Of a DNA stretch of 64,000 nucleotides, positions 1 through 64,000 are shown one piece after another. This DNA is from a virus: positions 1 through 64,000 of the IMG/VR virus record IMGVR_UViG_3300008113_000016. The stretch is one strand, 5' to 3'. Position numbers and translations under genes: made by a program. How positions within the stretch are numbered: position 1 is the first letter of the stretch; each line of letters begins with the position of its first letter. A model generated the notes under the pieces. The model was not told the origin of the DNA. It worked only from the letters and a program-made list of their open reading frames with translations, and made no database searches.

Positions 1-11
1 ATATATATAAA

Positions 12-20
12 ATTATAGCA
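12..20 (-). promoter_or_regulatory. extended -10 promoter, minus strand
   Basis: Read on the minus strand this is TGCTATAAT, the extended -10 form that recurs through the window. It points out of the left edge, so it probably drives another minus-strand gene that lies outside the window. No -35 box can be judged. Confidence 0.4.
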
Positions 21-28
21 GGATTTTT

Positions 29-238
29 TTAAATGTCAACCCATTCCTTGATCTGATGCTCAAGATTAATTCCTGGAAGCATTTCTGAGTCGCAAGATAG
101 ACATTTAAAAACAGGACTATCTGTATTTGACACCGACCAAGGCATTGTGGTAGAATTGCACACTAGACAGAGGATCTGAGGGGCAATGCCCTTCTTAACT
201 AGGTTTATGTATGAGTGTACTTCTTGAAAGGTTAACAC
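29..238 (-). CDS. small zinc-ribbon-like protein, leaderless
   Basis: This 69-residue protein has two Cys-x2-Cys pairs (CLVC near residue 24 and CLSC near residue 46), the layout of a small zinc ribbon; its function is unknown. It starts at GTG (238-236). A minus-strand -10 box TACAAT ends six bases before that GTG, so the mRNA probably begins at the start codon with no ribosome-binding site. It is the only gene in the window that I accept on the minus strand, and it is divergent from the ribonucleotide reductase gene. Its well-placed promoter and Cys pairs are why I accept it as real despite the short length. Confidence 0.65.
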   Translation of the reverse strand: MLTFQEVHSYINLVKKGIAPQILCLVCNSTTMPWSVSNTDSPVFKCLSCDSEMLPGINLEHQIKEWVDI

Positions 239-244
239 GCAAAT

Positions 245-253
245 ATTGTAGCA
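245..253 (-). promoter_or_regulatory. extended -10 promoter of the minus-strand gene
   Basis: On the minus strand this reads TGCTACAAT, followed by six bases and then the GTG start of the gene at 29-238. Spacing of 6-7 bases between a TANNNT box and the start codon is the known signature of leaderless genes in Actinobacteria. Confidence 0.6.
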
Positions 254-263
254 CAGAACGAAA

Positions 264-289
264 CCTAACCACTTTAAAAACTGGTTAGG
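264..289. repeat. 8-bp inverted repeat in the divergent control region
   Basis: CCTAACCA (264-271) and TGGTTAGG (282-289) are perfect inverted arms around a 10-base AT-rich loop. The repeat lies between the minus-strand promoter (245-253) and a plus-strand TATACT box (291-296), so it could be an operator or a short terminator. It has no U-tract on either side. Confidence 0.5.
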
Positions 290-290
290 A

Positions 291-330
291 TATACTATTA
301 CAACACACCCTAAAAGGGTGAATTTTTTTT
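291..330 (+). promoter_or_regulatory. putative reductase promoter and adjacent terminator-like hairpin
   Basis: TATACT at 291-296 is a plausible -10 box, giving a start near 303. Almost at once comes a perfect hairpin, CACCCT (306-311), loop AAA, AGGGTG (315-320), followed by AATTTTTTTT (321-330). The shape is that of an intrinsic terminator, but it sits just before the ribosome-binding site AAGGGG (333-338) of the reductase gene. It could stop transcription coming from the left, attenuate the reductase, or be a protective 5' hairpin. Confidence 0.55.
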
Positions 331-348
331 CTAAGGGGATTATTACAA

Positions 349-2277
349 ATGTCTATTTCATTACCAACAGCCTACCAACAGGTTATTCACAAAACACGCT
401 ATGCACGATGGGTGGAGGATGAAAACAGACGTGAAGACTGGAACGAAACAGTTGATCGATACATCGATTATGTTTCATCATCAGTTAAAGAACACAACAA
501 GTTTGAATTACCAGAACTTGACAAAGAAAGAATTCGCAAGGCTATTCTTGATACAAAGGTGATGCCTTCTATGAGAGGTCTTATGACAGCAGGATCTGCT
601 CTAGAAAGAGACAATACATGCATTTACAACTGTGCTTACTTGACTGTTGACTCCCTAAGATCATTTGATGAAGCAATGTACATTTTGATGTGCGGTACAG
701 GTGTTGGATACTCTGTTGAATCAGAATATGTTAATTCTCTACCAGTTGTTGCAGAACACTTTGAGCAAAGCAATACAAGAATTGTTGTTGAAGATTCAAA
801 GGCAGGTTGGGCAAGAGCATTTAAAGAATTAATTGCTTTGGTATGGCAGGGACAAGTTCCAACTTGGGACATGTCACTTGTTCGTCCAGCAGGTGCAAGA
901 TTAAAAACTTTTGGTGGACGTGCATCTGGACCAGATCCATTAGATCGTCTTTTTAAATTCACAGTTGAAACAGTTATGAATGCAAAGGGAAGAAAACTAA
1001 CACCACTAGAGGCACACGATATTATGTGCAAGATTGCAGAGGTAGTTGTTGTTGGTGGAGTTCGTCGCTCTGCTATGATTTCTCTTTCTGATCTTAACGA
1101 TAGAAATATGGCAGCAGCAAAGGCTGGATCATGGTGGGAGTACAATGCTCAACGTGCACTAGCAAACAATTCAGCAGTCTATGATTCAAAACCAACTATG
1201 GAAATTTTTATGCAAGAGTGGAAGTCATTATATGATTCAAAGTCTGGAGAGCGTGGAATTTTTTCTCGTGATGCAGCAAAGAAGATTTCAGCAAAGAACG
1301 GACGAAGAGATGCAAATCATGACTTTGGCACAAACCCATGTTCAGAAATCATTCTACGACCATATCAGTTCTGCAACCTTACTGAGGTTGTAGTTAAAGA
1401 AGACGACACTTTAGAGGTATTAAAAGAAAAGGTTTATCTTGCTACAGTTTTAGGAACCCTTCAGTCAACCTTTACAAGATTTAAGTATCTTCGCACTGTA
1501 TGGAAGAAAAATAGCGAAGAGGAAAGACTTCTAGGAGTTTCTCTTACTGGTCAGATGAGCCACCCTGTTCTTAATGGAACCAAGGGTATCGAAGAACTAG
1601 AAAGATGGCTAACGGAGTTAAGAGAGCAGGCAGTATCAACAAACAAGGATTGGGCAAACAAGATTGGAATTAATCAATCTGCAGCCATTACTTGCGTAAA
1701 GCCTTCTGGAACAGTTTCTCAGTTGGTTAACTCTGCTTCTGGAATGCACCCATGGCATAGCAAGTTCTATGCTCGTACAATTCGTGGTGACATTAAAGAT
1801 CCTATTACAACAATGTTAAAAGAGATGGGTGTAAAGTGTGAGCCAGATGTTATGAAGCCAAATGACACAATGGTATTTACATTCCCTATTAAGGCACCAG
1901 AAGGTGCATTAACAAGATCAGATTTAACAGCAATCAAGCACTTAGAACTTTGGCTAACTTATCAAAGATATTGGGCAGAACACAAACCGTCAATCACAGT
2001 CTCTGTAAAAGAAGATGAGTGGATGGCAGTAGGTGCTTGGGTATATGATCACATTGACGAAATGTCAGGTGTCTCATTCCTACCCTATTCTGACCATACA
2101 TACCAGCAGGCACCGTATCAAGAGATTTCAGAAGAAGCGTACAACTTGCTAAAATCTGAAACTCCTGCTACACTAGACTGGTCTTTGCTTTCGTATTACG
2201 AAACAACAGACGGCACTACTGGCAGTCAAGAACTCGCATGCGTATCAGGCGCATGTGATATCTCAACTGTATCATAA
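349..2277 (+). CDS. nrdJ: adenosylcobalamin-dependent (class II) ribonucleotide reductase
   Basis: This enzyme reduces ribonucleotides to deoxyribonucleotides for phage DNA synthesis, using a B12-derived radical. At 642 residues it resembles the monomeric Lactobacillus-type triphosphate reductase (739 residues) and is about 100 residues shorter. All five key cysteines have counterparts: C95 (first redox Cys), C331 in the motif NPCSE at 329-333 (thiyl radical Cys, with N329 and E333), C342 exactly 11 residues later (second redox Cys), and a C-terminal pair C631/C636 spaced as in the model enzyme. The phosphate-binding motif VKPSGT is at 450-455. ATG 349 is preceded by AAGGGG. It is the first plus-strand gene after the divergent region and appears to be monocistronic. 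A thioredoxin gene at 53978 could supply electrons. Confidence 0.95.
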   Translation: MSISLPTAYQQVIHKTRYARWVEDENRREDWNETVDRYIDYVSSSVKEHNKFELPELDKERIRKAILDTKVMPSMRGLMTAGSALERDNTCIYNCAYLTVDSLRSFDEAMYILMCGTGVGYSVESEYVNSLPVVAEHFEQSNTRIVVEDSKAGWARAFKELIALVWQGQVPTWDMSLVRPAGARLKTFGGRASGPDPLDRLFKFTVETVMNAKGRKLTPLEAHDIMCKIAEVVVVGGVRRSAMISLSDLNDRNMAAAKAGSWWEYNAQRALANNSAVYDSKPTMEIFMQEWKSLYDSKSGERGIFSRDAAKKISAKNGRRDANHDFGTNPCSEIILRPYQFCNLTEVVVKEDDTLEVLKEKVYLATVLGTLQSTFTRFKYLRTVWKKNSEEERLLGVSLTGQMSHPVLNGTKGIEELERWLTELREQAVSTNKDWANKIGINQSAAITCVKPSGTVSQLVNSASGMHPWHSKFYARTIRGDIKDPITTMLKEMGVKCEPDVMKPNDTMVFTFPIKAPEGALTRSDLTAIKHLELWLTYQRYWAEHKPSITVSVKEDEWMAVGAWVYDHIDEMSGVSFLPYSDHTYQQAPYQEISEEAYNLLKSETPATLDWSLLSYYETTDGTTGSQELACVSGACDISTVS

Positions 2278-2298
2278 ATTATCTAGATAGACATTTTA

Positions 2299-2307
2299 TG
2301 ATACACT
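2299..2307 (+). promoter_or_regulatory. extended -10 promoter before the lysin gene
   Basis: TGATACACT fits the window's TGNTANAAT pattern. The predicted start is near 2314, about 18 bases before the strong ribosome-binding site AAGGAGG at 2332-2338. Confidence 0.5.
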
Positions 2308-2343
2308 AATATAACCTCTCTCTTGCGGGGTAAGGAGGATAGC

Positions 2344-2865
2344 GTGAGCAAAACTCATCTAACTCGCAGAGACAAGGCAGTGATGTGGGTCGCTACCATG
2401 TCTCTTGCGTCACTTCTTTTTCCAGCACCAGCATTTGCTAGTGAAAACGGAAAAAGATTTGAAACAAGTAGCAACACTATGGTTGTTATGATAGATGAAC
2501 TAGGACCATTATCTAAAGCAGATAGTGCCAAGTTTATCAGATTAGTAAACAAGTTAATATGGACACCACAGGCATCCAGAGACCATGCTAAAGCCACATT
2601 GGGCGAGTATGGGTGGAACTCCACAGAGTGGAATTGCCTAGACCAATTATGGACGAAAGAAAGTAATTGGCGACACAATGCAGACAACCCCACGTCGTCT
2701 GCATATGGTATACCGCAGTTGTTGGGTATGAACCCAGGAACTCCAGCCCCAACTCAGATTGAGTTAGGATTGAAGTATATCAAACACAGATATGACACTC
2801 CATGCCGTGCATGGAAATTCTGGCAGTTTAAAGCGGGATCAGATAATATCGGTGGGTGGTACTAA
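2344..2865 (+). CDS. secreted lysozyme-like muralytic protein (transglycosylase fold)
   Basis: This 173-residue protein starts at GTG 2344, five bases after AAGGAGG; the frame stays open upstream, but no other start has such a site. Residues 1-32 form a classical signal peptide: basic TRRDK, a hydrophobic stretch, then a PAFA cleavage site. The C-terminal half has the lysozyme-like/SLT signature: KESNW with probable catalytic Glu106, then SSAYGIPQL and an amphipathic end rich in aromatic residues. Similar small domains occur in actinobacterial secreted resuscitation-type and transglycosylase proteins. It probably cleaves host peptidoglycan, either as an exported endolysin or as an exit factor. 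No holin gene is recognisable beside it. A hairpin follows directly. Confidence 0.8.
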   Translation: MSKTHLTRRDKAVMWVATMSLASLLFPAPAFASENGKRFETSSNTMVVMIDELGPLSKADSAKFIRLVNKLIWTPQASRDHAKATLGEYGWNSTEWNCLDQLWTKESNWRHNADNPTSSAYGIPQLLGMNPGTPAPTQIELGLKYIKHRYDTPCRAWKFWQFKAGSDNIGGWY

Positions 2866-2871
2866 CGTAGC

Positions 2872-2903
2872 AGCCTCCTATGGTAAAATTACTATAGGAG
2901 GCT
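2872..2903 (+). terminator. 10-bp hairpin overlapping a promoter and a ribosome-binding site
   Basis: AGCCTCCTAT (2872-2881) pairs perfectly with ATAGGAGGCT (2894-2903) around a 12-base loop. The loop holds most of a TGGTAAAAT promoter box (2881-2889), and the right arm contains the AGGAGG ribosome-binding site of the next gene. On read-through RNA from the lysin gene the site would be paired. RNA started at the internal promoter (about 2896) lacks the left arm and leaves it free. Confidence 0.65.
2881..2889 (+). promoter_or_regulatory. extended -10 promoter of the lectin gene
   Basis: TGGTAAAAT matches the window-wide TGNTANAAT pattern. The predicted start near 2896 falls at the AGGAGG site, leaving a leader of only about 15 bases before the TTG start at 2911. 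Confidence 0.5.
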
Positions 2904-2910
2904 TCTACTT

Positions 2911-5352
2911 TTGTCTTATTCTGCAAATATATTAAAAGATGTTCCAACAAATGTTTATCCGCTTGATGAAACAAGTGGAACAGTTGCCTACAGCATAACA
3001 AACTGGACCCCCTCAAATGGATCTTATGTGTCTGGAAAGTTTGAAAATCGTGGATTGCCATTGGTATACGGAGGAAAGTACTCAACATATCTAACTGGAA
3101 ATAACTCTATAGGGCTTTCACTTCCAGCCCTTGGCTTTTTTACAGCCTCAAAACAAGACAATGATCATTCTCTAGAGTTTTGGCTTTCAATTGAAAAAAG
3201 CAAAGATACTGCAGTAAAGATTGTTGGAAAAAATTCTTCAGAGCATACTGGAATCTATGTTAAACAAAATCAAGTAATATTTAGGCTGCAAGAAGCAATG
3301 TGGTACAAAGAAGTTTCTTGTTATGTAGAGTCTTGGGAAAAGCCAGTTCATGTGGTTGCAAGATATCAGGATGGTAGTATTTCTTTGGTAGTAAATGGAG
3401 TAGAGTCTAAGGTTCGTAACCTAGACAAAACAAAACTAAGTTATTATCTTGGGGTAGCAGACACTCTAGACTTTTATGGTCAAACAACTAATCTTGGAAA
3501 GGTGGCAATTGATTCAGTAGCACTTTACGATCACGTTCTATCTTCAATTACCTGTAAGAGACACATGTTTTATGCTCAGGGATTTGACTCTCCAGTATCT
3601 TTCTTTACATCTAACTCTGCTTCATTCGAAGAGTACAGTTTAGACTTTTATAAGCCAAGCAAAACTCTTGGAGCACCACTACATGGAAATTGGCTTGAAG
3701 GGGTTACAGACAATCTTGTTGTTCATGACAACAAACTTGTTTTTGCATTAAAGCCAGAGGTAGAGTTTATAAATATTAATAAGGTTTCTATGATGTATGA
3801 TCCAACTGGCTTTACATTTTCAGATGGATGTTTTTTAAGATCAAAAGAAATTGGTTCGTTTTTAAAACTTGGTAATGGTGGTCTATCTGCAACAGTAAAA
3901 ATTACATCAATTCCAACTTCAGAAGAAGTAATAGCATCTATATCCGATGATGATACAAAGAGTAGCATGTCTATCAAACTAATTCCTTCTGGAGGGTCTG
4001 CAAAGTTTGCTGTAACCTATAACGATTTGATAAATGCAAAAAGTTACTCTGAAGAACTAGGTTCTGTGGCGGTAGATGGAAACTATGCAGTCTACTTCTC
4101 ATACGATCCAGAAAGACTTATTGCAAAAAGCATATCATCTACTGGAACTGTCGTAGAGGCTACATCAACATCTATATCTAGATATATTAGATTTGGCAGA
4201 AATGCAGAACTAAGAATTGGTGCAAGCCCATACTTTAACGAGTTAAGTAAAAACATAGAATCCTATAAAACCTTTAAGTCAGGAAGCGTAAACAATGTTT
4301 CAGTGCTAGACACTTGGACAAACCTAACAACATTTAATGCAATTGATACATATTACAAACTTTACACAGTTCATGCTGAATACGGAAACACTAAAGTAAA
4401 GCAAAAGGGTTCTTGGACTAAAACATACCCACTTTCTAGTATTGCCAATACAACAATAACAAATAACACTGCAACAACTAGAACAGGTATGATTCAGGCT
4501 TTTCTATCTTTTCCAGAAGTTAACTCTTCATCAAAGTATGTTACAGCAAAATATAAACTAGGATCAAATATAGAAACAGAGTTCTTTGACAATTCATTTT
4601 TAGACGGACTAAGTGAAATTGTAGTAACCAATCAGGGTCTAAAGATTACCTTTGACCTAGCAAGCGAAGATTATGAAAATCAACTTGTATTTTTGAAAGA
4701 GTTTTATCTTGTGTCTACTATCAAGCCAAATATTGGAGTCTTTGTTCCAAGCCGTGGAATTGGATCTTTTACAAAATCTAATACAGGAAAGTTTGTTGTT
4801 GAAAAAAGAAATGTTGGGGCATTAAGCCTGGGCAAAAATTCTGGTATCAGAATGTCTGGTGGTCCTATCATTGTTCAGTCAACATACGACCCACTAGCCT
4901 TTGAGTCAACTGAATCTATTAAAGTTCATGGAATAAATATGTTTGTTTATTTGGACTCTGTTACTTCTCCTACAGTTCTTACTTGGGGATCAAAAATTCT
5001 TACTCTATCCTCTGGAGCCGTTTCACCAGTCTCTGGAGCCACTGTGTACGTTGACGGTGTGTTGAACGGAACCGTTAAGGCTAAGACTTGGACAATGATA
5101 TCGGTTGCGCTTAGTACCTCAATAACAAAAGACACTGAATTTATCATTGGATCTGCAAACGAGTCTGCAATGGCAGTTAACTATGTATCTTTAATTCATA
5201 AACCATTTACACAATCATTAATTAATCAGTTTAGGTCAGTCTTTTCTGGTATTTTGTCTATTACTGGAACAGAAACTGGCATTAGAATAACAGAGCCTGC
5301 CAACTCTGCTATTGCTTACCCACTTACTTGGCAAACAGTTGCACAAATTTAG
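2911..5352 (+). CDS. LamG/concanavalin-like lectin domain protein, probable virion surface protein
   Basis: An 813-residue protein with no signal peptide, starting at TTG 2911 nine bases after AGGAGG. The N-terminal part (about residues 10-215) looks like a LamG/concanavalin-type jelly roll: an LDETSG opening, LEFWLSIE and, at the end, KVAIDSVALYDHVLS, which is the typical last-strand pattern. A second, weaker jelly-roll-like segment lies at about 670-790 and ends in VSLIHKPFTQSLI. Such domains bind polysaccharide, so it may be a head or tail decoration or an adsorption protein. It lies just before the portal gene, away from the tail fibre genes, and has its own promoter. The function is inferred from fold-level similarity. 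Confidence 0.65.
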   Translation: MSYSANILKDVPTNVYPLDETSGTVAYSITNWTPSNGSYVSGKFENRGLPLVYGGKYSTYLTGNNSIGLSLPALGFFTASKQDNDHSLEFWLSIEKSKDTAVKIVGKNSSEHTGIYVKQNQVIFRLQEAMWYKEVSCYVESWEKPVHVVARYQDGSISLVVNGVESKVRNLDKTKLSYYLGVADTLDFYGQTTNLGKVAIDSVALYDHVLSSITCKRHMFYAQGFDSPVSFFTSNSASFEEYSLDFYKPSKTLGAPLHGNWLEGVTDNLVVHDNKLVFALKPEVEFININKVSMMYDPTGFTFSDGCFLRSKEIGSFLKLGNGGLSATVKITSIPTSEEVIASISDDDTKSSMSIKLIPSGGSAKFAVTYNDLINAKSYSEELGSVAVDGNYAVYFSYDPERLIAKSISSTGTVVEATSTSISRYIRFGRNAELRIGASPYFNELSKNIESYKTFKSGSVNNVSVLDTWTNLTTFNAIDTYYKLYTVHAEYGNTKVKQKGSWTKTYPLSSIANTTITNNTATTRTGMIQAFLSFPEVNSSSKYVTAKYKLGSNIETEFFDNSFLDGLSEIVVTNQGLKITFDLASEDYENQLVFLKEFYLVSTIKPNIGVFVPSRGIGSFTKSNTGKFVVEKRNVGALSLGKNSGIRMSGGPIIVQSTYDPLAFESTESIKVHGINMFVYLDSVTSPTVLTWGSKILTLSSGAVSPVSGATVYVDGVLNGTVKAKTWTMISVALSTSITKDTEFIIGSANESAMAVNYVSLIHKPFTQSLINQFRSVFSGILSITGTETGIRITEPANSAIAYPLTWQTVAQI

Positions 5353-5370
5353 ACTATAAGAAGCAATAAA

Positions 5371-5379
5371 TGGTAGAAT
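5371..5379 (+). promoter_or_regulatory. extended -10 promoter with leaderless spacing
   Basis: TGGTAGAAT, then six bases, then ATG 5386. No ribosome-binding site is present. This is the clearest leaderless arrangement on the plus strand and would start the head-gene transcript. Confidence 0.6.
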
Positions 5380-5385
5380 AGGGTT

Positions 5386-5733
5386 ATGTCAAATAGAAAA
5401 CCACTAAAGCACAAAGTATCAGCAGTAGATGATGGCTTTGATTTTGGAGTATATGTATGGGCTTTGCCAGAGGGTGGCTTATTTAAAGACGACGATGGAA
5501 ATGTTTTAAACATTCCATCTATGAGACACGACATTGAAAAGATGGGCATTATAACAAAAGCAGCAGCCTATTGGGGTAGAGCAGATGGACATGCACAATT
5601 TCTTTCTGGAATAGGAAGAGCAACAGATGCTATGTATGCAGAAGATCAGGAAAGATTTGCACAAGGATTAACACCATACGGAGATATTGGAGCGTTTAGA
5701 GATGAACTCAGAAACTCAAGAAATAGACATTAA
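5386..5733 (+). CDS. hypothetical protein upstream of the portal, leaderless
   Basis: A 115-residue soluble protein that I cannot assign to a family. It has a short acidic patch (FKDDDGN), a helix with GRADGHAQFLSGIGRATDAMY, and an arginine-rich tail. The start ATG 5386 is placed by the -10 box ending six bases upstream. Its end overlaps the likely portal start (5702) by 32 bases, suggesting coupled translation. Its position as the first gene of the head operon fits a small head or packaging factor, but nothing in the sequence proves it. Confidence 0.7.
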   Translation: MSNRKPLKHKVSAVDDGFDFGVYVWALPEGGLFKDDDGNVLNIPSMRHDIEKMGIITKAAAYWGRADGHAQFLSGIGRATDAMYAEDQERFAQGLTPYGDIGAFRDELRNSRNRH

Positions 5734-7264
5734 GATTGACTCTGGCTATACTCAGTCAGCAATTGTTACGTCTTCAGATGAATTTAAAACAGACACAGAA
5801 AGTTTGTTAAAGTTAAATGGTTTACATCCTAACTTTAAAAGAAAAGCAAATAGAAAACTTTCTAAAGCAGACGGTCACTCTTTAATAGGAGATGAATCAG
5901 AATCAAAGCAGATTATTCCAGACAAGTTTGGTTACGGTCTGTTTGATGTTGTAGAACCTCAATATAATCTTGCAGCACTAGCAAGAATCTACGAAGTATC
6001 TTCTGCCAACTATGCTGCAATCAATGCAAAGGTTTCTAATATTGTTGGTCTTGGGTATGATCTAGACATTACTCCTAAAGTAAAAGAAAGACTTGAAGAG
6101 ATTGATGGTATTGATCAACTTACTCGTGCCAGAAGAAAACTAAATAGAATGAAAAACGATTTAGTAGAGTGGATTGAGTCTAGAAACGATGAAGACACTT
6201 TTACAGCAACACTTATGAAGGTATACACAGATGTTGAGTCTACTGGAAATGGATATATTGAAATCGGCAGAAAGACAACTGGAGAGATTGGTTATATTGG
6301 TCATATTCCAGCATCTACAATTCGTGTAAGAAGACTTCGTGATGGATTTGTACAAATCGTAAATGGAAAGTTTGTATTCTTTAGAAACTTCCAAGATCTC
6401 TCTACTTCTAATCCTGGAATTGGAACAGATACCAGACCAAACGAATTAATTCATATTAAGAAGTACACACCAACAAATCAATACTATGGAGTTCCAGACA
6501 TTTTGCCAGCAAAGAATGCAATGGCAGGAAATGAGTTTGCTTCAAGATTTAACCTTGAGTATTTTGAAAACAAAGCAACACCAAGATACATTTTTTGGAT
6601 CAAGGGCGCAAAGTTGTCAAGAGAGGCAGAAAACAAGTTATTTGAGTTCTTCCAAACCAACCTTAAGGGGCAGTCTCATAGAACCCTTGTTGTTCCCCTT
6701 CCAGGAGAGCAAGATGGAGTTAAGGTAGATGCCAAGATGGAGCCTATTGAAAATGGCATTCAGGATGCATCATTTAACAACTATAGAAAGGGAAACCGTG
6801 ATGAGGTTCTTATGGCTCATCGCACCCCTATCTCTAAGATTGGATCAGCAGAAAACATTTCTTTGGCAAACGCAAGAGAGTCAGACAGAACCTTTAAAGA
6901 GCAGGTATGTCGTCCAGCCCAAGATGCCTTAGAGAAGAGAATTAACAAGATTTTAGAAGAAAAGACGGACTCTTTTAGAATTCAATTTAACGAACTAACG
7001 CTAACCGATGAAGATACACAGTCTAAGATTGACGAAAGATATTTAAGAATGCAGGTTATTCTTCCAAATGAGGTTAGAAACAGAATGGGAATGAATTCAA
7101 TTGACGGCGGAGACGACGTTGTAGAACTTAACGCCAAAGCCTCAGCAGAATCAAATGCTCAGGCAAGAGGAAGTAGAACTAGAGATCAGCAACGAGAAGG
7201 TAATCAACCTGACGAAGCAGGTACTGGAAGAAATCCACAAGGCGAAGGAAGAACACAACAATAA
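5702..7264 (+). CDS. portal protein (PBSX/HK97-like)
   Basis: This 520-residue protein forms the ring through which DNA enters the capsid. The segment VEPQYNLAALARIYEVSS followed by AAINAKVSNIVGLGY is typical of PBSX-type portal proteins, as is the later crown region with MAHRTPISKIG. The C-terminus is polar and rich in Gln, Arg and Gly. I chose ATG 5702, which has GGAG nine bases upstream; a TTG at 5687 is in frame but has no site. It is followed by the protease and capsid genes in the usual HK97 order, but the terminase genes lie some 43 kb away. Confidence 0.88.
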   Translation: MNSETQEIDIKIDSGYTQSAIVTSSDEFKTDTESLLKLNGLHPNFKRKANRKLSKADGHSLIGDESESKQIIPDKFGYGLFDVVEPQYNLAALARIYEVSSANYAAINAKVSNIVGLGYDLDITPKVKERLEEIDGIDQLTRARRKLNRMKNDLVEWIESRNDEDTFTATLMKVYTDVESTGNGYIEIGRKTTGEIGYIGHIPASTIRVRRLRDGFVQIVNGKFVFFRNFQDLSTSNPGIGTDTRPNELIHIKKYTPTNQYYGVPDILPAKNAMAGNEFASRFNLEYFENKATPRYIFWIKGAKLSREAENKLFEFFQTNLKGQSHRTLVVPLPGEQDGVKVDAKMEPIENGIQDASFNNYRKGNRDEVLMAHRTPISKIGSAENISLANARESDRTFKEQVCRPAQDALEKRINKILEEKTDSFRIQFNELTLTDEDTQSKIDERYLRMQVILPNEVRNRMGMNSIDGGDDVVELNAKASAESNAQARGSRTRDQQREGNQPDEAGTGRNPQGEGRTQQ

Positions 7265-7285
7265 TTGCCCCTATGAATAAAAGGG

Positions 7286-7296
7286 TATTATAATAT
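7286..7296 (+). promoter_or_regulatory. -10 region of the protease/capsid transcript
   Basis: Overlapping TANNNT boxes (TATTAT, TATAAT, TAATAT) lie just before ATG 7304; the last ends seven bases upstream. There is no ribosome-binding site, so the protease gene is probably translated from a leaderless or nearly leaderless mRNA. Confidence 0.45.
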
Positions 7297-7303
7297 AACT
7301 ACC

Positions 7304-9004
7304 ATGTTTGAAACTACTCAAAAGGCGCATTTTGAAACGGACGGTGGCAATCTTAAGTTTACGATGCCAATCGCTAAAGTTGATAAGGAAAACAGAATCG
7401 TAAGCGGTTTTGCAACCTTAGACAATGTTGACAAACAGGGTGATAAAGTAACCGTAGATGCATCTAAAAAGGCTTTTGAAAGATTTAAAGGCAATCTAAG
7501 ATTAATGCATCAGCCAATTCCAGCAGGAAAGGTGGTCAAGTTTAGACAAGACAACCTATTTGACAAAGAAACTGGGCAAACATACAGTGGAATTTTTGTA
7601 GATGCATACATTTCAAAGGGTGCTCAAAATATCTGGGAGATGGTTCTAGATGGAACACTAACATCTTTTAGCATTGGCGGTAACATTAAAGATTCAGAAG
7701 AAGTTTTTGACAAGTCATCAGAAGAAAAGGTAAGAGTCATTAAAGATTACGATCTTAGCGAATTATCATTAGTAGACAATCCAGCCAACCAACTTGCTAA
7801 CATTTTTTCAATTCAAAAGGTTGAGAACGGATACACAATGGAAAGTATTTTTGAAAAGTCAAACATTAAAAACGTATATTGGTGTAGTTCAGATGAACTA
7901 GCATATATGTCAGAAGACGATAATTATTCTTGTTCAGTTTGCAAAACCGATATGCCATCAATTGGATGGATTGACTCAGTAAATGAGTTAGAAACAAAAG
8001 AACTAGTAAAGTCATTAATTAATAAGTTTAATGATACAATCAAAAAGGATGTAGATTCCTCAAAGCCTATCGATAAGAATCCAGACGAGTTAAAGCCAAC
8101 AGTTTCTGTTGGTAATTACGTTTCTTGGGATTCTGCAAAAGGAAAACAAAGAGGAAAAGTAACTAGAATTGTCCGTAAGGGTAAGATATCCATTCCTGGA
8201 TCTTCTTTTACAATTACTGGCACACCAGAAGACCCTGCCATTTTGGTTAGAGTCTTTACAAAATCTGCAGAAGGTTGGATTTTATCTAACACATTGGCAG
8301 GACACAAAATGAGCACACTTCGTCAGATAAGTGCAATCTCTAAGGATCATAATGATTCAGAAGAGAAACTAATAAAGTCTGACGGAACACTACAAGGAGG
8401 TGTTGAAGTGCTACCAGAAAATAATGGAGAAGCCACAATCGAAGTAACCGAAGTTGTGGAAGCAAAAGATGAGTCAGTAGAAATCGTTAAGAGTTTTGCT
8501 GATGAGGTTGCAACGCCAGAAGCCAACGATGAGGTGGCTAAGGCAGAAAACGCCTCTGATGGTGAACCAGAAGAGGCAAAAGAAGAAACAGCAACAGAAG
8601 AAGTTCCTGCAGCAGATGCAGAGGCTCCAGCAGTTGTTGAAGAGGGATCAGATATTGCTAAGGCTCTTGACGATCTAAAATCTTTCGTATCAGATAGCCT
8701 AGTTAAGGTTTCTGATGAGAACAAAGACACAGCAAAGAGCATCGTTGATGTTATTGCTGATGTAACCAAGTCACTCACTACAAAAATTACTGAGATTTCT
8801 TCTCGTAATGAAGAGATTGAGAAGGCATTGGCAGCAGTTAAGGATTCCGTAATGGGAATTAACAAGCGTGTGGAGGCTGTTGAAGAAGATACTGCTGTAA
8901 AGAAGTCTGGTGATCTTTCTGATTCACCAGAGATATCAGAATCTGATATCAAGAAATCAGTTTGGGGTGGACGCTTCCTAAGTTCCGACTCCCTATTCAA
9001 ATAA
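7304..9004 (+). CDS. HK97-type prohead protease fused to a scaffold-like tail
   Basis: The 566-residue protein begins with a U35-family prohead protease (about 1-170): LMHQP with probable catalytic His69, TSFSIGG with the nucleophile probably Ser123, and a closing ELSLVDNPANQ motif. Next is a short Cys cluster (WCSSDE and CSVC, about 190-215), then a small all-beta segment (about 265-345: VGNYVSWDSAKGKQRGKV) resembling Hva1/Tudor-like domains. After that comes an acidic low-complexity Glu/Ala region (about 365-450) and a C-terminal coiled coil (about 455-540). The last two parts suit an internal scaffold cut away by the protease. It starts at ATG 7304 and is followed after 23 bases by the capsid gene. 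Confidence 0.87.
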   Translation: MFETTQKAHFETDGGNLKFTMPIAKVDKENRIVSGFATLDNVDKQGDKVTVDASKKAFERFKGNLRLMHQPIPAGKVVKFRQDNLFDKETGQTYSGIFVDAYISKGAQNIWEMVLDGTLTSFSIGGNIKDSEEVFDKSSEEKVRVIKDYDLSELSLVDNPANQLANIFSIQKVENGYTMESIFEKSNIKNVYWCSSDELAYMSEDDNYSCSVCKTDMPSIGWIDSVNELETKELVKSLINKFNDTIKKDVDSSKPIDKNPDELKPTVSVGNYVSWDSAKGKQRGKVTRIVRKGKISIPGSSFTITGTPEDPAILVRVFTKSAEGWILSNTLAGHKMSTLRQISAISKDHNDSEEKLIKSDGTLQGGVEVLPENNGEATIEVTEVVEAKDESVEIVKSFADEVATPEANDEVAKAENASDGEPEEAKEETATEEVPAADAEAPAVVEEGSDIAKALDDLKSFVSDSLVKVSDENKDTAKSIVDVIADVTKSLTTKITEISSRNEEIEKALAAVKDSVMGINKRVEAVEEDTAVKKSGDLSDSPEISESDIKKSVWGGRFLSSDSLFK

Positions 9005-9027
9005 AAAAAGGTGGTGAAAAAAAAATA

Positions 9028-10077
9028 ATGAGCGAAGATATTCTAGAAAAGGCTGTTGCTGCGGGAACCGTACTATCTCCACTAACATCTCCAGGTGCTA
9101 TGACAACATCAGGAGCAACTGGTGATACAGGTGGTGTATTGCTACCAGAGCAAAGCCGTCAATTTATTGACTACATGTTCGACCAGATGGTGCTTGCACA
9201 AGATGGTCGTCGTGTCACAATGCGTGGAAACACAATGGAAATGGATAAGATTAAGGTTGGAACTCGTCTAGTAACTAAGGCTACTCAGGCAGATCAGACT
9301 GGCGCAAACAAGGCTGCACAGTTTACAAAACTTGAAATCTCAACAACAAAGTTCCGTTTGGACTACGAACTCTCAACAGAATCCCTAGAGGATAATATTG
9401 AGGGTGCAGCATTGGAAGACCACGTTGTACGCCTAATGGCTTCACAGTTCGGAAACGATCTTGAGGACATTGCAATCAACGGTGCTGCTGACACAACTGC
9501 TGGCTACTATCCAACAACTCTTGATGGTTTCATCAAGAAGATTAAGGACACAGATGCTACAGGACATGAGGCTGCTGCTGCAGTCGCAAACGTCGATGCT
9601 GTATGGGATGTAACAACTGCTGGCGTAACTGCTGGTAAGAACACCCTTACACTTAAGGTTCTTGAGGACCTATATAACGCAATGCCTCGTAAGTTCAAGG
9701 TAAACCGTTCTGCACTCAAGTACTATGTAGGATCTAAGCACCTAACTGAACTTATTGCTGACCTCCGTAAGTTGGGCACAGTCCCAGAGGAAGTTGCAGT
9801 AAGAGTCATTGATGGTCAGGTCCCACGTCTAGGTGGAAACGCAGGTGCTCAATACCGTGTATTCGGTGTTCCAGTACTTGAAGTTCCTCTATACCCAGAC
9901 AACTACATTGACATTACTGCTCCTACAAACAGAGTTTGGGGATTCCAGAGAGATGTTACTGTACATCGTGAATTCAAGCCAAAGAAGGATACTGTAGAAT
10001 ATACAGTATATACACGCTTTGGTGTTCAGGTCGAAGAGAAGTCAGCAATTGCTTGGGCAAAGCCTAAGACTGCTTAA
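9028..10077 (+). CDS. major capsid protein (HK97 fold)
   Basis: A 349-residue shell protein. The pattern is that of HK97-fold capsids: a Gly-rich opening (GDTGGVLLPEQSRQFIDYM), a long E-loop-like stretch (GNTMEMDKI) and a core helix with LEDHVVRLMASQFGNDLEDIAING. It has no long N-terminal delta domain, which fits a scaffold fused to the protease. ATG 9028 is preceded by AAAGGTGGTGA, close to the full anti-16S complement; upstream in-frame codons lie inside the protease gene and are rejected. Arginine codons are mostly CGT/CGC (14 against 3 AGA by my count), unlike the neighbouring genes, as expected for the most highly expressed gene. A strong hairpin follows. Confidence 0.92.
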   Translation: MSEDILEKAVAAGTVLSPLTSPGAMTTSGATGDTGGVLLPEQSRQFIDYMFDQMVLAQDGRRVTMRGNTMEMDKIKVGTRLVTKATQADQTGANKAAQFTKLEISTTKFRLDYELSTESLEDNIEGAALEDHVVRLMASQFGNDLEDIAINGAADTTAGYYPTTLDGFIKKIKDTDATGHEAAAAVANVDAVWDVTTAGVTAGKNTLTLKVLEDLYNAMPRKFKVNRSALKYYVGSKHLTELIADLRKLGTVPEEVAVRVIDGQVPRLGGNAGAQYRVFGVPVLEVPLYPDNYIDITAPTNRVWGFQRDVTVHREFKPKKDTVEYTVYTRFGVQVEEKSAIAWAKPKTA

Positions 10078-10095
10078 TTTTTAAGACTCTTATTG

Positions 10096-10133
10096 GTGGG
10101 AGAAGAATTTATTTCTTCTCCCACTAATCTTTT
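10096..10133 (+). terminator. 12-bp hairpin terminator after the capsid gene
   Basis: GTGGGAGAAGAA (10096-10107) pairs perfectly with TTCTTCTCCCAC (10113-10124) around a TTTAT loop and is followed by a T-rich run. It would end most capsid transcripts; a new promoter box follows at 10141. Confidence 0.8.
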
Positions 10134-10140
10134 ATTGAGG

Positions 10141-10146
10141 TATAAT
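10141..10146 (+). promoter_or_regulatory. -10 box before the connector genes
   Basis: TATAAT directly after the capsid terminator, about 20 bases ahead of the GGAGG site of the gene at 10167. No convincing -35 box is seen. Confidence 0.45.
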
Positions 10147-10166
10147 AGTAATACACTGGAGGTATT

Positions 10167-10571
10167 ATGTCTTTTGAAACACTAACTGTTCTACAGTTAA
10201 AGAAAATTTGTAAAGAACTAAATATTGATATTTTGAATGCCAAGACCAAGAAAGATTACTTGGATCTGTTGGCAAAAGAGAACATCTCATATGATGTTTA
10301 TCTAGATAGGGCTTGGGGTCAAGAAGATGCCACAGAAAAGCCAAAAGAAGAAGTCGTTGTAAAGGACGAAACAAAGGCTACTACAACGTTAGCAGTTAAG
10401 TTAAACGTAAAGATGGCAGCCTACACAATTGACGGATTTAGATTTGACGACAACACGCCATATCACATTGTTGATAGATCTATGGCAGAAGATTTTGTAA
10501 AAAGAACAGAAGGAATTTTGGTCATTGCAGACCCTGCGGAGGTAGCCAGTTTTTATGGCATTAGCGAATGA
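10167..10571 (+). CDS. small protein with N-terminal HeH/SAP-like helix-extended-helix
   Basis: 134 residues. The start (LTVLQLKKICKELNIDI followed by KKDYLDLLAKE, residues 5-36) has the helix-extension-helix form of HeH/LEM or SAP domains, found in phage head-tail joining and DNA-contacting proteins. A charged Lys/Glu linker (about 52-70) follows, then a compact domain with YTIDGFRFDDNTPYHIVD. It lies just after the capsid gene, where connector or head-fibre genes are usual. GGAGG at 10158-10162 sets the start. The function is not proven. It overlaps the next gene by four bases (ATGA). Confidence 0.75.
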   Translation: MSFETLTVLQLKKICKELNIDILNAKTKKDYLDLLAKENISYDVYLDRAWGQEDATEKPKEEVVVKDETKATTTLAVKLNVKMAAYTIDGFRFDDNTPYHIVDRSMAEDFVKRTEGILVIADPAEVASFYGISE

Positions 10572-11509
10572 AAGAATATCTTAGACTAGACGGAGAGGGA
10601 GTAACAGTTTCATATGGTGCTCCAGTTGGAACAACCTCAGTAACTTATGTTGCTGTAGATGCAGACACAGGAGATTCCGTACAGTCTGGAAGTGCAACAT
10701 CGCTTGGAAGCCTTAACTTCTCAGTATTCTTTGACGAGACTAAAGTTGCTTATGACAGAAATTTAAAGATTACCTTTACAAATATTGCTGCTGGAGGATC
10801 TAACACAGATGTATTTTTTGCATCAATTGTTAGACCATATGCAGACCCATCAAAAATTGCAAGTGAGTTAGGATTAACAATCGTCTCATCAGTAACAGAT
10901 TCTTTTACTCAAATTACACAAGCAAAGATTGAATCTTGGGAAAGATTAGCAAGACTTTATATTAACTCTTTTACCTCAGACAGATTTAATGTAAAAAGAC
11001 AAAAACAAGAAGTTTTTGGTCAAGACTCAGACGTATTATATTTTTCAGAAAGAGTCTGGAATGTTTATAAAATTTGGGAAGACGACGCAGTTGTTTATGA
11101 TCAAACTGTAGTTCCAGCAGTCAACCTGTTTGACTACCCACTAGAGATTAACAGCACAAACCACATGGTCAAAGCACTTGTTAACGGAAACACTGATGTT
11201 ATCAATGAATACTCAGATTACTCTAAGGCAGTGCTATCCGATCCAGGAATTTTTGCAAAGCATTCTAAGTATAAGGTAGATGGAGAGTTTGGCTGGAAGT
11301 ACGTTCCTCAAGAAATTGAAATGGCAACAATCTTGCTTGCAAACGAGTACATGTGCTCAGATAATGTTTATAAGAATAGAAAAGTAAGTGCAATTCAAAC
11401 AGATGCTTACAGCGTTAGATATTCAGAATCAGCGTTTGTTGGATCTGGAAATACAATTATTGATTCTTTATTGATGCCATTCAAAAGGATTGACCTAGGA
11501 GTAATTTAA
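10568..11509 (+). CDS. putative head-tail connector (adaptor) protein
   Basis: 313 residues. The first 100 form an all-beta segment resembling an Ig-like fold (VTYVAVDADTG, LKITFTNIAAGG). The rest has helices and the motif SDRFNVKRQKQEVFGQDSDVLYFSE. The place in the order capsid, small protein, this gene suggests the adaptor that sits under the portal, with an added beta domain. Arginine is encoded only by AGA/AGG, in contrast with the capsid gene. It overlaps its neighbours by 1-4 bases, so translation is probably coupled. I do not recognise a named family. Confidence 0.65.
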   Translation: MKEYLRLDGEGVTVSYGAPVGTTSVTYVAVDADTGDSVQSGSATSLGSLNFSVFFDETKVAYDRNLKITFTNIAAGGSNTDVFFASIVRPYADPSKIASELGLTIVSSVTDSFTQITQAKIESWERLARLYINSFTSDRFNVKRQKQEVFGQDSDVLYFSERVWNVYKIWEDDAVVYDQTVVPAVNLFDYPLEINSTNHMVKALVNGNTDVINEYSDYSKAVLSDPGIFAKHSKYKVDGEFGWKYVPQEIEMATILLANEYMCSDNVYKNRKVSAIQTDAYSVRYSESAFVGSGNTIIDSLLMPFKRIDLGVI

Positions 11510-11976
11510 TGTTTCCTTGTAACACATCCGCAAAGTATAACATGAAGGCAGATGTTTATGTATCTAGCCTTACTACTAATCAATATACTGGCGCATCACA
11601 GAAGACTTGGACTCTATTAAAAAGCATAGACTGCAGTGTTAGAGGAACTTTGAGAAAGGGTGTTGGAGACAATTCAGCAATTGCTAATACAGTAGATCAA
11701 ATGGAAAAGTATTCAGAATCATTAAAAATGAGAACAAGACAAATTCTTAATACAGACTATAGAATTGCTAATGTCAGAAATAGAAGTGGCGCAATCTGGA
11801 AAGAAGGAGATGACGTTGGTCAGTTTGGAAATGGTGTAAATGGAACAACCGTCTTTGAAGTTACTGGTACAGTGCCAATTGTAGGCGTAGACGGTTCTGT
11901 ATTAGAATATGAAATTACTCTTCTTAGACAAGACATTCAAAAGTTACCACCTCCAACCACAACGCCAGCACCATAA
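11509..11976 (+). CDS. putative head closure / head-tail joining protein
   Basis: 155 residues, beta-rich. The opening has YNMKADVYVSSLTTNQYTGASQKTW and is followed by basic and polar strands. This matches the size and layout of head-tail joining (SPP1 gp16-like) proteins, whose genes sit in just this position. The C-terminus is a Pro/Thr tail (PPPTTTPAP) like the linkers of the fibre proteins. It overlaps both neighbours by one base (TAATG). Assignment is by position and size, not by a clear motif. Confidence 0.6.
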   Translation: MFPCNTSAKYNMKADVYVSSLTTNQYTGASQKTWTLLKSIDCSVRGTLRKGVGDNSAIANTVDQMEKYSESLKMRTRQILNTDYRIANVRNRSGAIWKEGDDVGQFGNGVNGTTVFEVTGTVPIVGVDGSVLEYEITLLRQDIQKLPPPTTTPAP

Positions 11977-12671
11977 TGGCAAGAAAAATAATTAGAGATG
12001 GCGGAATGCCAGATAAGATTCTAGGAGTGTCAAGTTACCACTCTTCTTTGACTATGAACCTTATTGGTGAAAACACAATCAGACAAAGAATTAATAAGGC
12101 TGCTATTTGTGCATTAGTCAAAGGCTTTCATGCATACATAGATGCAATAGCAAGATCACAACCACAAAGATTTCACCATGTATATGAATGGGGTAAGGTT
12201 GGATCTAACAGGTCAAGACTCTTTGTAGCAGAAGAAAAAGCAGATTCTAAAAGAGGTCAAATAACTTTAAAGTTTAAAGATTCTTCCTCTAAGGTTCCAG
12301 GATCAAGACAGTATATTTTTAGAAAGAAGGCTTATATTATGGAAAATCAAATTCCAGTTACAATAAAGCCTAAGAATAAATTTCTTGTTTTTGAAGTAGA
12401 AGGAAAAACAGTTTTTACAACTAAGCCAGTAAGAAATAGCAGACCAGGAGGAGAGGCTGTAAGAAATAGCCTTGGAAACTCGTTTGAATTTTGGCTACAA
12501 AGCCCAATGGCAAAGCAAATCATTAAAGAGGAAATTGGTGATAAAATTAGGTTGGGACTCGTTAAAGCAGACAGAGGTACTACTTCAATTAGAAGTAGTG
12601 GGCAGGGCAGGGCTGCTGGAAAAAGAGTTGCGTTTAATATAGCAAACACCTTGGAGGTAAGCAGTGGCTGA
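11976..12671 (+). CDS. putative neck / tail completion protein
   Basis: 231 residues, basic. It has an N-terminal helix region (INKAAICALVKGFHAYIDAIARSQPQRFHHVYEW) followed by a beta-rich half, as seen in HK97 gp10-type or minor tail completion proteins. No enzymatic motif is seen. It sits third after the capsid between connector and tail terminator candidates and overlaps the next gene by eight bases. Its role is inferred from position. Confidence 0.55.
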   Translation: MARKIIRDGGMPDKILGVSSYHSSLTMNLIGENTIRQRINKAAICALVKGFHAYIDAIARSQPQRFHHVYEWGKVGSNRSRLFVAEEKADSKRGQITLKFKDSSSKVPGSRQYIFRKKAYIMENQIPVTIKPKNKFLVFEVEGKTVFTTKPVRNSRPGGEAVRNSLGNSFEFWLQSPMAKQIIKEEIGDKIRLGLVKADRGTTSIRSSGQGRAAGKRVAFNIANTLEVSSG

Positions 12672-13197
12672 TTTTAGAATTTCACCTATAAAAATTATTT
12701 GTGATTATTTATGGTACAGACTCAAGGCTGAAGAATCAAACCTGCTGGATCCAACTGGAAGTCTTACTGGAGTAGTAACTGCTTGGGATAATTCCGTTAA
12801 CCCTTTTAGTCCAGTAATTGACTCAGGTCCTAAAGGAAATAATCCAGTTTGGTTTACTTGGGACTATATACAAGATTTTAGAAGTGGAGACCTTTTCCCA
12901 ATTAAAAGAGAGCAAGGTTTATTAAGCATTGTTTCAACCCTAGAAAATGTTCATTGGATTAATTCTGTAAAAAACTTTATTTCCTCAGAATTGGATAAAA
13001 TTGATGAAACGGCAAAAGATATAAATAACTGGGCAAAGGCAAACAACGTCAATACTGGTGGAATCACCCTTCATTGGCATAGAACGGTGGGTCAGGAGGA
13101 CTACGTTGAGGATTCAACCAACCTAAGAACCAGTTCTATAGAGCAGACTAGAGTAAGGGCAAAGATTGTCCTAGAATACGAGTATGTTAGGTCTTAA
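12664..13197 (+). CDS. putative tail terminator protein
   Basis: 177 residues. It starts at GTG 12664 after TTGGAGG. The opening helix (ISPIKIICDYLWYRLKAEE) and the closing strand VRAKIVLEYEY resemble tail terminator proteins, which cap the tail tube and are encoded just before it. The last gene of the connector group; 82 bases then separate it from the tail tube gene, which has its own promoter. Confidence 0.55.
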   Translation: MADFRISPIKIICDYLWYRLKAEESNLLDPTGSLTGVVTAWDNSVNPFSPVIDSGPKGNNPVWFTWDYIQDFRSGDLFPIKREQGLLSIVSTLENVHWINSVKNFISSELDKIDETAKDINNWAKANNVNTGGITLHWHRTVGQEDYVEDSTNLRTSSIEQTRVRAKIVLEYEYVRS

Positions 13198-13208
13198 GGA
13201 TAAAAACA

Positions 13209-13217
13209 TGCTATCAT
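13209..13217 (+). promoter_or_regulatory. extended -10 promoter of the tail tube gene
   Basis: TGCTATCAT fits the TGNTANNAT pattern. The start would be near 13224, giving a leader of about 56 bases that ends in the very strong site GAGGAGGTGA (13261-13270). ATTGCA (13219-13224) and TGCAAT (13249-13254) could form a short 5' hairpin. Confidence 0.45.
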
Positions 13218-13279
13218 TATTGCAGGAAGCGTTACCAAACCAAACTCATGCAATATAACAGAGGAGGTGAAATAATTTA

Positions 13280-13918
13280 ATGGCTCGTAATAATAAAAAT
13301 ATTATCGTAGGTGCAGCAGCATTGTATCTTGGAAAGAACACTGACACTGTACCAGCACTTCCATCATTTGGAGCATCAGCAACTGCAACAGCAGCACTCG
13401 ATTCTTCAGCAGATTGGAACGAAGCAGGCTATACAACTGAAGGTATTGAACTTTCATTTGAACCAGATTACGGCGAAGTACAGGTTGATCAGTTACTAGA
13501 CGTAGCAAGAATTTTTAAGCAAGGTCAAAGAGTAATGCTCAACACAACACTAGCAGAAGGTACTCTTGAGAATCTTCTTTTGGTAATCGGAGGCGTTTCA
13601 ACAGATCTTGAAACTTCAACAATTAGCGGAAGCAAGTTTGACCGCACACTTGATATTAACGCAGGCGCACTTGGATATGCTCCAGTAGAGCGTTCACTAG
13701 TCGCAGTTGGTCCAGCACCATCAGCACTACTTGAGAACGTAACTGGCAAGACAAAGGCAGAGCGTGTATACCATGCATACCGTGCTCTTTCAATGGAGAC
13801 AGTAACTGTAGGAATCAAGCGCAATGAAGCAACAGTATTCCCAGTATCTTTCCGTCTACTCTCACAGAGTGTAAGCGGTAAAGACCTATACGGCAAGATC
13901 ATTGATCGTGTCTACTAA
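13280..13918 (+). CDS. major tail (tube) protein
   Basis: 212 residues. The pattern is that of siphovirus tube proteins: an N-terminal GAAALYLG strand, then YTTEGIELSFEPDYGEVQVDQ, a central TLDINAG segment, and the closing KRNEATVFPVSFRLL strand. The gene has its own promoter, a near-ideal ribosome-binding site, and a strong terminator directly after it. It is rich in CGT/CGC arginine codons (8 of 10 by my count), all signs of high expression. The position before the chaperone pair and tape measure is canonical. Confidence 0.85.
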   Translation: MARNNKNIIVGAAALYLGKNTDTVPALPSFGASATATAALDSSADWNEAGYTTEGIELSFEPDYGEVQVDQLLDVARIFKQGQRVMLNTTLAEGTLENLLLVIGGVSTDLETSTISGSKFDRTLDINAGALGYAPVERSLVAVGPAPSALLENVTGKTKAERVYHAYRALSMETVTVGIKRNEATVFPVSFRLLSQSVSGKDLYGKIIDRVY

Positions 13919-13938
13919 AAACTAAATATCGAATTTAG

Positions 13939-13974
13939 CAGGGTGGATAGGCAACTATCCACCCTGTTTTATTT
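13939..13974 (+). terminator. 12-bp hairpin terminator after the tail tube gene
   Basis: CAGGGTGGATAG (13939-13950), loop GCAA, CTATCCACCCTG (13955-13966), followed by TTTTATTT. A textbook intrinsic terminator with a GNRA loop. Confidence 0.9.
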
Positions 13975-13995
13975 GCCTTTGTGGGATAAAAACGG

Positions 13996-14001
13996 TATAA
14001 T
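13996..14001 (+). promoter_or_regulatory. -10 box of the chaperone/tape-measure operon
   Basis: TATAAT right after the tail tube terminator, 18 bases ahead of the AGGAGG site (14019-14024) of the chaperone gene. This promoter would restart transcription for the tail operon. Confidence 0.5.
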
Positions 14002-14031
14002 ATTCATAAGAGAGTTGTAGGAGGATATATT

Positions 14032-14367
14032 TTGGCAACTAAAGTTTATGAGTCCGTCGACATTGAATTGCTTGACGGCAAGAGAGTTACAATTAAACCA
14101 TTGAACATTAAACTTCTTCGTGAAGTTATGAAGGCATGGTCAAAGGTACAAGACATTAAAGATGAAGACGCTTTCCTAGACATTTGCTTGGCATGCACAC
14201 AGATTGCTTTTAAGCAATTTGATCCATCACTTGCTGCAAATAAGGAAACACTTGAAGAACTTCTAGATATCCAGACAATGTACAAAATTCTTGAGATTGC
14301 TGCAGACATTAAGTTGAACGACCCAAACCTATTAGCAGCGACTCAGGAACTAGTTGGTCAGATCTAG
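14032..14367 (+). CDS. tail assembly chaperone, short form (gpG-like)
   Basis: 111 residues, starting at TTG 14032, seven bases after AGGAGG. The small alpha/beta protein (VESV-type opening strand, KPLNIKLLREVMKAW helix) fits the first product of the siphovirus tail chaperone pair, which keeps the tape measure soluble during tail assembly. Ribosomes that do not shift at CCCAAAC (14322-14328) end at TAG 14365-14367. The gene lies between the tail tube and tape measure, as expected. Confidence 0.8.
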   Translation: MATKVYESVDIELLDGKRVTIKPLNIKLLREVMKAWSKVQDIKDEDAFLDICLACTQIAFKQFDPSLAANKETLEELLDIQTMYKILEIAADIKLNDPNLLAATQELVGQI

Positions 14368-14717
14368 ATCTTGCCTCATTAGAGGCTGAAGTATTTCTTC
14401 TGGGTCACTGGAAGAATTATGAAGAGTTGGAAAACCAACTCTCTGTACCAGAGTTGAATGCAACATTAAAAGCATTACAACAAAAGGAACGGAGGAATCA
14501 AGTTTTCCACGCTGCTATTCAGGGAATTGATCTAAACGAAGGTTCAGAGCCAGATTCTACTGATAAGCAAAACACTGGTAAAGCAACAACACTTGCTGAA
14601 CTTGTTGGACGGGCTGAAGCAAAATTAAGTGGAAACATGAACAAGGCTATGCAGTACACTCAAGGGTTTACTGACGACATGGGACTTGATTATGTTGTGG
14701 AGGGATTAGATGGCTGA
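14032..14717 (+). CDS. tail assembly chaperone, -1 frameshift fusion (gpGT-like)
   Basis: A -1 shift at CCCAAAC (14322-14328) joins the first 99 codons of the short form to a frame that is open from 14313 to the stop at 14717, giving about 228 residues. The joined part runs SDLDLASLEAEVFLLGHWK and ELENQLSVPELNATLKAL, the helical pattern usual for the T segment. Without the shift, the second frame would lose its conserved beginning, since its first ATG is only at 14427. The end overlaps the tape measure start by eight bases. Confidence 0.85.
14322..14328 (+). promoter_or_regulatory. -1 ribosomal frameshift slippery heptamer CCCAAAC
   Basis: In the short-form frame the codons read GAC CCA AAC, so C CCA AAC fits X XXY YYZ exactly, and both tRNAs can re-pair one base back (CCC AAA). 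It lies about 40 bases before the zero-frame stop and inside the region where both frames are open. Confidence 0.88.
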
Positions 14718-17700
14718 AATTCGTTCGACGTTTATATATGACGGCGATTTTAGTTCTGTCCAATCTGGAATAAAAACATTAACCGCACAGGTTAACTTAC
14801 TTAATCGTTCATTTAATTCATTAGATTTAAATGCCAGAAAAGTTCAATCAGATTTAGCAAGAAGTTTTGCTGCAAACGTAGGTGCTATTGGCGGATTTAA
14901 AACAGCCATGGTCGATGTTGCTACAGCAACAGAAAGATTTGGCAATGCGTTACAAAAGCAAAAGTTAACTCTAAGAGAGTATGCAAGAGAATCAGTTAAT
15001 GCTTTTAGAAAAGCAAGTAATGCTAGGAAACTAGCAGAAGAACAAGTAAAGAGGATGCAGTCTACCCTTGTCCCAGTAGGTGGGGGCAAGGGAATGCTGG
15101 TTACCCCATTAACCCTAGATACAAAAGACTTTACAACTAAATTAGCGGTTGCAAGACAGCAATACGCTATTTTTAATAAGTTGGTCTCTGATGGAACAAC
15201 TCAGTTAATTAACTTTGGTAAGAACACTCAATGGGCTGGTAGACAGTTAACTGTTGGTCTTACAGTCCCAATAACAATTTTTGGATCCACCCTATCTAAG
15301 ACATTTAGAGAAGTGGATGCAGAGTTAACACGCTTTGCTAAAGTTTATGGAAGCGATTTAGTAAACAATAATAAGTATGCCACAGATCAAATGCGTGGAC
15401 AAGTTTTGCAACTTGCACAGACAATTGCAAAAGAATATGGAATTGCAGCAAAAGAAACTGCTGCTTTAGCAGCAGATCTTGCTGCCACTGGTCTTGAGGG
15501 TCAAGCCCTTATGGACTCAGTTGCTGAAACAACTCGTTTAGCAGTCCTTGGAGAAGTTGATAAGCAAGAGGCTATGAAGGCTACACTTGCTCTCCAAACG
15601 GCTTTTAATTTAAATACACAGGAACTAGCACAGTCAATTGACTTCCTCAACGCAGTCGAAAACCAAACCTCTACAACTCTTACTGACTTAGTTGAGGCTA
15701 TTCCTAAAGCAGGTCCAGTTGTTAAGGGCTTGGGCGGTGACATTAAAACATTATCTGTTTTGCTCACCGCAATGCGTGAAGGCGGTATTCCAGCAGCAGA
15801 AGCAGCAAATGCTATTAAGTCTGGTCTCGCTTCTCTTATTAACCCTACAAGGGCTGCTAACGAGCAACTAGCAAATTTTGGAGTAGACCTACAAGGAATT
15901 GTAGAAAGAAACAAAGGTCAACTACTTCCAACAATATTAGAATTTAAAACAGCATTAGATACACTAGATGAATTTTCAAAAGCACAAGCAATTGAAACAG
16001 TATTTGGAAAGTATCAGTTTGCAAGAATGGGTGCACTGTTCGATAACATTGGCGAATCTGGATCTCAGACAGTTAAGGTTATGGAACTTATGGGAGCATC
16101 AACAGCAGACCTTGCAAGAATTGCAGAGTCTGAAGTTTCAGCAGTAACCAACTCGACTTCAGCAAAGTTTAATAGAGCAGTTGAGTCAATTAAGGCTTCG
16201 TTAATTCCAGTTGGAGAAGCATTAACAAATGCAGTAATTCCTTTCCTAACTAAACTATCTGACTTGATTGCACAGATAACAGAAAAGTTTGACAAACTTC
16301 CAGGACCAATTCAAAACATCATTAAGGCTCTTGGAGTTATATCTGTTGTAGCAGGTCCAGTAATTATGCTTGTTGGTTTGTTTGCTAACTTTGTTGGTTA
16401 TGCAACCAAGGGTGCAATGGGAATCGTTAACCTTACTCGCAGAATGATGGGCTTGCCAGTAGATCAATTCCAGCAACTAACAAATGATCAGTTGGCAGCA
16501 AATATTGCAACAGACACTCTTACTGGATCATTTGCTTCTCAAAGATCTGCAGTAATGTCTTTGAATGCAGCATTAGAAGATTACATAATTAGTTTAAGAC
16601 AAGTACAAGCAAATCAACCTAACCTTGCTGTAGCAGGAAAAGGAAGACCACCAATTAGAAAACAAAAGGGTGGATCTATTCCAGGATATGGCGGAGGAGA
16701 TACAGTTCCAGCACTTTTGGAAAAGGGTGAGTTTGTTGTAAACAAAGCAGCAGCAAGATTCTTTAGACCACAACTAGAAGCAATGAATGCAAGAAAGATG
16801 CAAGATGGTGGAGGTACTGAAGGTTTAACTGCTGCACAAAAAGAATACATGCAAGACCTTAAGGATAATCCTTATTCAAGAAGTCACCTAACACCATTTG
16901 AAACAGAAGATGGGTTTAAGGTATTTGGTGGAACAACAGCAGCATCTACTGGTCCATATAACAGTGCACTAAATAACATTACTCAAATATTAAAAGATCC
17001 AGATAGCGAAAATTCTAAAACATTAAAGCAAGCAGCAAACATAGTTGCAGGAAAGACTGGAGTTTCTGCAGAATTTTTATTGTCTGGCAGAGAACCAGGA
17101 AATCTACAAGAAGCAAATGCACAGAGAGCATTTTTAAGCCATCCTCTTGTTGCTACAATGAAAACAAAGAAGGGTGAGCAGGCTATCAAGGGACGACGTG
17201 CTGCTGTAGGATTCTTAAGATCTTACACTGGAGGAATTAAGGGAACTCCAGACGAAAAAGAAGCAATCTTTAGACAAAGACTTGCAGAAAGAATGGCATT
17301 GAGCAGTGCGTCGCTATACAGAGATGCAACTCCAGAACAAATAAAAGCAATTTACGATGCAGAAAAGAGAAGAATTCTCCCTATCCTTGAAAGAACTCAT
17401 GGAGATCCAGATGAAAGAGGAAAGCAGTTAAGAGATTCTGCCAAAGTAACTTATTATGGCAATACTGTTGGCGGAAAACTTCTTTCTACACCATTGTTGT
17501 ATAAAGGAAAGAGCAGGGGTGATTCTGCTGGATCTGCAAGATCAATGGAAAGAACCATGCGTGAGGTTGGCGGAACATCATTTAAATTCCAAGGTGTTGG
17601 AATGGGCTTTAAGTCTCAAACTGGAGTTCCAGTAACAGTTGCAGAAAAGAGACCAGAGGTTGTAACTAATAAGCCTAAAGAAGGAACATCTAAAACTATT

Positions 17701-20637
17701 ACTACACAAAGCGGTAGAGTGTTTATTGGACCTATTGGAAAGAGACCAGGATTAGAAGAAGAAGGCGTAGTTAACCCTGATGGTTCAGTAGAAAGATTAA
17801 CAAAGAAAGAAAGAATGGCTCGTGTTGGAGCAAGTGCTGGAAATTATGGAATGACAGCATCTTTGCTTTTAAATACAATGTCTGCAATGTCAGGACAGAT
17901 GAGCAAGACAACAGAAAATCTTATTAAGTTTACAACTGCAATTGGTGTTGCAGGAATGGCAATGCAAGCAGCATCAGGTGTTGGTGGAATGTTTGGAAAG
18001 AGTGGTAAATTATTTGGAGCAGGTCAAAAGGTAGGTCTTCAAGGCGCACTGCTAAAGGGTGGAGCAAAAACTGCAGTTGGAAGAGGCGCAGGCGCAGCAA
18101 TGATGGGTGCAGGAAGAGCACTATCGTTCTTAGGTGGACCAGCAGGAATTGCAGTAGGTTTAGGTATCACTGCTGCAATATTTGCCCTAAACAAATATAA
18201 GCAAAGTTTAGAAGAGGCTAGACAACGTTCAGTTGCAGCGTTTGCTCAGTCTGCAAAAGCAGCAGAGTATTTTGGTGTTAAGTTAAAAGAAGCAACATTT
18301 GTTAGACCACAAGAGTCTAAACTTTTTGCAGATAATGCAGAAAGAGAGGCAATGCTTAAGATTGCAAATGAGGACTACAAGGTTCTTGTTAATAAGTTAA
18401 AGACTCAAAATAATGCAGATGCTATCTCAGAACTTCAACTAACATATGCTAGTTTAATTTCACAAGGATTTGATCAAGATCAAGCACAAAAGATTATTAA
18501 GGGTATTGCAGATGCAGCAAACAAAGAAAATATTGTTATTGATGTTATTGCAAACGTTAAAGATATTAAAACACCAAAGGACGCATTAAATGCCGTTGGA
18601 AACCAAGCAGTAAGAACATTGCAAGCAGGTGGAGTTGAAAATCAAGGTGCCTTTGCTGCTGCTGCAACCATGTCAATTGCTAAGAACTATCAAGCAGCAC
18701 CTCTAGAAGCATTAGGTCAGATTAAAGATATTGTTGCTGAAATTGACTCAACAGAATTTTCTGGATTTAGAACAGGGCTATATGACTCACTAAAAGAATC
18801 CCAACCTGAGTTAGCAGAATTTATTAAGGGTCTAAATAACTCTGAACAGGCTGGCAACGCATTGTTACTAGCACTAACTGGGCTTGACTACACACTAGCC
18901 TCTGGAGCAACAAGTGCAAGAGATTTAGCAGGTGCCCTAGCGCAGGCAGAAGCAAGAACTTCTGCAGCATCAGTAATTGACGAAGAGATTAAAAAAGAGC
19001 AAGAAAGATTTAAGGTTATTGAAAAGGGATACAATGATGCAATTGATGCTAGACAGTATGAGTTGGATCATCTTCAAGAGAATACCGAAAAGAAAATTAA
19101 GGCTCTTGAAAAAGAAAACCGTGCACTTCAAAAGAAACAAAACAATATTCGCAAAACAACAGATGCCTACCTTAAGGCTTTGGAAGAACAAACTAGTGCA
19201 GATAAATTCTATCAAGACCAAGCAAAAAGCGGAATTGGTGCTGCTGCTGCATTAGCATCTGGAGACGTTGTTGGATTCCTTCAAGGAAGAGCAGATATGG
19301 CTCAACAGGGTGCGGAGTTTAGCAAAGAGCAATCAATTACTGCCATTAAAGATAGATCAGATGCTGAAATTCAATTGTTGCAAGATAGAATTGATGCTAA
19401 CGAAGAGTCTATTAGAAAAGCAAGAGAGTATGCAGAAATTAGAGAGGCAACCCTTAAGAAAGAAATTACTGCCCAACGAAAAGCATTGGGTGCAGAAAGA
19501 GAAGCAAATTCAGCAAGAATTGACGCTCTTACAACTTTAAAGAATACAGATGTTACATTAAATAATGTAACTTCTACACTTGAAAAACTTAAGGGTAAGG
19601 CAAAAATGGGTAGCGATGAAATTCAGAGAATTGCTACAAGTTTAAGCAGTGCATATGGAAATGCTTATGGCAATGCAATTAAGCAGGCAGAAGTCTCAAT
19701 GAATTTGCCAGCAGGATCACTTTCTGATTTAATTAAGAATGAAGTTTCAAGAAGAATGTCTACCCCAACATACCCAACCCCATCGAATGTTTCTGGTGGA
19801 AATGGAGGAAAGGGAGGAGATGCTTCTTCTGGAATGTCAGGTGCTGGTCTTGGTTCAGTAGCATCTACTGGAGCAATGACAGATTTACCTTTGGCAGATA
19901 TTTTGAGAAGTGTTGGATCAACTTTTGGAGGAATGCCAAGTGGTGGAGATTATAGAAACCCTCTAAGTGGTTCACAATATAGAATCAGTTCTAATCCTGG
20001 AGAAAGAATAAATCCAATTACTGGAAGAAGAGAAGTTCACAAGGGAATAGATTTAGCAGCAGCACAGGGCACACCAATTGGTGCCTTCAAGAAGGGAACC
20101 GTAAAGTTTGCAGGACTAGATCCAGCAGAAGTTATGGGTAACAAAGTTGTTCTTGACCATGGCAATGGAATGACCTCAGTGTATGGTCATATGCTACCTA
20201 AACTGGGTGTCCAGAATGGGCAACAGGTGGACGCAGGAGCCATTTTGGGACGAGTTGGTAGCACTGGAAGGTCTACAGGTCCACACCTACACTTTGGTGT
20301 TTTAAAAGATGGAGAGTCATTAGATCCAAGACAGTTTGTGTCATTAAGAAAGGGCGGAATTATTGCCAAGGATGGAACTATGGCTAAACTTCACAAGGGT
20401 GAGATGGTAATGCCTAAGCCAATAGCAGAGAATATGTTTAGACAGTCAAGTCCAAGATTTAATCCTGCTGTACCAACAGCACCAAGAATGTCTCCATCAT
20501 CAACACAGAGTAGACAAACAAATGTTGGACCAACAACAGCGTACATTAGTTTCAATGGAAACATGAAGGATCCAGTTGCTGCTGCTAACGCAGTATATGG
20601 AAAAATGATGAGTATGAATAACAGGAGACCTAAGTAA
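14710..20637 (+). CDS. tail tape measure protein with C-terminal M23 peptidase
   Basis: A 1975-residue protein that sets tail length. The classic tape-measure domain lies at about 200-480 (AQTIAKEYGIAAKETAALAAD, AMREGGIPAAEAANAIKSG). Hydrophobic helices are at about 537-565 and 1142-1163. Two coiled coils lie at about 1422-1496 and 1548-1613. A GGDTVPALLEKGEFVVN motif near 660 and a similar AKLHKGEMVMPKPIA motif near the end are frequent in tape measures. Residues about 1740-1880 are an M23/LytM zinc endopeptidase: HKGID (His1777, Asp1781) and HLHFG (His1859, His1861), which probably opens peptidoglycan during DNA entry. By the usual rule of about 0.15 nm per residue the tail would be near 300 nm. 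Confidence 0.93.
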   Translation: MAEIRSTFIYDGDFSSVQSGIKTLTAQVNLLNRSFNSLDLNARKVQSDLARSFAANVGAIGGFKTAMVDVATATERFGNALQKQKLTLREYARESVNAFRKASNARKLAEEQVKRMQSTLVPVGGGKGMLVTPLTLDTKDFTTKLAVARQQYAIFNKLVSDGTTQLINFGKNTQWAGRQLTVGLTVPITIFGSTLSKTFREVDAELTRFAKVYGSDLVNNNKYATDQMRGQVLQLAQTIAKEYGIAAKETAALAADLAATGLEGQALMDSVAETTRLAVLGEVDKQEAMKATLALQTAFNLNTQELAQSIDFLNAVENQTSTTLTDLVEAIPKAGPVVKGLGGDIKTLSVLLTAMREGGIPAAEAANAIKSGLASLINPTRAANEQLANFGVDLQGIVERNKGQLLPTILEFKTALDTLDEFSKAQAIETVFGKYQFARMGALFDNIGESGSQTVKVMELMGASTADLARIAESEVSAVTNSTSAKFNRAVESIKASLIPVGEALTNAVIPFLTKLSDLIAQITEKFDKLPGPIQNIIKALGVISVVAGPVIMLVGLFANFVGYATKGAMGIVNLTRRMMGLPVDQFQQLTNDQLAANIATDTLTGSFASQRSAVMSLNAALEDYIISLRQVQANQPNLAVAGKGRPPIRKQKGGSIPGYGGGDTVPALLEKGEFVVNKAAARFFRPQLEAMNARKMQDGGGTEGLTAAQKEYMQDLKDNPYSRSHLTPFETEDGFKVFGGTTAASTGPYNSALNNITQILKDPDSENSKTLKQAANIVAGKTGVSAEFLLSGREPGNLQEANAQRAFLSHPLVATMKTKKGEQAIKGRRAAVGFLRSYTGGIKGTPDEKEAIFRQRLAERMALSSASLYRDATPEQIKAIYDAEKRRILPILERTHGDPDERGKQLRDSAKVTYYGNTVGGKLLSTPLLYKGKSRGDSAGSARSMERTMREVGGTSFKFQGVGMGFKSQTGVPVTVAEKRPEVVTNKPKEGTSKTITTQSGRVFIGPIGKRPGLEEEGVVNPDGSVERLTKKERMARVGASAGNYGMTASLLLNTMSAMSGQMSKTTENLIKFTTAIGVAGMAMQAASGVGGMFGKSGKLFGAGQKVGLQGALLKGGAKTAVGRGAGAAMMGAGRALSFLGGPAGIAVGLGITAAIFALNKYKQSLEEARQRSVAAFAQSAKAAEYFGVKLKEATFVRPQESKLFADNAEREAMLKIANEDYKVLVNKLKTQNNADAISELQLTYASLISQGFDQDQAQKIIKGIADAANKENIVIDVIANVKDIKTPKDALNAVGNQAVRTLQAGGVENQGAFAAAATMSIAKNYQAAPLEALGQIKDIVAEIDSTEFSGFRTGLYDSLKESQPELAEFIKGLNNSEQAGNALLLALTGLDYTLASGATSARDLAGALAQAEARTSAASVIDEEIKKEQERFKVIEKGYNDAIDARQYELDHLQENTEKKIKALEKENRALQKKQNNIRKTTDAYLKALEEQTSADKFYQDQAKSGIGAAAALASGDVVGFLQGRADMAQQGAEFSKEQSITAIKDRSDAEIQLLQDRIDANEESIRKAREYAEIREATLKKEITAQRKALGAEREANSARIDALTTLKNTDVTLNNVTSTLEKLKGKAKMGSDEIQRIATSLSSAYGNAYGNAIKQAEVSMNLPAGSLSDLIKNEVSRRMSTPTYPTPSNVSGGNGGKGGDASSGMSGAGLGSVASTGAMTDLPLADILRSVGSTFGGMPSGGDYRNPLSGSQYRISSNPGERINPITGRREVHKGIDLAAAQGTPIGAFKKGTVKFAGLDPAEVMGNKVVLDHGNGMTSVYGHMLPKLGVQNGQQVDAGAILGRVGSTGRSTGPHLHFGVLKDGESLDPRQFVSLRKGGIIAKDGTMAKLHKGEMVMPKPIAENMFRQSSPRFNPAVPTAPRMSPSSTQSRQTNVGPTTAYISFNGNMKDPVAAANAVYGKMMSMNNRRPK

Positions 20638-21188
20638 TGCCAATTCAAAAGAAATATGCTAGACCCTCAATAGTTGCTTTTACAGAAACAATACCTAATT
20701 CAACAGATGTTGCAAATGGAAGTTTAAATTTTGTTTACCTGACAGACGAAGGTAGATCTCCTTTGGAAATTACATATAACCGTTTAGAGACAAAGAAAAG
20801 AATGATTAATGGTCGAATGAGATCTAGATACATTGCTGATAAAAGAACATTTAGTTTAACATGGACCAACCTTCCCTCAAGATCAAAGAATGGAACAGGT
20901 ACTGAGTTTTATATTACTGAAGCAAAGACTAACAATCAATTTGTTGCTGGAGAAGGAATGCTTAACTGGTACGAAGATCATGGCGGTCAGTTCTATATGC
21001 TATTGTCTTATGACAAATTATACAATTTTGAAACCACAACAAATACTTTAGATGCAACATCTTATAGTCACTTGCAACAAATTAACGAGATAGTTCCAGT
21101 ATACTTTTCTGGATTTAATTTTAGTGTTGAAAAAAGAGGACCTAAGCATGATCTCTGGTCACTAACAATGACCCTTGAGGAGGCTTAA
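20637..21188 (+). CDS. putative distal tail protein
   Basis: 183 residues, beta-rich, starting at ATG overlapping the tape measure stop (TAATG). It has FVYLTDEGRSPLEITYNRLE and ends in DLWSLTMTLEEA. Being the first gene after the tape measure, it is probably the distal tail or baseplate hub-adaptor protein. The following gene overlaps by one base. There is no motif that identifies the family. Confidence 0.55.
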   Translation: MPIQKKYARPSIVAFTETIPNSTDVANGSLNFVYLTDEGRSPLEITYNRLETKKRMINGRMRSRYIADKRTFSLTWTNLPSRSKNGTGTEFYITEAKTNNQFVAGEGMLNWYEDHGGQFYMLLSYDKLYNFETTTNTLDATSYSHLQQINEIVPVYFSGFNFSVEKRGPKHDLWSLTMTLEEA

Positions 21189-24100
21189 TGCTAGGATCCG
21201 CTACCCTTAAATCATCCTTTGCTAAAGACCCATCAGTTGATGCGTCTTATTTTGTCTTATCTGAAATTAATATTAATCAGTATGCTACGATTGCAAAGTA
21301 TGGGGTATACACGGATACTGTAACTACCACATATCAAGATGTTACAAAGTTTAGAACAGACGTTCCAAAGATATTTTATAACGGTGGATCAGTAACGCTT
21401 GAAGAAGAAGACACTCAAAGATCTAAGTTATATAGTTTAAAGGATTGTTTTAAACCAAGAAGACCAAGATCTGGCTTTGCACACCTAATGTATTATTCAG
21501 ACCTTCCATCTTTTCCAATTAGATTTTCTAAGACAGACATTGAGAAGGGGTACGTCAGATATTATCCTTCTAGAGAAGACGCTAGGTTTAAGTACTGGAG
21601 TTCTGCAACCTCAGAAACAAATACAACGACAGCCATCACCAAGGGCATCTCCTCAAGAACTGCAGCGTCTGGAGCATACCCTATAACAGAAGCAAACCCA
21701 TTTGTTGTTTATGACAAAGGATACTGGTGCAACAAGATTGTAATTAAATTACAAAACTTAGAGGCAGTCCCAAAAACTTGGAGGGTTCAGTATTTAGCAG
21801 AAAATAATTCTTGGACAACTATTGCTACAAACCCAACCATTACATCTTATGCTGGTGGTGCTACTGTTCCAAACAATACATTAGAGTTATTTTGGAATGG
21901 TACTGCTTGGGTAACATCAGTTAACTATAATACGATTGTAGAAGAATTAACTTCTACTGGGGTATATTCTACTACTAGGGCTGTCAAGGTAAAAGGCATT
22001 AGATTATTAGTAGAGTCTTTAGACAGACCAAACCGTGCTTTTGAATTGTTTGAAATGTCTGCCAGACTTTTAGTAAATGTAACAGACTACGTTATAGACT
22101 TCAATGTTGATAAGTCAATTGCGGAATCTAGTGCAGGATTACCAGTAGCAAACATTATTACTGCTTATGGAAGCATGGTCCTAGACAACTCTGACCTAGC
22201 ATTTAACAATGTAAACACATCTTCAATATTATATGGATTAATTAAGCCACAGATTAGGTTTGATATTTTTGAAAAGGCTACAGTTGGATCAACATCAGAG
22301 TATATCCCTATTAAAACTGTGTATGCAGAATCCTTTGCAGAAGATAATAACTTTAATTTAAGTATGACTCTTAAAGACCACATGCTATTTTTACAGACTG
22401 AGATATCTCCAAATGTTTTTGTAGCAAGTGAGTTATCTAATAGTTCGGGTACTAAAATGTCTATTCTTGTTAAGATACTTTTAGACAATATTGGTTTTAC
22501 AAACTTTAGGCTAGAGACTTCAAACAACGCAGATCCAAATGTTTTAAACCAAGAAGATACACCCATTCCATTCTTTTACTCTAACGACAAAGAAACTGTA
22601 ATGGAGACTCTAAACAGAATCAGTGCTGCAACTCAATGCGTATTCTTTTTTGATGAACTAAACGATCTAGTGCTAATGACAAAAGAAAGAATTATGTCAA
22701 AGTCTAGGGCTGTGGACGCTTATTTAATTGGAGAAGAGTTTACTGGTACTGCTCAGAAAGGAAAAGCCTATGCACCTGGATCAGAGTATTGGAAGATTGA
22801 CAATCAGCCACAATCCACTGATCCAAGATTTGGCTTACTGTCAAACATAGAATCATTTAATATTATTAATAACGAGCCAGTAAATGGTGGGACAATTTCA
22901 TATAAGCCTCAGTACTTCTTAAAGAAGCCAATGACAGATAGTTTTCCAGTAAGCAGTATGCAGGGTGGTTTGATAAAGGCTTTCACTGACAACCTTGTTT
23001 ATAACAGCGCACCATTATGGGAGCCAGAAGAAGAGCCACTATCAAGACCAGGAATTTTACAGGGTTCAGAAAGTTCTGGTGCAGCAGCAGTAACGTTATC
23101 TTCAGCAACTCTTATAGAAGACTTATCTGCCTCAAGACCAATAGATATTTTAAGAAATGAAAACCTTTTAGAAGCATCATTTAAAACATCAGACGACGTT
23201 GTAAGATTTTTGGCAATTAATCCCAATAAACTAATGACTATTAAGTTAGACCCAATTGAGTCTTTAACCTTTGGAAGATATGAAAACTATTTAAAGTTAG
23301 ATGAAGAATATGTTAAGTTTAGAGGAAAAATTTTTGAGGTGTCGTCTAGAGATAGTTCTAACAATATTGTTTTTACAGAGAGGGTAATATTTACTCCGTC
23401 GGAATATGAAGATATTGCTGCATCTACACCAGTTGGTGGAGGAATTAGACCAACTGGCAAGTTTGTTATTGATGTAAAGTTTGAGGTTGAAAATGGAAAG
23501 TGGGTATGTAAAACAGACGGAAGAGGTCAGTTCCAAACAGCAATAACCAATCACCAAAGCCTAATCAACCCATCATTAATGACTGATCAAGATTACAAGA
23601 GCGGTCAAAAGACTTATTTGCCAGAAGGATGGAAGGCTGACTCAGTTGTTTTAGAAAATAACTATAAGACAACAAGTGGAAAGATTGCCTCAAAAGATCC
23701 TATGGTTTATACAAACATAGTAAATGAATTTAGGGACGTTGTTAATCAGAACAATATTGAGATTGTTGGTCAGGATGTTAATTACACAGACTATACAGAT
23801 TTAGCAGCAGATGCAATTGAAGATGCTGGATTAGATGTAGATAATATCCCTCTATCTAATGGAACTACAAAGAAAAAGAAATATCAACCAGATCAAGTTA
23901 ACATTGGCATGATTTATAAAAACTTTAATAGAGTATTTGACAGATATAGCACAAGATTGCGTTTGGTTAAATCTAACCGTGGAAATGGTGGCTATGCATC
24001 ATCTAGAATTGCTGGAATGGCATTTGGTCTAAGATCAGATACGGCAACAAACCAATTCTCTGGATACTATGTTGAAATAGAAACAGCAGACTCATTTGAC

Positions 24101-25201
24101 CCTACAGATTCAGAGTCGCTACAAAATAATTTAAGACTATATAGATTGTCATATTCAAATAACAAATATTACAATGTTAAACTTATTGGTTCTAGAACGG
24201 TTGCAGCCTATCACTCAGTAGACAGATTTAAAGACTATGGAAGATATCTTCCAGACGGTCAGCCTAACACAGTATACGATCTTGAGATATCTCACAAATA
24301 TATTGTTGGTGAAGGTTTACAATTTAACATCTTTTTTAATGGATTAAATGTTCTCACAGTATTTGATGAAAGCCCAATAGAACTACAGACTGGGGTAGCC
24401 TTATTTGTTAGAGGTCAATCAGATGCCGTATTTGAATTCTTTAGAGGAGCAGCAGTAGAAAAAACATTAACAAACAATCCTCTGCACGATGAAGATTTTA
24501 TTGAAAAAGCAAGAGGTATTGGATACACTGCAGCGTGGCACTCACTAGCCAAGTATACAATTGGCAACCCTATATTTGTAAACGAAGAGTTTGGCAAGAT
24601 TGCAAGAGAAGCAAGATTCTTTGACATTAGATATAAAACCTATCCAGCAATGAGACCTAGAGTTTTTGATATTAGCGAAATTAATCCAGAGTATTCTATT
24701 ACAAAACAAGAGTTTACTGGTTTTGGTGCAAAGTTTTTGGTTACTAACGTTGGTCGTGGTGACATAGTGTTTGGTGGAAGACAAGCCCCCTATCCACTAT
24801 TTATTTTTGGTATACCTTTGTATGCTGGAGGAGAAAGACAGATCACTGTTGACTCATATCTAAAAGAAACATCCTTAGATGCTAAGTATAAAACAAATGT
24901 TGAAAACAGCAAAAGAGTTTATGGAGAAAAGCAATTTAACATAGGATCAGAATTTATTCAAAAAGAATCAAATGCTCGTAATCTAATGAAGTGGGTAGTT
25001 GAGAATGCTGCAGTTCCAACAGACACAATTAATGCAGAGGTTTTTCCTAATCCGCTTTATCAACTTGGTGATATAGTTAAGGTATACTATCCATCACAAA
25101 AGGTTGACGATACAAAGAGGTTTGTTATCACTAGAATTGAATATGGTGCAAGTAGTGATGGTCCATCAATGAACATAACAGCAAAGGAGGTTCCAGCCTA
25201 A
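21188..25201 (+). CDS. large tail tip / baseplate hub protein
   Basis: 1337 residues. Position (second after the tape measure) and size suit the tail-associated hub protein. The middle region (about 320-520: VTDYVIDFNVDKSIAESSAG, then NRISAATQCVFFFDEL) resembles the hub folds of tail-associated proteins. A later segment (about 915-1090: RIAGMAFGLRSDT, GLQFNIFFNGLNVLTVFDES, VALFVRGQSDAVFEFF) has the strand pattern of a jelly-roll, probably carbohydrate-binding, domain. The end (YQLGDIVKVYYPSQK) is typical of hub proteins. No peptidase motif was seen. The exact role is inferred. Confidence 0.7.
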   Translation: MLGSATLKSSFAKDPSVDASYFVLSEININQYATIAKYGVYTDTVTTTYQDVTKFRTDVPKIFYNGGSVTLEEEDTQRSKLYSLKDCFKPRRPRSGFAHLMYYSDLPSFPIRFSKTDIEKGYVRYYPSREDARFKYWSSATSETNTTTAITKGISSRTAASGAYPITEANPFVVYDKGYWCNKIVIKLQNLEAVPKTWRVQYLAENNSWTTIATNPTITSYAGGATVPNNTLELFWNGTAWVTSVNYNTIVEELTSTGVYSTTRAVKVKGIRLLVESLDRPNRAFELFEMSARLLVNVTDYVIDFNVDKSIAESSAGLPVANIITAYGSMVLDNSDLAFNNVNTSSILYGLIKPQIRFDIFEKATVGSTSEYIPIKTVYAESFAEDNNFNLSMTLKDHMLFLQTEISPNVFVASELSNSSGTKMSILVKILLDNIGFTNFRLETSNNADPNVLNQEDTPIPFFYSNDKETVMETLNRISAATQCVFFFDELNDLVLMTKERIMSKSRAVDAYLIGEEFTGTAQKGKAYAPGSEYWKIDNQPQSTDPRFGLLSNIESFNIINNEPVNGGTISYKPQYFLKKPMTDSFPVSSMQGGLIKAFTDNLVYNSAPLWEPEEEPLSRPGILQGSESSGAAAVTLSSATLIEDLSASRPIDILRNENLLEASFKTSDDVVRFLAINPNKLMTIKLDPIESLTFGRYENYLKLDEEYVKFRGKIFEVSSRDSSNNIVFTERVIFTPSEYEDIAASTPVGGGIRPTGKFVIDVKFEVENGKWVCKTDGRGQFQTAITNHQSLINPSLMTDQDYKSGQKTYLPEGWKADSVVLENNYKTTSGKIASKDPMVYTNIVNEFRDVVNQNNIEIVGQDVNYTDYTDLAADAIEDAGLDVDNIPLSNGTTKKKKYQPDQVNIGMIYKNFNRVFDRYSTRLRLVKSNRGNGGYASSRIAGMAFGLRSDTATNQFSGYYVEIETADSFDPTDSESLQNNLRLYRLSYSNNKYYNVKLIGSRTVAAYHSVDRFKDYGRYLPDGQPNTVYDLEISHKYIVGEGLQFNIFFNGLNVLTVFDESPIELQTGVALFVRGQSDAVFEFFRGAAVEKTLTNNPLHDEDFIEKARGIGYTAAWHSLAKYTIGNPIFVNEEFGKIAREARFFDIRYKTYPAMRPRVFDISEINPEYSITKQEFTGFGAKFLVTNVGRGDIVFGGRQAPYPLFIFGIPLYAGGERQITVDSYLKETSLDAKYKTNVENSKRVYGEKQFNIGSEFIQKESNARNLMKWVVENAAVPTDTINAEVFPNPLYQLGDIVKVYYPSQKVDDTKRFVITRIEYGASSDGPSMNITAKEVPA

Positions 25202-26952
25202 TGCCTGGTTTTTTAGATAAAATTAAGAGTGCTGCAAGCAAAGCAGTTACCGCAGTTAAGAGCGCAGCAACAAGTGCTGTAAAGGCAGTAATCTCTCCAA
25301 TCACATCTTTTCAGTCTGGAATGACAGTTGCAGCAGCACCTGCACAACTTAAAGCACCAGTTGCTCAAACACTACAGTCTTCTAAAGCAGCAGAGAAAAA
25401 AGCGGAAGAAACTGCAAAGACTGCTGTTTCAAAAAAGGGAGTAGACGTTGCTGTAAACCTTGCAAAAGAAATATCTGGAGTTGCTGGAGTAGGTAGAATT
25501 GTTGAGGCTGTTAAGACAACATCCCTTGACCCATTTAGAACTCAAACTGGATTTGGAACTGCAGGAAACTTAGCAATAGATGTTTTAGGTGCAATACCAT
25601 TAATTGGTGCAGCAGCAAAGACTGCAAAAATTGCAGCAGTTGGTACTGCTGCAACAGCAGGAACAGCACTAGAAAGTGTTGCAAAGATTCCAGGTGCACA
25701 GAGCGCAATTAGTAAGGGAATGCTAACTGCTGCTTTATTAAATCCAGCAGCAGATGTTGCAACAGCAGTCAAAGCACCAACATCTATTTCAAGGGTTGTA
25801 GACGGAACTGGATTAACAAATGCTGGAGAAAGAATAACAGATGCTGTTAGTGCTGCAGATAAAATTGCAGATGCTGCAAAGTCAAGTGCTGCAAGTAAAG
25901 CAACTAAGATAGCAGATGATGCAGAAGAAATTGGATCAGTTGGTAGAGTTGCAAAAACTCCAGTATTCAATCCTTCTTTGGCTTTAGATTCTTTTAAAAG
26001 CGAATCTAATCAAGCATCACAAGATGCAAAGTCTGCACAAGATCAAGCATCAAAAGAGGCACAAGAAAATGCTAACAAGGCAGCAGACAAAGCAGTAGAT
26101 GAAGTTAAGAGTGCTTCTGAAGATTCCAATAAAGTAGTTGCTGGAGATGAAAACTCATTATTTAATGAAGTTAATAAGGTTCAAGATGAAATAAAGAACG
26201 AAGTAGCAAAAACAGATGAAACTAACAAGGTAAATCCAACTAAGGATCCAGAGATAAGCAAAACTACCCTAGATCCAAACACTACTTTGAAACCAGTTGT
26301 AAAGCCAACTCCAGCCCCAGACCCTGACCCAACCCCTAAACCAGTTGTAGAAACCACTCTTTTTGTTCCACCTAAATACACTACAACAAATGAGCCAGAG
26401 ACTACAACAACACTTAGTCCAGAAACTACTATTTTTATTCCACCGACAACTCCTGAGCCAACTAAGTTTAAAATACTAAACCCCATTCCTGAACCACCAG
26501 TAATTGAGGCAGCCAGTTTTCCAGACGATGTTGTTAGAATGCCTAGCCTACAACAAAGAACTGCAGGTGCCTACGAGAAACTGTCCCTTGGTTTAGACAA
26601 CGATTTCCTCATAGACTCATTTGACTTTAACTCAGTAGACTTAGCCCCAACAGGTCAGAATGTAGTAAATGCTAATAGTATTGATATAATTGATGATATT
26701 GCAATGCAGTCAATTGTGTCAAAGCAGTTGCCAGATGAGGCTATTAGTGATAAAATTGTTAAAGCACCTGATTATTCTAATTCGGACTTCGGATCATTTT
26801 TGACCTTCAAACTTCAAAATGGTAAAACCGTTGCATCGAATGCTGCTGGACAGCAAACAGCAACCTCTGGATTGCCGTTCTATTCAGTAGTTCTTAATAT
26901 TCCAGAAACAGAGGGTGTAGTAAAATATGAAGTCCAGATTACGGAGGGATGA
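25201..26952 (+). CDS. tail protein with Ala-rich N-terminus and Pro/Thr linker
   Basis: 583 residues. The first ~260 are Ala/Lys-rich and helical (KIKSAASKAVTAVKSAATSA), with a small-residue hydrophobic core at about 120-170. A polar coiled-coil-like stretch lies at about 265-345, and a Pro/Thr linker at about 350-425 (TTLKPVVKPTPAPDPDPTPK) recalls the linkers of the giant fibre. The C-terminal ~150 residues form a compact polar domain ending in VVKYEVQITEG. It overlaps the genes on both sides. The family is not recognised; a minor tail protein is likely from context. Confidence 0.6.
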   Translation: MPGFLDKIKSAASKAVTAVKSAATSAVKAVISPITSFQSGMTVAAAPAQLKAPVAQTLQSSKAAEKKAEETAKTAVSKKGVDVAVNLAKEISGVAGVGRIVEAVKTTSLDPFRTQTGFGTAGNLAIDVLGAIPLIGAAAKTAKIAAVGTAATAGTALESVAKIPGAQSAISKGMLTAALLNPAADVATAVKAPTSISRVVDGTGLTNAGERITDAVSAADKIADAAKSSAASKATKIADDAEEIGSVGRVAKTPVFNPSLALDSFKSESNQASQDAKSAQDQASKEAQENANKAADKAVDEVKSASEDSNKVVAGDENSLFNEVNKVQDEIKNEVAKTDETNKVNPTKDPEISKTTLDPNTTLKPVVKPTPAPDPDPTPKPVVETTLFVPPKYTTTNEPETTTTLSPETTIFIPPTTPEPTKFKILNPIPEPPVIEAASFPDDVVRMPSLQQRTAGAYEKLSLGLDNDFLIDSFDFNSVDLAPTGQNVVNANSIDIIDDIAMQSIVSKQLPDEAISDKIVKAPDYSNSDFGSFLTFKLQNGKTVASNAAGQQTATSGLPFYSVVLNIPETEGVVKYEVQITEG

Positions 26953-27827
26953 TGAAAGGCAAGTATAAAATTTACCTTGACGGCAAATTAGTTGCAGAGC
27001 AAGAAAACATCATTACTAATCGTGGCAAGAGCATGATCCTTAGACATATTGCTGGAACAGGTTCTCAGTTTGCTGGACAGATTGCAGTTGGAATTGGTGG
27101 AATTGCAGCCACTGCAAATGATGACACACTAGATTTTGAAATATTAAGACTTCCTATCAAGTCCTCTTCTTTAGACTCAGACTATCAGATTGTATACAAG
27201 GCTACTCTAGAAACAGAAGAAGAGTATCAGATTAAAGAGATAGGAATTTATCCAGCAGAACTATTTAGACAAAGAAAGAATATATATAGTCAGTTATTGT
27301 TTGATATGGATGTTACAGAAACTTGGCTTAAGCCTAATGGAGACAGTGCTGTGGTGGCAAAATCTAGTACCTATCCAAACGTCAGAGTGGGTTCTACGGC
27401 TGTTTCAGTCGCATCTGGTTCAACTGCATCAGCAGAAACAGTTTTAGATTTATCAGGATATTTAGACACAGATAGATTTAAGATGGCTGTTCAGAGGGTA
27501 AGCACAAACTCAACAGTTACGCTAGAATTTTATTCTGGTCAAACCTCTAAAGCAACCTTTACTGGGGTGCTAGACTCAGACTATGAGATCTTATCTTTTG
27601 CAAAGGCAACTGCTTCGTATACTGGCACAGTAGACTGGTCAAACATAACAAAAATTGTTATCTCCTCTAATGGTGGAGATATTATCGTAGATGGCATAAG
27701 GGTAGATGTTACCTCTGAGGCAACACCCCAATTCTCTTTAGTTTCTAGATCCGTATTTAGCACCGTTCAGGAAAAACCAAAATCGGTTATAATGGATATC
27801 GAATACTACTTGGACATTGACTTCTAG
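26949..27827 (+). CDS. putative tail tip / fibre-base protein
   Basis: 292 residues. ATG 26949 overlaps the preceding stop (ATGA) after GGAGGG; ATG 26952 is a second possibility. The opening DGKLVAEQENIITNRGKSMILRHIAG and later EYQIKEIGIYPAELF resemble a family of phage tail proteins with an N-terminal strand plus a turn region that precede large fibres. The C-terminal half is beta-rich (a second sandwich, about 140-250). Probably the adaptor for the giant fibre gene, which starts nine bases later. Confidence 0.6.
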   Translation: MMKGKYKIYLDGKLVAEQENIITNRGKSMILRHIAGTGSQFAGQIAVGIGGIAATANDDTLDFEILRLPIKSSSLDSDYQIVYKATLETEEEYQIKEIGIYPAELFRQRKNIYSQLLFDMDVTETWLKPNGDSAVVAKSSTYPNVRVGSTAVSVASGSTASAETVLDLSGYLDTDRFKMAVQRVSTNSTVTLEFYSGQTSKATFTGVLDSDYEILSFAKATASYTGTVDWSNITKIVISSNGGDIIVDGIRVDVTSEATPQFSLVSRSVFSTVQEKPKSVIMDIEYYLDIDF

Positions 27828-27835
27828 GATAAATA

Positions 27836-30800
27836 ATGCAAATAAACATTCCTGACCTAATACCTGGAAAAACATATAAAGTTAGACTTAGAGGAGTCAC
27901 CACGGATGGTGGCGTGTCTGAGTGGTCAAGAGTTTATGAATTTGCAGTACCTTCTAATCTTCCAGTTGCTCAACCAATTAACCCTTCAAGTATTGTTATT
28001 ACCCCTCAGTCTGATAAATCATTTTTAATATCTTGGGACAAGGTTGAGAACACAGGAACTCTTGTATTTAGGAATGGAAGATTTGAGATAGAAGGTCTTT
28101 CTAATAAAGGTCTTATCAAAGATTATAGAATTGATATTGGCTGGATAGGAGTTGCACCAAAAGCAAACTACAACCCGTCAGATGCGTATTGGTCTAAAAC
28201 TGCTTTGGGTTCCTTGGCTTCACGAGGAACTACTGCTGACGACACAACATTAATTCCTTTATTCTCAACAACAACAGGAAATAATAAATTTGTATTTAAC
28301 TTAGATGATAACAGTGCTGCATTTTCTGGAGCCAAGGGCGCAATTGCTATTTTTATTAGAGCAAGAACTGTTAACAATCTAGTACTTCCTCAAGACTCAG
28401 TTTATATTGTAGACACAAACAATTTAGTATACTCTGGTGGATTTTCTGGTGGCAATGCTCTTTCAATGGCATCAAGTACATCTACAGCAAATTGGCAAGA
28501 AGGTGGTCTTCAGTTATCTTGGAACCCTGTTGCTAATGCATCATCATACAAGATAGATATAACATCTACTTCTGGATCAACAAAATCATATTATTCTGTA
28601 GACAGTAATTTCTTTTACACTACAGCACAAAATCTTTTAGACTGGGGTGGAGTATTTAATCATCAGGATACTATTAAGTACAGAATATATCCATCAGATA
28701 ACTTTGAGTATTATTCTGGAACATCTGGATCTTCAGTCATATTGAGTAAGTATGGCATTCCAACTCAAGAAAATACAACTGCATTGTCAAATTTTGCTGC
28801 TATTTCAACCAACCTTAGACCAGAGGTTGTTCAAACTTCTGGAAAGTTTGTTGTATATCTGCCACTATCAATTAAGTCTTCTTTACAAACGGGAGATACA
28901 GTTAACTATTATTGGACCCAAGGAACTGTTGAAACTATTAATGGACAAGTTCAATATAATCCAGCACCAGTAACTAGAAACCCAAATAACAAAATCTCTA
29001 CAAGCCTAACCGTTGTAGAAGTTCCATCAGGTGCCAACGCTTCTCTTCAGCATGCTAATTATAGGTTTTGGTTTGGAATTGTAAAAGCAGGGTCTCAAAC
29101 AGAACAGTTTTCTCAAGCATTTCCAGAAGACTCTGTTGTTGGAATTAAGCCTGGACCAATTGTCGATGTAGATTCAGGATATCAACTTATTGCAGAAAAT
29201 GTAAAGTCTGGATCGTATGTATCTAATACTTCTGGATGGCAAATCAATAAGTCTGGTAGTGCAGAGTTTAATAACCTTCTTGCTCGTGGAGTTATTGTAG
29301 CAAAGAGCGGATCATTTGTTGAGTCCCTTAAGGTTGGTAATGCTTTAGGAAATCAATCGATTACATTAGATGGATCAGACCCTCTTGTTGGAAAGATATT
29401 TATTGGAAACGGTCAATACTTTAACACAGGAACTGGATTCTATGTTGACGGAACAGGTAACTTTAGCCTTTCAGATAGACTTGGATATTCACAAGCATTT
29501 AACCTTTTGCAGGTTAATGGAGGAATTAGGCTTACATATCCTTCTGTAGTAGAAGATAACTTTGGTGTTACCTCTGGAACTCTCTATGTTGGTAGTTCTC
29601 CAGTAAGTGGTTCAAGAATTACTCTTACCTCTTCAGGATTAAGATCTTTTGATTCATCAAACAATATAACTTTTGGAATTACTCCAACAGGACCAAGTGG
29701 TTCTGTAGCAGGATGGTCAATTACAGACTTAGACTCTTCTGGAAAATACAATGTTCTTGCATCTACTGCTTCTAAATTTTTCTTAGACTCCAAGCACTCT
29801 AGAGCCGTATTTGGTAGTTTTGCAGGAAGTAATAGACTTCAGATTACTGCCAACTCAATATCTAATGCAAACTTTCCAAATGTTAAACTAGGATTGGATA
29901 CAGAAAGTATCTCAGCACAGATTTCATCTGTTGTTGGTATGACAATTAACTCAAACACTTTCTCATTAAATCACGGTTCAAGATCAGTAAAAATAGGAAA
30001 CACGGGAGTAGACATTGTTGGACCAGTTAAACTTAATCTAAACAATATTGAAAGAACCACTGCTGGATCTACACCATACGATATGGTTGTTATGGACACA
30101 AGAGATGGTCAACTATATAGAGTTCCTTCAGCAACATATAACGTAACCACAGCAGCACCAGTATTAAAGAACACAGTAACTACAACAGTTCCTAATGTGA
30201 TTGGTCTTACTTTAAATTCAGCCTTGTCAACCGTACAAACAGCAAACCTACAAACAAGAATATCGGATACAACTATTATTACTAGCAATGCCTTGCTAAA
30301 CGGAGTCATTGCAACACAAAGCCCAATGTCATACACGTCTGCTGACGTAGGATCAACAGTTTATCTTTCTATTTACGAATACTCATCTTCTGGTCTATCT
30401 TTGGTTCAGGTACCTAACTCATTAAGTGAAAACGATGTTGTTGCTAAAAATACAATTGAGGCAATAGGATTAACATATAGAGTTAGAAGTTCAATTAATA
30501 CTACTAACCCTGCACTATATAATAAGATTGCAGAACAAGATCCAATTCCAGGAACATATGTAAAACCTGGAACAACCGTTAACGTTGTTTTGTATCAGCC
30601 AGAGGGTGCTGCAACAGTTCCGAATGTAATTGGTTTAGGACAAACTCCAGCAACTACAGCACTTACTGCTTTAGGTTTTTCTGTAACGGTCAACAATATA
30701 ACAACTTTGCAGTCAACACTAAACAATTTAATTTACACACAGTCTGTTGCCCCTGGAACAAGTTTAAGAGTAGGTTCTACAGTTGTACTAAACAAACTTG

Positions 30801-33800
30801 TTTATACAAGCGGAAGTCCAGCAGCCCCAACATCTGGAGTAGTTCCAGACCTATTTGGATACTCTTTGACGCAGGCTAATCAAAGAGCAAATACTTCTGG
30901 ATATGGTATTAGCCTTGTAGCGGGTGTTCCAACAGAAAATCCAGATCTTGCAGACAAAATTTATTCTCAGTCTCCTGCTCCAGGAACAAGTCTTACAAGT
31001 GGATCATCTATATCTGTTACAACATACAACCTAGTATCTTTTAAAACAGTTCCAAACGTTTTGGGCTTAACAACAACAAATGCAACCTCTCTTATTACTG
31101 CTGCAAACCTACAGGCTGAAGTTGTTGGAGATGTTGAGTACGTCGATTCAAGTATTGGTTTAGACTTTTCCTTTAAGGTTAAATCTATAAGTTCAACTGC
31201 ACAGTTAAACGGTCAATCTTATCCAAATCAAAACATGTACTTTTTTGTGGAGTCAACTAAATACAATGAAGCAGATACCCCTCTATCTGATGATGACTAC
31301 ACTTTATTTCCTCCATTTTCAGTAAAGATTGGAAATACCTATAAGGTAGATCAAAGCGATTCTTCAAATACTGGAAGAGCAATGTTCTTTAGCACTACAA
31401 CATCGGAAAGCAATGTTTTAACTCCATTTCAGGGTATTAGATATTATATTAATAATCAACAGGTACCAGACTATGCTGCGTATAAGGCAGCATTTAATAC
31501 TGCCACAAGCCGTTATGTAGTTATAACACCATCTTCTCAAACACCTTCAACATTTAAATACAGATGTTCTGCTGCAGACTCTAATGTTTTATTAGACTCA
31601 TCATCTCCAGACGCAGCAAAATTAACCTTAGACTCAGATAACCTAACTGGAACTGTTGCATATCAGATTCCAGTTTCTGGCTCAAAGATGATTACAGACA
31701 CAAAGATTAAGTTGTATAGATATAAAGTTGTTGGGGCAAGAGGAACAACGGCAGCACCTCAATTTTATCCAGCACCAAATACAAGTGGTTTAACAAGAAC
31801 TGACGCATCTTTAGTTGTTCAAAATACTAAATTGATTCCAGTGATTTATGAAACAAAAGTTTTGGCTACTGCTGGAACAGATAACTTTGTTTATGCTCAA
31901 AATCCACAGGCTGGATCATTTTTGGAAGAAAATAGCAACGTAAACCTTTTTGCGTATAAAGTTGTTACATCTTTCCAAAATGGTAGAACTATACCAAACC
32001 TTATTGGAAATAGTGCAACCTCTGCATTTACAGCCTTGAATGCAATCAACCTACAAAATGTTATTAATTACTATACAACTTCAAATCAATCTCTAGACAA
32101 TATTGTTTTTGATCAGTTCCCTAAGTCTGGAACAGTAGTTGAAGATGCTTCTACCATGGTAATAAGCGTATACAAGTTTGAAGAAGAGTCCACTACAACA
32201 ACTACGACAACTGCTGCGCCAACCACTACAACTACAACAACAGCAGCCCCAGGAACTGTTTTTGTTAACGCCCCACAACTCTTAAACCTAACCTTTAGTG
32301 CTGCAGTCTCTTCCCTGACCTCACTTGGTCTTATATATCAATCTGAAACCGTTAACACATCTAACCCAGACCTAAACAATAAAGTTTATTCTCAGTCTCC
32401 AGTAGCAGGAACATCTTTGCCAGTTGGATCAAGCGTCACAGTTTATTACTACACATATGTTGGTGCTACAACAGCAAGCCCAATTGTTACAACCACATTG
32501 CCACCAGCAAATACTGCAACGGTACCAAACGTTGTTGGATTGACGGAAACTCAAGCAAAGTCTACTCTAACCACAAATTCTTTTGTTGGTGTTACAACAA
32601 CAGAAACTTTGACAGCAGAGCAGTCATTAAACAATATAGTTTATGCACAATCTCCAAGTGGAGGAAACTCTGCTACAGTTTCTTCAAACGTTGCACTATC
32701 TGTTTACAGATGGAATGGAAGTACCCCCGCACCAGTTACTACGACAACAACCACGACAACTGCTGCCCCAACAACCACAGCAGCACCTACTACATCTGCC
32801 CCAGGAACAACCTCTGCTCCAAACCAAACATCTTCCGTAAGTAGTTTATCTCCTACAAGTGGGTCAACTGCTGGTGGTTATAGCGTTACAATTTATGGAA
32901 CTTTTCCTACTCCAATTACCAATATTTCGGTTGCTGGAACTAATATTGCTGTAAACAGTTGGAGCCAATCATCTTCTTCAATTTCTTTCCCAATGCCATC
33001 AAGATCTGCTGGTACTGTAGGAATTCAAGTCTTTAATGGACTGACCCCACTAATGTCTGAACTATCATTTACATATACATCTGGAACAACTGCTGCAACC
33101 AATGGACCAGTTCCAAACGTAGTTGGACTTTCATATGATAGTGCATTTACAACACTTTATAATGCTGGTTTCCAGGTTGATGCCTCTGTTGCCAGTACAA
33201 CTGTCGCTTCTAATGATCAAAAGGTTTACGCTCAAGCACCTTCTGGAAATAGCACAGCAACATATGGAACAACAGTTAATATTTATTTTTACCAATATAG
33301 TGGAACTACAACTGCAGCACCTACATTAAAACTTTGTACTCAAGCAGATGTTAGTAACATTAACAATGCTTGTACTGTTGTAAATACTTGTAGATCATAC
33401 GGAAACGGTGCTTCTTGTACAACAGACCAAACTACAACTACTACAACAACTACTGCTGCTCCTTCAGGCGCAACATGGTACTGTACATACTCTGTTTGTA
33501 ACCCATTCTCTGGATATTATTCTACACAGCCATCAAACTATGGAACTTATTCAACGGATCAATCAACAACTTATGGTGGTGGAAGTTCTTACACTAAGAT
33601 TGCTTGTAATACAACCGCTTATAATATTTCTGCAGCAGCACAGGCTCCTTGCGAGTCAGTTGCTACTACCACTACAACTACAACAACTGCAGCCCCTACT
33701 ACAACCACAACAACGGCTGCTCCAACATATTATTATGCTTCTTGGTGTTCATATGGTCAATGCTACACTGACTATGTTTCTACAAGTTGCGCTACAATGA

Positions 33801-34672
33801 GAAACTTAGCAGAAGCAGATTCTGGTGGATCGTTTAGTGGATTTACATGCTCTACATCTGGATATCCACCATGCCCTGCTGCTTGTTCTGGAGGTCAAGT
33901 AACAACTACTACAACCACAACAACAACCACAGCAGCACCAACAACATGGTATTGTACTTACTCTGTATGTCGTGGAACTTCTGGCGCATATATTACTAGC
34001 CCACAAGTTTATGGAACTTATTCTTCAAACCAAACGGCTACATCCTCTAGCGGTGGAAACACTACTAAGATTGTTTGCTATACAACTGGATACGATGTTA
34101 CAGCAGCACAGCAACCAGCATGCGAAGGATTTACCACTGCTGCACCAACTACAACCACAACAACTACTACATCTGCTTCTTGCGTTTGTGTATACTCTGA
34201 TTATGGAACATATTATTATTCACCACAGTGCTGTTCTTCTGGAGCACCAAGATCTGGTTCTTTAAGTGGGGTTACTTCTGGAGACTGCTGTCCTAACGTT
34301 AATAAGGCTACAACTGCTGCTCCCACAACAACGGCTGCTCCTACAACCACTGCTGCACCAACTACAACTTCTGCATCTTGTGTTTGCGTCTATTCTGACT
34401 ATGGAACATATTACTTTGCTCCTCAATGCTGTCCAGCAGGTGCACCAAGATCTGGAGCATTAAGCGGAACAGCATCAGGATCATGTTGTCCAGATGTTGC
34501 AAAGGCTACATCAGCACCAGCCACAACTACAACAGCAGCACCTGCTACTACAACCACTGCTGCAGCGTCTGGAAGATTCTGTACTTCTGCTAATATTGCA
34601 AACCCATCAAATCCATGCTACAGTACATCTCAGTGCAGTTCACAAGGAAGCGGTAGTTTATGTTTCGTATAA
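27836..34672 (+). CDS. giant tail fibre: FN3-like, about ten PASTA-like domains, IPT domain, Thr-rich linkers and Cys-rich repeats
   Basis: 2278 residues. Order seen: fibronectin-III-like strands (about 1-310, e.g. PGKTYKVRLRGVTTDGGVSEW); a tail-fibre core with GWQINKSGSAEFNNLLARG (about 460-560); from about 780 to 1822 repeated PASTA-like units (VPNVIGL ... QSPxxGT ... GSxVxLxVY), roughly ten, the fifth interrupted by a degenerate cupredoxin-like insert (about 1105-1250); an IPT/TIG-like domain (about 1667-1750); and a Cys-rich tail (1830-2278) with at least three kinds of duplicated modules joined by poly-Thr/Ala-Pro linkers. PASTA domains bind peptidoglycan fragments in bacterial kinases and penicillin-binding proteins, so this is probably a cell-wall-binding receptor fibre. 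The start ATG has only a weak upstream site. Confidence 0.85.
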   Translation: MQINIPDLIPGKTYKVRLRGVTTDGGVSEWSRVYEFAVPSNLPVAQPINPSSIVITPQSDKSFLISWDKVENTGTLVFRNGRFEIEGLSNKGLIKDYRIDIGWIGVAPKANYNPSDAYWSKTALGSLASRGTTADDTTLIPLFSTTTGNNKFVFNLDDNSAAFSGAKGAIAIFIRARTVNNLVLPQDSVYIVDTNNLVYSGGFSGGNALSMASSTSTANWQEGGLQLSWNPVANASSYKIDITSTSGSTKSYYSVDSNFFYTTAQNLLDWGGVFNHQDTIKYRIYPSDNFEYYSGTSGSSVILSKYGIPTQENTTALSNFAAISTNLRPEVVQTSGKFVVYLPLSIKSSLQTGDTVNYYWTQGTVETINGQVQYNPAPVTRNPNNKISTSLTVVEVPSGANASLQHANYRFWFGIVKAGSQTEQFSQAFPEDSVVGIKPGPIVDVDSGYQLIAENVKSGSYVSNTSGWQINKSGSAEFNNLLARGVIVAKSGSFVESLKVGNALGNQSITLDGSDPLVGKIFIGNGQYFNTGTGFYVDGTGNFSLSDRLGYSQAFNLLQVNGGIRLTYPSVVEDNFGVTSGTLYVGSSPVSGSRITLTSSGLRSFDSSNNITFGITPTGPSGSVAGWSITDLDSSGKYNVLASTASKFFLDSKHSRAVFGSFAGSNRLQITANSISNANFPNVKLGLDTESISAQISSVVGMTINSNTFSLNHGSRSVKIGNTGVDIVGPVKLNLNNIERTTAGSTPYDMVVMDTRDGQLYRVPSATYNVTTAAPVLKNTVTTTVPNVIGLTLNSALSTVQTANLQTRISDTTIITSNALLNGVIATQSPMSYTSADVGSTVYLSIYEYSSSGLSLVQVPNSLSENDVVAKNTIEAIGLTYRVRSSINTTNPALYNKIAEQDPIPGTYVKPGTTVNVVLYQPEGAATVPNVIGLGQTPATTALTALGFSVTVNNITTLQSTLNNLIYTQSVAPGTSLRVGSTVVLNKLVYTSGSPAAPTSGVVPDLFGYSLTQANQRANTSGYGISLVAGVPTENPDLADKIYSQSPAPGTSLTSGSSISVTTYNLVSFKTVPNVLGLTTTNATSLITAANLQAEVVGDVEYVDSSIGLDFSFKVKSISSTAQLNGQSYPNQNMYFFVESTKYNEADTPLSDDDYTLFPPFSVKIGNTYKVDQSDSSNTGRAMFFSTTTSESNVLTPFQGIRYYINNQQVPDYAAYKAAFNTATSRYVVITPSSQTPSTFKYRCSAADSNVLLDSSSPDAAKLTLDSDNLTGTVAYQIPVSGSKMITDTKIKLYRYKVVGARGTTAAPQFYPAPNTSGLTRTDASLVVQNTKLIPVIYETKVLATAGTDNFVYAQNPQAGSFLEENSNVNLFAYKVVTSFQNGRTIPNLIGNSATSAFTALNAINLQNVINYYTTSNQSLDNIVFDQFPKSGTVVEDASTMVISVYKFEEESTTTTTTTAAPTTTTTTTAAPGTVFVNAPQLLNLTFSAAVSSLTSLGLIYQSETVNTSNPDLNNKVYSQSPVAGTSLPVGSSVTVYYYTYVGATTASPIVTTTLPPANTATVPNVVGLTETQAKSTLTTNSFVGVTTTETLTAEQSLNNIVYAQSPSGGNSATVSSNVALSVYRWNGSTPAPVTTTTTTTTAAPTTTAAPTTSAPGTTSAPNQTSSVSSLSPTSGSTAGGYSVTIYGTFPTPITNISVAGTNIAVNSWSQSSSSISFPMPSRSAGTVGIQVFNGLTPLMSELSFTYTSGTTAATNGPVPNVVGLSYDSAFTTLYNAGFQVDASVASTTVASNDQKVYAQAPSGNSTATYGTTVNIYFYQYSGTTTAAPTLKLCTQADVSNINNACTVVNTCRSYGNGASCTTDQTTTTTTTTAAPSGATWYCTYSVCNPFSGYYSTQPSNYGTYSTDQSTTYGGGSSYTKIACNTTAYNISAAAQAPCESVATTTTTTTTAAPTTTTTTAAPTYYYASWCSYGQCYTDYVSTSCATMRNLAEADSGGSFSGFTCSTSGYPPCPAACSGGQVTTTTTTTTTTAAPTTWYCTYSVCRGTSGAYITSPQVYGTYSSNQTATSSSGGNTTKIVCYTTGYDVTAAQQPACEGFTTAAPTTTTTTTTSASCVCVYSDYGTYYYSPQCCSSGAPRSGSLSGVTSGDCCPNVNKATTAAPTTTAAPTTTAAPTTTSASCVCVYSDYGTYYFAPQCCPAGAPRSGALSGTASGSCCPDVAKATSAPATTTTAAPATTTTAAASGRFCTSANIANPSNPCYSTSQCSSQGSGSLCFV
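30160..33310 (+). repeat. array of about ten PASTA-like coding repeats
   Basis: Within the giant fibre gene, units of about 65-75 codons repeat. Each opens with a VPNVxGL-like strand, has a central helix, a (Y/F)xQSPxxGT turn and an edge strand ending in Tyr-rich residues. Approximate residue starts are 780, 858, 925, 1000, 1066, 1300, 1380, 1478, 1557 and 1753. The copies are diverged at DNA level, so this is an old expansion, not a recent tandem duplication. Confidence 0.7.
32188..34566 (+). repeat. Thr-rich (mucin-like) linker tracts
   Basis: Runs of ACA/ACT codons encode tracts such as TTTTTTAAP and TTAAPTTTAAP. They occur near 32188-32247, 32734-32823, 33427-33467, 33661-33725, 33901-33945, 34133-34165, 34310-34375 and 34507-34566. 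They separate folded modules and would be extended, hydroxyl-rich spacers. Confidence 0.8.
33328..34672 (+). repeat. duplicated Cys-rich modules at the fibre tip
   Basis: Three module types recur. One begins TWYCTYSVC (near 33475 and 33946), with a related YASWCSYGQC form near 33730. One begins ASCVCVYSDYGTYY and ends CCP plus V-K-A (near 34174 and 34372). One begins (K/R)(L/F)CT and holds six or so cysteines (33328 and 34573), placed at the two ends of the region. Shared layout shows internal duplication followed by divergence. Confidence 0.75.
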
Positions 34673-34688
34673 TTGAAAGGAGAAACAA

Positions 34689-35354
34689 ATGAAAGAAGTT
34701 CTAAGAATGCCTAATCTAGTTGGACTAGATGTTGGTGCAGCAACCCAAATGCTAAACAGTTTTGGTTTTCAAAATGTAGAGTTTCAGCCAGTAATTCCAA
34801 AAGATCAAAACTCTACGATTAATATGGTTTATCACCAAAGCGTACAGTTTGATACAGACATTAAAGCATTTGACGCTATTACAGTTTACTATTACTATAA
34901 AGAAGAAAAGCCCAACGAGTACTATGCTTTTGTTGGAAAAGACACATTGGTAAACACAGTAACTGGAATGAAGTTTGTTTCAGACCTTATGGCAAAAGAT
35001 GTTATTCTTTCTTTAAATGATCAGTCTTTAGCAAAAAGTGGACAGGCTCCAGAAGACCCAGTTTTAGGAGTAATCTATCAAGTTAAGCCTATAAGTTTTA
35101 AATGGTATTGGGCAATCAACGACATGACGGTTGGATATCAGCAAGAATTCCTTATAAAAAGAAATGGAATTTGGGCTTACATTATTGCTGACGATTTAAA
35201 AGTTGGAGACACAGGATTAAACTCAGAACTAGTAGAAACTCAGATAACTAGCAAGGTAAGAATAGATGCTCCAATTAGCGGATATCAATTGTTAATTGTT
35301 GACTCTAAGCCAATCATTACGGAGTCATTTGTAATCAGAACAAGAACGGAGTAA
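34689..35354 (+). CDS. PASTA-like domain protein next to the giant fibre
   Basis: 221 residues. It begins with one PASTA-like unit (about 5-72: RMPNLVGLDVGAATQMLNSF and a VYYYYK edge strand) matching those of the preceding gene. It then has a beta-rich second domain (about 75-221) with SFKWYWAINDMTVGYQQEFL. Starts at ATG 34689 after AAAGGAG. It may be a chaperone, a cap or a second receptor-binding piece of the same fibre. Function is inferred from the shared domain and position. Confidence 0.7.
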   Translation: MKEVLRMPNLVGLDVGAATQMLNSFGFQNVEFQPVIPKDQNSTINMVYHQSVQFDTDIKAFDAITVYYYYKEEKPNEYYAFVGKDTLVNTVTGMKFVSDLMAKDVILSLNDQSLAKSGQAPEDPVLGVIYQVKPISFKWYWAINDMTVGYQQEFLIKRNGIWAYIIADDLKVGDTGLNSELVETQITSKVRIDAPISGYQLLIVDSKPIITESFVIRTRTE

Positions 35355-35357
35355 TTG

Positions 35358-36338
35358 ATGAAGAAGTCTATCTTCATACAAATTCCTTCCTATAAGGACT
35401 ACGAACTTGAACCTACAATTCTAGACTGTATCAATAAGTCTTCTGGCAAGTTTGATTTAAGGTTTGGAGTTTCTTTACTTGTTCATGGAAAAAACGATGT
35501 ACCAGTTCCAAAGTTATCTAATGTTCATGTAACTAGATTAACATTTGATGATGGCTATGGTGTTGGATTTTCTAGAGCAAGGGCTAACGAATGGTATGCT
35601 GGAGAAGACTACTACTTTCAAATTGATTCACATGAAAGGTTTAAACCAAACTGGGATCTATACCTAGTTTTAGAATTAGAAAGATTAAAAGCAAATGGAT
35701 ACAATAAGCCATTAATGTCTGGATACCCTCAGAATTATTGGTTTAATGATTATGGTATGCCAACATATTTTGATGATGACTATATAACTAGTTTTAAATT
35801 TGTAGATAAAAATATTACTCAATTTTCAGAAACAGGAGTGTTAGATCAAACTGCACACCTTAATGATAAAAGCAGAACAATCAGAGCAAGATCATCTTGT
35901 GCTGGAATGGTGTTTACTGTAGGAGACTACGGTCTTATAAAGCCAAATGAAAAGATTATGTTTTGGGGAGAAGAAAACCTACAGTCTGCAAGAGCAATCA
36001 CTAATGGATTTAGTTTATTTACTCCTCAAAAGAATGTTGTTTACCATCAGTATTTTGCAAAGAGTGAAGAGAACAGAAGCCACAAAAGAAATAAAAGAGC
36101 GCATGTTTGGTCAGACCTAAGAGATCATGGATTTGACGACTGGCATCAAAAAGATGAGGCTGGAAAAGAGTATCTAGTTAATCTATTTAAAAACTGGGAG
36201 ATAAGTCAAGAAGGACTAGGCAGCGTTGTAAGTAAAGAACTGTATACTCTATACACTGGGATAGATCACGACTTGCGTTCTTTGACAGAAGATGCTATAA
36301 TGGGAACTGAACCAAACGACTTATTAAGGAATATATAA
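35358..36338 (+). CDS. GT60-like (GlcNAc-type) glycosyltransferase
   Basis: 326 residues, soluble, with no membrane segment. The sequence fits the GlcNAc/GT60-type transferase fold: IFIQIPSYKDYELEPTI near the start, GVGFSRARANEWYAGED, then the donor-site signature QIDSHERF and NWD (about 95-107), and FWGEENLQSARAI later. These enzymes add GlcNAc to hydroxyl side chains in the known eukaryotic example. ATG 35358 follows GGAG by six bases; TTG 35355 is less likely. Its position after a fibre with long Thr tracts suggests that it may decorate that fibre, or it may modify the host surface. Confidence 0.78.
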   Translation: MKKSIFIQIPSYKDYELEPTILDCINKSSGKFDLRFGVSLLVHGKNDVPVPKLSNVHVTRLTFDDGYGVGFSRARANEWYAGEDYYFQIDSHERFKPNWDLYLVLELERLKANGYNKPLMSGYPQNYWFNDYGMPTYFDDDYITSFKFVDKNITQFSETGVLDQTAHLNDKSRTIRARSSCAGMVFTVGDYGLIKPNEKIMFWGEENLQSARAITNGFSLFTPQKNVVYHQYFAKSEENRSHKRNKRAHVWSDLRDHGFDDWHQKDEAGKEYLVNLFKNWEISQEGLGSVVSKELYTLYTGIDHDLRSLTEDAIMGTEPNDLLRNI

Positions 36339-36520
36339 TGGAAACAAACCGATATGAACTAGTAATCACAGCACTACAGCAGCGAATTGGGGAGATAGTG
36401 GCAAACTATGAAACCCAGATTGCAATTCTTAGGGCTGAGTTAACAGCAGTAACTGCACCAGCAGAAGAAGAAACTAAGGTTGTTGAAACAACTGATAAAA
36501 AGGGGAGTGCTAAGAAGTAA
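36338..36520 (+). CDS. small coiled-coil protein
   Basis: 60 residues with a heptad-like helix (about 8-38: LVITALQQRIGEIVANYETQI) and a charged Lys/Glu/Thr tail ending KKGSAKK. It overlaps both neighbours by one base (TAATG), so it is part of the fibre operon. Such small coiled-coil proteins may trimerise or cap fibres; no family is recognised. Confidence 0.6.
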   Translation: METNRYELVITALQQRIGEIVANYETQIAILRAELTAVTAPAEEETKVVETTDKKGSAKK

Positions 36521-36927
36521 TGTCTTTTACTGATGGAACACCAATTACCTTTTCGTTTATTGAAAAGATTCAAAATGAGTTAAATAAGATTATTGGAAAC
36601 ATTGGCTCTAAGAGCATTCCAAAGATCTTTATCAATGGAACGATGGTAAAAGATCCACAGATTCTATCTAGACGAGTAGACATTAAGGCACCAGCAAAAA
36701 CATTAGTATTTGAATATAGAGTTAACTTTACAGATGCTGCATTTCAAACTAATCCAAATGTCACAATAACACTTCAGCACCCTAAGTATCGTGCATATGC
36801 TTCAATCACACAAATTACCCCTGCATCGTTTCAGGGATTTATTACAGTATCACCACCAACAGAAAAGGCTACAGGTATTGACACATCAGTACCATTTGTG
36901 CTAAACTATATCGCTGTAGGATCATAA
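36520..36927 (+). CDS. hypothetical beta-rich protein of the fibre cluster
   Basis: 135 residues. After a short helix (IEKIQNELNKIIGNIG) it has an immunoglobulin-like strand pattern (VDIKAPAKTLVFEYRVNF, NVTITLQHPKYRAYASI). Likely a small structural protein such as a head or fibre decoration; unassigned. It is the last gene of the structural operon before the HNH endonuclease. Confidence 0.6.
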   Translation: MSFTDGTPITFSFIEKIQNELNKIIGNIGSKSIPKIFINGTMVKDPQILSRRVDIKAPAKTLVFEYRVNFTDAAFQTNPNVTITLQHPKYRAYASITQITPASFQGFITVSPPTEKATGIDTSVPFVLNYIAVGS

Positions 36928-36935
36928 TTAAATAA

Positions 36936-37190
36936 ATGAATAAAGGCGGATACGTTCTCGTAAACGCCCCTAATCATCCTAGAAGACATAAGGATGGAAA
37001 ATATTGGCAACACATAATTGTTTGTGAACAGATTCTCGGAAGGCAACTTCGCAGATGGGAATCTGTTCATCACATTAATGAGATAAAGAATGATAATAGA
37101 CCAGAAAACTTATTTGTTTGTTCAAGGAAAGAGCATGACAAGGCTCATAACATGCAACCAAATAAAAAAAGAAAGAATTGCAAGAAGTAA
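36936..37190 (+). CDS. HNH homing-type endonuclease
   Basis: 84 residues. It matches the short HNH family: GKYWQHIIVCEQILGR, then ESVHHINEIKNDNRPENLFVC with the catalytic HH and N, and KEHDKAHN. Free-standing HNH genes are common mobile elements in phages and can move between genomes by cutting DNA without the gene. It lies at the junction between the structural and replication regions and has only a weak ribosome-binding site. Confidence 0.88.
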   Translation: MNKGGYVLVNAPNHPRRHKDGKYWQHIIVCEQILGRQLRRWESVHHINEIKNDNRPENLFVCSRKEHDKAHNMQPNKKRKNCKK

Positions 37191-37197
37191 AAACTTC

Positions 37198-37230
37198 TGC
37201 TACAATACGCTAATTACAGAAAGGTAATTA
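37198..37230 (+). promoter_or_regulatory. extended -10 promoter and 5' hairpin of the replication module
   Basis: TGCTACAAT (37198-37206) is an extended -10 box, giving a start near 37213. TAATTAC (37211-37217) pairs with GTAATTA (37224-37230) around the loop AGAAAG, so the ribosome-binding site is in a loop and the stem ends at the ATG at 37231. Confidence 0.5.
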
Positions 37231-38031
37231 ATGAGTAACGATTTAAAATGGATGCTGTCGTCTGATCAGCAATTTCCTTATCAGGACGATAAAGCCATTG
37301 AGTTGTGGTTTAAAGTCCTAAAATGGTTTAAGCCAGATGTAGTTGATTATCTTGGAGACACAGATGATCAGGCTTGTTACAGCAAGTATACTGAGGGAAG
37401 ATCAGCAGAGTTCTTAAACCTACATAAGACTGACAGTCGAGACCTTATTGTTCCCATGATGAGACATGAGGCGAAAGGCGCAAGAGATTTTTATACAAAG
37501 ACTCGTGAGATGCTTCCAGATGCACAATTGTTTTCTGCGTTGGGAAATCACGACGTAAGAATTTTTGATTATTTAGACAAAAAGTTACCAGAATACATTT
37601 CAGAAGTAACTCCAGAATCTTTGTGGTCTTTGGACTCCTTGGGATACGAATACATTTACTACAACGAATTGCCAAAGCGTCGCTTTGGAGATATTCACGT
37701 TCATCACGGATTGTCTGTTTCGGATACAGGTGCTGTTCGTAAAGACATGAATGATCTACAGATTTCTTTGATCCGTGGACACTCACATAGAATTGCTTCA
37801 CACTTACAAACATACGAGTTGCGTAATAATGGAGAGGGCGAAACTATCCGTGGATATGAAATCGGGCACATGTGCGATGAGAAGGGTCCAGGAATGAAGT
37901 ATACCCAACACCATGATTGGCAAAAGGGGTTTGCTATTGCACACATTGTAAATGATTATCCACATATTCAGATGATTCATATTGCACCAGATTATTCATG
38001 TGTTGTAGATGGAAAGGTGTTTAAGGTTTGA
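37231..38031 (+). CDS. calcineurin-like metallophosphoesterase
   Basis: 266 residues with the ordered metal-binding motifs of the family: SSDQQ near residue 10, LGDTDDQ (about 40-46), LGNHD (about 107-111), HVHHG (about 156) and RGHSH (about 180). Phage members of the family include phosphatases and nucleases such as the DNA end-processing SbcD group; the natural substrate here is unknown. It is the first gene after the replication promoter. The ATG 37231 follows AGAAAGG. Confidence 0.87.
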   Translation: MSNDLKWMLSSDQQFPYQDDKAIELWFKVLKWFKPDVVDYLGDTDDQACYSKYTEGRSAEFLNLHKTDSRDLIVPMMRHEAKGARDFYTKTREMLPDAQLFSALGNHDVRIFDYLDKKLPEYISEVTPESLWSLDSLGYEYIYYNELPKRRFGDIHVHHGLSVSDTGAVRKDMNDLQISLIRGHSHRIASHLQTYELRNNGEGETIRGYEIGHMCDEKGPGMKYTQHHDWQKGFAIAHIVNDYPHIQMIHIAPDYSCVVDGKVFKV

Positions 38032-38036
38032 TCAAT

Positions 38037-38243
38037 ATGTATTGTGGAAGATGTTCCACCAAAGAAAGAAAAAGCAGGGTGTTTGTTGACCGTGTGTTTA
38101 CCTCTCAACTGCACCTAGAAATGTATTGCCTTACTTGTGGTAAGAGATGGATGTTTCATCCACCAGAGGCTGGAGGAAGACTGGCTCTTCGTGTAATGGC
38201 ACTTGAGCAGAAGTTCTTGAATGGAAGTAGTCAGGGACGATGA
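38037..38243 (+). CDS. small zinc-ribbon protein
   Basis: 68 residues from ATG 38037, which has AAGG ten bases upstream; a TTG at 38028 is too close to any site. Two Cys-x2-Cys pairs (MYCGRC and YCLTC) form a zinc ribbon. The C-terminal part is a helix (LALRVMALEQKFL). It overlaps the next gene by four bases. Role unknown; such proteins are frequent in phage replication clusters. Confidence 0.72.
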   Translation: MYCGRCSTKERKSRVFVDRVFTSQLHLEMYCLTCGKRWMFHPPEAGGRLALRVMALEQKFLNGSSQGR

Positions 38244-38737
38244 AAGGTATCTCACCACACTTTACTCAATACAGAAGATACTTCTTCTTAAATGGTAAAT
38301 TACATAAAATGATTTATGTTGACAAGGCTCAAAATCTTTGTCATGCTCTTTTGCTAGAGGATAATAAGTTAATGTCGTATATTTACTCTGACGTAAAGAA
38401 GATGCATAAAAAAGCATTTACTATTGGTGAGGTTGCATTATTGGTTAATCGACACAAGAATAGAATTAGAGAGGCTATGGATAACGACTCCTTGCCTTTT
38501 CCTCAATCTATTCCAGGTAAGAGAAAAACTTACATGTGGAGTGAAGACGAAGTTTTAGATGTAAGAGATTATTTTGCAAGCGTTCACAGAGGCAGACCAA
38601 GAAAAGATGGAATATCAAAGTCTTGGAATGTTCCAACCATAGAGGAGTTAAGGTCAAAGATGTTAAGGGAAACCACCTTGTATGTTCAAAACGATGAGGG
38701 TAAGTTTATCCCTTTGTGGAAAGCAGAGGGTTTCTAG
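38240..38737 (+). CDS. MerR/excisionase-type DNA-binding protein
   Basis: 165 residues. Residues about 60-110 (KAFTIGEVALLVNRHKNRIREAM and KRKTYMWSEDEVLDVRDYF) match the winged helix-turn-helix of MerR/AlpA/excisionase-type proteins. The last ~50 residues are basic (HRGRPRKDG), as in DNA-contacting tails. It could be a transcription regulator or an initiator-type protein for the replication genes that follow. It overlaps the next gene through TAGTG. Confidence 0.68.
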   Translation: MKGISPHFTQYRRYFFLNGKLHKMIYVDKAQNLCHALLLEDNKLMSYIYSDVKKMHKKAFTIGEVALLVNRHKNRIREAMDNDSLPFPQSIPGKRKTYMWSEDEVLDVRDYFASVHRGRPRKDGISKSWNVPTIEELRSKMLRETTLYVQNDEGKFIPLWKAEGF

Positions 38738-39078
38738 TGGGAATACTTGATAACCTAGAAGCGTACCTTGAACACGATAATCAAAGCGCACAGTTAGAGT
38801 TAAACTTTGATGAAGAGCAAGACTTAGGGGATATGGAAGAAGATGAAGAACTAATTGAATTAGATCGTGACTCTTTGCTTGGGGCAGCAGTCAACACTTT
38901 ATCTTTGGCTACAGACTATGCAAACTCTAAAAATGATTACAATGCATTGGCAAGAATATCAGATAGGTGGCTAAAAGCAGCAATGGTATTAGAGGGAATG
39001 GGCAAGCAAGAAACAAAGAAGTATCCATTAGGATTTCAAGCATTAGATTCGGAGGACGATGATGAAGGAGACAACTAA
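38737..39078 (+). CDS. hypothetical acidic protein
   Basis: 113 residues from GTG 38737, which overlaps the preceding TAG (TAGTG) and has AGAGGG upstream. It is strongly acidic (DEEQDLGDMEEDEELIELD and an acidic C-terminus) with a helical core (ALARISDRWLKAAMVLEGM). Its role is unknown. It overlaps the following gene by 20 bases, so the two are probably translated together. It may mimic DNA or bind a replication partner, but that is speculation. Confidence 0.6.
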   Translation: MGILDNLEAYLEHDNQSAQLELNFDEEQDLGDMEEDEELIELDRDSLLGAAVNTLSLATDYANSKNDYNALARISDRWLKAAMVLEGMGKQETKKYPLGFQALDSEDDDEGDN

Positions 39079-39274
39079 GGTTCGTGTTGGACTAAAGTAT
39101 GTAAGAAACTTAGGAAACTATGAAAGCATACACGTTGATATTGGCATAGAAGACTGGGTAAGAGATTCAGATCAAGGAACCTCTTCAGCAGTTGACAGGG
39201 TTTATGCGTTTGTAGAAGGAAAACTACTTGAGAAGATGAAGAGTATTGAGGAGGAAATTAATCATGTCGTTTAA
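39059..39274 (+). CDS. small conserved phage protein, unassigned
   Basis: 71 residues, ATG 39059 (or 39062) right after GGAGG. The body (VRVGLKYVRNLGNYESIHVDIG) is a beta-strand-rich unit and the end is a helix (EGKLLEKMKSIEEEINHVV). It is tightly packed between two genes and overlaps the helicase gene by 11 bases. No function can be inferred beyond the replication operon. Confidence 0.6.
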   Translation: MMKETTKVRVGLKYVRNLGNYESIHVDIGIEDWVRDSDQGTSSAVDRVYAFVEGKLLEKMKSIEEEINHVV

Positions 39275-40484
39275 AGAAGAAGCAGAGGTAATCTCTGCAG
39301 TATGCAAGAATAAAGATATTTATGTTCTTTACGAGAACAACGTAGATCCAATGATGACAAATTGTGGGGATATGTGGTCTTTTATTAAGGATTACTATAA
39401 CGAAACAAAAAGCGTTCCAAATGTAGACTTAATTCAGTCAAGATTTAAAGATTTTACCCCAGTAGAATCAGGACCTACAATCTATCATGTAAACAGATTA
39501 AAAGAAGTGTATCTTGCAGATGCTTTAAAAAATGTATTAAGAAAGTCTGCTAACTTTGTTCAGTCTGGAGAAAACTCTTCTGCCCTTAATCTTTTGAGTT
39601 CAGAGGTTTCTAACATTGCTAGAATTACATCTCGTGTTAAAGACGTTGACGTTACAGACATTGATGATGCGGTTGCCCACTTTGACTACGTTCAAAAGAT
39701 GGCAGCAGAAGGTCGTGTTGGAATCAGAACTGGAATTAAATCACTAGACATATGCTTGCCTATGGGAATTGCTGACGGTCAACTTGGAATTATGCTTGCG
39801 TATCCAGCAATTGGAAAGTCTTGGCTGGCACTGCATCTTGCAGCACAGGCATGGAAGGTTGGCAAGAAGCCAATGATCATTAGTCTTGAAATGACTGAGA
39901 AAGAAGTTAGAAATAGAATCTATACAATTCTTGGTGATGGAAAATGGTCTCATAGAAAGTTAAGTTCTGGAGATGTTGACAGAGAAGAGTTTGCAGCGTG
40001 GGCAGATGAAAATCTAAAGGATAAGCCTAAGTTTAAGATTATTTCTATGGACGGAGAAAGTGCTATGACACCAAATCTAGTTCGTGGAAAGATTGATCAA
40101 TACAAGCCAGATATTGTATTTATTGACTACCTACAATTAATGACAGATAATGGAAACACTTCTGGTAGCGAAGTCATTAAGGTTAAGAACCTTTCAAGAG
40201 AACTTAAACTATTAGCAATATCATGCAACTTACCAGTTGTAGCCATTACGTCTGCAACCCCAGACGATGCACAAGACCTAGAATCTGTACCACAATTAGG
40301 TCAGGTTGCTTGGTCAAAACAGATTGCGTATGATGCAGACTGGATTTTGGCTATGGGAAGAAAAGCACATAGTACTGCACTAGAGGTCGCTTTTAGAAAG
40401 AATAGAAACGGTTCTTTAGGAGACTTTATTATGAATGTAGACTTTGACTCTGGAAGATTTAAAGAAGTATTTGATATATCATAA
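39264..40484 (+). CDS. dnaB: DnaB-type replicative DNA helicase
   Basis: 406 residues from ATG 39264 with GAGGAGG upstream; an in-frame ATG at 39246 lies before that site. The N-terminal ~140 residues are helical, as in DnaB. The ATPase core has a Walker A motif AYPAIGKS (179-186) and Walker B with FIDYLQL (Asp288), plus MIISLEMTEKEVRNRI (SLEM is a family hallmark) and the arginine-finger region GSLGD. It would unwind DNA at the fork with the primase and polymerase encoded next. The name is used for the family, not for orthology with the host gene. Confidence 0.9.
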   Translation: MSFKEEAEVISAVCKNKDIYVLYENNVDPMMTNCGDMWSFIKDYYNETKSVPNVDLIQSRFKDFTPVESGPTIYHVNRLKEVYLADALKNVLRKSANFVQSGENSSALNLLSSEVSNIARITSRVKDVDVTDIDDAVAHFDYVQKMAAEGRVGIRTGIKSLDICLPMGIADGQLGIMLAYPAIGKSWLALHLAAQAWKVGKKPMIISLEMTEKEVRNRIYTILGDGKWSHRKLSSGDVDREEFAAWADENLKDKPKFKIISMDGESAMTPNLVRGKIDQYKPDIVFIDYLQLMTDNGNTSGSEVIKVKNLSRELKLLAISCNLPVVAITSATPDDAQDLESVPQLGQVAWSKQIAYDADWILAMGRKAHSTALEVAFRKNRNGSLGDFIMNVDFDSGRFKEVFDIS

Positions 40485-40490
40485 GGGGGG

Positions 40491-40496
40491 TATAAT
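40491..40496 (+). promoter_or_regulatory. -10 box between the helicase and the next gene
   Basis: TATAAT just after the helicase stop; ATG 40506 begins nine bases downstream, so the mRNA may have a very short or no leader. An AGGGGGG run (40485-40490) precedes it. Confidence 0.4.
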
Positions 40497-40505
40497 TGTT
40501 ATGGA

Positions 40506-40853
40506 ATGGAATTCATACAGCCCAAGAACCTTAAGATGTTTATGTACGAAGGAGAGTACTCAGATGAGTCTGACGTTATCAGGCTCAAGGCTCAATATGA
40601 AAAACTATTGATCTCCTATATGAGGTCTAAAGGATATCTGAGACAGATTGACTTAGATCCAGTCTATACTGTAGACTATAACGGTAAGACTTTTAAGTTT
40701 GAATTATTTATGTATGGCATTTATGTCGGAAAGAGAAGGTCACAGTGTTACCAGTTCGTAATGGGAACAAGGCTTATACCGATGAGCAATTTACCGCAGA
40801 GCAAGTTAAATCAGTGTTGCAAGAATGCGGAATCAGTATTGGGTCGGAATTAG
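40506..40853 (+). CDS. hypothetical protein with long overlap with the primase
   Basis: 115 residues; no family recognised. The first ~80 (FMYEGEYSDESDVIRLKAQYEK, YTVDYNGKTFKFELFMYGIYV) look like a real protein, while the end (IPMSNLPQSKLNQCCKNAES) reads like an out-of-frame version of the primase start. The gene overlaps the primase by 109 bases, which is unusual here. The true end may be correct, or a frameshift or sequencing error may join it with the primase. Start ATG 40506 is close behind a TATAAT. Confidence 0.55.
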   Translation: MEFIQPKNLKMFMYEGEYSDESDVIRLKAQYEKLLISYMRSKGYLRQIDLDPVYTVDYNGKTFKFELFMYGIYVGKRRSQCYQFVMGTRLIPMSNLPQSKLNQCCKNAESVLGRN

Positions 40854-41704
40854 AGACTCATTATTTAATTTATTGTCCATTTCACTATAACGTCAATACC
40901 CCTGCTTGTGAAGTAGATAAGACAAAGGGTTTGTTTATTTGTTTTTCTTGTAATGAAAAGGGAAGCCTATTTGATATTGTCACAAAGACAACAGGCAGAA
41001 AGTATTTTGAGGCTAGACGGTTTATTAATGGCAAGTCTACAGAAACTGTTAATATTGCAGAGACAATTGAGACAAACGTTGAGCCAATGCCAGAGTTTCA
41101 ACCTTTTGATATGGAGTTGATTAACTCACTGCACGAACAACTGTTAAAGTCTGATAGGGCTAAGTCTTATCTTTATAACAGAGGGATAAACGACTTTGGT
41201 ATCAAAAACTTTTTAGTAGGTTACTCTGAAAAGCAAGATATGATTACAGTTCCAGTATATAGTCCAGAAGGATTATGTGTTGGATTTGTTGGAAGATCCA
41301 TAGAAGGAAAAGTTTTTAAGAATAGTATAAATCTGCCAAGAAACAAAACATTGTTTAATTTATCAAACGTAAAGTACACTTCAGATGTTGTGGTTGTAGA
41401 ATCAAGTTTTGATTGTATTAGGCTGTGGCAGTTGGGTATCCCTGCTGTGGCTACACTAGGGGCAATGATTGGCTCAAGGCAGATATCTTTAATGTCTAAG
41501 TATTTAGAGACAATGATTTTGGCTATGGATCATGACGATGCAGGCAAGTCTTTAGAGAATAAGATTAAACAAGCATTACCTAACAAAAGCATATCCTCAA
41601 TGGAGTTTCCAGATAACTACAAGGACGTTGGGGCTATGTCAGATGAAAGCATTAAGCATTACTGGCGCAAGTCCTCTGAATTTGACGAACTGCTTTCTTT
41701 TTGA
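40745..41704 (+). CDS. dnaG: DnaG-type DNA primase
   Basis: 319 residues from GTG 40745, with AGAAGG five bases upstream. The N-terminal zinc finger is intact: CPFH (about 44) and CFSC (about 70). The TOPRIM catalytic part begins with VVVESSFDCIRLWQLG (Glu219) and continues through LAMDHDDAGKS, the DxD motif. No C-terminal helicase-binding domain is seen, so it is shorter than bacterial DnaG. It makes RNA primers for lagging-strand synthesis and would act with the adjacent helicase. It overlaps the upstream gene by 109 bases. Confidence 0.88.
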   Translation: MLPVRNGNKAYTDEQFTAEQVKSVLQECGISIGSELETHYLIYCPFHYNVNTPACEVDKTKGLFICFSCNEKGSLFDIVTKTTGRKYFEARRFINGKSTETVNIAETIETNVEPMPEFQPFDMELINSLHEQLLKSDRAKSYLYNRGINDFGIKNFLVGYSEKQDMITVPVYSPEGLCVGFVGRSIEGKVFKNSINLPRNKTLFNLSNVKYTSDVVVVESSFDCIRLWQLGIPAVATLGAMIGSRQISLMSKYLETMILAMDHDDAGKSLENKIKQALPNKSISSMEFPDNYKDVGAMSDESIKHYWRKSSEFDELLSF

Positions 41705-41710
41705 TATAAT
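41702..41710 (+). promoter_or_regulatory. extended -10 promoter of the SSB gene
   Basis: TGATATAAT is an extended -10 box. It sits within a perfect inverted repeat TTGATA (41701-41706) / TATCAA (41713-41718), which could be an operator. The start would be near 41717. Confidence 0.55.
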
Positions 41711-41720
41711 AGTATCAACA

Positions 41721-41737
41721 GGCTCACTTATAGAGCC
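41721..41737 (+). promoter_or_regulatory. 5' leader hairpin of the SSB transcript
   Basis: GGCTC (41721-41725), loop ACTTATA, GAGCC (41733-41737) lies just after the predicted transcript start and before the AAGGAG site of the gene at 41760. It could protect the 5' end of a highly expressed mRNA. Confidence 0.45.
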
Positions 41738-41759
41738 AACTACTTAAGGAGTATAAATT

Positions 41760-42419
41760 ATGGCTGTAATTACAGGTCTCAAGAATATCCAAAAGGTTAT
41801 TGAGAAACCAAAGGGTGCAATGGATGCACCAAAAGCAACTTGGCTAAAACTAGAAGATGGTCAAGGAATCAAAGTACGTTTTATTAACGAAGTAGACGGA
41901 GACTCAAAGTTTTACGATGAAAATCGTGGTCTTGCTATTGTCGTTGCTGAACACACAAATCCAAAAGATTATCGTCGAAAGGCTGTTTGCACTATGGACG
42001 ACGAAGGTCGTTGCTATGGTTGCGAAATGGCTAGAAAAGAACCAAAGACTGGCTGGAAGGCACGTCTACGCTTTTACTGTAACGTTCTTGTTGACGATGG
42101 TAACAAGGATCCGTATGTTGCAATTTGGTCACAAGGTGTTGGTCCAAAGGTAACAAGCACAAATACAATCTTTGAATACGCATCCGACAACGGATCAATT
42201 TCAAATTTGATTTGGCGTTTAAAAAGAAATGGAACTGGAACACAAACAAATTATGTTCTAATTCCTATTGCACCAGACACAGAAACATTTGATTGGTCTG
42301 GAATTGAACCGTATGACTTGCAAAAGTCTGCAATTAGAAATGTAAACTATCCAGATCAAGAATCATTCTACATGGGCTTGATCGAAGATACAACAACCTC
42401 TACTGCTGTAGATTGGTAA
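41760..42419 (+). CDS. single-stranded DNA-binding protein (gp32-like)
   Basis: 219 residues. The protein resembles the zinc-containing OB-fold ssDNA-binding proteins of phages: KATWLKLEDGQGIKVRFI, then the Cys set AVCTMDDEGRCYGCEMA (C-x7-C-x2-C) that may bind zinc, and WKARLRFYCNVLVDD. The C-terminus is acidic (MGLIEDTTTSTAVDW), as in SSB tails that recruit partners. Its own promoter and the strong hairpin after it fit the high dose needed. It sits between primase and polymerase. Confidence 0.7.
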   Translation: MAVITGLKNIQKVIEKPKGAMDAPKATWLKLEDGQGIKVRFINEVDGDSKFYDENRGLAIVVAEHTNPKDYRRKAVCTMDDEGRCYGCEMARKEPKTGWKARLRFYCNVLVDDGNKDPYVAIWSQGVGPKVTSTNTIFEYASDNGSISNLIWRLKRNGTGTQTNYVLIPIAPDTETFDWSGIEPYDLQKSAIRNVNYPDQESFYMGLIEDTTTSTAVDW

Positions 42420-42426
42420 AAGATTG

Positions 42427-42456
42427 GGTGGGGAGTTTAGCCATTTACTCCCCACC
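42427..42456 (+). terminator. 10-bp hairpin after the SSB gene
   Basis: GGTGGGGAGT (42427-42436) pairs perfectly with ACTCCCCACC (42447-42456), loop of 10 bases. No U-tract follows, so it may be a weak terminator, a processing site or a 3' stabiliser that lowers expression of the polymerase gene. Confidence 0.6.
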
Positions 42457-42478
42457 TAACACAAACAGATAGGAAGAC

Positions 42479-45400
42479 ATGTTTAACAACCATCACTCAC
42501 ACTCATACTATAGTTTGCTAGACGGATACTCTAGCCCACTAGAGTTGATGCAACGTGCAAAAGAAGTTGGCATGTCTTCTATGTCTATTACAGATCATGG
42601 TACTTTAAGTGGTCACAGAGATTTTCTTATGGCTGCAAAAGAAACTGGTGTAAAGCCAATCCTTGGTCTTGAGGCATATTTTACAACAGACAGAAATGAT
42701 AAGCGTTCTAAGAAAGAAAGAAACGAAGATGAACAGGTTTATAATCACTTAATCGTTTTGGCAAAAAATGAAACTGGTTTATCTAATCTAAGTAAGATAT
42801 CTGAGATAGCGTGGAACGACGGGTTTTTTACAAAACCAAGAATTGACTTTGATATTCTGGAAGAAAATCATGAAGGTCTTATAGTTTTATCTGGATGCAT
42901 GAACGGAATCATTGCAAAGGCTATTCAAAACAACAACCCTTCTTTAGCAAAACAATATACTGCTTGGTTTAAGGATGTGTTTAAAGAAGACTTTTATATG
43001 GAAGTTCAGCCACATAACCCAGTAGAATTAAACATGCAACTTCTTTCCCTTGCAGATGAAATGGGAGTAAAGCCAACGGTAACCTTAGACTGCCATTATG
43101 CTTCTCCAGAAGATCGGATTGCAGAAGAGATTATGCTTATCCTTGGAACGCATCCAAATGTTCTTAAGGAATCAAGTTTTGATGCAAGCAGAAAGATCAA
43201 GGACATTATGTCCAGACTTGATTACCTATATGGAGAAAGAAAAATGTCTTTCAAGGACTTAGACATTTATTTGATGGGTTACGAAGAGTTAATGTCAAAG
43301 ATGAAAAAGTCTGGAATTGATCGACTAGACATGTTTGAGTCAAGCATGGAAATCTCTGATAAGGTTAGTAGTTATGAATTAAAGCAGAACCTAGACTTAC
43401 TACCAATTCAGGTCTCAGACCCCGCACAGGAACTCCAGAGGCTGTCTTTTGCTGGTCTTAAAGCAAAAGGTCTAAACAATGATGAAGCATACCTAAAGCG
43501 TCTTAATGATGAACTAAGTATTATTAAAGAAAAGAATTTTTCTGCATACTTTTTAGTTGTAGCCAACATGATTGGTTGGGCAAAGAATAATGAAATTATG
43601 GTTGGTCCAGGTCGTGGCTCTGCTGCTGGATCACTAGTTTGCTACGCTCTTGGAATCACTGACGTTGACCCAATAGAGCACGGACTTCTATTCTTTAGAT
43701 TTATTAATCCAGAACGTAATGACTTTCCAGATATTGACACAGACTACCAAGACTCTAGAAGAAATGAAGTTAAGGATTATTTAACAGAACAATATACTAA
43801 CGTTGCATCTATTGCAACATTCCTTACATTTAAAGATAAGGGTGTTGTGCGAGATGTTGCAAGAGCCTTTCATATTCCACTAGCAGAAGTAAATAAGTCC
43901 CTTAAGAATGTTGAAACTTGGGACGAGTTTTTATCAAGCAAAACAACAGAAGAATTTAGGTCAAAGTATCCAGAGGTTGTTTTCTATGCAGATAAATTGC
44001 GTGGAAGAATTCGTGGAACTGGAATGCATGCTGCAGGAATAGTTGCATCTCAAGAGCCTATATCAAACTTTGCTCCTATGGAAACTAGAAAAGATACACA
44101 GAGTGACTCAAGAATTCCTGTTGTTGCGGTGGATATGGAAAAAGCAGCAGACATTGGATTGATTAAAATTGATGCTCTTGGTTTAAAGACTCTTACAGTT
44201 ATAAAGCAAACGCTAGATATAATCAAAGAGAGACATGGCAAAGAGATCAATCTATCCACCCTTCCACTTCACGATGCTGAGGTCTATGCAGATCTTAGTG
44301 CAGGTTTTACAAAGGGTGTCTTTCAGGCTGAAGCAGTTCCATACACAAATCTTTTGGTTAAGATGGGCGTAAGCAACTTTGACGAACTTGCTGCTTCTAA
44401 TGCTTTGGTTCGTCCAGGAGCCATGAACACCATTGGAAAAGAATATATTTTAAGAAAAAAGGGTAAAAAGCAAGTAAAGTACATACATGATTTATTAAAA
44501 CCATATACAATAGATACCTATGGATGTATTCTCTACCAAGAACAAGTTATGCAAGCATGCGTACACCTTGGCGGTATGTCCATGTCGGAAGCAGATAAAG
44601 TTAGAAAGATCATTGGAAAGAAAAAAGATGCTAAAGAGTTTGACCAGTTCAAAGAACAATTTGTTACTGGAGCATCTAATCACATCTCAGAGAAGGAAGC
44701 AGAGGCTTTATGGCATGATTTTGAGGCTCATGCTGGCTACTCTTTTAACAAGTCTCATGCTGTTGCTTACTCTATGCTATCTTATTGGACGGCTTGGCTA
44801 AAAAAATACTATCCGCATGAGTTTATGTTTGCAATCCTTAAAAATGAAAAAGACAAGGATGCTCGTACAGAATATTTAATTGAGGCTAAAAGAATTGGAA
44901 TCAATGTTCGTTTGCCACACATTAATGAGTCTGACATTGACTTTAAACTAGAGGGTCAATCTATTCGATTTGGGTTGGGTAACGTAAAGTTTATATCAGA
45001 GAACATTGGTAAAAAGATTCTTGCTAACGCACCATACAAGTCTTATAAGGATTTTGTAGACTTTGCTATGGAAAAAGGATCTGGCATTAACAGCAGAGCA
45101 GTAGACGCATTAAACAAAGTTGGTGCTGCTGCATTTAATGACAAGCCAAGAACTGGTGAAGAAAGACAAAACTATTATGAATATCTAAATATTCCAGAAT
45201 TTAATTCAGAGATTCCTAGATATATGGAAGCATACTTTACTCCACTAGAGGAGTTTGACGAGGTTTCTTGTATGATAGTTTCTGCAATGGTAAAGTCAAT
45301 CAAACGTGGCAAGGGTTGGTCAAGAGTAGAGATTGTAGATAAGACTGGCAGCATTGGTGTTTTCCATGATGAAGATACAAACATTGAACCAGGAAAAATT

Positions 45401-45748
45401 TACATTATTTTAATTGCTAGTAACAGAATTGCTGGTTTTGCAAAAGCAGAAGATCTTGAAAATATATCAAATCCTTTTGTTAAGTTCTTAAAGGCTAGAA
45501 CTATTCCACTTGCAAACGACGAGTACTTTGTGGTAGACTTTAGTACAAGAAAAACAAAGAAGGGCGATAAGATGGCTAACGTCGTCTTATCTAATTCAGA
45601 TAAAGAACTAACATCGATTGTGGTTTTTCCATCGCTATATGCAACAGCCTTGGTAAATATGAGACCAGGAAGTGCATGTAAACCACAATTGAGTGAATTA
45701 AAAGACGGTGGACTAACATTAAAGTGGGTAGAAAATGGAAAGGCTTGA
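42479..45748 (+). CDS. dnaE: DNA polymerase III alpha subunit (DnaE type)
   Basis: 1089 residues, similar in length to bacterial DnaE. The PHP domain is at the N-terminus (NNHHSHSYYSLLDGYSSP and ITDHGTLSG), with its metal-binding residues present. The polymerase catalytic aspartates are found in PDIDTD (417-422, Asp418 and Asp420) and in KIDALGLKTL (Asp565). VGPGRGSAAGSLV (about 378) is the usual glycine-rich loop. A helix-hairpin-helix and an OB-like C-terminal domain follow (YIILIASNRIAGF). It is the main replicative polymerase of the phage; the proofreading subunit was not found in the window. Confidence 0.95.
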   Translation: MFNNHHSHSYYSLLDGYSSPLELMQRAKEVGMSSMSITDHGTLSGHRDFLMAAKETGVKPILGLEAYFTTDRNDKRSKKERNEDEQVYNHLIVLAKNETGLSNLSKISEIAWNDGFFTKPRIDFDILEENHEGLIVLSGCMNGIIAKAIQNNNPSLAKQYTAWFKDVFKEDFYMEVQPHNPVELNMQLLSLADEMGVKPTVTLDCHYASPEDRIAEEIMLILGTHPNVLKESSFDASRKIKDIMSRLDYLYGERKMSFKDLDIYLMGYEELMSKMKKSGIDRLDMFESSMEISDKVSSYELKQNLDLLPIQVSDPAQELQRLSFAGLKAKGLNNDEAYLKRLNDELSIIKEKNFSAYFLVVANMIGWAKNNEIMVGPGRGSAAGSLVCYALGITDVDPIEHGLLFFRFINPERNDFPDIDTDYQDSRRNEVKDYLTEQYTNVASIATFLTFKDKGVVRDVARAFHIPLAEVNKSLKNVETWDEFLSSKTTEEFRSKYPEVVFYADKLRGRIRGTGMHAAGIVASQEPISNFAPMETRKDTQSDSRIPVVAVDMEKAADIGLIKIDALGLKTLTVIKQTLDIIKERHGKEINLSTLPLHDAEVYADLSAGFTKGVFQAEAVPYTNLLVKMGVSNFDELAASNALVRPGAMNTIGKEYILRKKGKKQVKYIHDLLKPYTIDTYGCILYQEQVMQACVHLGGMSMSEADKVRKIIGKKKDAKEFDQFKEQFVTGASNHISEKEAEALWHDFEAHAGYSFNKSHAVAYSMLSYWTAWLKKYYPHEFMFAILKNEKDKDARTEYLIEAKRIGINVRLPHINESDIDFKLEGQSIRFGLGNVKFISENIGKKILANAPYKSYKDFVDFAMEKGSGINSRAVDALNKVGAAAFNDKPRTGEERQNYYEYLNIPEFNSEIPRYMEAYFTPLEEFDEVSCMIVSAMVKSIKRGKGWSRVEIVDKTGSIGVFHDEDTNIEPGKIYIILIASNRIAGFAKAEDLENISNPFVKFLKARTIPLANDEYFVVDFSTRKTKKGDKMANVVLSNSDKELTSIVVFPSLYATALVNMRPGSACKPQLSELKDGGLTLKWVENGKA

Positions 45749-46085
45749 ACTAGATAGATTGGCATTAGAGTTGCACTCTACTGCTGTTACAAAGAAGTTT
45801 TGGGACGAATATCCTAAGAACGGAACAGAGTCAGAGAAGTTTGTTTTTTATGCAAAGCAAATCGCAATGATTCATTCTGAGGCTACAGAGGTATTGGAGT
45901 CTATTAGAAAAAGAAAAGATAGCCATGAAACAGTTGAAGAACTGGCGGATATCTTGATTAGAACGTTGGATCTTTATGGCGCAATGTATTCTTATGGATA
46001 TACTCCATTTAGTTTACAGAAGGTATTAGAATCAAAGATGGACAAAAACCTAAGTAGACCTGACAAACATGGTGTCCTTGGATAA
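45735..46085 (+). CDS. MazG-like nucleotide pyrophosphohydrolase
   Basis: 116 residues with the ordered MazG features: SEATEVLESIRK (ExxE) and VEELADILIRTLDL (ExxD), and the usual closing KNLSRPDKHG. The enzyme hydrolyses (d)NTPs, and in phages it may adjust the nucleotide pool or blunt the stringent response. It overlaps the polymerase gene by 14 bases. The active-site acidic residues are intact. Confidence 0.85.
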   Translation: MERLELDRLALELHSTAVTKKFWDEYPKNGTESEKFVFYAKQIAMIHSEATEVLESIRKRKDSHETVEELADILIRTLDLYGAMYSYGYTPFSLQKVLESKMDKNLSRPDKHGVLG

Positions 46086-46305
46086 GAAAAAAATAGATGG
46101 TTATTTTTTAGAGGGATCAGATAACGAACTTCTTTTGGTCCTTAGAGGTTACGACGAAGAAATATTTTTGTCGTTAATCAAAAAACTTGCCACCATGAGA
46201 GATACAGATATTAAGAAGTTAACAGATAAATTGGAGGAGCATTTTTATGAAAGAGATAGCATTAGAAAGCATTCTAAGCAACCTAGATCCAAAAACAAGA
46301 AATAG
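46069..46305 (+). CDS. hypothetical small charged protein
   Basis: 78 residues, rich in Lys and Glu, no recognised domain. It overlaps the previous gene by 17 bases and the recA-like gene by 59 bases (46247-46305), a long overlap for this genome. The body (LRGYDEEIFLSLIKKLATMRDTDIKKLTDKLEEHF) would form two helices. It may be a small partner of the recombinase, but nothing proves it. Confidence 0.55.
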   Translation: MVSLDKKKIDGYFLEGSDNELLLVLRGYDEEIFLSLIKKLATMRDTDIKKLTDKLEEHFYERDSIRKHSKQPRSKNKK

Positions 46306-47254
46306 GGTTCAGAAGGCTGTAAACGTAGAGATTGAAAAGCAGCCAACACCAAGCCTTGGTCTTAACGTTGCATTAAATGGTGGTCTTGGGTATGGGCGAC
46401 AGGTTTTAGTTTGGGGAAATAAGTCTGCTGGTAAGTCTTCTTTTTGCTTACAGTTAATTGCAGAAGCGCAAAAACTTGGAAAGACCTGTGCTTGGATTGA
46501 TTCAGAGCAATCATACTCTGCAGATTGGGCAAGCAAACTAGGTGTAGATTCAGACAAACTAATCTACTCTGGAGCAAAAACTATTAACGATATGGTAGAT
46601 GTAGGAACAGATCTAATGTCTGCAGGCGTAGACATTATTGTTGTTGACTCTATCTCAGCCCTCCTTCCAGCAATTTATTTTGAAAAAGATGGAGAAGAGT
46701 TAAAGTCTCTAGAAAATACAAAGCAGATAGGTGCAGAAGCAAAAGACATGACGCATGCTGTTAAGATGCTTAATTATGCTAATAAAAATACATTGTTAAT
46801 TTTAATTTCTCAACAAAGAAATTCTTTTGGCTCAATGCATGCGACACACATTCCAACTGGAGGAATGGCTACAAAGTTTTTTAGCAGCACAATTATTAAG
46901 TTGTGGTCTTCAGAAGCAGAAGCAAACAGAATTAAATCAGACGTTCAAGTGGGAGACAAACTCATAGAACGCCCTGTAGGTCGTAGTGTAAACTGGAACG
47001 TAGACTATAACAAAACTGGTCCACAGTTTGTTTCAGGGGCATATGACTTCTACTTTTTAGGTGAACACGTTGGGGTTGATAAGGTAGCAGACCTTGTTGA
47101 TACAGCAGAACTTATGGGCTTAATTGAAAAAGGTGGTGCTTGGTATACCGTTCTTGGAGAAAGATTTCAAGGAAGAGCAAAGGTTGTTGCATATGTTAGA
47201 GACAACAAAGAGGTCTTTGAAAAATTAGAAAAGATGGTGTATGAAAAGATATGA
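46247..47254 (+). CDS. recA: RecA/UvsX-like recombinase
   Basis: 335 residues; ATG 46247 follows GGAGGAG. The ATPase core carries Walker A GNKSAGKSS (57-65) and Walker B VDIIVVDSI, with LLILISQQRNSFGS and a GG-type DNA-binding loop (PTGGMATKFFSS). The length and layout suit a phage RecA/UvsX protein for recombination-dependent repair and replication. It would load on ssDNA with the SSB (41760). The gene starts inside the preceding small gene. Confidence 0.92.
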   Translation: MKEIALESILSNLDPKTRNRVQKAVNVEIEKQPTPSLGLNVALNGGLGYGRQVLVWGNKSAGKSSFCLQLIAEAQKLGKTCAWIDSEQSYSADWASKLGVDSDKLIYSGAKTINDMVDVGTDLMSAGVDIIVVDSISALLPAIYFEKDGEELKSLENTKQIGAEAKDMTHAVKMLNYANKNTLLILISQQRNSFGSMHATHIPTGGMATKFFSSTIIKLWSSEAEANRIKSDVQVGDKLIERPVGRSVNWNVDYNKTGPQFVSGAYDFYFLGEHVGVDKVADLVDTAELMGLIEKGGAWYTVLGERFQGRAKVVAYVRDNKEVFEKLEKMVYEKI

Positions 47255-47439
47255 GCATCGATCCCAATGAGTTTATCAAAAAAGAAAACAAGCCAGTAAA
47301 AGAAGAGTTTGATACGATCACTGGAAGTTTTAGTTGTCAAAGTTGTGACGAGTCAGTAGATTCCGCATTCTATGATGAAGAGAATAGACAGATATTTTGG
47401 GATTGTTCTTGCGGTAAAAGAAACAAGGCTAGACTATGA
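47251..47439 (+). CDS. small zinc-ribbon protein
   Basis: 62 residues with FSCQSCDE (Cys-x2-Cys) and DCSCGK (Cys-x-Cys), a zinc ribbon of unusual second pair spacing. The N-terminal third is charged and disordered. It overlaps the recA-like gene by four bases (ATGA) and the next gene by four, so it is part of a tightly packed operon. Function unknown. Confidence 0.68.
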   Translation: MSIDPNEFIKKENKPVKEEFDTITGSFSCQSCDESVDSAFYDEENRQIFWDCSCGKRNKARL

Positions 47440-47738
47440 GCGAAGCAAGCGAGATTAAAAGAATGGGTGGCAAAGCCCATAAAAATAGTGGTCGTGGTCA
47501 GTATCAAAAAGCAGATGCAAGTTGGAAAATGTTTATCGTAGATATTAAAGAGTTTAGTAAATCATTTGGATTATCCAAAAGTGTTTGGTCTAAAATTGTT
47601 ACAGATACTCTTAAGACAGATAACGAAAAGTATCCAGCACTAAAGGTTGTTCTTGGTGAGGGTTCAAGTAAGGTAAGATTAGCAGTCATAGAGTGGTCTA
47701 TGTTAGAAGAGTTAGTAGAAAGGTACAATAATGAGTGA
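47436..47738 (+). CDS. putative PD-(D/E)XK-type resolvase-like protein
   Basis: 100 residues. The opening KRMGGKAHKNSGRGQYQKADAS followed by FIVDIKEF resembles the nuclease fold in which a first acidic residue is followed by D-x-K (here Asp in KADA and DIK). A helix-turn-helix-like unit follows (SLGLSKSVWSKIV), then VRLAVIEWSMLEEL. This could be a small Holliday-junction or DNA-structure nuclease; the assignment rests on the short motif and on its place between recA and nuclease genes. Confidence 0.5.
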   Translation: MSEASEIKRMGGKAHKNSGRGQYQKADASWKMFIVDIKEFSKSFGLSKSVWSKIVTDTLKTDNEKYPALKVVLGEGSSKVRLAVIEWSMLEELVERYNNE

Positions 47739-48069
47739 TTCAACATTAGAGTTAATCAATCAGATTACAGAGTTTAACGACATACATGAGTTTATGCAGG
47801 ACAAAGATTTAGATGAGGCTTTGGCTATCATCGTTAAGATTCTTATGAAGCCAGACATTCCTGCCACACAGGCTCCAGTCTTGATTTCAAAACTGCAGGC
47901 TATGTCTGCAAAGTTTGGAGTTATGGCTACTTGGTATACAACAGTTCAGAAGGGTCCTGCAGGATCCTCCAATAACATCAAAAAGAATGTATACTATACA
48001 ATGAAAGACTCTTTAGACAAACTTGTAGATGCTCTAAAGTATGTGGCTAGATATAACCTAGGAGCGTAG
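47731..48069 (+). CDS. hypothetical helical protein
   Basis: 112 residues, almost all predicted helical (LDEALAIIVKILMKPDIPATQAPVLISKLQAMSAKFG). No family recognised. It overlaps the preceding gene by eight bases and the nuclease gene by one (TAGTG). Likely an accessory factor of the adjacent nuclease, by position only. Confidence 0.6.
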   Translation: MSDSTLELINQITEFNDIHEFMQDKDLDEALAIIVKILMKPDIPATQAPVLISKLQAMSAKFGVMATWYTTVQKGPAGSSNNIKKNVYYTMKDSLDKLVDALKYVARYNLGA

Positions 48070-48839
48070 TGGCAAAAAACTTAATTGACTCTGTAAGACG
48101 GGGCAAAAATAAAGAAGCGTTTGATACAAAAGGATTTATCAAGGCATTGAATAAGTCCTACCTTGAAGATAAGAACGCATCAAAGTATATGAAGAAGAAT
48201 ACTTTCTCTCCAAGTACTATTGGGTATGGTCACGGAATGTGTCCTAGGTACTGGTTCCATGCCTTTAATGGTACAGAGTTTAAGGATTCATTTACTGCTC
48301 CATCCGTTGCATCTATGTTAAGTGGAACAGCAGCGCATGAAAGACTGCAGTCAATTATTTCAAAGATGGAGTTTTTTAAAGAACTTGAAAGAGAAATTTT
48401 AAGTGAGGATCCACCAGTAAGAGGCTTTGCTGACTTTGTTTTGGAGAAAGATGGCAAGGAAATTGTTGGAGAAATCAAAACAATAAAGGACGAATACTAT
48501 GACATTAGAAAGGCTAGTAATAGCCCTTCAGAAAGCCACTACCTTCAACTACTAATCTATATGAAGATTGAAAAGGTTGAGCAAGGTTTTATCCTATATG
48601 AGAATAAAAACACAAATGAGTTGCATGCAGTACCAGTAATGCTTGATGCAGAGGCTGAGAACTACATTGACTATGTGTTTGATTGGATGCGTGATGTTTA
48701 CTCTTCATACAAAAATGACACTATGCCAGAAAGAGTGTTTACTGAATCAAGCAGACAATGTAAGGGCTGTCCAGTATCTTCTACATGTTGGGCAAATGGC
48801 GATGGAGAAGTTTTCATAGAACAGTTAGAGGTTAGATAA
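48069..48839 (+). CDS. Cas4/RecB-like exonuclease with Cys cluster
   Basis: 256 residues from GTG 48069. The motifs of the Cas4/RecB family are in order: MCPRYWFHAF, SGTAAHERL, FADFVLEKDGKEIVGEIKT with the PD-(D/E)XK core (Asp in FADF, Glu-x-Lys in GEIKT), and HYLQLLIYMKIEK. The C-terminal CKGCPVSSTCW with the upstream MCPR cysteine gives four Cys that would hold an iron-sulfur cluster. Phage members act in recombination and DNA processing. It is not part of a CRISPR locus; no repeats or other Cas genes are present. Confidence 0.82.
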   Translation: MAKNLIDSVRRGKNKEAFDTKGFIKALNKSYLEDKNASKYMKKNTFSPSTIGYGHGMCPRYWFHAFNGTEFKDSFTAPSVASMLSGTAAHERLQSIISKMEFFKELEREILSEDPPVRGFADFVLEKDGKEIVGEIKTIKDEYYDIRKASNSPSESHYLQLLIYMKIEKVEQGFILYENKNTNELHAVPVMLDAEAENYIDYVFDWMRDVYSSYKNDTMPERVFTESSRQCKGCPVSSTCWANGDGEVFIEQLEVR

Positions 48840-49156
48840 TGAAGGTTTGTGCTAACTGTCAGAAAAGTTTTATGTTTAAGACTCATAATCAAAAATATTG
48901 TTCAAATGAGTGCTGTCGTCTTGCAACCAATAAAAGAATAATGGAAAAGTATTATGACAAAAGGGCTAGACTAAAAGGTAAAGAAAGGCTATGTTTGTCT
49001 TGTGACGCTGCACTAAGCAGATATAACAGTGAAGATATTTGTGCTTCCTGTTATGCATCTATGGTAAAAAACAAAGTTGTTATAGCAAGGGGGTTGGTAA
49101 AAAATGTCGCTAATGCAAGCAAAAAGGGCAGACGCAAAAAGAATCCTGGGGATTGA
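48839..49156 (+). CDS. Cys-rich zinc-finger protein
   Basis: 105 residues with eight or more cysteines in two clusters: CANCQK with CSNECC (about 4-24), and CLSC with CASCYA (about 50-72). The C-terminus is strongly basic (NASKKGRRKKNP), suggesting nucleic-acid binding. It overlaps the RuvC-like gene by 53 bases. Its role may be in DNA processing with the two flanking nucleases. Confidence 0.65.
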   Translation: MKVCANCQKSFMFKTHNQKYCSNECCRLATNKRIMEKYYDKRARLKGKERLCLSCDAALSRYNSEDICASCYASMVKNKVVIARGLVKNVANASKKGRRKKNPGD

Positions 49157-49655
49157 TGCATCCACCAACTCTGTAGCATTTACTTTGTTTGTTGACGGTA
49201 AGCCATCAAGATGGGGTAAGATTGAAATGGACGGAGACATATATGAAAAGGTTAGACAGTCCAGAGTAAGATTTGCTGATGCAATGAAAGAACTTAATCC
49301 AGACTACGTTGTTATTGAGTCTGCTATTTTGGTTAGATCACCAGATGCAAGCATTAAGATAGCAATGGTTGTTGGCTCTATAATTGGAAGCCTAGAAAAA
49401 CACGTTAGGGTTATTACCGTAAAGCCAACAGAGTGGCAAAATTATATAGGAAATAGAAACTGGACAAAGGTACAAAAAGACTCCTTTAAGGTTGAGCATC
49501 CTGGGTACAAAGAATCTTGGTACAGCAATAAGATCAGAGAGAAAAGAAAGCAGTTTACGGTAGACTACTTTAATAAAAAGTATTCTATAGAACTAGATGA
49601 TTTTGATGTTGCCGATTCTTTTGGAGTGGCATACTTTGCAACGGAGAGGCTATGA
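49104..49655 (+). CDS. RuvC-like Holliday junction resolvase
   Basis: 183 residues, ATG 49104. It carries the RuvC-type RNase H-fold acidic residues in order: ILGIDASTNSVAFTLF (Asp in first strand), YVVIESAIL (Glu) and FDVADSFGVAYF (Asp), the last a typical final motif. Residues between are basic and Trp-rich (PTEWQNYIGNRNW). It would cut four-way junctions before packaging. It overlaps the upstream gene by 53 bases, and the next small gene begins four bases before its end. Confidence 0.82.
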   Translation: MSLMQAKRADAKRILGIDASTNSVAFTLFVDGKPSRWGKIEMDGDIYEKVRQSRVRFADAMKELNPDYVVIESAILVRSPDASIKIAMVVGSIIGSLEKHVRVITVKPTEWQNYIGNRNWTKVQKDSFKVEHPGYKESWYSNKIREKRKQFTVDYFNKKYSIELDDFDVADSFGVAYFATERL

Positions 49656-49813
49656 AGTTATATCAAAGTAAAGAGTGGCTTTACAGAAGGTACGTTGTTC
49701 AAAAGAAGACTGTTACAGAGATAGCAGAAGAGTGCAAGACCTCATATCAAACAGTTTATAGATATCTTGTGTCTTTTAATTTAATTAGAGATCCAAGAAA
49801 GATAAAGAGATAA
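49652..49813 (+). CDS. small helix-turn-helix protein
   Basis: A 53-residue gene, short enough to be missed by length filters: it starts ATG 49652 within the last codons of the resolvase gene and ends TAA 49811-49813. Residues about 15-40 (VVQKKTVTEIAEECKTSYQT, then VYRYLV) form a resolvase-type helix-turn-helix. GGAGAGG lies a few bases upstream. The frame is otherwise unused and neighbours are tightly spaced, supporting a real gene. It may be a regulator or a DNA-binding partner of terminase, whose own small subunit begins 43 bases later. Confidence 0.6.
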   Translation: MKLYQSKEWLYRRYVVQKKTVTEIAEECKTSYQTVYRYLVSFNLIRDPRKIKR

Positions 49814-49824
49814 GTACTGTTTTA

Positions 49825-49838
49825 TGGTAAACTATAAT
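49825..49838 (+). promoter_or_regulatory. promoter of the terminase operon
   Basis: TGGTAAACT (49825-49833) matches the extended -10 pattern; a second TATAAT lies at 49833-49838. Either gives a start a few bases before the TGGAG site of the small subunit at 49856. Confidence 0.5.
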
Positions 49839-49855
49839 CATAACAATGGAGTAAT

Positions 49856-50383
49856 ATGAGCAAAGATATTGAATTAGCAGAGCGTTGGGAAAAGATCAAT
49901 AAGGTAGTTGAAGAATACCTTAAAGGAAATACTCCTACCCAAATTGCAAAAAGCACTGGCTATACTAGAAACCAAGTACAGGAATACATTTCTGAATGGC
50001 AGCAGGTTATCTGGAGCGATAGACAGATTCAAGAACGTGCTAAGTCTGCAATTATGTCTGCAGATCAACATTTCAATATGTTGATTCAAAGTGCTTGGGA
50101 AACATTAGACCAAGCAGATCAGGTTGGAAATCTTGGTGCAAAGACAACATCAATTAAGATTATTTCTGACATAGAGTCAAAAAGAATTGATATCTTGCAG
50201 AAGGCTGGACTATTAAACAACAATGAGTTGGCTATGCAAATCGCAGAGGCTGAAGAAAGACAAGAAGTTTTGATTAAGATATTACGAGAGGTTTCTTCTA
50301 AGTGTGATAATTGCAAGGTAGAGGTTGCAAAAAGATTGTCACAGGCTAGTGGACAGGCTGAGGTAATAGAGACCAATGGTTGA
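49856..50383 (+). CDS. terminase small subunit (putative)
   Basis: 175 residues. The N-terminal helix-turn-helix (about 14-48: VVEEYLKGNTPTQIAKSTGY and RNQVQEYISEWQQ) and the helical oligomerisation region that follows (IKIISDIESKRIDILQKAGL) fit a terminase small subunit. It has its own promoter and overlaps the large subunit by eight bases, the usual arrangement. A CDNC motif near 153 is unusual. Assignment rests on position and helix-turn-helix content. Confidence 0.72.
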   Translation: MSKDIELAERWEKINKVVEEYLKGNTPTQIAKSTGYTRNQVQEYISEWQQVIWSDRQIQERAKSAIMSADQHFNMLIQSAWETLDQADQVGNLGAKTTSIKIISDIESKRIDILQKAGLLNNNELAMQIAEAEERQEVLIKILREVSSKCDNCKVEVAKRLSQASGQAEVIETNG

Positions 50384-52175
50384 TTTTAATTTTAACGAAC
50401 TCTTTGAAATATTAGATGGAGAAGAGTTTGAAGAAAGACCAGTAACCATTGAAGAGTTTGTTGAGTCACAAAACTATCTTGGCTTGCCACCACTTTCAGA
50501 TAACCAATATAAATGTATTCGTGCCATGTCTCAGATCTATAAGCAAGAAACTTTAGAAAGACTTTATGGAAAAGAAAAAGGGTTTGAACGTTGGAAGCAA
50601 ACATGCAACGAGGTTGTTCTTCAGTTAGGTAAGGGTAGTGGAAAAGATTATATGTCTACCATTGCAGTATCTTATATTGTTTACTTATTGTTATGCTTAA
50701 AGGATCCAGCAAAATATTTTGGCAAGCCTCCAGGAGATTCAATAGACCTAATTAATATTGCTATTAACGCTCAACAGGCTAAGAACGTTTTCTTTAAAGG
50801 TCTTTGTAATAGAATCGATAAGTCACCTTGGTTTGTTGGAAAGTACAATAAAAAGGCTGACAGCATAGACTTTGATAAGAATATATCTTGCTATTCTGGG
50901 CACTCAGAACGTGAGGCTTTTGAGGGTTACAACGTACTCACAGTAATCCTTGACGAGATTTCTGGTTTTGCTATAGACAACACTAGCGGTCATGAGCAGG
51001 CTAAAACTGGTTCAGCAATTTATGATATGTACCGTGCATCAGTTGATTCTCGTTTTCCAGATCACGGAAAGGTTATTCTTCTATCATTCCCTAGATATAA
51101 AAATGACTACATCCAGCAAAGGTACAATGCTGTTGTTGGAGAAAAAAATATTATCATTAAGCAGCATGAGTTTATTTTAAATGAAGAGTTGGATGAATCA
51201 GATCCATCAAACAAGTTTACTGTAGAGTGGGAAGAAGAGGAAATTATATCTTATAAGATACCTAAAGTTTTTGCTTTGAGAAGACCTACTTGGGACGTAA
51301 ACCCACAAAGATCTATTGAAGATTTTAAGATTGCTTTCTATACAAATCCAAACGATGCATTGGCACGTTTTGCCTGTATGCCTGGAGAAGCAGAAGATGC
51401 TTTCTTTAAGTTCAGAGATAAGATTGAAAAGGCTTTTAATGGACCAGATGCTTTTGTAAACAGCCGTGTTGAAGAATGGATGGTTCCAGATCCAACAAAA
51501 CAATACTATATGCATGTTGACTTAGCACAAAAGCACGACCATTGTGCGGTAGCAATGTCTCATGTCTCAAAGTGGGTTAATGTTTCTATGGGTAGTTACT
51601 CAACAGTTCAGCCAATAGTACAAGTTGACTTTGTAAAGTTTTGGACACCAAGACCTGGAGATCCAGTAGAACTAAAAGATGTAAAACAGTTTATCATTGA
51701 TATGCGTGGCTTAGGATTTGATATAAGATTAGTAACCTTTGACCGTTGGAATTCATTTGAAATAATGAATGAGTTGAAAGGGCTTGGAATGAATAGCGAA
51801 ACTCTTTCTGTTGCAAAAAAGCACTATGAAGATATGGCTATGATCATTGCAGAAGAAAGATTATCTGGTCCAGCAATACCCCTTTTGATAGATGAATTAC
51901 TTCAACTAAGAATCGTAAGAGACAAGGTAGACCACCCTAGAAAGGGTTCTAAGGACCTTTCAGACGCTGTTTGTGGTTCAATATACAACGCAATTGCATA
52001 TAGCCCTAAAAGGGTTGGAGAAGTAGAACTAGATATACACACATATAGAGACAGCAAGGTTGACAAACCACCACTAGGTATGGGAGAATATGACAATGTT
52101 ATCAGAGCACCAAAGAGTAGATCGGAGATGCCAGCAGAGATATCTGATTATCTTGCTGGATTAAAACTATTATGA
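50376..52175 (+). CDS. terL: terminase large subunit
   Basis: 599 residues. ATPase: Walker A LGKGSGKD (84-91, GKGSGKD exact) and Walker B VILDE (Asp193, Glu194). Nuclease: MHVDLAQKHDH (Asp382), and DLSDAVCG with Asp527 and Asp530. These are the packaging motor and the genome-cutting centres. It lies about 43 kb from the portal gene, a split from the usual tight terminase-portal order. The next gene starts inside its stop codon (ATGATG). Confidence 0.92.
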   Translation: MVDFNFNELFEILDGEEFEERPVTIEEFVESQNYLGLPPLSDNQYKCIRAMSQIYKQETLERLYGKEKGFERWKQTCNEVVLQLGKGSGKDYMSTIAVSYIVYLLLCLKDPAKYFGKPPGDSIDLINIAINAQQAKNVFFKGLCNRIDKSPWFVGKYNKKADSIDFDKNISCYSGHSEREAFEGYNVLTVILDEISGFAIDNTSGHEQAKTGSAIYDMYRASVDSRFPDHGKVILLSFPRYKNDYIQQRYNAVVGEKNIIIKQHEFILNEELDESDPSNKFTVEWEEEEIISYKIPKVFALRRPTWDVNPQRSIEDFKIAFYTNPNDALARFACMPGEAEDAFFKFRDKIEKAFNGPDAFVNSRVEEWMVPDPTKQYYMHVDLAQKHDHCAVAMSHVSKWVNVSMGSYSTVQPIVQVDFVKFWTPRPGDPVELKDVKQFIIDMRGLGFDIRLVTFDRWNSFEIMNELKGLGMNSETLSVAKKHYEDMAMIIAEERLSGPAIPLLIDELLQLRIVRDKVDHPRKGSKDLSDAVCGSIYNAIAYSPKRVGEVELDIHTYRDSKVDKPPLGMGEYDNVIRAPKSRSEMPAEISDYLAGLKLL

Positions 52176-52519
52176 TGAGTGAAGATTTTGATGAGGGCGA
52201 TGCTTTTGTTTCATACCTACTACAGAATGGACATATAGAAGTTCACGGTGTTGATAAGCGTGGAGAAATATATTATAAGTTTACAGAAAAAGGAATAAAA
52301 GAGCAGGCAGAGTTTGTAAAGGATCACCAGTCTGTAATATCTGAAGTTGTTTTTGCTCTTTGGGAAAAAAATTTAATGGATATGCAGATGAACCCAGAAA
52401 CAAACGATTGGATGGGCAAGCCTACAGAACTTGCCTTTACAGATCATGGAATAGAGTTAACGGTTGAAGAAGAAGATGTTTTGGACCAGATTAAGTCACA
52501 CTTTTTAGAAGGAAACTAA
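52172..52519 (+). CDS. small winged-helix-like protein
   Basis: 115 residues. The segment VSYLLQNGHIEVHGVDKRGEIYYKFTEKGIKEQ (about 12-45) looks like a winged helix: a helix followed by two strands with a turn. The rest is helical and acidic. It starts at ATG 52172 or 52175 overlapping the terminase stop, and the tRNA begins seven bases after its stop. Could be a regulator of the packaging operon. Not assigned. Confidence 0.55.
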   Translation: MMSEDFDEGDAFVSYLLQNGHIEVHGVDKRGEIYYKFTEKGIKEQAEFVKDHQSVISEVVFALWEKNLMDMQMNPETNDWMGKPTELAFTDHGIELTVEEEDVLDQIKSHFLEGN

Positions 52520-52525
52520 ATGTTT

Positions 52526-52598
52526 GCCTTTATAACTCAGTGGATAGAGTCACTGCCTTCTAAGCAGTTGGTCGCAGGTTCGATTCCTGCTAAGGGCG
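52526..52598 (+). tRNA. tRNA-Arg (anticodon TCT)
   Basis: All cloverleaf stems pair: acceptor GCCTTTA/TAAGGGC (one G-T pair), D arm ACTC/GAGT, anticodon arm ACTGC/GCAGT with loop CTTCTAA (anticodon TCT at 52559-52561), and T arm GCAGG/CCTGC with TTCGATT loop. CCA is not encoded. It reads AGA, the dominant arginine codon in most genes of this phage. Confidence 0.95.
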
Positions 52599-52616
52599 CA
52601 ATGAAAGGAAATTATT

Positions 52617-53645
52617 ATGGAAGATAAGTTATATCAGATTGCTATGGCACAAATAGACCCAAACGGTCTTTGCAATTCAGGCTGTTGGTTTTGTCCAGTA
52701 GCCTATTCACCAAACCCAGAGTTTGCAAAAAAGACAATGAGTCTAGAATTATTGGACAGTATTTGTAAGCAGTTGCACGAAGGAAAAGGAGACTTTGTTA
52801 CTCCAAACTTTGATTTTATTTATACTGCACATTACAATGAGGTGCTTTTGTATAAGCACTTTGAAGAAATGCTTCAGATATTTAGAAAATATAATTTTAA
52901 AACAATGGTTCTTTCAAACGGAATACCTTTAACCAATCAAAAGGTAGATATTATTAAGCAATATCCAGATGTTGTTTATGGCATATGCTTGAATATACCT
53001 TCATCTGAGCCAGAACTTTGGGCACAATATACCAAGTTTAATGTAAAGATGTTTGACAGATTAATGGGTCAAATTCAATATGCTATGGATGAATTGCCAG
53101 AATATGTTACAAGCAATAGGCTAACTATTCAGGTTAATGGTGTTAACGAAAACTCTTTATTCCACAAAGGTGGATGGTTGATCATGAAAGAAGGAGCACC
53201 ATCAATTGATATGAACCCATTGAGTGGAACACTAGCAAATCAAGTAAAGGGTTTTCAAGATAGATTCCCAGGACTTCAGGTTTACGATAACCCTTATCTA
53301 GTTGATAGAGCAGGTACTCTTGCAGATATGGGGATTATATCTAATGGGCTAGGCATTCAAAGAGATGCTAACGCTCTAGAACTACTTGAGATTCCTTCAA
53401 CTAAAAAGGTAATTGGTTGCAAAAATGGAAGAGAAGTTGGTGGTAGAGCAAAGGGTTGGATTCATGTCAATGCAAATGGTCATATGTTCATATGTTGCAA
53501 TGACTATGAAATGCAGACCATTTATGGCAACTTAGAAGAAAAACCATTAAAGGAAATTTGGAATAGCGAAGAGCACTTGAGCATGGTTCAGCAGGCTTAT
53601 GACACATTATGCAGAACTTGTGGTGCTGCAATCTGGAGCGAATGA
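52617..53645 (+). CDS. radical SAM enzyme with C-terminal SPASM-like Cys cluster
   Basis: 342 residues. The cluster motif CNSGCWFC (Cys19, Cys23, Cys26; C-x3-C-x2-C) is the radical SAM hallmark that binds the 4Fe-4S cluster. The C-terminal part has further cysteines at 268, 293, 294, 332 and 335 (FICCNDY, LCRTCGA), the layout of a SPASM domain holding extra clusters. Such enzymes modify peptides, tRNA or small molecules; the substrate is unknown. It begins 19 bases after the tRNA and ends just before a probable structured RNA. No precursor peptide was recognised in the window. Confidence 0.85.
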   Translation: MEDKLYQIAMAQIDPNGLCNSGCWFCPVAYSPNPEFAKKTMSLELLDSICKQLHEGKGDFVTPNFDFIYTAHYNEVLLYKHFEEMLQIFRKYNFKTMVLSNGIPLTNQKVDIIKQYPDVVYGICLNIPSSEPELWAQYTKFNVKMFDRLMGQIQYAMDELPEYVTSNRLTIQVNGVNENSLFHKGGWLIMKEGAPSIDMNPLSGTLANQVKGFQDRFPGLQVYDNPYLVDRAGTLADMGIISNGLGIQRDANALELLEIPSTKKVIGCKNGREVGGRAKGWIHVNANGHMFICCNDYEMQTIYGNLEEKPLKEIWNSEEHLSMVQQAYDTLCRTCGAAIWSE

Positions 53646-53651
53646 TATAAT
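53643..53651 (+). promoter_or_regulatory. extended -10 promoter of the structured RNA
   Basis: TGATATAAT overlaps the stop codon of the radical SAM gene. The predicted start (about 53658) lies one or two bases before the left arm of the closing stem of the RNA at 53660. Confidence 0.6.
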
Positions 53652-53659
53652 TGTATTAA

Positions 53660-53765
53660 GGTTCTGTGGCTATTATCTTAGGATGATATAGTTACAAATC
53701 GGCAAGAGGATATTAGACAGTGTTCTACCTCCCATACGGCAGGTTGACAAGGTTGCCACAGAACC
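53660..53765 (+). ncRNA. predicted structured RNA (5' leader or free small RNA)
   Basis: GGTTCTGTGGC (53660-53670) pairs perfectly with GCCACAGAACC (53755-53765), enclosing 84 bases. Inside, TATTATC (53671-53677) pairs with GATGATA (53682-53688) with loop TTAG, and GAGG ... CCTC with inner TAGA/TCTA forms another hairpin with a CAGTGT loop. A promoter box begins the RNA at its first base. It either leads the mRNA of the gene at 53793 (whose AGGAGG is 17 bases downstream), like a riboswitch, or is a free RNA. I know no family with this pattern. Confidence 0.55.
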
Positions 53766-53792
53766 CCCACTTACTTAAACTAGGAGGATATT

Positions 53793-53981
53793 ATGGATCT
53801 TAAAGAAAAGTCTTATGTACTTAATGCAACAGACCGTTGTGATAGATGCTATGCTCAGGCATATGTTTGGGTAAATGGGATTGCTGGAGAACTTTTGTTT
53901 TGTGGTCACCACTACAAAGAAAATGAAGAAAGCCTAAAGAGTTATGCTATTGAAATTGTAGATGAGAGGGATAAACTGTGA
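53793..53981 (+). CDS. DUF7455-like actinobacterial Cys/His protein
   Basis: 62 residues. DRCDRCYAQAYVWV with LLFCGHHYKENEE matches a small protein widely conserved in Actinobacteria, where the two Cys and the CGHH motif make a zinc site. The function is unknown. ATG 53793 is preceded by AGGAGG (53782-53787). Its presence is a good sign of an actinobacterial host. It is the first gene after the structured RNA and overlaps the thioredoxin gene by four bases. Confidence 0.75.
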   Translation: MDLKEKSYVLNATDRCDRCYAQAYVWVNGIAGELLFCGHHYKENEESLKSYAIEIVDERDKL

Positions 53982-54232
53982 GAGAAATTTTATACTTTAC
54001 TGCAAGTTGGTGTAACCCTTGTAAGAAGGTTAAGCCAATTGTAGAGGAGTTAAATAGTGAAATGAAAGATAAGATTAAGATTATAGATGTAGACGATAAT
54101 TTTAAAAAAGTTCAAGAGTTTGAAATCAAATCGGTTCCAACCTTTGTTGTTTTGGTTGACGGCAAAGAGGTTGAAAGAAGAACAGGTGCTCAGACAAAAG
54201 ACGAACTAGTGGAATTGTATAGTAGGGTCTGA
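53978..54232 (+). CDS. thioredoxin-like redox protein
   Basis: 84 residues, starting at GTG 53978. The redox centre WCNPC (residues 11-15) and the cis-Pro motif SVPTFVV (about 52) are the thioredoxin hallmarks. The protein is shorter than bacterial thioredoxin (about 105), so it may be a glutaredoxin-sized form. It could reduce the class II ribonucleotide reductase encoded at 349 or disulfides of other proteins. It overlaps the next gene by one base. Confidence 0.87.
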   Translation: MREILYFTASWCNPCKKVKPIVEELNSEMKDKIKIIDVDDNFKKVQEFEIKSVPTFVVLVDGKEVERRTGAQTKDELVELYSRV

Positions 54233-54408
54233 TGCCAAGATACGATTATAAATGCAATAAGTGTGGGATTACCATAGAGTTTGAGAGAGGGTTTGGAGAG
54301 GACACAGAGCCTATTTGCTGCAGCGAAGGCATGAGCAGGGTTTGGAGTGCTCCAGCAGCCGTTTTCAAGGGCACTGGCTTTTATTCCACAGATAATGCTA
54401 AAAACTAA
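54232..54408 (+). CDS. FmdB-type zinc ribbon protein
   Basis: A 58-residue gene below common length cut-offs. ATG 54232 overlaps the thioredoxin TGA. The sequence YDYKCNKCG near the start and the closing VFKGTGFYSTDN are typical of FmdB-type zinc ribbons, which are widespread small proteins of uncertain function. The second Cys pair is ICC. Its end leaves 27 bases before the next gene, whose promoter lies there. Confidence 0.8.
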   Translation: MPRYDYKCNKCGITIEFERGFGEDTEPICCSEGMSRVWSAPAAVFKGTGFYSTDNAKN

Positions 54409-54419
54409 AAACAATACCG

Positions 54420-54428
54420 TGATACAAT
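54420..54428 (+). promoter_or_regulatory. extended -10 promoter with leaderless spacing
   Basis: TGATACAAT, then seven bases, then ATG 54436; no ribosome-binding site is present. It would start the second fibre cluster. Confidence 0.6.
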
Positions 54429-54435
54429 TAGGATC

Positions 54436-54906
54436 ATGGCTGATCTTGGTTTTTCCCCTGGAGAATTAAATTTAAGTTTATATAAAGGTGACACCTTTTC
54501 AGCAAAAGTCATTGCAAAAGATGGCACTGGAAACACTCTAGATTTAACTGGATGGGCTATTAAGGCTTTAATTTATGCAGCAGATGGAGTAACACCTCTT
54601 AATTTTACGGATGGTGCTACTACCATTCCAGCAGAGTTTCAGATTGGATCAAAGAATTTAGGAGCAGGAGAAATCTTCATGTTCCTTCCAGATGGAGCAA
54701 CAAGACAGATTCCAACAGGTTCAAAGTTTGACGTAGAAATATCAAAGTTTTACTCAATAGATGAACTCAATGTAGACAATAATACTTCTACTTTAGAGCA
54801 GGATCAGTGGGTAGTTTTGACAATAATTAAGGGTACAATTACAGTAGTGAATGATATCACATATTCAACTGGTACAATTCCAGTTGGTAGGGGGCAGATA
54901 AACTGA
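54436..54906 (+). CDS. putative baseplate/fibre-attachment protein, leaderless
   Basis: 156 residues. The first ~100 residues (LSLYKGDTFSAKVIAKDGTGN, LDLTGWAIKALIY) resemble the N-terminal domain of phage baseplate upper (BppU-like) proteins that dock fibres. The end is beta-rich. Start ATG 54436 is placed by the -10 box seven bases upstream. First gene of the second fibre cluster and overlaps the next gene by one base. Confidence 0.65.
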   Translation: MADLGFSPGELNLSLYKGDTFSAKVIAKDGTGNTLDLTGWAIKALIYAADGVTPLNFTDGATTIPAEFQIGSKNLGAGEIFMFLPDGATRQIPTGSKFDVEISKFYSIDELNVDNNTSTLEQDQWVVLTIIKGTITVVNDITYSTGTIPVGRGQIN

Positions 54907-56978
54907 TGGCAGACGTAAGCGTATTAAGCGATTTAGCATCCATTGAAGTTAGCGTAGGTAATTTTGGTGGTGCTCAGATTTTGTTTGCTTCTGGAGCACC
55001 TTCTAGTGCTGTAGGTTCTAATGGCGATGTTTACTTTAATAAAACTAACGGTGATGTTTACAAGAAGGCTGCAGGATCTTGGACTCTAGAAACTAATGTT
55101 GGAACTCAAACCGAAATTGATGCTGCTGTTTCAATTATCAATACTGCTCTTGGAGATAAATCAGATAAGGCAACTACAATTACTGCTGGTCTGGGATTAT
55201 CTGGCGGAGGAAGCCTAGCAGCAAATAGAACAATCGATGTTGACTTTACAACAGTTGGCGGAGACAATGGAACAAATGAAGAGGTTGCAAGAGGCAATCA
55301 TATTCATGACGGAAGATATTATACTGAAACTGAATCAGATGCAAGATTTATTAATACAAACAAACTTGGTGTTGCAAACGGAGTAGCAACACTTGATCCA
55401 GATGGAAAGATTCCAGCCGTACAAATTCCAAGCGTTTCTTTGGTTGATGTTTTTACAGTTTCATCTGTAGCAGGATTGACAGCATTGTCAACCGCAAAGC
55501 AGGGTGACATTGGTATTGTTAATTCTTTAGGTCAAGACTATGCATATATTTTATCTACTGCAGATCCAGCAACATTATCTAACTGGATTGCACTTTCTTT
55601 CTTGCCAGGAGAATCAGTAAGTTCTGTTGACGGACAAAGAGGCGCAGTTGATTTATCAGCAATCTATCTAAAATTAACTCCAGGTTCTGCTCAAACAGTT
55701 AGCGGAGTCCTTAATCTAACAGGCAATGTATCTTTTACTAATGCGCCAACAATTGGAACTGGGGCAAATGGTAACAATACAGTATTAAATCAAGGAGAAA
55801 TTGAAGCAAAGATTGCTTTAGCAATTGAAGCATCACGACCAAATAAAACTTTTGATATTATTGGAAGCAACATTAGCAATACAACTGTACAACTTCAGTC
55901 TTTAGCAAATAAGACAAGTGGTGTTTCTACTGGAAATACTCCAAATCAATTTATGGTTTCTCAAACATTAATTCCTTTTAGAACTGGAGATGCTGTTACA
56001 ACTACTGCTGGCTCTGGTGTTACTATTCCTAGCGGATTAAACGCAACAACAACCTACTACGCTAGAGTATTTTCTATCGATCCAAGCGCAGCAACAGTTC
56101 CACCTTCATCAGTAACAAACTATGCTGTTACAGTTCCTTTTGGTACTGGAAGTGGATACTACTTGAATACAGTACAAAGACCAATTCTTTCATTCTTCCG
56201 TGGAAACACATATAACTTTAATCAAAACGATTCATCAAACGCTGGACACCCAGTCGGAATTACATCTATTGTAGATGATGAAGCAGGTCTTTTGACAATA
56301 GCACAGGGAGTAAAGTATTACTTAGATGGTGCTTTAGTTGCAGACTTTGTTGCATATGAAACTGGATTTGCTGCTGCCACAACAAGAAAAGTTGAATTTA
56401 TTCCAAACGGAAATACTCCAGCAACAGTATATTATTTCTGTGGTCACCATACGCTTATGGGCAACCAAATTAATGTTACAACATATAGCACTGGAAACAT
56501 AGATGTAACTACAGCAATTCCTCTATCTAGAGGGCAGGCTTCTTCTACTCTTTACAGCAATGCATATGGAGTTCAACTTTATAATACATATGAAAATGCA
56601 ATAAATGTTGGAAGTTATACTGGTCTTATTACTATAGGAACATTTACAACAAACCTTGTAGCACCAGATTTGCTTTACATTAACACAAACAACAACTTCT
56701 TAGAGTTTGATTTTGATATTACAACAGCAATCCAATCAACAACTTCTGGTCTTCAGTTACCAGGAACATTGCTAGATTTTCCACAGGCTCATGTAACGGT
56801 ATGGGACGGAGTAAGCAAGAGAAAAGTTGAGATTGAAACAATGATAGAGGCTATTGACACAAATGCAGATTCAGTTTTAGATGCTGCAAGATTAAAAGTT
56901 ATTTTTGCAAAAAGACCAAGATTAGGAGAAAACTACAGAGTACTTGTTGGTCAGTACTCTAAGGTAGTTAATACATAG
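54906..56978 (+). CDS. tail fibre protein with cupredoxin-like domain
   Basis: 690 residues. N-terminal fibre modules: FASGAPSSAVGSNGDVYFNK, then LGLSGGGSLAANRTIDVDF and NHIHDGRYYTETESDARF, typical of fibre shafts. Residues about 415-525 form a cupredoxin-like unit: FFRGNTYNFNQNDSSNAGHPV (His448), and YYFCGHHTLMG with Cys512, His515 and Met518, the exact ligand set of a type 1 copper site (C-x2-H-x2-M). The C-terminus is beta-rich. The unit could bind copper or be a fold reused for surface binding. Neighbours are all fibre genes. Confidence 0.75.
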   Translation: MADVSVLSDLASIEVSVGNFGGAQILFASGAPSSAVGSNGDVYFNKTNGDVYKKAAGSWTLETNVGTQTEIDAAVSIINTALGDKSDKATTITAGLGLSGGGSLAANRTIDVDFTTVGGDNGTNEEVARGNHIHDGRYYTETESDARFINTNKLGVANGVATLDPDGKIPAVQIPSVSLVDVFTVSSVAGLTALSTAKQGDIGIVNSLGQDYAYILSTADPATLSNWIALSFLPGESVSSVDGQRGAVDLSAIYLKLTPGSAQTVSGVLNLTGNVSFTNAPTIGTGANGNNTVLNQGEIEAKIALAIEASRPNKTFDIIGSNISNTTVQLQSLANKTSGVSTGNTPNQFMVSQTLIPFRTGDAVTTTAGSGVTIPSGLNATTTYYARVFSIDPSAATVPPSSVTNYAVTVPFGTGSGYYLNTVQRPILSFFRGNTYNFNQNDSSNAGHPVGITSIVDDEAGLLTIAQGVKYYLDGALVADFVAYETGFAAATTRKVEFIPNGNTPATVYYFCGHHTLMGNQINVTTYSTGNIDVTTAIPLSRGQASSTLYSNAYGVQLYNTYENAINVGSYTGLITIGTFTTNLVAPDLLYINTNNNFLEFDFDITTAIQSTTSGLQLPGTLLDFPQAHVTVWDGVSKRKVEIETMIEAIDTNADSVLDAARLKVIFAKRPRLGENYRVLVGQYSKVVNT

Positions 56979-56986
56979 GGGGAACC

Positions 56987-57649
56987 ATGGCAATTAAATA
57001 TTTATCAGATATAGATTTAGGCAACCTTCAGTTAGTTCGTGCCCGTGTTGAAAACCGATCAAACAATCCTACTGTCCCAACAGGAGAAGAAAACGATTAC
57101 AAGGGTTATGTATACTACAATACTGCAGATAACTCTTTTTACTATTTTAATGGAACTAGTTGGGTTAAACTAACCCAGGTAAACGTTGCAAGCGTTAACA
57201 ACTTAACTGGTGCAATCACTCTGACTACAAACGAAGTTCCAGAGGGAAGCAATAACAAGTATTATGTAAAAGAAACTGCACAAGATGATGTTGCTCAAAT
57301 GTTTACTGCAGCAACACACAGAGGTCTTAGCGTTAACTATAACGATTCAGCCAACACCCTCAGCGTGGACCTGACTCAAAACGTAACACTTACATTCCCT
57401 TATCAAGTTTTTACTGGATCATTAAACCAAACCACCTTTATTATGAACGAAGAAGTTCTAAGCCCAACTCACCTATTGGTGTCAGTTGGCGGAGTCATGC
57501 AAACCCCATTTGACTCCTACACAATCAATGGGTATCAACTAGTCTTCTCTGAAGCACCAGAAGAAGAAGCAAAAATCACAGTACGCTATATGGCTGCCCC
57601 TGTTGTAATCACAGATACGGTACAATTAGTAGACGGTGGAACATTTTAA
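56987..57649 (+). CDS. tail fibre/baseplate structural protein
   Basis: 220 residues, beta-rich. It contains YKGYVYYNTADNSFYYFNGTSWVKL, a common fibre module, then a stretch with VASVNNLTGAITLTTNEVPEGS, and ends with a domain LLVSVGGVMQTPFDSY that resembles fibre head-binding repeats of marine and freshwater phages. Probably a fibre or attachment piece; function from context. Confidence 0.7.
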   Translation: MAIKYLSDIDLGNLQLVRARVENRSNNPTVPTGEENDYKGYVYYNTADNSFYYFNGTSWVKLTQVNVASVNNLTGAITLTTNEVPEGSNNKYYVKETAQDDVAQMFTAATHRGLSVNYNDSANTLSVDLTQNVTLTFPYQVFTGSLNQTTFIMNEEVLSPTHLLVSVGGVMQTPFDSYTINGYQLVFSEAPEEEAKITVRYMAAPVVITDTVQLVDGGTF

Positions 57650-57664
57650 TGGAGGAATATACTA

Positions 57665-60600
57665 ATGGCACTAGATAGAGTACCATCTTATTTAATCAAG
57701 GGCGATGTAGCGTTTAGCCCAATTCAAGCATTGCTGGACCCAGTTAGCAAACTGCGTGTATCAACACCAGAGAACCTAATTGATACAGACTTCGAATATG
57801 GTCTTCAGACCACTAAGTGGGAGACTCTTGAATTAGTTAATAATATTCCAACATTCTTCAACCGTGCTGGTGACGACCCAATTGCATTTAATACTATTAC
57901 AGGAACTAACGGAACAGACGTTATTTTAGTAAACTGTCTTGCAGCACATAACCTAACAGTTGGATCTCCAATTATTGTTCAAGGTTTAAGATCAACATCT
58001 GCTGAAGGTGCTTATGTTGTAACTAGAGTTGTAGATGCAAATAATTTTGAATACAAGGCAAAAAGAACACAGACAGTGACTCAGCAACTACACGACACAT
58101 ACACATTGGTTTTTCCAGGACAACTTTATCAGGGTACACAGTACAGACTAGATGCATTGGGAGCAATTCATACAAATGGTGCAAACCCATCAACAATTAC
58201 AGTTGATACAACAGACCCACACGGTTTTGCGGTAGGAACTAAGTTCCTTCTAACAAACTCTGTATCTAACAAGGTCCTTTCTTTCTCAGGACAGGGCATT
58301 GATATTGCATCAGACATTGCATCAACAAAGGTAACCGTTGCAAACAACTTGGTTTCAGGAGCAACTGGATATCAAGAATTCAACACAATACCTTACGATT
58401 GGCAGGGAACACAGTCTTTATTCTTTAAGATTTCAAACATTGATCTAAACTTAAATAAGTTTACATTTTTGACAGTTCATGGATTGGCAAATAACGATCA
58501 GGTTATGTATGTTTCTCCTATTGGAGACAACGTTGTTGGAGGTCTTGTAAACTATGCAATGTACTATGTTAAGAAGTTAACAGACTATGAGTTCCAACTT
58601 ACAACAACATTTAATGGTTCAGCGATTGACCTTACTACAAACCCAAGCATTACTTTTGGTCCACACGCATTCTTTAGAGCCTACAAGGTTCAGCAAGTAG
58701 ATAGCGTAACTAACGACACATTGATTTTAGAAAATGCTCCAGTGTTTACAACTGGTGCAGAAATGTTTTGCTTTACATCAAACTCAGCAACTGGTGGTGT
58801 TGCAGCAACTACTACTGGAGGAATTGCAAACATTTCTCTTTCAGTAAACAACTTTAACCCAGTAAACTATGACAAGCATATCGCTGATCAAGTTGACGCA
58901 CCAAATAGAAGATTAAGACTTACTAGCCCTTCTGGTGCAGTAAGAGATATTATTAATACAAACGTAAATGGATTTACATGGTTGGTTCCATCTGTAGATA
59001 TTACAGAAAGAGATTCTATTTATGTTCAAAACCACGGCTTTGTTAACAATGATATTCTTCTACTTACTTCTGCACAGACACCTCCAGGTGGTTTGTCTAA
59101 CGGAAGCATTTATTTTACAGAAAGAGTTTCTAATGATAGATTCCGTGTAAAGGGAACCAAAGCAGGTTCTACCATTCAACTATCAAGCGTTGGAACTGCT
59201 ACATTAAACTGGGCACTTCGTAAGCCAAATGCTAACGTAGATACTGTTTTCTCAACAGCACATGGAGTTACAGATGGAACACAGTTAGTTTATAACAATG
59301 CTGGTAACCCATCAATTGGTGGTTTAACAAACTCAACAACATACTATGCATACAAGTCAGATGCAAATAGATTTAAATTAACAACACAAGCATCTAACCC
59401 AATCATTAACTCATACACATTTGTACAAAATACTTCAAATATCAACTTAACTTATGCATATGTTGAACTTGGTCAAACACATAACTGGACTACTGGAGAT
59501 GCTGTAGAGTACAAGTCTTTGTTTGAAGTTGATGGAATTATTGATTCTTCAATTTACTATGTAAGAGTTTGGACTTCATCACAGTTCTCTTTATACTATA
59601 CTAAGGCAGATGCACTTGCTGGATCTTCAAGAGATGTTGCTCTTGGAACAGATCAGCGTGTAAGATTTACAGGAAGCCCAACTGGAGACGGAACCTTTAG
59701 AAAGGTAGACTTCGTTGACCTAACATCTCAGGCTGCAGGAACTCACACATTTAACGTAATTAAGGAAGGTGGAGCAGACGATGTTTATGAAGTTGCTTCA
59801 GTTCCTACAATTAATACATTTACACTCGCTTCATCTTCACAACTAGATAAGCGTTCATTTAACTTTAACCCTTCAGACTCAGTGGACCTATATAGAGATG
59901 CAATTTATCTTCCAGGTCACAAACTATACACTGGAGCACCTATTGACTATACAGTTGGTGGTTCAGGAACGGCAATTGGTGGATTAGTTAACACAACAAG
60001 ATACTATGTCATTCGTGTAAGTCGTGACTGGATTGAACTTGCAGAAACACCAGACCTAGCCAAGGCTAAGATTGCAATTAATCTTAACTCAATTGGAACT
60101 GGATCATCACATAACTTCCTAAGCCCATCTGTTGCTGGAGAAGTTTTTGGTAATGGAACTGTTGGAATTACAGTAGGATCTAACCTTGTAACAGGAACTA
60201 ACACAAACTTCCTAAACTTGTTTAAGATTGGTGATATCTTTAAGGTTAACATTAACCAAGATAACCCTACAATTACTGTTGCTCAATCAGGAACAACTGT
60301 TAACACAACAACATCTGTGATTACGTTCAACTCTCATGGATTTGTTAACGGTGAGGCAGTTAGATATAACTCTGCTGGACCAATTGGTGGTTTAACAGAT
60401 AATAATATTTACTATGTTCGTGTTACAGATGCAAACAATTTCTCTTTGCACGAAAGTCCAGATGGAGCAAATAACAACAACCTTCGTTTAATTCTTACTA
60501 CAGTAGGATCTGGAAACGGAACCTTTAATAAGTTTAATAACGGATGTACTTTTGAATCTAGAATCACTGCTATCAGAGATAAGACTAGACTTGTAGTTGC

Positions 60601-62842
60601 AGATAATGTTCCTTCAGTTATCTTTAACAAGCCTCTTGGAAAGAGTGCTGTTATTACTAACAAAGTTTTAAGCACAAATAATGCTACTTTAACAACATTG
60701 GTTAACCATAACTTTGTTAACGGAGATCAAGTAGTAGTCACTGGAGTTGACTCTACATTTAATGGCACATACACAATTACTGGTGTCACTGGAAACACAT
60801 TTACCTATACAAAGGTTTCAGGAAACGTTCCTTCTGCATCAGTTATTCCAAATGGTTTTGCAGCACAAAATGCAAACACTGTTTCAACTCTTAACTATGT
60901 TCAGACAACAGCATTGTTCGTAAAGGCAGACGGATTTGCAATTCATAGACCATACGATGGTGGTGTAGAACTTATTCCAGCAACAAACCCTGACGCACAA
61001 ATCATTCGTCAGACAAGAAAGTACTTTAGATACCAGTCTGGTAAGGGTATCCAAGTTTCTTTTGCAATTAACTTTAGTGCTCCAACAGAAATCACAACCT
61101 TAACACGCAATAGCGGTAGCAACATTGCAATTGTAAAGACTGTTAACCCTCATAGAATGAGTAGCGGTGTAAAGATTAAGGTAGAAAACGCAGTTGTATC
61201 TGGTGGAACAAACTACTGGAATGGAAACTTTACAGTAGATACAGTCATTGATGATTATCAGTTTACATACAATATGCTTGCAGAGCCTGTTGGAACAAAG
61301 GCTCAAGGATTCCCTCAATTTGCTGTTAGAGAATGGCAGAACTCAAGACTTCGTTGTGGATTGTTTGATGATCAAAACGGTATGTTCTTTGAGTATGATG
61401 GTCAGTACCTATATTGCGTTAGAAGATCTAGCGTACAGCAGTTGTCTGGAAGAGTACAGACAACATTTAACAGTGCTAAGATATCTGGAACAGACACATC
61501 ATTTACATCTCAGATTGCAGCAGGTCAAATGATTGTAATCAAGGGTCAGTCATACAAGGTTGTTGGTGTAGATAATGATACAACAATGTATATCCAGCCA
61601 GTATATCGTGGTCAATCATCTACAAACGTAGTAGTAACAAAGACTATTGATACTAGAACAACACAATCACTTTGGTCAATTGACAAGTGTGATGGAACTG
61701 GTGTTACAGGATACAACCTAGACATTAATAAGATTCAAATGGCTTACATGGACTACTCATGGTACGGTGCTGGTAAAATTCGTTATGGATTTAAGGACCA
61801 ACTTGGAGAAGTAAAGTATGTTCATGAGTTTAAGCATAACAACATCTTCACAGAGGCTTACTTCCGCTCTGGTAACTTGCCAGCACGTTATGAAGTAATC
61901 AATACTGGAACACCAAACTATGTTCCAAGCCTTAACCACTGGGGTACATCTGTTATTATGGATGGAGAATTCCAGCAAGACGATGCATACTTGTTCACAG
62001 CAGCAGGTAACATTATTACAAATACAAACGCAACTACTGCTACATTTACAGCACAGATTGCAGCAACAACACAAAGAGCAACAAGATACGATCCAACACA
62101 GGGAAGATCTGTTCCAGTATGGAGAATTGAAGCAACTACATATTCTGCAGTTCGTAACATTCCTTCTGGAACTCCTTTGGTTAACGCTACATACCTACAG
62201 GCTGGTACAAAGACAGTAGGATCTGTACAGCAGTCTGGTTCTGTTGGTTTCATTTATATTGATAGAGCACCAATCCAAGCGATTGGAACAAACCAAACAT
62301 TTACATACGGAGACTCTACAGAACTACCAGCATTGATTCCTTTGGTTTCAATTAGATTGGCACCTTCTGTAGACAACGGAACAACTGGTGTTCTTGGTTC
62401 AAGAGAAATTATTAACAGAATGCAGTTAATTCTTAACAGCGTTGGTATCCTTACTAACTATGATGCTGAAATCAAACTGCTACTTAATGGTATCCTTGAT
62501 AACTCAGATTGGCAGAGAGTAACATCACCTTCACTTAGCCAGGTGGTATACCATGCATCTGGAAACACAATCACTGGAGGAACGCAGATTTATAACTTCC
62601 GTGCTCCAGGTGGATCTCCAGAAACAGTAGGGTCTTTGTCAAGACGTGTTTCTAACGCAACAACATTTAACTTGAACGAATTGGTTAACATGGGTAACTC
62701 AATCCTTGGTGGTGACGGTGTATATCCAGATGGTCCAGACGTTCTTACAATTGCAGCAACCGTTGTAGATCTTATCGGTGTGGGTGCGGATAACCCAATC
62801 TCAATCACTGGTAGACTATCATGGTCAGAAAGCCAAGCATAA
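57665..62842 (+). CDS. large fibre/baseplate protein with repeated HG-x(4)-GD modules
   Basis: 1725 residues, no signal peptide, with strong GGAGG upstream of ATG 57665. It holds about ten copies of a beta module with the pattern HG(F/L)xxGDxVxY ... GGLxxxxxYYVxxxxxxxFxL, near residues 94, 182, 271, 456, 532, 605, 754, 890, 1014 and 1162. The last 500 residues are a different beta-rich domain with WYGAGKIRYGFKDQLGEVKYVHEFKHNN. Proteins of this type occur in virion fibres or whiskers of aquatic phages. The exact role is not known. Confidence 0.75.
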   Translation: MALDRVPSYLIKGDVAFSPIQALLDPVSKLRVSTPENLIDTDFEYGLQTTKWETLELVNNIPTFFNRAGDDPIAFNTITGTNGTDVILVNCLAAHNLTVGSPIIVQGLRSTSAEGAYVVTRVVDANNFEYKAKRTQTVTQQLHDTYTLVFPGQLYQGTQYRLDALGAIHTNGANPSTITVDTTDPHGFAVGTKFLLTNSVSNKVLSFSGQGIDIASDIASTKVTVANNLVSGATGYQEFNTIPYDWQGTQSLFFKISNIDLNLNKFTFLTVHGLANNDQVMYVSPIGDNVVGGLVNYAMYYVKKLTDYEFQLTTTFNGSAIDLTTNPSITFGPHAFFRAYKVQQVDSVTNDTLILENAPVFTTGAEMFCFTSNSATGGVAATTTGGIANISLSVNNFNPVNYDKHIADQVDAPNRRLRLTSPSGAVRDIINTNVNGFTWLVPSVDITERDSIYVQNHGFVNNDILLLTSAQTPPGGLSNGSIYFTERVSNDRFRVKGTKAGSTIQLSSVGTATLNWALRKPNANVDTVFSTAHGVTDGTQLVYNNAGNPSIGGLTNSTTYYAYKSDANRFKLTTQASNPIINSYTFVQNTSNINLTYAYVELGQTHNWTTGDAVEYKSLFEVDGIIDSSIYYVRVWTSSQFSLYYTKADALAGSSRDVALGTDQRVRFTGSPTGDGTFRKVDFVDLTSQAAGTHTFNVIKEGGADDVYEVASVPTINTFTLASSSQLDKRSFNFNPSDSVDLYRDAIYLPGHKLYTGAPIDYTVGGSGTAIGGLVNTTRYYVIRVSRDWIELAETPDLAKAKIAINLNSIGTGSSHNFLSPSVAGEVFGNGTVGITVGSNLVTGTNTNFLNLFKIGDIFKVNINQDNPTITVAQSGTTVNTTTSVITFNSHGFVNGEAVRYNSAGPIGGLTDNNIYYVRVTDANNFSLHESPDGANNNNLRLILTTVGSGNGTFNKFNNGCTFESRITAIRDKTRLVVADNVPSVIFNKPLGKSAVITNKVLSTNNATLTTLVNHNFVNGDQVVVTGVDSTFNGTYTITGVTGNTFTYTKVSGNVPSASVIPNGFAAQNANTVSTLNYVQTTALFVKADGFAIHRPYDGGVELIPATNPDAQIIRQTRKYFRYQSGKGIQVSFAINFSAPTEITTLTRNSGSNIAIVKTVNPHRMSSGVKIKVENAVVSGGTNYWNGNFTVDTVIDDYQFTYNMLAEPVGTKAQGFPQFAVREWQNSRLRCGLFDDQNGMFFEYDGQYLYCVRRSSVQQLSGRVQTTFNSAKISGTDTSFTSQIAAGQMIVIKGQSYKVVGVDNDTTMYIQPVYRGQSSTNVVVTKTIDTRTTQSLWSIDKCDGTGVTGYNLDINKIQMAYMDYSWYGAGKIRYGFKDQLGEVKYVHEFKHNNIFTEAYFRSGNLPARYEVINTGTPNYVPSLNHWGTSVIMDGEFQQDDAYLFTAAGNIITNTNATTATFTAQIAATTQRATRYDPTQGRSVPVWRIEATTYSAVRNIPSGTPLVNATYLQAGTKTVGSVQQSGSVGFIYIDRAPIQAIGTNQTFTYGDSTELPALIPLVSIRLAPSVDNGTTGVLGSREIINRMQLILNSVGILTNYDAEIKLLLNGILDNSDWQRVTSPSLSQVVYHASGNTITGGTQIYNFRAPGGSPETVGSLSRRVSNATTFNLNELVNMGNSILGGDGVYPDGPDVLTIAATVVDLIGVGADNPISITGRLSWSESQA

Positions 62843-62851
62843 GGAGATAAA

Positions 62852-63364
62852 ATGCCTACACAGACGCAAATCTTATTTAAGAGAAGCAACACAAGTGGTG
62901 CAGTTCCAACAACAACACAGTTGTCTGCTGGAGAAATTGCAATCAATTCTTATGATGGAAAAGTTTATTTCAAAAGAAGTAATGCTCAAGGAGACGCAGT
63001 AATTGAATTTGTTACTGCTGGAAATGATGGAAAGATTAATCCATTGTATTTGCCACCACAAAGACTACAGCAAACTTATGTTGTAGGTAGCCAAGGAGCA
63101 ATGACAGCACTAAGTTCTGCAATTACTGGAGACCTTGCTGTAAGAACAGATCAAGGTAAAACATATATTTTAGGTGGAACTGGAGATTACTCTATTTTAG
63201 GAAACTGGGTAGAGTTATTATTTGCTGCAGCAGCCGTTAACAGCGTTGACGGAAGAACTGGAGCGGTAACTCTGACAGACAAATACGCTGGAATTTCAGC
63301 ATTTGCCTCACTTTCACAACTTGTAGATGATACAATAGTAATGACATTAATGGGAGGATACTAA
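62852..63364 (+). CDS. fibre-associated structural protein
   Basis: 170 residues. LSAGEIAINSYDGKVYFKRS is a common tail-fibre motif of aquatic phages. It is followed by a region AVNSVDGRTGAVTLTDKYAGI, which matches the same phrase in the 690-residue fibre gene (SVDGQRGAVDLSAIY). A good ribosome-binding site AAGGAG precedes the ATG. It may be a short version of the fibre shaft. Confidence 0.7.
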   Translation: MPTQTQILFKRSNTSGAVPTTTQLSAGEIAINSYDGKVYFKRSNAQGDAVIEFVTAGNDGKINPLYLPPQRLQQTYVVGSQGAMTALSSAITGDLAVRTDQGKTYILGGTGDYSILGNWVELLFAAAAVNSVDGRTGAVTLTDKYAGISAFASLSQLVDDTIVMTLMGGY

Positions 63365-63367
63365 AAA

Positions 63368-63670
63368 ATGCCAACAACACAAAAGGTACTGTACAGAGGA
63401 GTAGCACCAACAACAAACGGTACTCTTTATACAGCAGCAACAACTGGGGGTACTGTAATTACAAACATTATTGTAAGCAATGCCTCAGCATCAGCAGGAA
63501 CATTTAACTTTACCCTAGACGGTATTGTTTTTGCACAGTCAAGTGCTGTTCCAGCAAATGGTTTTGTTAACTTTGATATCAAGCAAGTTCTACCTAACAC
63601 AAAGACAATTGCTGGATCTGGTTCATCAACATCAATTTCATTTCATATTTCAGGAGTAGAACTCTCCTAA
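63368..63670 (+). CDS. small beta-rich virion protein
   Basis: 100 residues. It looks like a compact beta sandwich (TVITNIIVSNASASAGTFNFTLDGIV, ISFHISGVEL), resembling small fibre-tip or decoration proteins. It is separated from its neighbour by three bases and overlaps the next gene by one (TAATG). Assignment is from context. Confidence 0.65.
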   Translation: MPTTQKVLYRGVAPTTNGTLYTAATTGGTVITNIIVSNASASAGTFNFTLDGIVFAQSSAVPANGFVNFDIKQVLPNTKTIAGSGSSTSISFHISGVELS

Positions 63671-64000
63671 TGCCAATTAATACATATCCTGCAAATGCTG
63701 GTGATCATTTTCATAGCGGTCAATACATTCAGAGCAATGGTGACGTTATGAACGGAACACTTCTTTTGAAGTCTGTTAACACAAGGTCTGTAAGTCTTGG
63801 AACAGTTAGCGGATCAGTAAACTTGGATATGGCTCAAGGTAATGACTTTATTGTTACCGTAAACGGAGCAACAACCTTTAATTTTACTGGTGTAACTGCA
63901 TCAAATGCAGTTCTAGGAACATTGGTTCACTCAGTTGGTCTACAACTTATTAATGGTGGAAACTTTACAATGTCTTTCCCTGGAGTAAAGTGGGCTGGAG
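63670..64000 (+). CDS. fibre-like protein, cut by the window end
   Basis: The ATG at 63670 overlaps the previous stop and the frame stays open for at least 110 codons to the end of the window. The text MPINTYPANAGDHFHSG then NGDVMNGTLLLKS is typical of tail-fibre N-termini in aquatic phages. The rest lies outside the window. Partial. Confidence 0.7.
   Translation, partial: MPINTYPANAGDHFHSGQYIQSNGDVMNGTLLLKSVNTRSVSLGTVSGSVNLDMAQGNDFIVTVNGATTFNFTGVTASNAVLGTLVHSVGLQLINGGNFTMSFPGVKWAG

Follow-up and report, generated by a model that had tools for sequence, protein, structure and literature searches.

We propose that the 45-nt gap separating the stop codon of a lysin-like gene from the TTG start of a lectin-like gene in a phage record (IMG/VR IMGVR_UViG_3300008113_000016; the window analyzed here is its first 64,000 nt) serves as a compact insulator that encloses a nested promoter and in which a hairpin that takes up nearly all of the gap would hide the Shine-Dalgarno (SD) sequence of the lectin-like gene in read-through RNA and possibly also terminate transcription. 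This is the likeliest of the readings that we weighed, and we give it a little better than an even chance. Polymerase arriving from the side of the lysin-like gene, or of the ribonucleotide reductase (RNR) gene, would copy both arms of the hairpin, and the read-through RNA, if made in amount, would fold into an 18-pair structure that hides the lectin SD and would be expected to block its translation. The T-rich tail of the hairpin may release some of the polymerase there. The lectin-like protein would be made from RNA begun inside the right arm, near position 2896, provided that a putative extended -10 box is a working promoter, and such internal RNA, being without the left arm, would leave the SD largely open. 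The hairpin itself would have arrived together with the insertion of the lysin-like gene.

The genes of the locus all lie on the plus strand. The RNR gene at 349-2277 (phrog_367) is of the B12-dependent type according to Pfam, and a short terminator-like hairpin with a T run is found just before it at 306-320. The lysin-like gene at 2344-2865 encodes a 173-aa protein that resembles phrog_15428, a family of unknown function, and the transglycosylase family phrog_12661; a Pfam search with this protein gave no match, and by eye its N-terminus is hydrophobic. The lectin-like gene at 2911-5352 encodes an 813-aa protein with a laminin-G/concanavalin-A-like domain (PF13385). The portal of the phage matches 357 records of annotated phages; the 20 highest-ranking entries among those listed all belong to Streptomyces phages 121-134 kb in size, with identities of 54-56%.

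The Hairpin and the Sequences in Its Arms

Folding of 2872-2903 gives an uninterrupted 14-bp stem, 2872-2885 paired with 2890-2903, with one G-U pair and a 4-nt AAAU loop (-22.1 kcal/mol, z -6.8), and the wider region 2860-2930 folds at -29.6 kcal/mol (z -8.8), a value equalled by none of 200 shuffles. Past a 1x1 mismatch, an outer 4-bp helix (GUAG/CUAC, or GTAG/CTAC in the DNA) pairs 2867-2870 with 2905-2908, such that the full plus-strand hairpin spans 2867-2908 and totals 18 pairs. The initial annotation had described a 10-bp stem; the hairpin is real and its length was underestimated. Among 40 dinucleotide shuffles of the window, none produced a stem of at least 13 bp that contained six or more G-C pairs and closed a loop of 3-8 nt. 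The left arm (2872-2885) carries the anti-SD sequence CCTCCT at 2874-2879 and, just as the initial annotation had stated, the right arm (2890-2903) contains AGGAGG, at 2896-2901, with all six of its bases paired. The AGGAGG motif occurs below chance frequency in the window (13 found, 23.1 expected).

The AGGAGG precedes the TTG at 2911 by 9 nt, and a start at this codon agrees with the N-terminus common to the homologues, which is mostly MSYS or MSYT, with the tyrosine at position 3 invariant in all 17 aligned sequences and the methionine at position 1 present in at least 90%. At 29 of 30 other lectin junctions the start is ATG or GTG (L064 is ambiguous), and the TTG at 2911 also extends the T run behind the hairpin.

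Because its single G-U pair turns into A-C on the minus strand, the hairpin folds better on the plus strand than on the minus strand (-29.6 vs. -24.2 kcal/mol), and this asymmetry fits an RNA element, as modelled, more than a palindrome acting as DNA. It bears on a DNA-level explanation in which a repressor binds the near-palindrome and thereby covers the lectin promoter. A 14-bp near-perfect inverted repeat that lies over a -10 box is what such an operator would look like, but one position breaks the symmetry of the DNA and is kept as G-U in the plus-strand RNA, and no second copy of the palindrome was found among the hairpins of the record with stems of at least 12 bp and loops of 3-8 nt, although this is a weak test as operators can be shorter. 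It was the strand-asymmetric G-U/A-C position that lowered our estimate of a DNA operator, which we now regard as very improbable.

Accessibility of the Shine-Dalgarno Sequence

Opening the six SD bases is computed to cost 15.6-20.1 kcal/mol when the RNA is of the read-through type (three RNAs modelled) and 4.7-4.8 kcal/mol when it starts at 2895-2897, where the residual 4.8 kcal/mol arises because the 5' end pairs with the downstream coding sequence. The earlier claim that the ribosome-binding site is blocked only in read-through RNA is therefore borne out by the difference in computed costs, but the internal RNA is not entirely free of structure. When 67 starts in the 96.5-kb phage record were ranked (open frames of at least 90 codons on both strands with an SD-like motif before the start codon), the lectin SD was the most costly of all to open at 17.9 kcal/mol, the next being 7.3 and the median 2.4, in a ranking for which the choice of starts was crude and part of the 67 frames are non-genes. 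Hence the models predict for upstream-started RNA what is seen in a T4-type gate, namely a stable hairpin that pairs the SD.

The stem begins only 1-6 nt past the lysin-like stop codon (2863-2865), a proximity that would also suit translational coupling, in which ribosomes finishing the lysin-like gene open the hairpin and the lectin-like gene is translated in proportion to it. With the RNA modelled as ribosome-covered up to 2875, corresponding to a ribosome at the lysin stop, opening of the SD still costs 12.6 kcal/mol, and coupling would moreover make a nested promoter unneeded. Coupling was considered and was marked down on account of this cost; we judge it improbable.

The Candidate Nested Promoter

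A putative extended -10 box, TGGTAAAAT, is present on the plus strand at 2881-2889, with the hexamer TAAAAT at 2884-2889 and the TG at 2881-2882. The hexamer begins in the last bases of the left arm and runs on through the loop, a position that had been correctly described in the initial annotation. RNA synthesis usually starts about 7 nt downstream of a -10 box, which would place the start near 2896, i.e., at the SD, and RNA begun there would be without the left arm. On inspection by eye, the box looks like a standard extended -10, but it has no -35 match and is absent from the 29 sites returned by a sigma-70 scan of the window. The motif TGGTANAAT occurs five times in the window where 3.3 are expected by chance, and AGGAGGNTTNTA, allowing two mismatches, is not enriched (65 found vs. 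67.5 expected). Taken by itself, the case for a promoter from the sequence of the nested box is weak.

Indirect support for an internal promoter is provided by the same gene in relatives. At 25 of 30 other distinct junctions a TATAAT lies within 45 nt before the lectin start, ending 8-15 nt before it; the background, from 20,000 random 45-mers taken from the portal- and lectin-search loci, is 3.1%, and the junctions compared with it are related sequences rather than independent ones. A promoter-like box directly before the lectin-like gene was therefore probably the old state. The box in the window is 21 nt from the start, vs. 8-15 nt in the relatives, and is thus out of register with theirs.

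Other promoter-like sites were seen in the window. At 5371-5388, TGGTAGAAT ends 6 nt before an ATG at 5386, which would put the first transcribed base at about the A of this codon and give a possible leaderless gene. On the minus strand, positions 12-39 contain a perfect consensus promoter (TTGACA-16-TATAAT with TG).

Terminator-Like Tail and Other Gene-End Hairpins

Directly past the extended stem is a T-rich tail, TTTTGTCTTATT, at 2909-2920 on the plus strand, which is terminator-like and overlaps the start codon. Counted from the extended stem its tail score is 4.03, attained by 0.095% of 20,000 random positions in the window, and counted right after the 14-bp stem it is 2.05, attained by 7.5% of random positions. 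A G+C stem followed directly by a T-rich tail, as in an intrinsic terminator, is therefore found for the extended stem and is weakly developed for the 14-bp stem, and a signal scan of the window also entered the hairpin as terminator-like. The phage has three further hairpins of 13-16 bp that follow a stop codon at a distance of 4-18 nt. The first (10092-10128, after the gene that ends at 10077) has a tail score of 2.30, and the second (13937-13968, after the gene that ends at 13918) is followed by a good terminator tail, scoring 3.11 from 13968 and 4.21 from 13966, where the last two pairs are uncounted; both are followed by a TATAAT and an SD that are outside the hairpin. The third (42424-42459, after the gene that ends at 42419) lacks a terminator tail, with a score of 0.01. 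None of these gene-end hairpins covers an SD. Another long hairpin occurs at record position 80299-80327.

The tail score, together with these other long hairpins behind stop codons, makes it a serious reading that the hairpin is an ordinary intrinsic terminator of the lysin-like gene, fitted into so small a gap that the promoter and SD of the next gene fall in its arms by chance. The hiding of the SD would then be a by-product with little effect, as most RNA would end at the tail. The score of the extended stem is comparable to that of the hairpin at 13937-13968, and two of the three other hairpins precede the same succession of TATAAT and SD, and hence a plain gene-end hairpin is a real alternative. 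On the other hand, the tail directly after the 14-bp stem is poor, the Ts adjoin the hairpin only when the stem is extended, and their run is broken by a G after four. The low scores at 10092 and 42424 indicate that such hairpins need not all terminate. A terminator does not require AGGAGG in its arm, yet here every base of the SD is paired. In addition, the stem is very near the lysin stop codon, and at such short distances ribosomes almost fully repress the Escherichia coli terminator tR2, which reaches maximal efficiency only beyond 27 nt from the stop, according to PMC4824070. If this rule holds in the host of the phage, translated lysin RNA would read through and the hiding of the SD would matter. 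Overall, we consider a simple terminator possible though rather unlikely. In our reading, the insulator would act on transcription, on translation, or on both, with the tail as a contributor. The core logic of the mechanism put forward in the initial annotation, that RNA from a putative lysin promoter would fold over the ribosome-binding site and RNA from the internal one would not, holds computationally, but that annotation overlooked the terminator-like tail and the other gene-end hairpins, as well as the lack of conservation described below.

The Junction in Relatives

Relatives were drawn from a portal search (the best 80 of 592 confirmed loci) and a lectin search (41 loci), a sample that is not a full census, and they contain 31 distinct lectin junctions, the focal one and 30 others. 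The focal junction occurs in the window and in a single near-identical contig (protein identity 99-100%), and only there does the lysin-like gene lie between the RNR and lectin-like genes. At 29 of the 30 other junctions RNR is directly upstream of lectin, its match ending 12-43 nt before the lectin gene, and hence there is no room for a lysin-like gene; the remaining contig (L016) begins too near the lectin gene for the upstream neighbor to be judged. The SD-hiding hairpin is absent from all 30, where the longest stem is 8 bp, and the opening cost is at most 7.2 kcal/mol at the 27 that have an SD motif (no SD motif was found at the other three, L009, L207, and L209). The hairpin is thus not a conserved RNA element kept by compensatory changes at these junctions, and its only other copy is in the near-identical contig. 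The comparison suggests that the lysin-like gene and the hairpin are probably both new at the focal junction. Homologs of the lysin-like gene elsewhere (L004-L008) have, by eye, no comparable hairpin within 150 nt behind them, with L007 ending about 10 nt past the match, and the 24 stretches in genome_contigs that fit the pattern of the lysin-like protein include no relatives.

The lack of conservation, along with a promoter motif that occurs at chance frequency, might also be taken to mean that the arrangement is a coincidence with no regulatory role, in which there is no internal start and lectin is expressed otherwise, e.g., by RNA processing inside the hairpin. Such an explanation would have to accommodate a stem with no counterpart in the 40 shuffles, an SD covered more strongly than those of the 66 other ranked starts, and a TATAAT before the lectin gene at five-sixths of the other junctions, and we give it little credence.

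Recurrence of the Layout in Viral Contigs

An earlier DNA pattern, CCTCCTATRGTANAAT, gave at least 119 matches in viral contigs, and among the matches listed GGAGG or AGGAG follows at a distance of up to 45 nt in 15 of 119, including the focal copy (L181). With repeats merged, L181 left out and GAGGA added, an SD-like motif is present in 18 of 88 among the matches listed, and in 10 of the 88 it is accompanied by a start codon. For control boxes lacking CCTCC the corresponding values were 35 and 22 of 373 (RGTANAAT) and 2 and 2 of 31 (TATRGTANAAT), and for places where CCTCCT stands alone they were 64 and 26 of 596. This excess is mild and the sample is biased, and we therefore relied on a later, fixed pattern: CCTCCT, 0-6 nt, TATAAT, 2-22 nt, AGGAGG, 7 nt, ATG. 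Two scrambles of the first hexamer, one of them CTTCCC, served as controls.

The fixed pattern matched viral contigs 63 times vs. 12 and 14 times for the scrambled controls, giving 26 clusters vs. 4 and 6, in which clusters were joined at 70% ungapped identity and are possibly not independent; the two controls share two clusters (L311 and L315) and together hold 8. A first clustering of the same 63 matches on longer text gave 29 clusters. The hexamer CCTCCT is itself commoner than the control hexamers, with 218 occurrences vs. 159 and 181 in the portal and lectin loci and 590 vs. 308 and 268 in the pattern loci, and hence hexamer frequency (a factor of about 1.2-2.2) explains part of the cluster excess but not all of it. 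By our criterion, 6 of the 26 clusters are divergent genes whose own SD supplies the CCTCCT, and 20 are not. Eleven of the 26 have a co-directional frame of at least 60 codons whose end lies either no more than 60 nt before the CCTCCT or slightly beyond it. The frame of L302 is only 6 codons long.

In the long RNA, opening costs span 0.7-20.1 for the 26 representatives and 2.6-14.8 for the four CTTCCC control representatives; in RNA that starts from the box, the spans are 0.1-5.5 and 0.6-5.2, respectively. The SD is barely hidden in L271 (0.7) and L301 (3.0), while the CTTCCC control cluster L313 is itself an SD-hiding hairpin (14.8), and the largest cluster of that control (L311, nine members) costs 11.0. 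Outside the searched hexamers, pairing sums to 88 over the 26 clusters vs. swapped-arm values that average 42.8 and peak at 78 (0 of 2000 reached the real total), where inward pairs were limited to 8 for the swapped arms and 12 for the real ones, a difference from which only L292 (10) gains, by 2; with equal limits the total is 86 and still exceeds 78. A helix of at least 9 bp is formed in 12 of the 26. A TATAAT is nested in a long-stem SD-hiding hairpin in L292, L299, L273, L250, L248, and L308, the last of which is a divergent pair.

There is therefore moderate evidence, from pattern counts and predicted pairing, that the layout recurs in viral contigs. A broader proposal, which we put forward tentatively as a possibility, is that promoters nested in an anti-SD arm constitute a recurrent phage insulator that evolved many times outside the T4-like phages and that allows a new gene to be inserted into an operon with the output of the downstream gene unchanged. 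At the focal junction, a lysin-like cassette would have entered between the RNR and lectin-like genes, and a terminator, a nested promoter, and an SD gate would be packed into about 45 bases.

Comparison With Known Systems

Transposases of IS10 and IS50 are guarded against read-through transcription as transcripts from outside fold and hide the transposase start, and this protection acts against host promoters at the end of the element. We know of no promoter nested in the hairpin arm in IS10 or IS50. Intrinsic (Rho-independent) terminators share with the focal hairpin a strong stem and a T-rich tail behind a stop codon, but the arms of the focal hairpin also contain the SD and the -10 box of the next gene.

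The closest parallels are in phage T4 and its relatives. In the T4 lysozyme gene e, as reviewed in PMC3014915, the longer RNA started upstream hides the ribosome-binding site in a hairpin, the late promoters lie shortly before that site within the sequence of the 5' strand and their RNA, without the 5' part, is well translated, and the effect of the gate is 100-fold. The focal hairpin is likewise predicted to hide the ribosome-binding site in upstream RNA and has a promoter-like box in its 5' arm. In T4, however, a phage late promoter sets the timing whereas the focal box looks like an ordinary extended -10. The focal stem also ends in a terminator-like tail, and the gene predicted to be gated is lectin-like rather than a lysin. 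In a second group, comprising I-TevI, I-TevII, I-TevIII, segB, Aeh1 mobE, and T4 soc, PMC2988022 describes a ribosome-binding-site hairpin that forms only in RNA from upstream promoters and an own promoter so placed that its RNA cannot form the hairpin. The mobE gene is embedded in a ribonucleotide reductase gene, according to a study cited in PMC2988022, and the inserted gene at the focal junction likewise adjoins RNR. In these I-TevI-type cases, the hairpin gates the invader itself, a homing endonuclease, whereas at the focal junction it would be the resident gene that is gated and its neighbor that is the newcomer. No phage examples beyond the T4 group were found in searches of an open-access library.

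By analogy, it is plausible that the mechanism suggested in the initial annotation matches that of T4 gene e and I-TevI, and since the principle of the gate is already known from phage T4, the focal case is probably not a new kind of separator. If our proposal is correct, a T4-type translation gate is present in a different kind of phage, one whose portal is closest, among annotated records, to those of Streptomyces phages, and its position is the very point at which a conserved pair of genes is interrupted by a foreign one. This would suggest a way in which phages insulate resident genes from newcomers, and the survey, with 26 clusters vs. 4 and 6 for the controls, points to a layout more widespread among phages than the few cases in T4 would indicate.

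Follow-up and report, generated by a model that had tools for sequence, protein, structure and literature searches.

PASTA is regarded as a domain with which bacterial kinases and penicillin-binding proteins sense the cell wall. PASTA arrays of known structure are linear; in PrkC, one of the three PASTA domains binds muropeptide, and such binding is not intrinsic to the domain (PMC3601408). The PASTA domains of PknB bind specific muropeptides and place the kinase at the septum and poles (PMC3145798). PknB also binds DAP-lipid II, and a linker motif, S-K-x-N-Q, precedes its terminal PASTA domain (PMC6428115). PASTA domains are already known in phage proteins, and some of these have been named automatically in UniProt. 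We found no paper on PASTA-bearing phage fibres. The closest described phage proteins to the one reported here are minor tail proteins of the Streptomyces phages BillNye (gp192) and Peebs (gp63), of the Stanwilliamsviridae, which bear fn3 and CBM_4_9 modules. No PASTA domain was found anywhere in the BillNye or Peebs genomes.

We analyzed a 64,000-nucleotide stretch of viral DNA (the window), which covers positions 1 to 64,000 of the 96.5-kb record IMGVR_UViG_3300008113_000016. Synteny and a WhiB gene indicate a Stanwilliamsviridae-like actinophage. Given the WhiB gene and the Streptomyces-phage relatives, the phage very probably infects an actinobacterium, whose peptidoglycan would therefore not be covered by a Gram-negative outer membrane. 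The gene order is the same as in BillNye and Peebs: tape measure, minor tail, ~1000-aa minor tail and ~290-aa tail protein, and then a ~2000-aa minor tail protein, HNH and metallophosphoesterase. The window differs in having three extra ORFs between the fibre gene and HNH. The fibre ORF thus lies between the ~290-aa tail protein and the HNH and metallophosphoesterase genes, as does the Stanwilliamsviridae minor tail protein, and the 292-aa protein upstream of it is an orthologue (31-35% identity by alignment) of the gene preceding that minor tail protein in Streptomyces phages. The features of this region are as follows.

26949..27827, + strand: 292-aa tail protein, upstream of the fibre (phrog_9983, E=5.8e-42)
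27836..34672, + strand: predicted tail-tip fibre in the minor tail protein position, an intact ORF of 2278 aa (Pfam; BillNye/Peebs synteny)
27836..28045, + strand: N-terminal FN3-like segment, aa 1-70 (36% identity to Peebs gp63, E=7e-7)
29063..29314, + strand: Phage_Tail_Tip domain PF09327, aa 410-493 (E=7.5e-6)
30185..30382, + strand: PASTA unit 1 (profile searches)
30407..30601, + strand: PASTA unit 2 (profile searches)
30614..30805, + strand: PASTA unit 3 (profile searches; AF2 model)
30839..31033, + strand: PASTA unit 4 (profile searches; AF2 model)
31046..31126, + strand: PASTA unit 5, N-terminal half (32.4 bits as a separate piece; partial Pfam match)
31148..31621, + strand: insert of ~160 aa within PASTA unit 5, without a family match
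31634..31729, + strand: PASTA unit 5, C-terminal half, aa 1267-1298 (15.8 bits)
31772..31963, + strand: PASTA unit 6 (profile searches)
31988..32179, + strand: PASTA unit 7 (profile searches)
32270..32461, + strand: PASTA unit 8 (profile searches)
32519..32710, + strand: PASTA unit 9 (profile searches)
32831..33091, + strand: Ig/TIG-like spacer between units 9 and 10, assigned by eye (phmmer 3e-9 to L171)
33110..33298, + strand: PASTA unit 10 (profile searches)
33323..34669, + strand: Thr/Pro-rich linkers and Cys-rich tip modules, aa 1830-2278 (7.5% Cys, 23% Thr)

In addition to gene position and ~2000-aa length, the window fibre has the N-terminal FN3-like segment and PF09327 in common with BillNye gp192 and Peebs gp63. 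The segment that follows PF09327, to aa ~775, has weak matches in ten relatives, and the tail-tip region matches host-specificity proteins J in tblastn searches. Where the Streptomyces-phage proteins have fn3 and CBM_4_9, the window fibre has PASTA units and Cys-rich tips. Judged by these sequence comparisons, it appears to be the counterpart of their ~2000-aa minor tail protein, with the modules replaced. Relative searches found no close relative that shares the same PASTA array, and protein-pattern searches for relatives (with the fibre, the 292-aa tail protein and the PASTA pair) gave no matches. Metallophosphoesterase was rejected as a marker of the fibre's kin: loci 88-93% identical in this gene have tail genes only 25-40% identical, and the gene has therefore been exchanged between lineages.

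The identification of the PASTA units is based on profile searches. The fibre matches Pfam PF03793 with E=2.4e-65 and 216.8 bits in 10 stretches (cut-off 23.2), and the PASTA part of the NCBIfam model PknB_PASTA_kin, from a second library, agrees (E=2e-52). This kinase model matches only via its PASTA part, reaching 179 of 450 bits, far below its cut-off; the fibre has no Pfam kinase or transpeptidase domain and no membrane segment. When units were tested singly, nine from the fibre and one from the adjoining ORF exceeded the Pfam cut-off, with one further partial match. A refined phage PASTA profile, trained partly on the fibre's own units, gives unit starts at aa 784, 858, 927, 1002, 1071 (split), 1313, 1385, 1479, 1562 and 1759. 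The C-terminal half of unit 5, which was outside the training set, scores 15.8 bits, compared with 12.0 for the best of 2000 shuffles. With this missing half located after the insert, a reading of unit 5 as a dead half-unit was rejected. The array thus consists of ten PASTA units, one of them split by an insert, and an eleventh opens the next ORF.

From unit 1 to the start of unit 5, the units succeed one another every 69-75 residues, whereas units 8-10 are separated by Thr/Pro-rich linkers and the Ig-like spacer. The spacer has no Pfam match, and the protein that it matches in L171 is a PASTA protein of another phage. One type of Cys-rich module recurs in a further PASTA protein (L178, E=0.001), a weak match and the sole one among the loci examined; the last ~200-bp module of the Cys-rich end is duplicated. 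Because the units share only 17-41% identity with the first aligned unit and their codons are mixed, the array is old and is not a recent DNA repeat, and recent tandem expansion was rejected.

The PASTA fold consists of a three-stranded sheet and one packed helix, in the order beta-alpha-beta-beta. An AlphaFold2 model of units 3-4 (pLDDT 94.3, pTM 0.51) is predicted with confidence for each unit, although the angle between the two is not fixed. All 30 of the best PDB matches are PASTA-containing entries (PknB, PrkC, StkP, PBP2x, PBP1 and PonA2), as are 25 of the 25 with E<=0.001, and one modelled unit superposes on 5e0y at 1.3 A (TM 0.86). The modelled units are therefore predicted to have the PASTA fold. 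The original prediction had placed about ten PASTA-like domains in a phage fibre, at 30160-33310. It is borne out by both PF03793 and the structure model: the units span 30185 to about 33300, and no family other than PASTA scores on this stretch.

Two genes follow directly.

34689..35354, + strand: 221-aa neighbour, with a PASTA unit at aa 7-69 and an inactive Hint/BIL-fold domain at aa 80-221
35355..36338, + strand: PF11397-type GlcNAc glycosyltransferase, directly after the neighbour (E=1.2e-30)

A second PASTA-like protein had also been anticipated at 34689, and the 221-aa neighbour does match PF03793: its single unit scores 23.4 bits in a whole-protein scan, just above the cut-off, and 25.4 bits unit-wise. 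In its AF2 model (pLDDT 91.3), the best structural matches are BIL domains, inteins and hedgehog proteins, and the top Foldseek match is 2lwy, a bacterial intein-like protein (E=8.7e-8, TM 0.75), which assigns aa 80-221 to the Hint fold. However, the alignment shows neither the catalytic Cys/Ser at the start nor the His-Asn at the end of active Hint domains; the neighbour has Ala-Phe-Val-Gly and Arg-Thr-Arg-Thr-Glu at these places. Several phage relatives have a starting Cys, a His and a C-terminal His-Asn/Asp, all of which the neighbour lacks, and autoprocessing is therefore not expected. The glycosyltransferase might possibly modify the fibre linkers. Joint action of a prolyl hydroxylase and a GlcNAc transferase on the Pro-containing linkers was rejected, because no 2OG-Fe(II) oxygenase is present in the 96.5-kb record; glycosylation alone is thus left, as a guess.

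PASTA-bearing phage proteins that resemble the window fibre are widespread. Among 56 viral contigs found by one DNA pattern, 48 have PASTA in tail-like proteins, with up to 7 units and with FN3, Ig, lectin, Cys-rich or intein-like partner domains. The set of PASTA, FN3/Ig, low-complexity linkers and Cys-rich modules recurs in unrelated phage contigs, some of which also have a C-terminal Hint domain. Examples from IMG/VR have 7 PASTA units (L193/L239), 6 units (L214), 4 units with lectin and DUF2612 (L201), and 2 units with Cys-rich and Hint domains (L231). Like the window fibre, these combine PASTA arrays with adhesin-type modules; they have fewer units, belong to other genome types and lack full-length homology with it. 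Structure searches also retrieved A0A6J5NDH4 and other UniProt/BFVD entries, named automatically as "PASTA_pknB domain containing protein" [uncultured Caudovirales phage] with no function given; the structure match spans at most 2 units. "Listeria phage" records of 5-7 kb with PASTA matches were set aside, because they could represent kinase or PBP DNA of the host.

We hold, with slightly better than even confidence, that this protein is a host-facing tail-tip fibre whose modular PASTA arm carries Cys-rich receptor-binding tips and may touch the wall. As in Streptomyces phages, the FN3-like and Phage_Tail_Tip parts would anchor it at the tail tip. The PASTA protein probably forms an arm directed at the cell surface, and the array would occupy the host-facing half that holds fn3 and carbohydrate-binding CBM_4_9 modules in those phages. 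The first four units and the opening of the fifth should form an elongated rod, like the arrays of PknB and PrkC. From their position and composition, the Cys-rich end modules are the likeliest receptor-binding tips, and the PASTA arm would most likely supply reach and weak multivalent wall contact, not specific receptor binding.

It is possible, but in our judgment unlikely, that the PASTA units are themselves the receptor binders, offering many weak sites for uncrosslinked stems or lipid II, with adsorption at sites of active wall synthesis (septum or poles). The original prediction had likewise seen the array as a receptor-binding strategy, directed at cell-wall fragments or the division site. 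The kinase arrays of PknB, PrkC and Stk are the same domain by profile and structure, and are likewise in tandem; however, they comprise 3-4 units on a membrane kinase, compared with the ten units and Thr/Pro-run linkers of the window fibre. Arg500 of PrkC PASTA3, which we take to be the one mapped DAP-binding residue, has no equivalent in the phage units. When nine fibre units and the neighbour's unit were aligned to PrkC (genomic sequence of B. spizizenii, L243), its position fell on the proline of a VPN motif, and 10/10 units have Pro there. By eye, no S-K-x-N-Q motif was seen in the linker before any phage unit, and basic residues are scarce (41 K+R in 1043 aa). The DUF2612 tail protein of L201 also has a PASTA array, and its best matches come from Gram-negative phages, where the host peptidoglycan is not exposed. 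Phage PASTA therefore need not mean a peptidoglycan receptor, given also that muropeptide binding is not intrinsic to the domain (PMC3601408). In favour of direct binding are the muropeptide binding and septal and polar localization of PknB (PMC3145798), its binding of DAP-lipid II (PMC6428115), the very probable actinobacterial host, the avidity that ten copies would give, and a peptidase domain in the tape measure protein, which shows that the wall is met during entry. The bolder proposal that phages have recruited a wall-sensing domain as ten-unit adsorption arms, steered to the septum and poles by stem or lipid II binding, strikes us as doubtful.

Improbable, too, in our view, is that the array is a mere length-setting spacer without a contact function, exchangeable with FN3, Ig or beta-helix segments. 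Phage PASTA does adjoin the generic spacer domains He_PIG and FN3, the units are highly divergent, and this region of L046, the closest relative when helicase and polymerase are compared, contains an ORF of 814 aa without PASTA. However, the distal units adjoin the likely tips, the Streptomyces-phage modules that were replaced are carbohydrate-binding, and a spacer alone would have no use for the single PASTA units that occur in short phage proteins. It is very improbable that the gene encodes another virion surface protein (decorating the head or tail) or a protein made in the infected cell and not built into the virion. Although no tail family of PHROGs covers the PASTA part, the tail-tip domain, the common N-terminus and the exact synteny with annotated minor tail proteins all argue against it.

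In the arm proposed here, PASTA serves outside kinases and penicillin-binding proteins, as the principal module of a phage tail-tip fibre. With dozens of uncultured phages having PASTA in tail-like proteins, the question is whether the domain acts as a wall-polymer binder or as an exchangeable stalk module. Phage PASTA arrays are ready-made candidate binding probes for the cell wall, and either outcome bears on how phages without cultured hosts recognize actinobacteria.

The fibre, a candidate tail-tip protein, carries an array of PASTA domains, as the original prediction of about ten PASTA-like units had proposed. A Pfam search matched PF03793 (PASTA) to ten stretches of the protein (E=2.4e-65), NCBIfam was concordant in matching it through the PASTA part of a kinase model, and the modelled fold agrees. 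When units were scored singly, nine exceeded the curated Pfam cut-off, and one more was partial. Units were placed with a refined phage PASTA profile, whose training set consists partly of these same units. The fibre and the two genes after it are organized as follows.

27836-34672, + strand: fibre ORF, 2278 aa
Fibre aa 410-493: Phage_Tail_Tip (PF09327, Pfam)
Fibre aa 784-849, 858-922, 927-990 and 1002-1066: PASTA units 1-4 (refined profile)
Fibre aa 1071-1097 and 1267-1298: PASTA unit 5, split (refined profile)
Fibre aa 1313-1376, 1385-1448, 1479-1542, 1562-1625 and 1759-1821: PASTA units 6-10 (refined profile)
34689-35354, + strand: neighbouring ORF, one PASTA unit plus a Hint-like domain (window 34926-35351)
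35355-36338: GlcNAc-type glycosyltransferase (PF11397), directly after the PASTA-Hint ORF

Unit 5 is divided by an insert of about 160 residues (window 31148-31621) without a family match. Its second half, which was outside the training set, scored 15.8 bits as a separate piece, compared with 12.0 for the top of 2000 shuffles. From unit 1 to the beginning of unit 5 the pitch is 69-75 residues; farther along, Thr/Pro-rich stretches and a spacer of Ig/TIG-like type separate the units. Identity of the units to the first aligned unit is 17-41%, and mixed codons encode their conserved motifs; the array is therefore an old protein-level repeat. The Thr runs are likewise in mixed codons, and therefore do not represent a recent triplet expansion.

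For structure prediction, AlphaFold2 was given 25 aligned unit pairs taken from the window and from other phage loci. In the resulting model (mean pLDDT 94.3, pTM 0.51) the units are predicted with confidence, and their mutual orientation is loose. In a structure search with this model, all 25 PDB matches at E<=0.001 were PASTA-containing entries, and single PASTA domains superposed closely (5e0y at 1.3 Å, TM 0.86). The ten-unit profile matched PDB sequences of Staphylococcus aureus PrkC (3m9g, 4.7e-14) and Mycobacterium tuberculosis PknB (2kui, 1.9e-13). Profile and structure matches are thus to PASTA, with neither a lack of the PASTA fold nor a higher-scoring repeat family.

The PASTA domains of PknB bind muropeptides and place PknB at the septum and poles (PMC3145798), and PASTA binding of DAP-lipid II is established (PMC6428115). 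In PrkC, only one of three PASTA domains binds, via Arg500, and muropeptide binding is, according to the authors, not intrinsic to the domain (PMC3601408). With Bacillus spizizenii PrkC as reference (our entry L243; 648 aa, residue 500 = R), R500 aligns with the proline of the V-P-N motif in phage units, which is kept in all 10 aligned units. By eye, the array's linkers contain no counterpart of the PknB linker residues S-K-x-N-Q, and the whole 1043-residue array has few basic residues (41 Lys+Arg). These sequence features are negative hints regarding muropeptide binding, not proof, because the residues that PASTA domains use vary from protein to protein.

The window comes from a 96,513-base IMG/VR contig, whose DNA polymerase shares 56% identity with polymerases of BillNye-type Streptomyces phages. 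Matches to the contig's 1337-aa minor tail protein come from 127 Streptomyces and 5 Rhodococcus phages. The contig also has a gene for WhiB, which serves as an actinophage marker (PMC9878933). From capsid protease to metallophosphoesterase, with tape measure, minor tail proteins, 292-aa tail protein, fibre and HNH in that order between them, the genes are arranged as in the Streptomyces phages BillNye and Peebs (Stanwilliamsviridae). The fibre occupies the slot of their approximately 2000-aa minor tail protein, with which it has in common the first 70 residues (36%, E=7e-7) and PF09327. However, BillNye and Peebs have fn3 and CBM_4_9 carbohydrate-binding modules where the fibre has PASTA, and no PASTA was found in their genomes. 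The closest lineage member with this region on its contig (L046; helicase 61%, polymerase 71%) carries an 814-aa ORF without PASTA there.

Elsewhere in the window, the tape measure protein (14710-20637) has a C-terminal peptidase/endolysin-like domain (aa ~1750-1900). The metallophosphoesterase (37231-38031) is a recently exchanged gene: it matches copies in dozens of IMG/VR phages at 88-93% identity, although the tail genes of those phages reach only 25-40% identity. Several relatives' records (G018, G034-G036, G038, G047, G048) each have 7 to 14 2OG-Fe(II) oxygenase matches, and the window's own record has none.

The neighbouring ORF had also been predicted to be PASTA-like, and its single unit exceeds the curated PF03793 cut-off by itself. 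Its Hint-like domain has a weak Pfam match to PT-HINT (E=0.007). Modelled with six phage relatives, the domain reached pLDDT 91.3, and its top PDB matches were bacterial intein-like domains, inteins and hedgehog (2lwy, E=8.7e-8, TM 0.75). In several relatives a starting Cys and a terminal His-Asn or His-Asp are retained, which makes self-cleavage of the fibre end plausible in such phages. The alignment shows these residues to be absent from the neighbour's domain, which is therefore probably either a relic without activity or a domain with a structural role. Because the same domain ends long PASTA adhesins in other phages, the neighbour may represent such an end that has become detached. Many long phage adhesins with low-complexity linkers have a Hint/bacterial-intein-like domain as their C-terminal end (L140, L170, L171, L173, L177, L231). 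As a guess, the glycosyltransferase could modify the Thr/Pro-rich fibre linkers; another PASTA phage (G023) has a PF11397 glycosyltransferase (66983-67795) less than 2 kb from its PASTA unit.

With the fibre as query, 50,697 phage records yielded no PASTA-bearing relative at 1e-5; a search with four canonical units of phage PASTA retrieved only three faecal contigs without annotation and some short "Listeria phage" records. PASTA exceeded the cut-off in 4 of 50 IMG/VR relatives, none with an array. A single DNA pattern representing the VPNV..G ... Q-S-P motif was also run against IMG/VR, and 48 of the 56 stretches found have PASTA ORFs. Among these 48 records, which include many short fragments, five have WhiB. 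Their PASTA proteins include ones with seven units (L193, L239), six (L214) and four (L201, L220), and the fibre's ten form the largest array among phage PASTA proteins met in this analysis. Accompanying domains include FN3 (L205), He_PIG Ig (L229) and Laminin-G lectin with DUF2612 (L201), while low-complexity linkers, Cys-rich modules and a C-terminal Hint domain occur alongside PASTA in L231, L173, L177 and L171. In L201, L218 and L219, PASTA arrays are fused to DUF2612, a tail/baseplate-type protein; this part of L201 is closest to structural proteins of Burkholderia, Xanthomonas and other Gram-negative phages. BFVD lists several proteins under the automatic name "PASTA_pknB domain containing protein [uncultured Caudovirales phage]", and databases therefore already carry PASTA in phages as a machine-assigned label. 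The literature searched yielded no paper on PASTA in tail fibres.

The fibre's final 450 residues are 7.5% Cys and 23% Thr and contain repeated small Cys-rich modules, one pair of which is seen as a 198-bp duplication. The protein is best interpreted as a modular tail-tip fibre whose PASTA arm would take the place of the carbohydrate-binding arm of related phages and present the Cys-rich tips, with wall binding by the PASTA arm as a possible, putative role.
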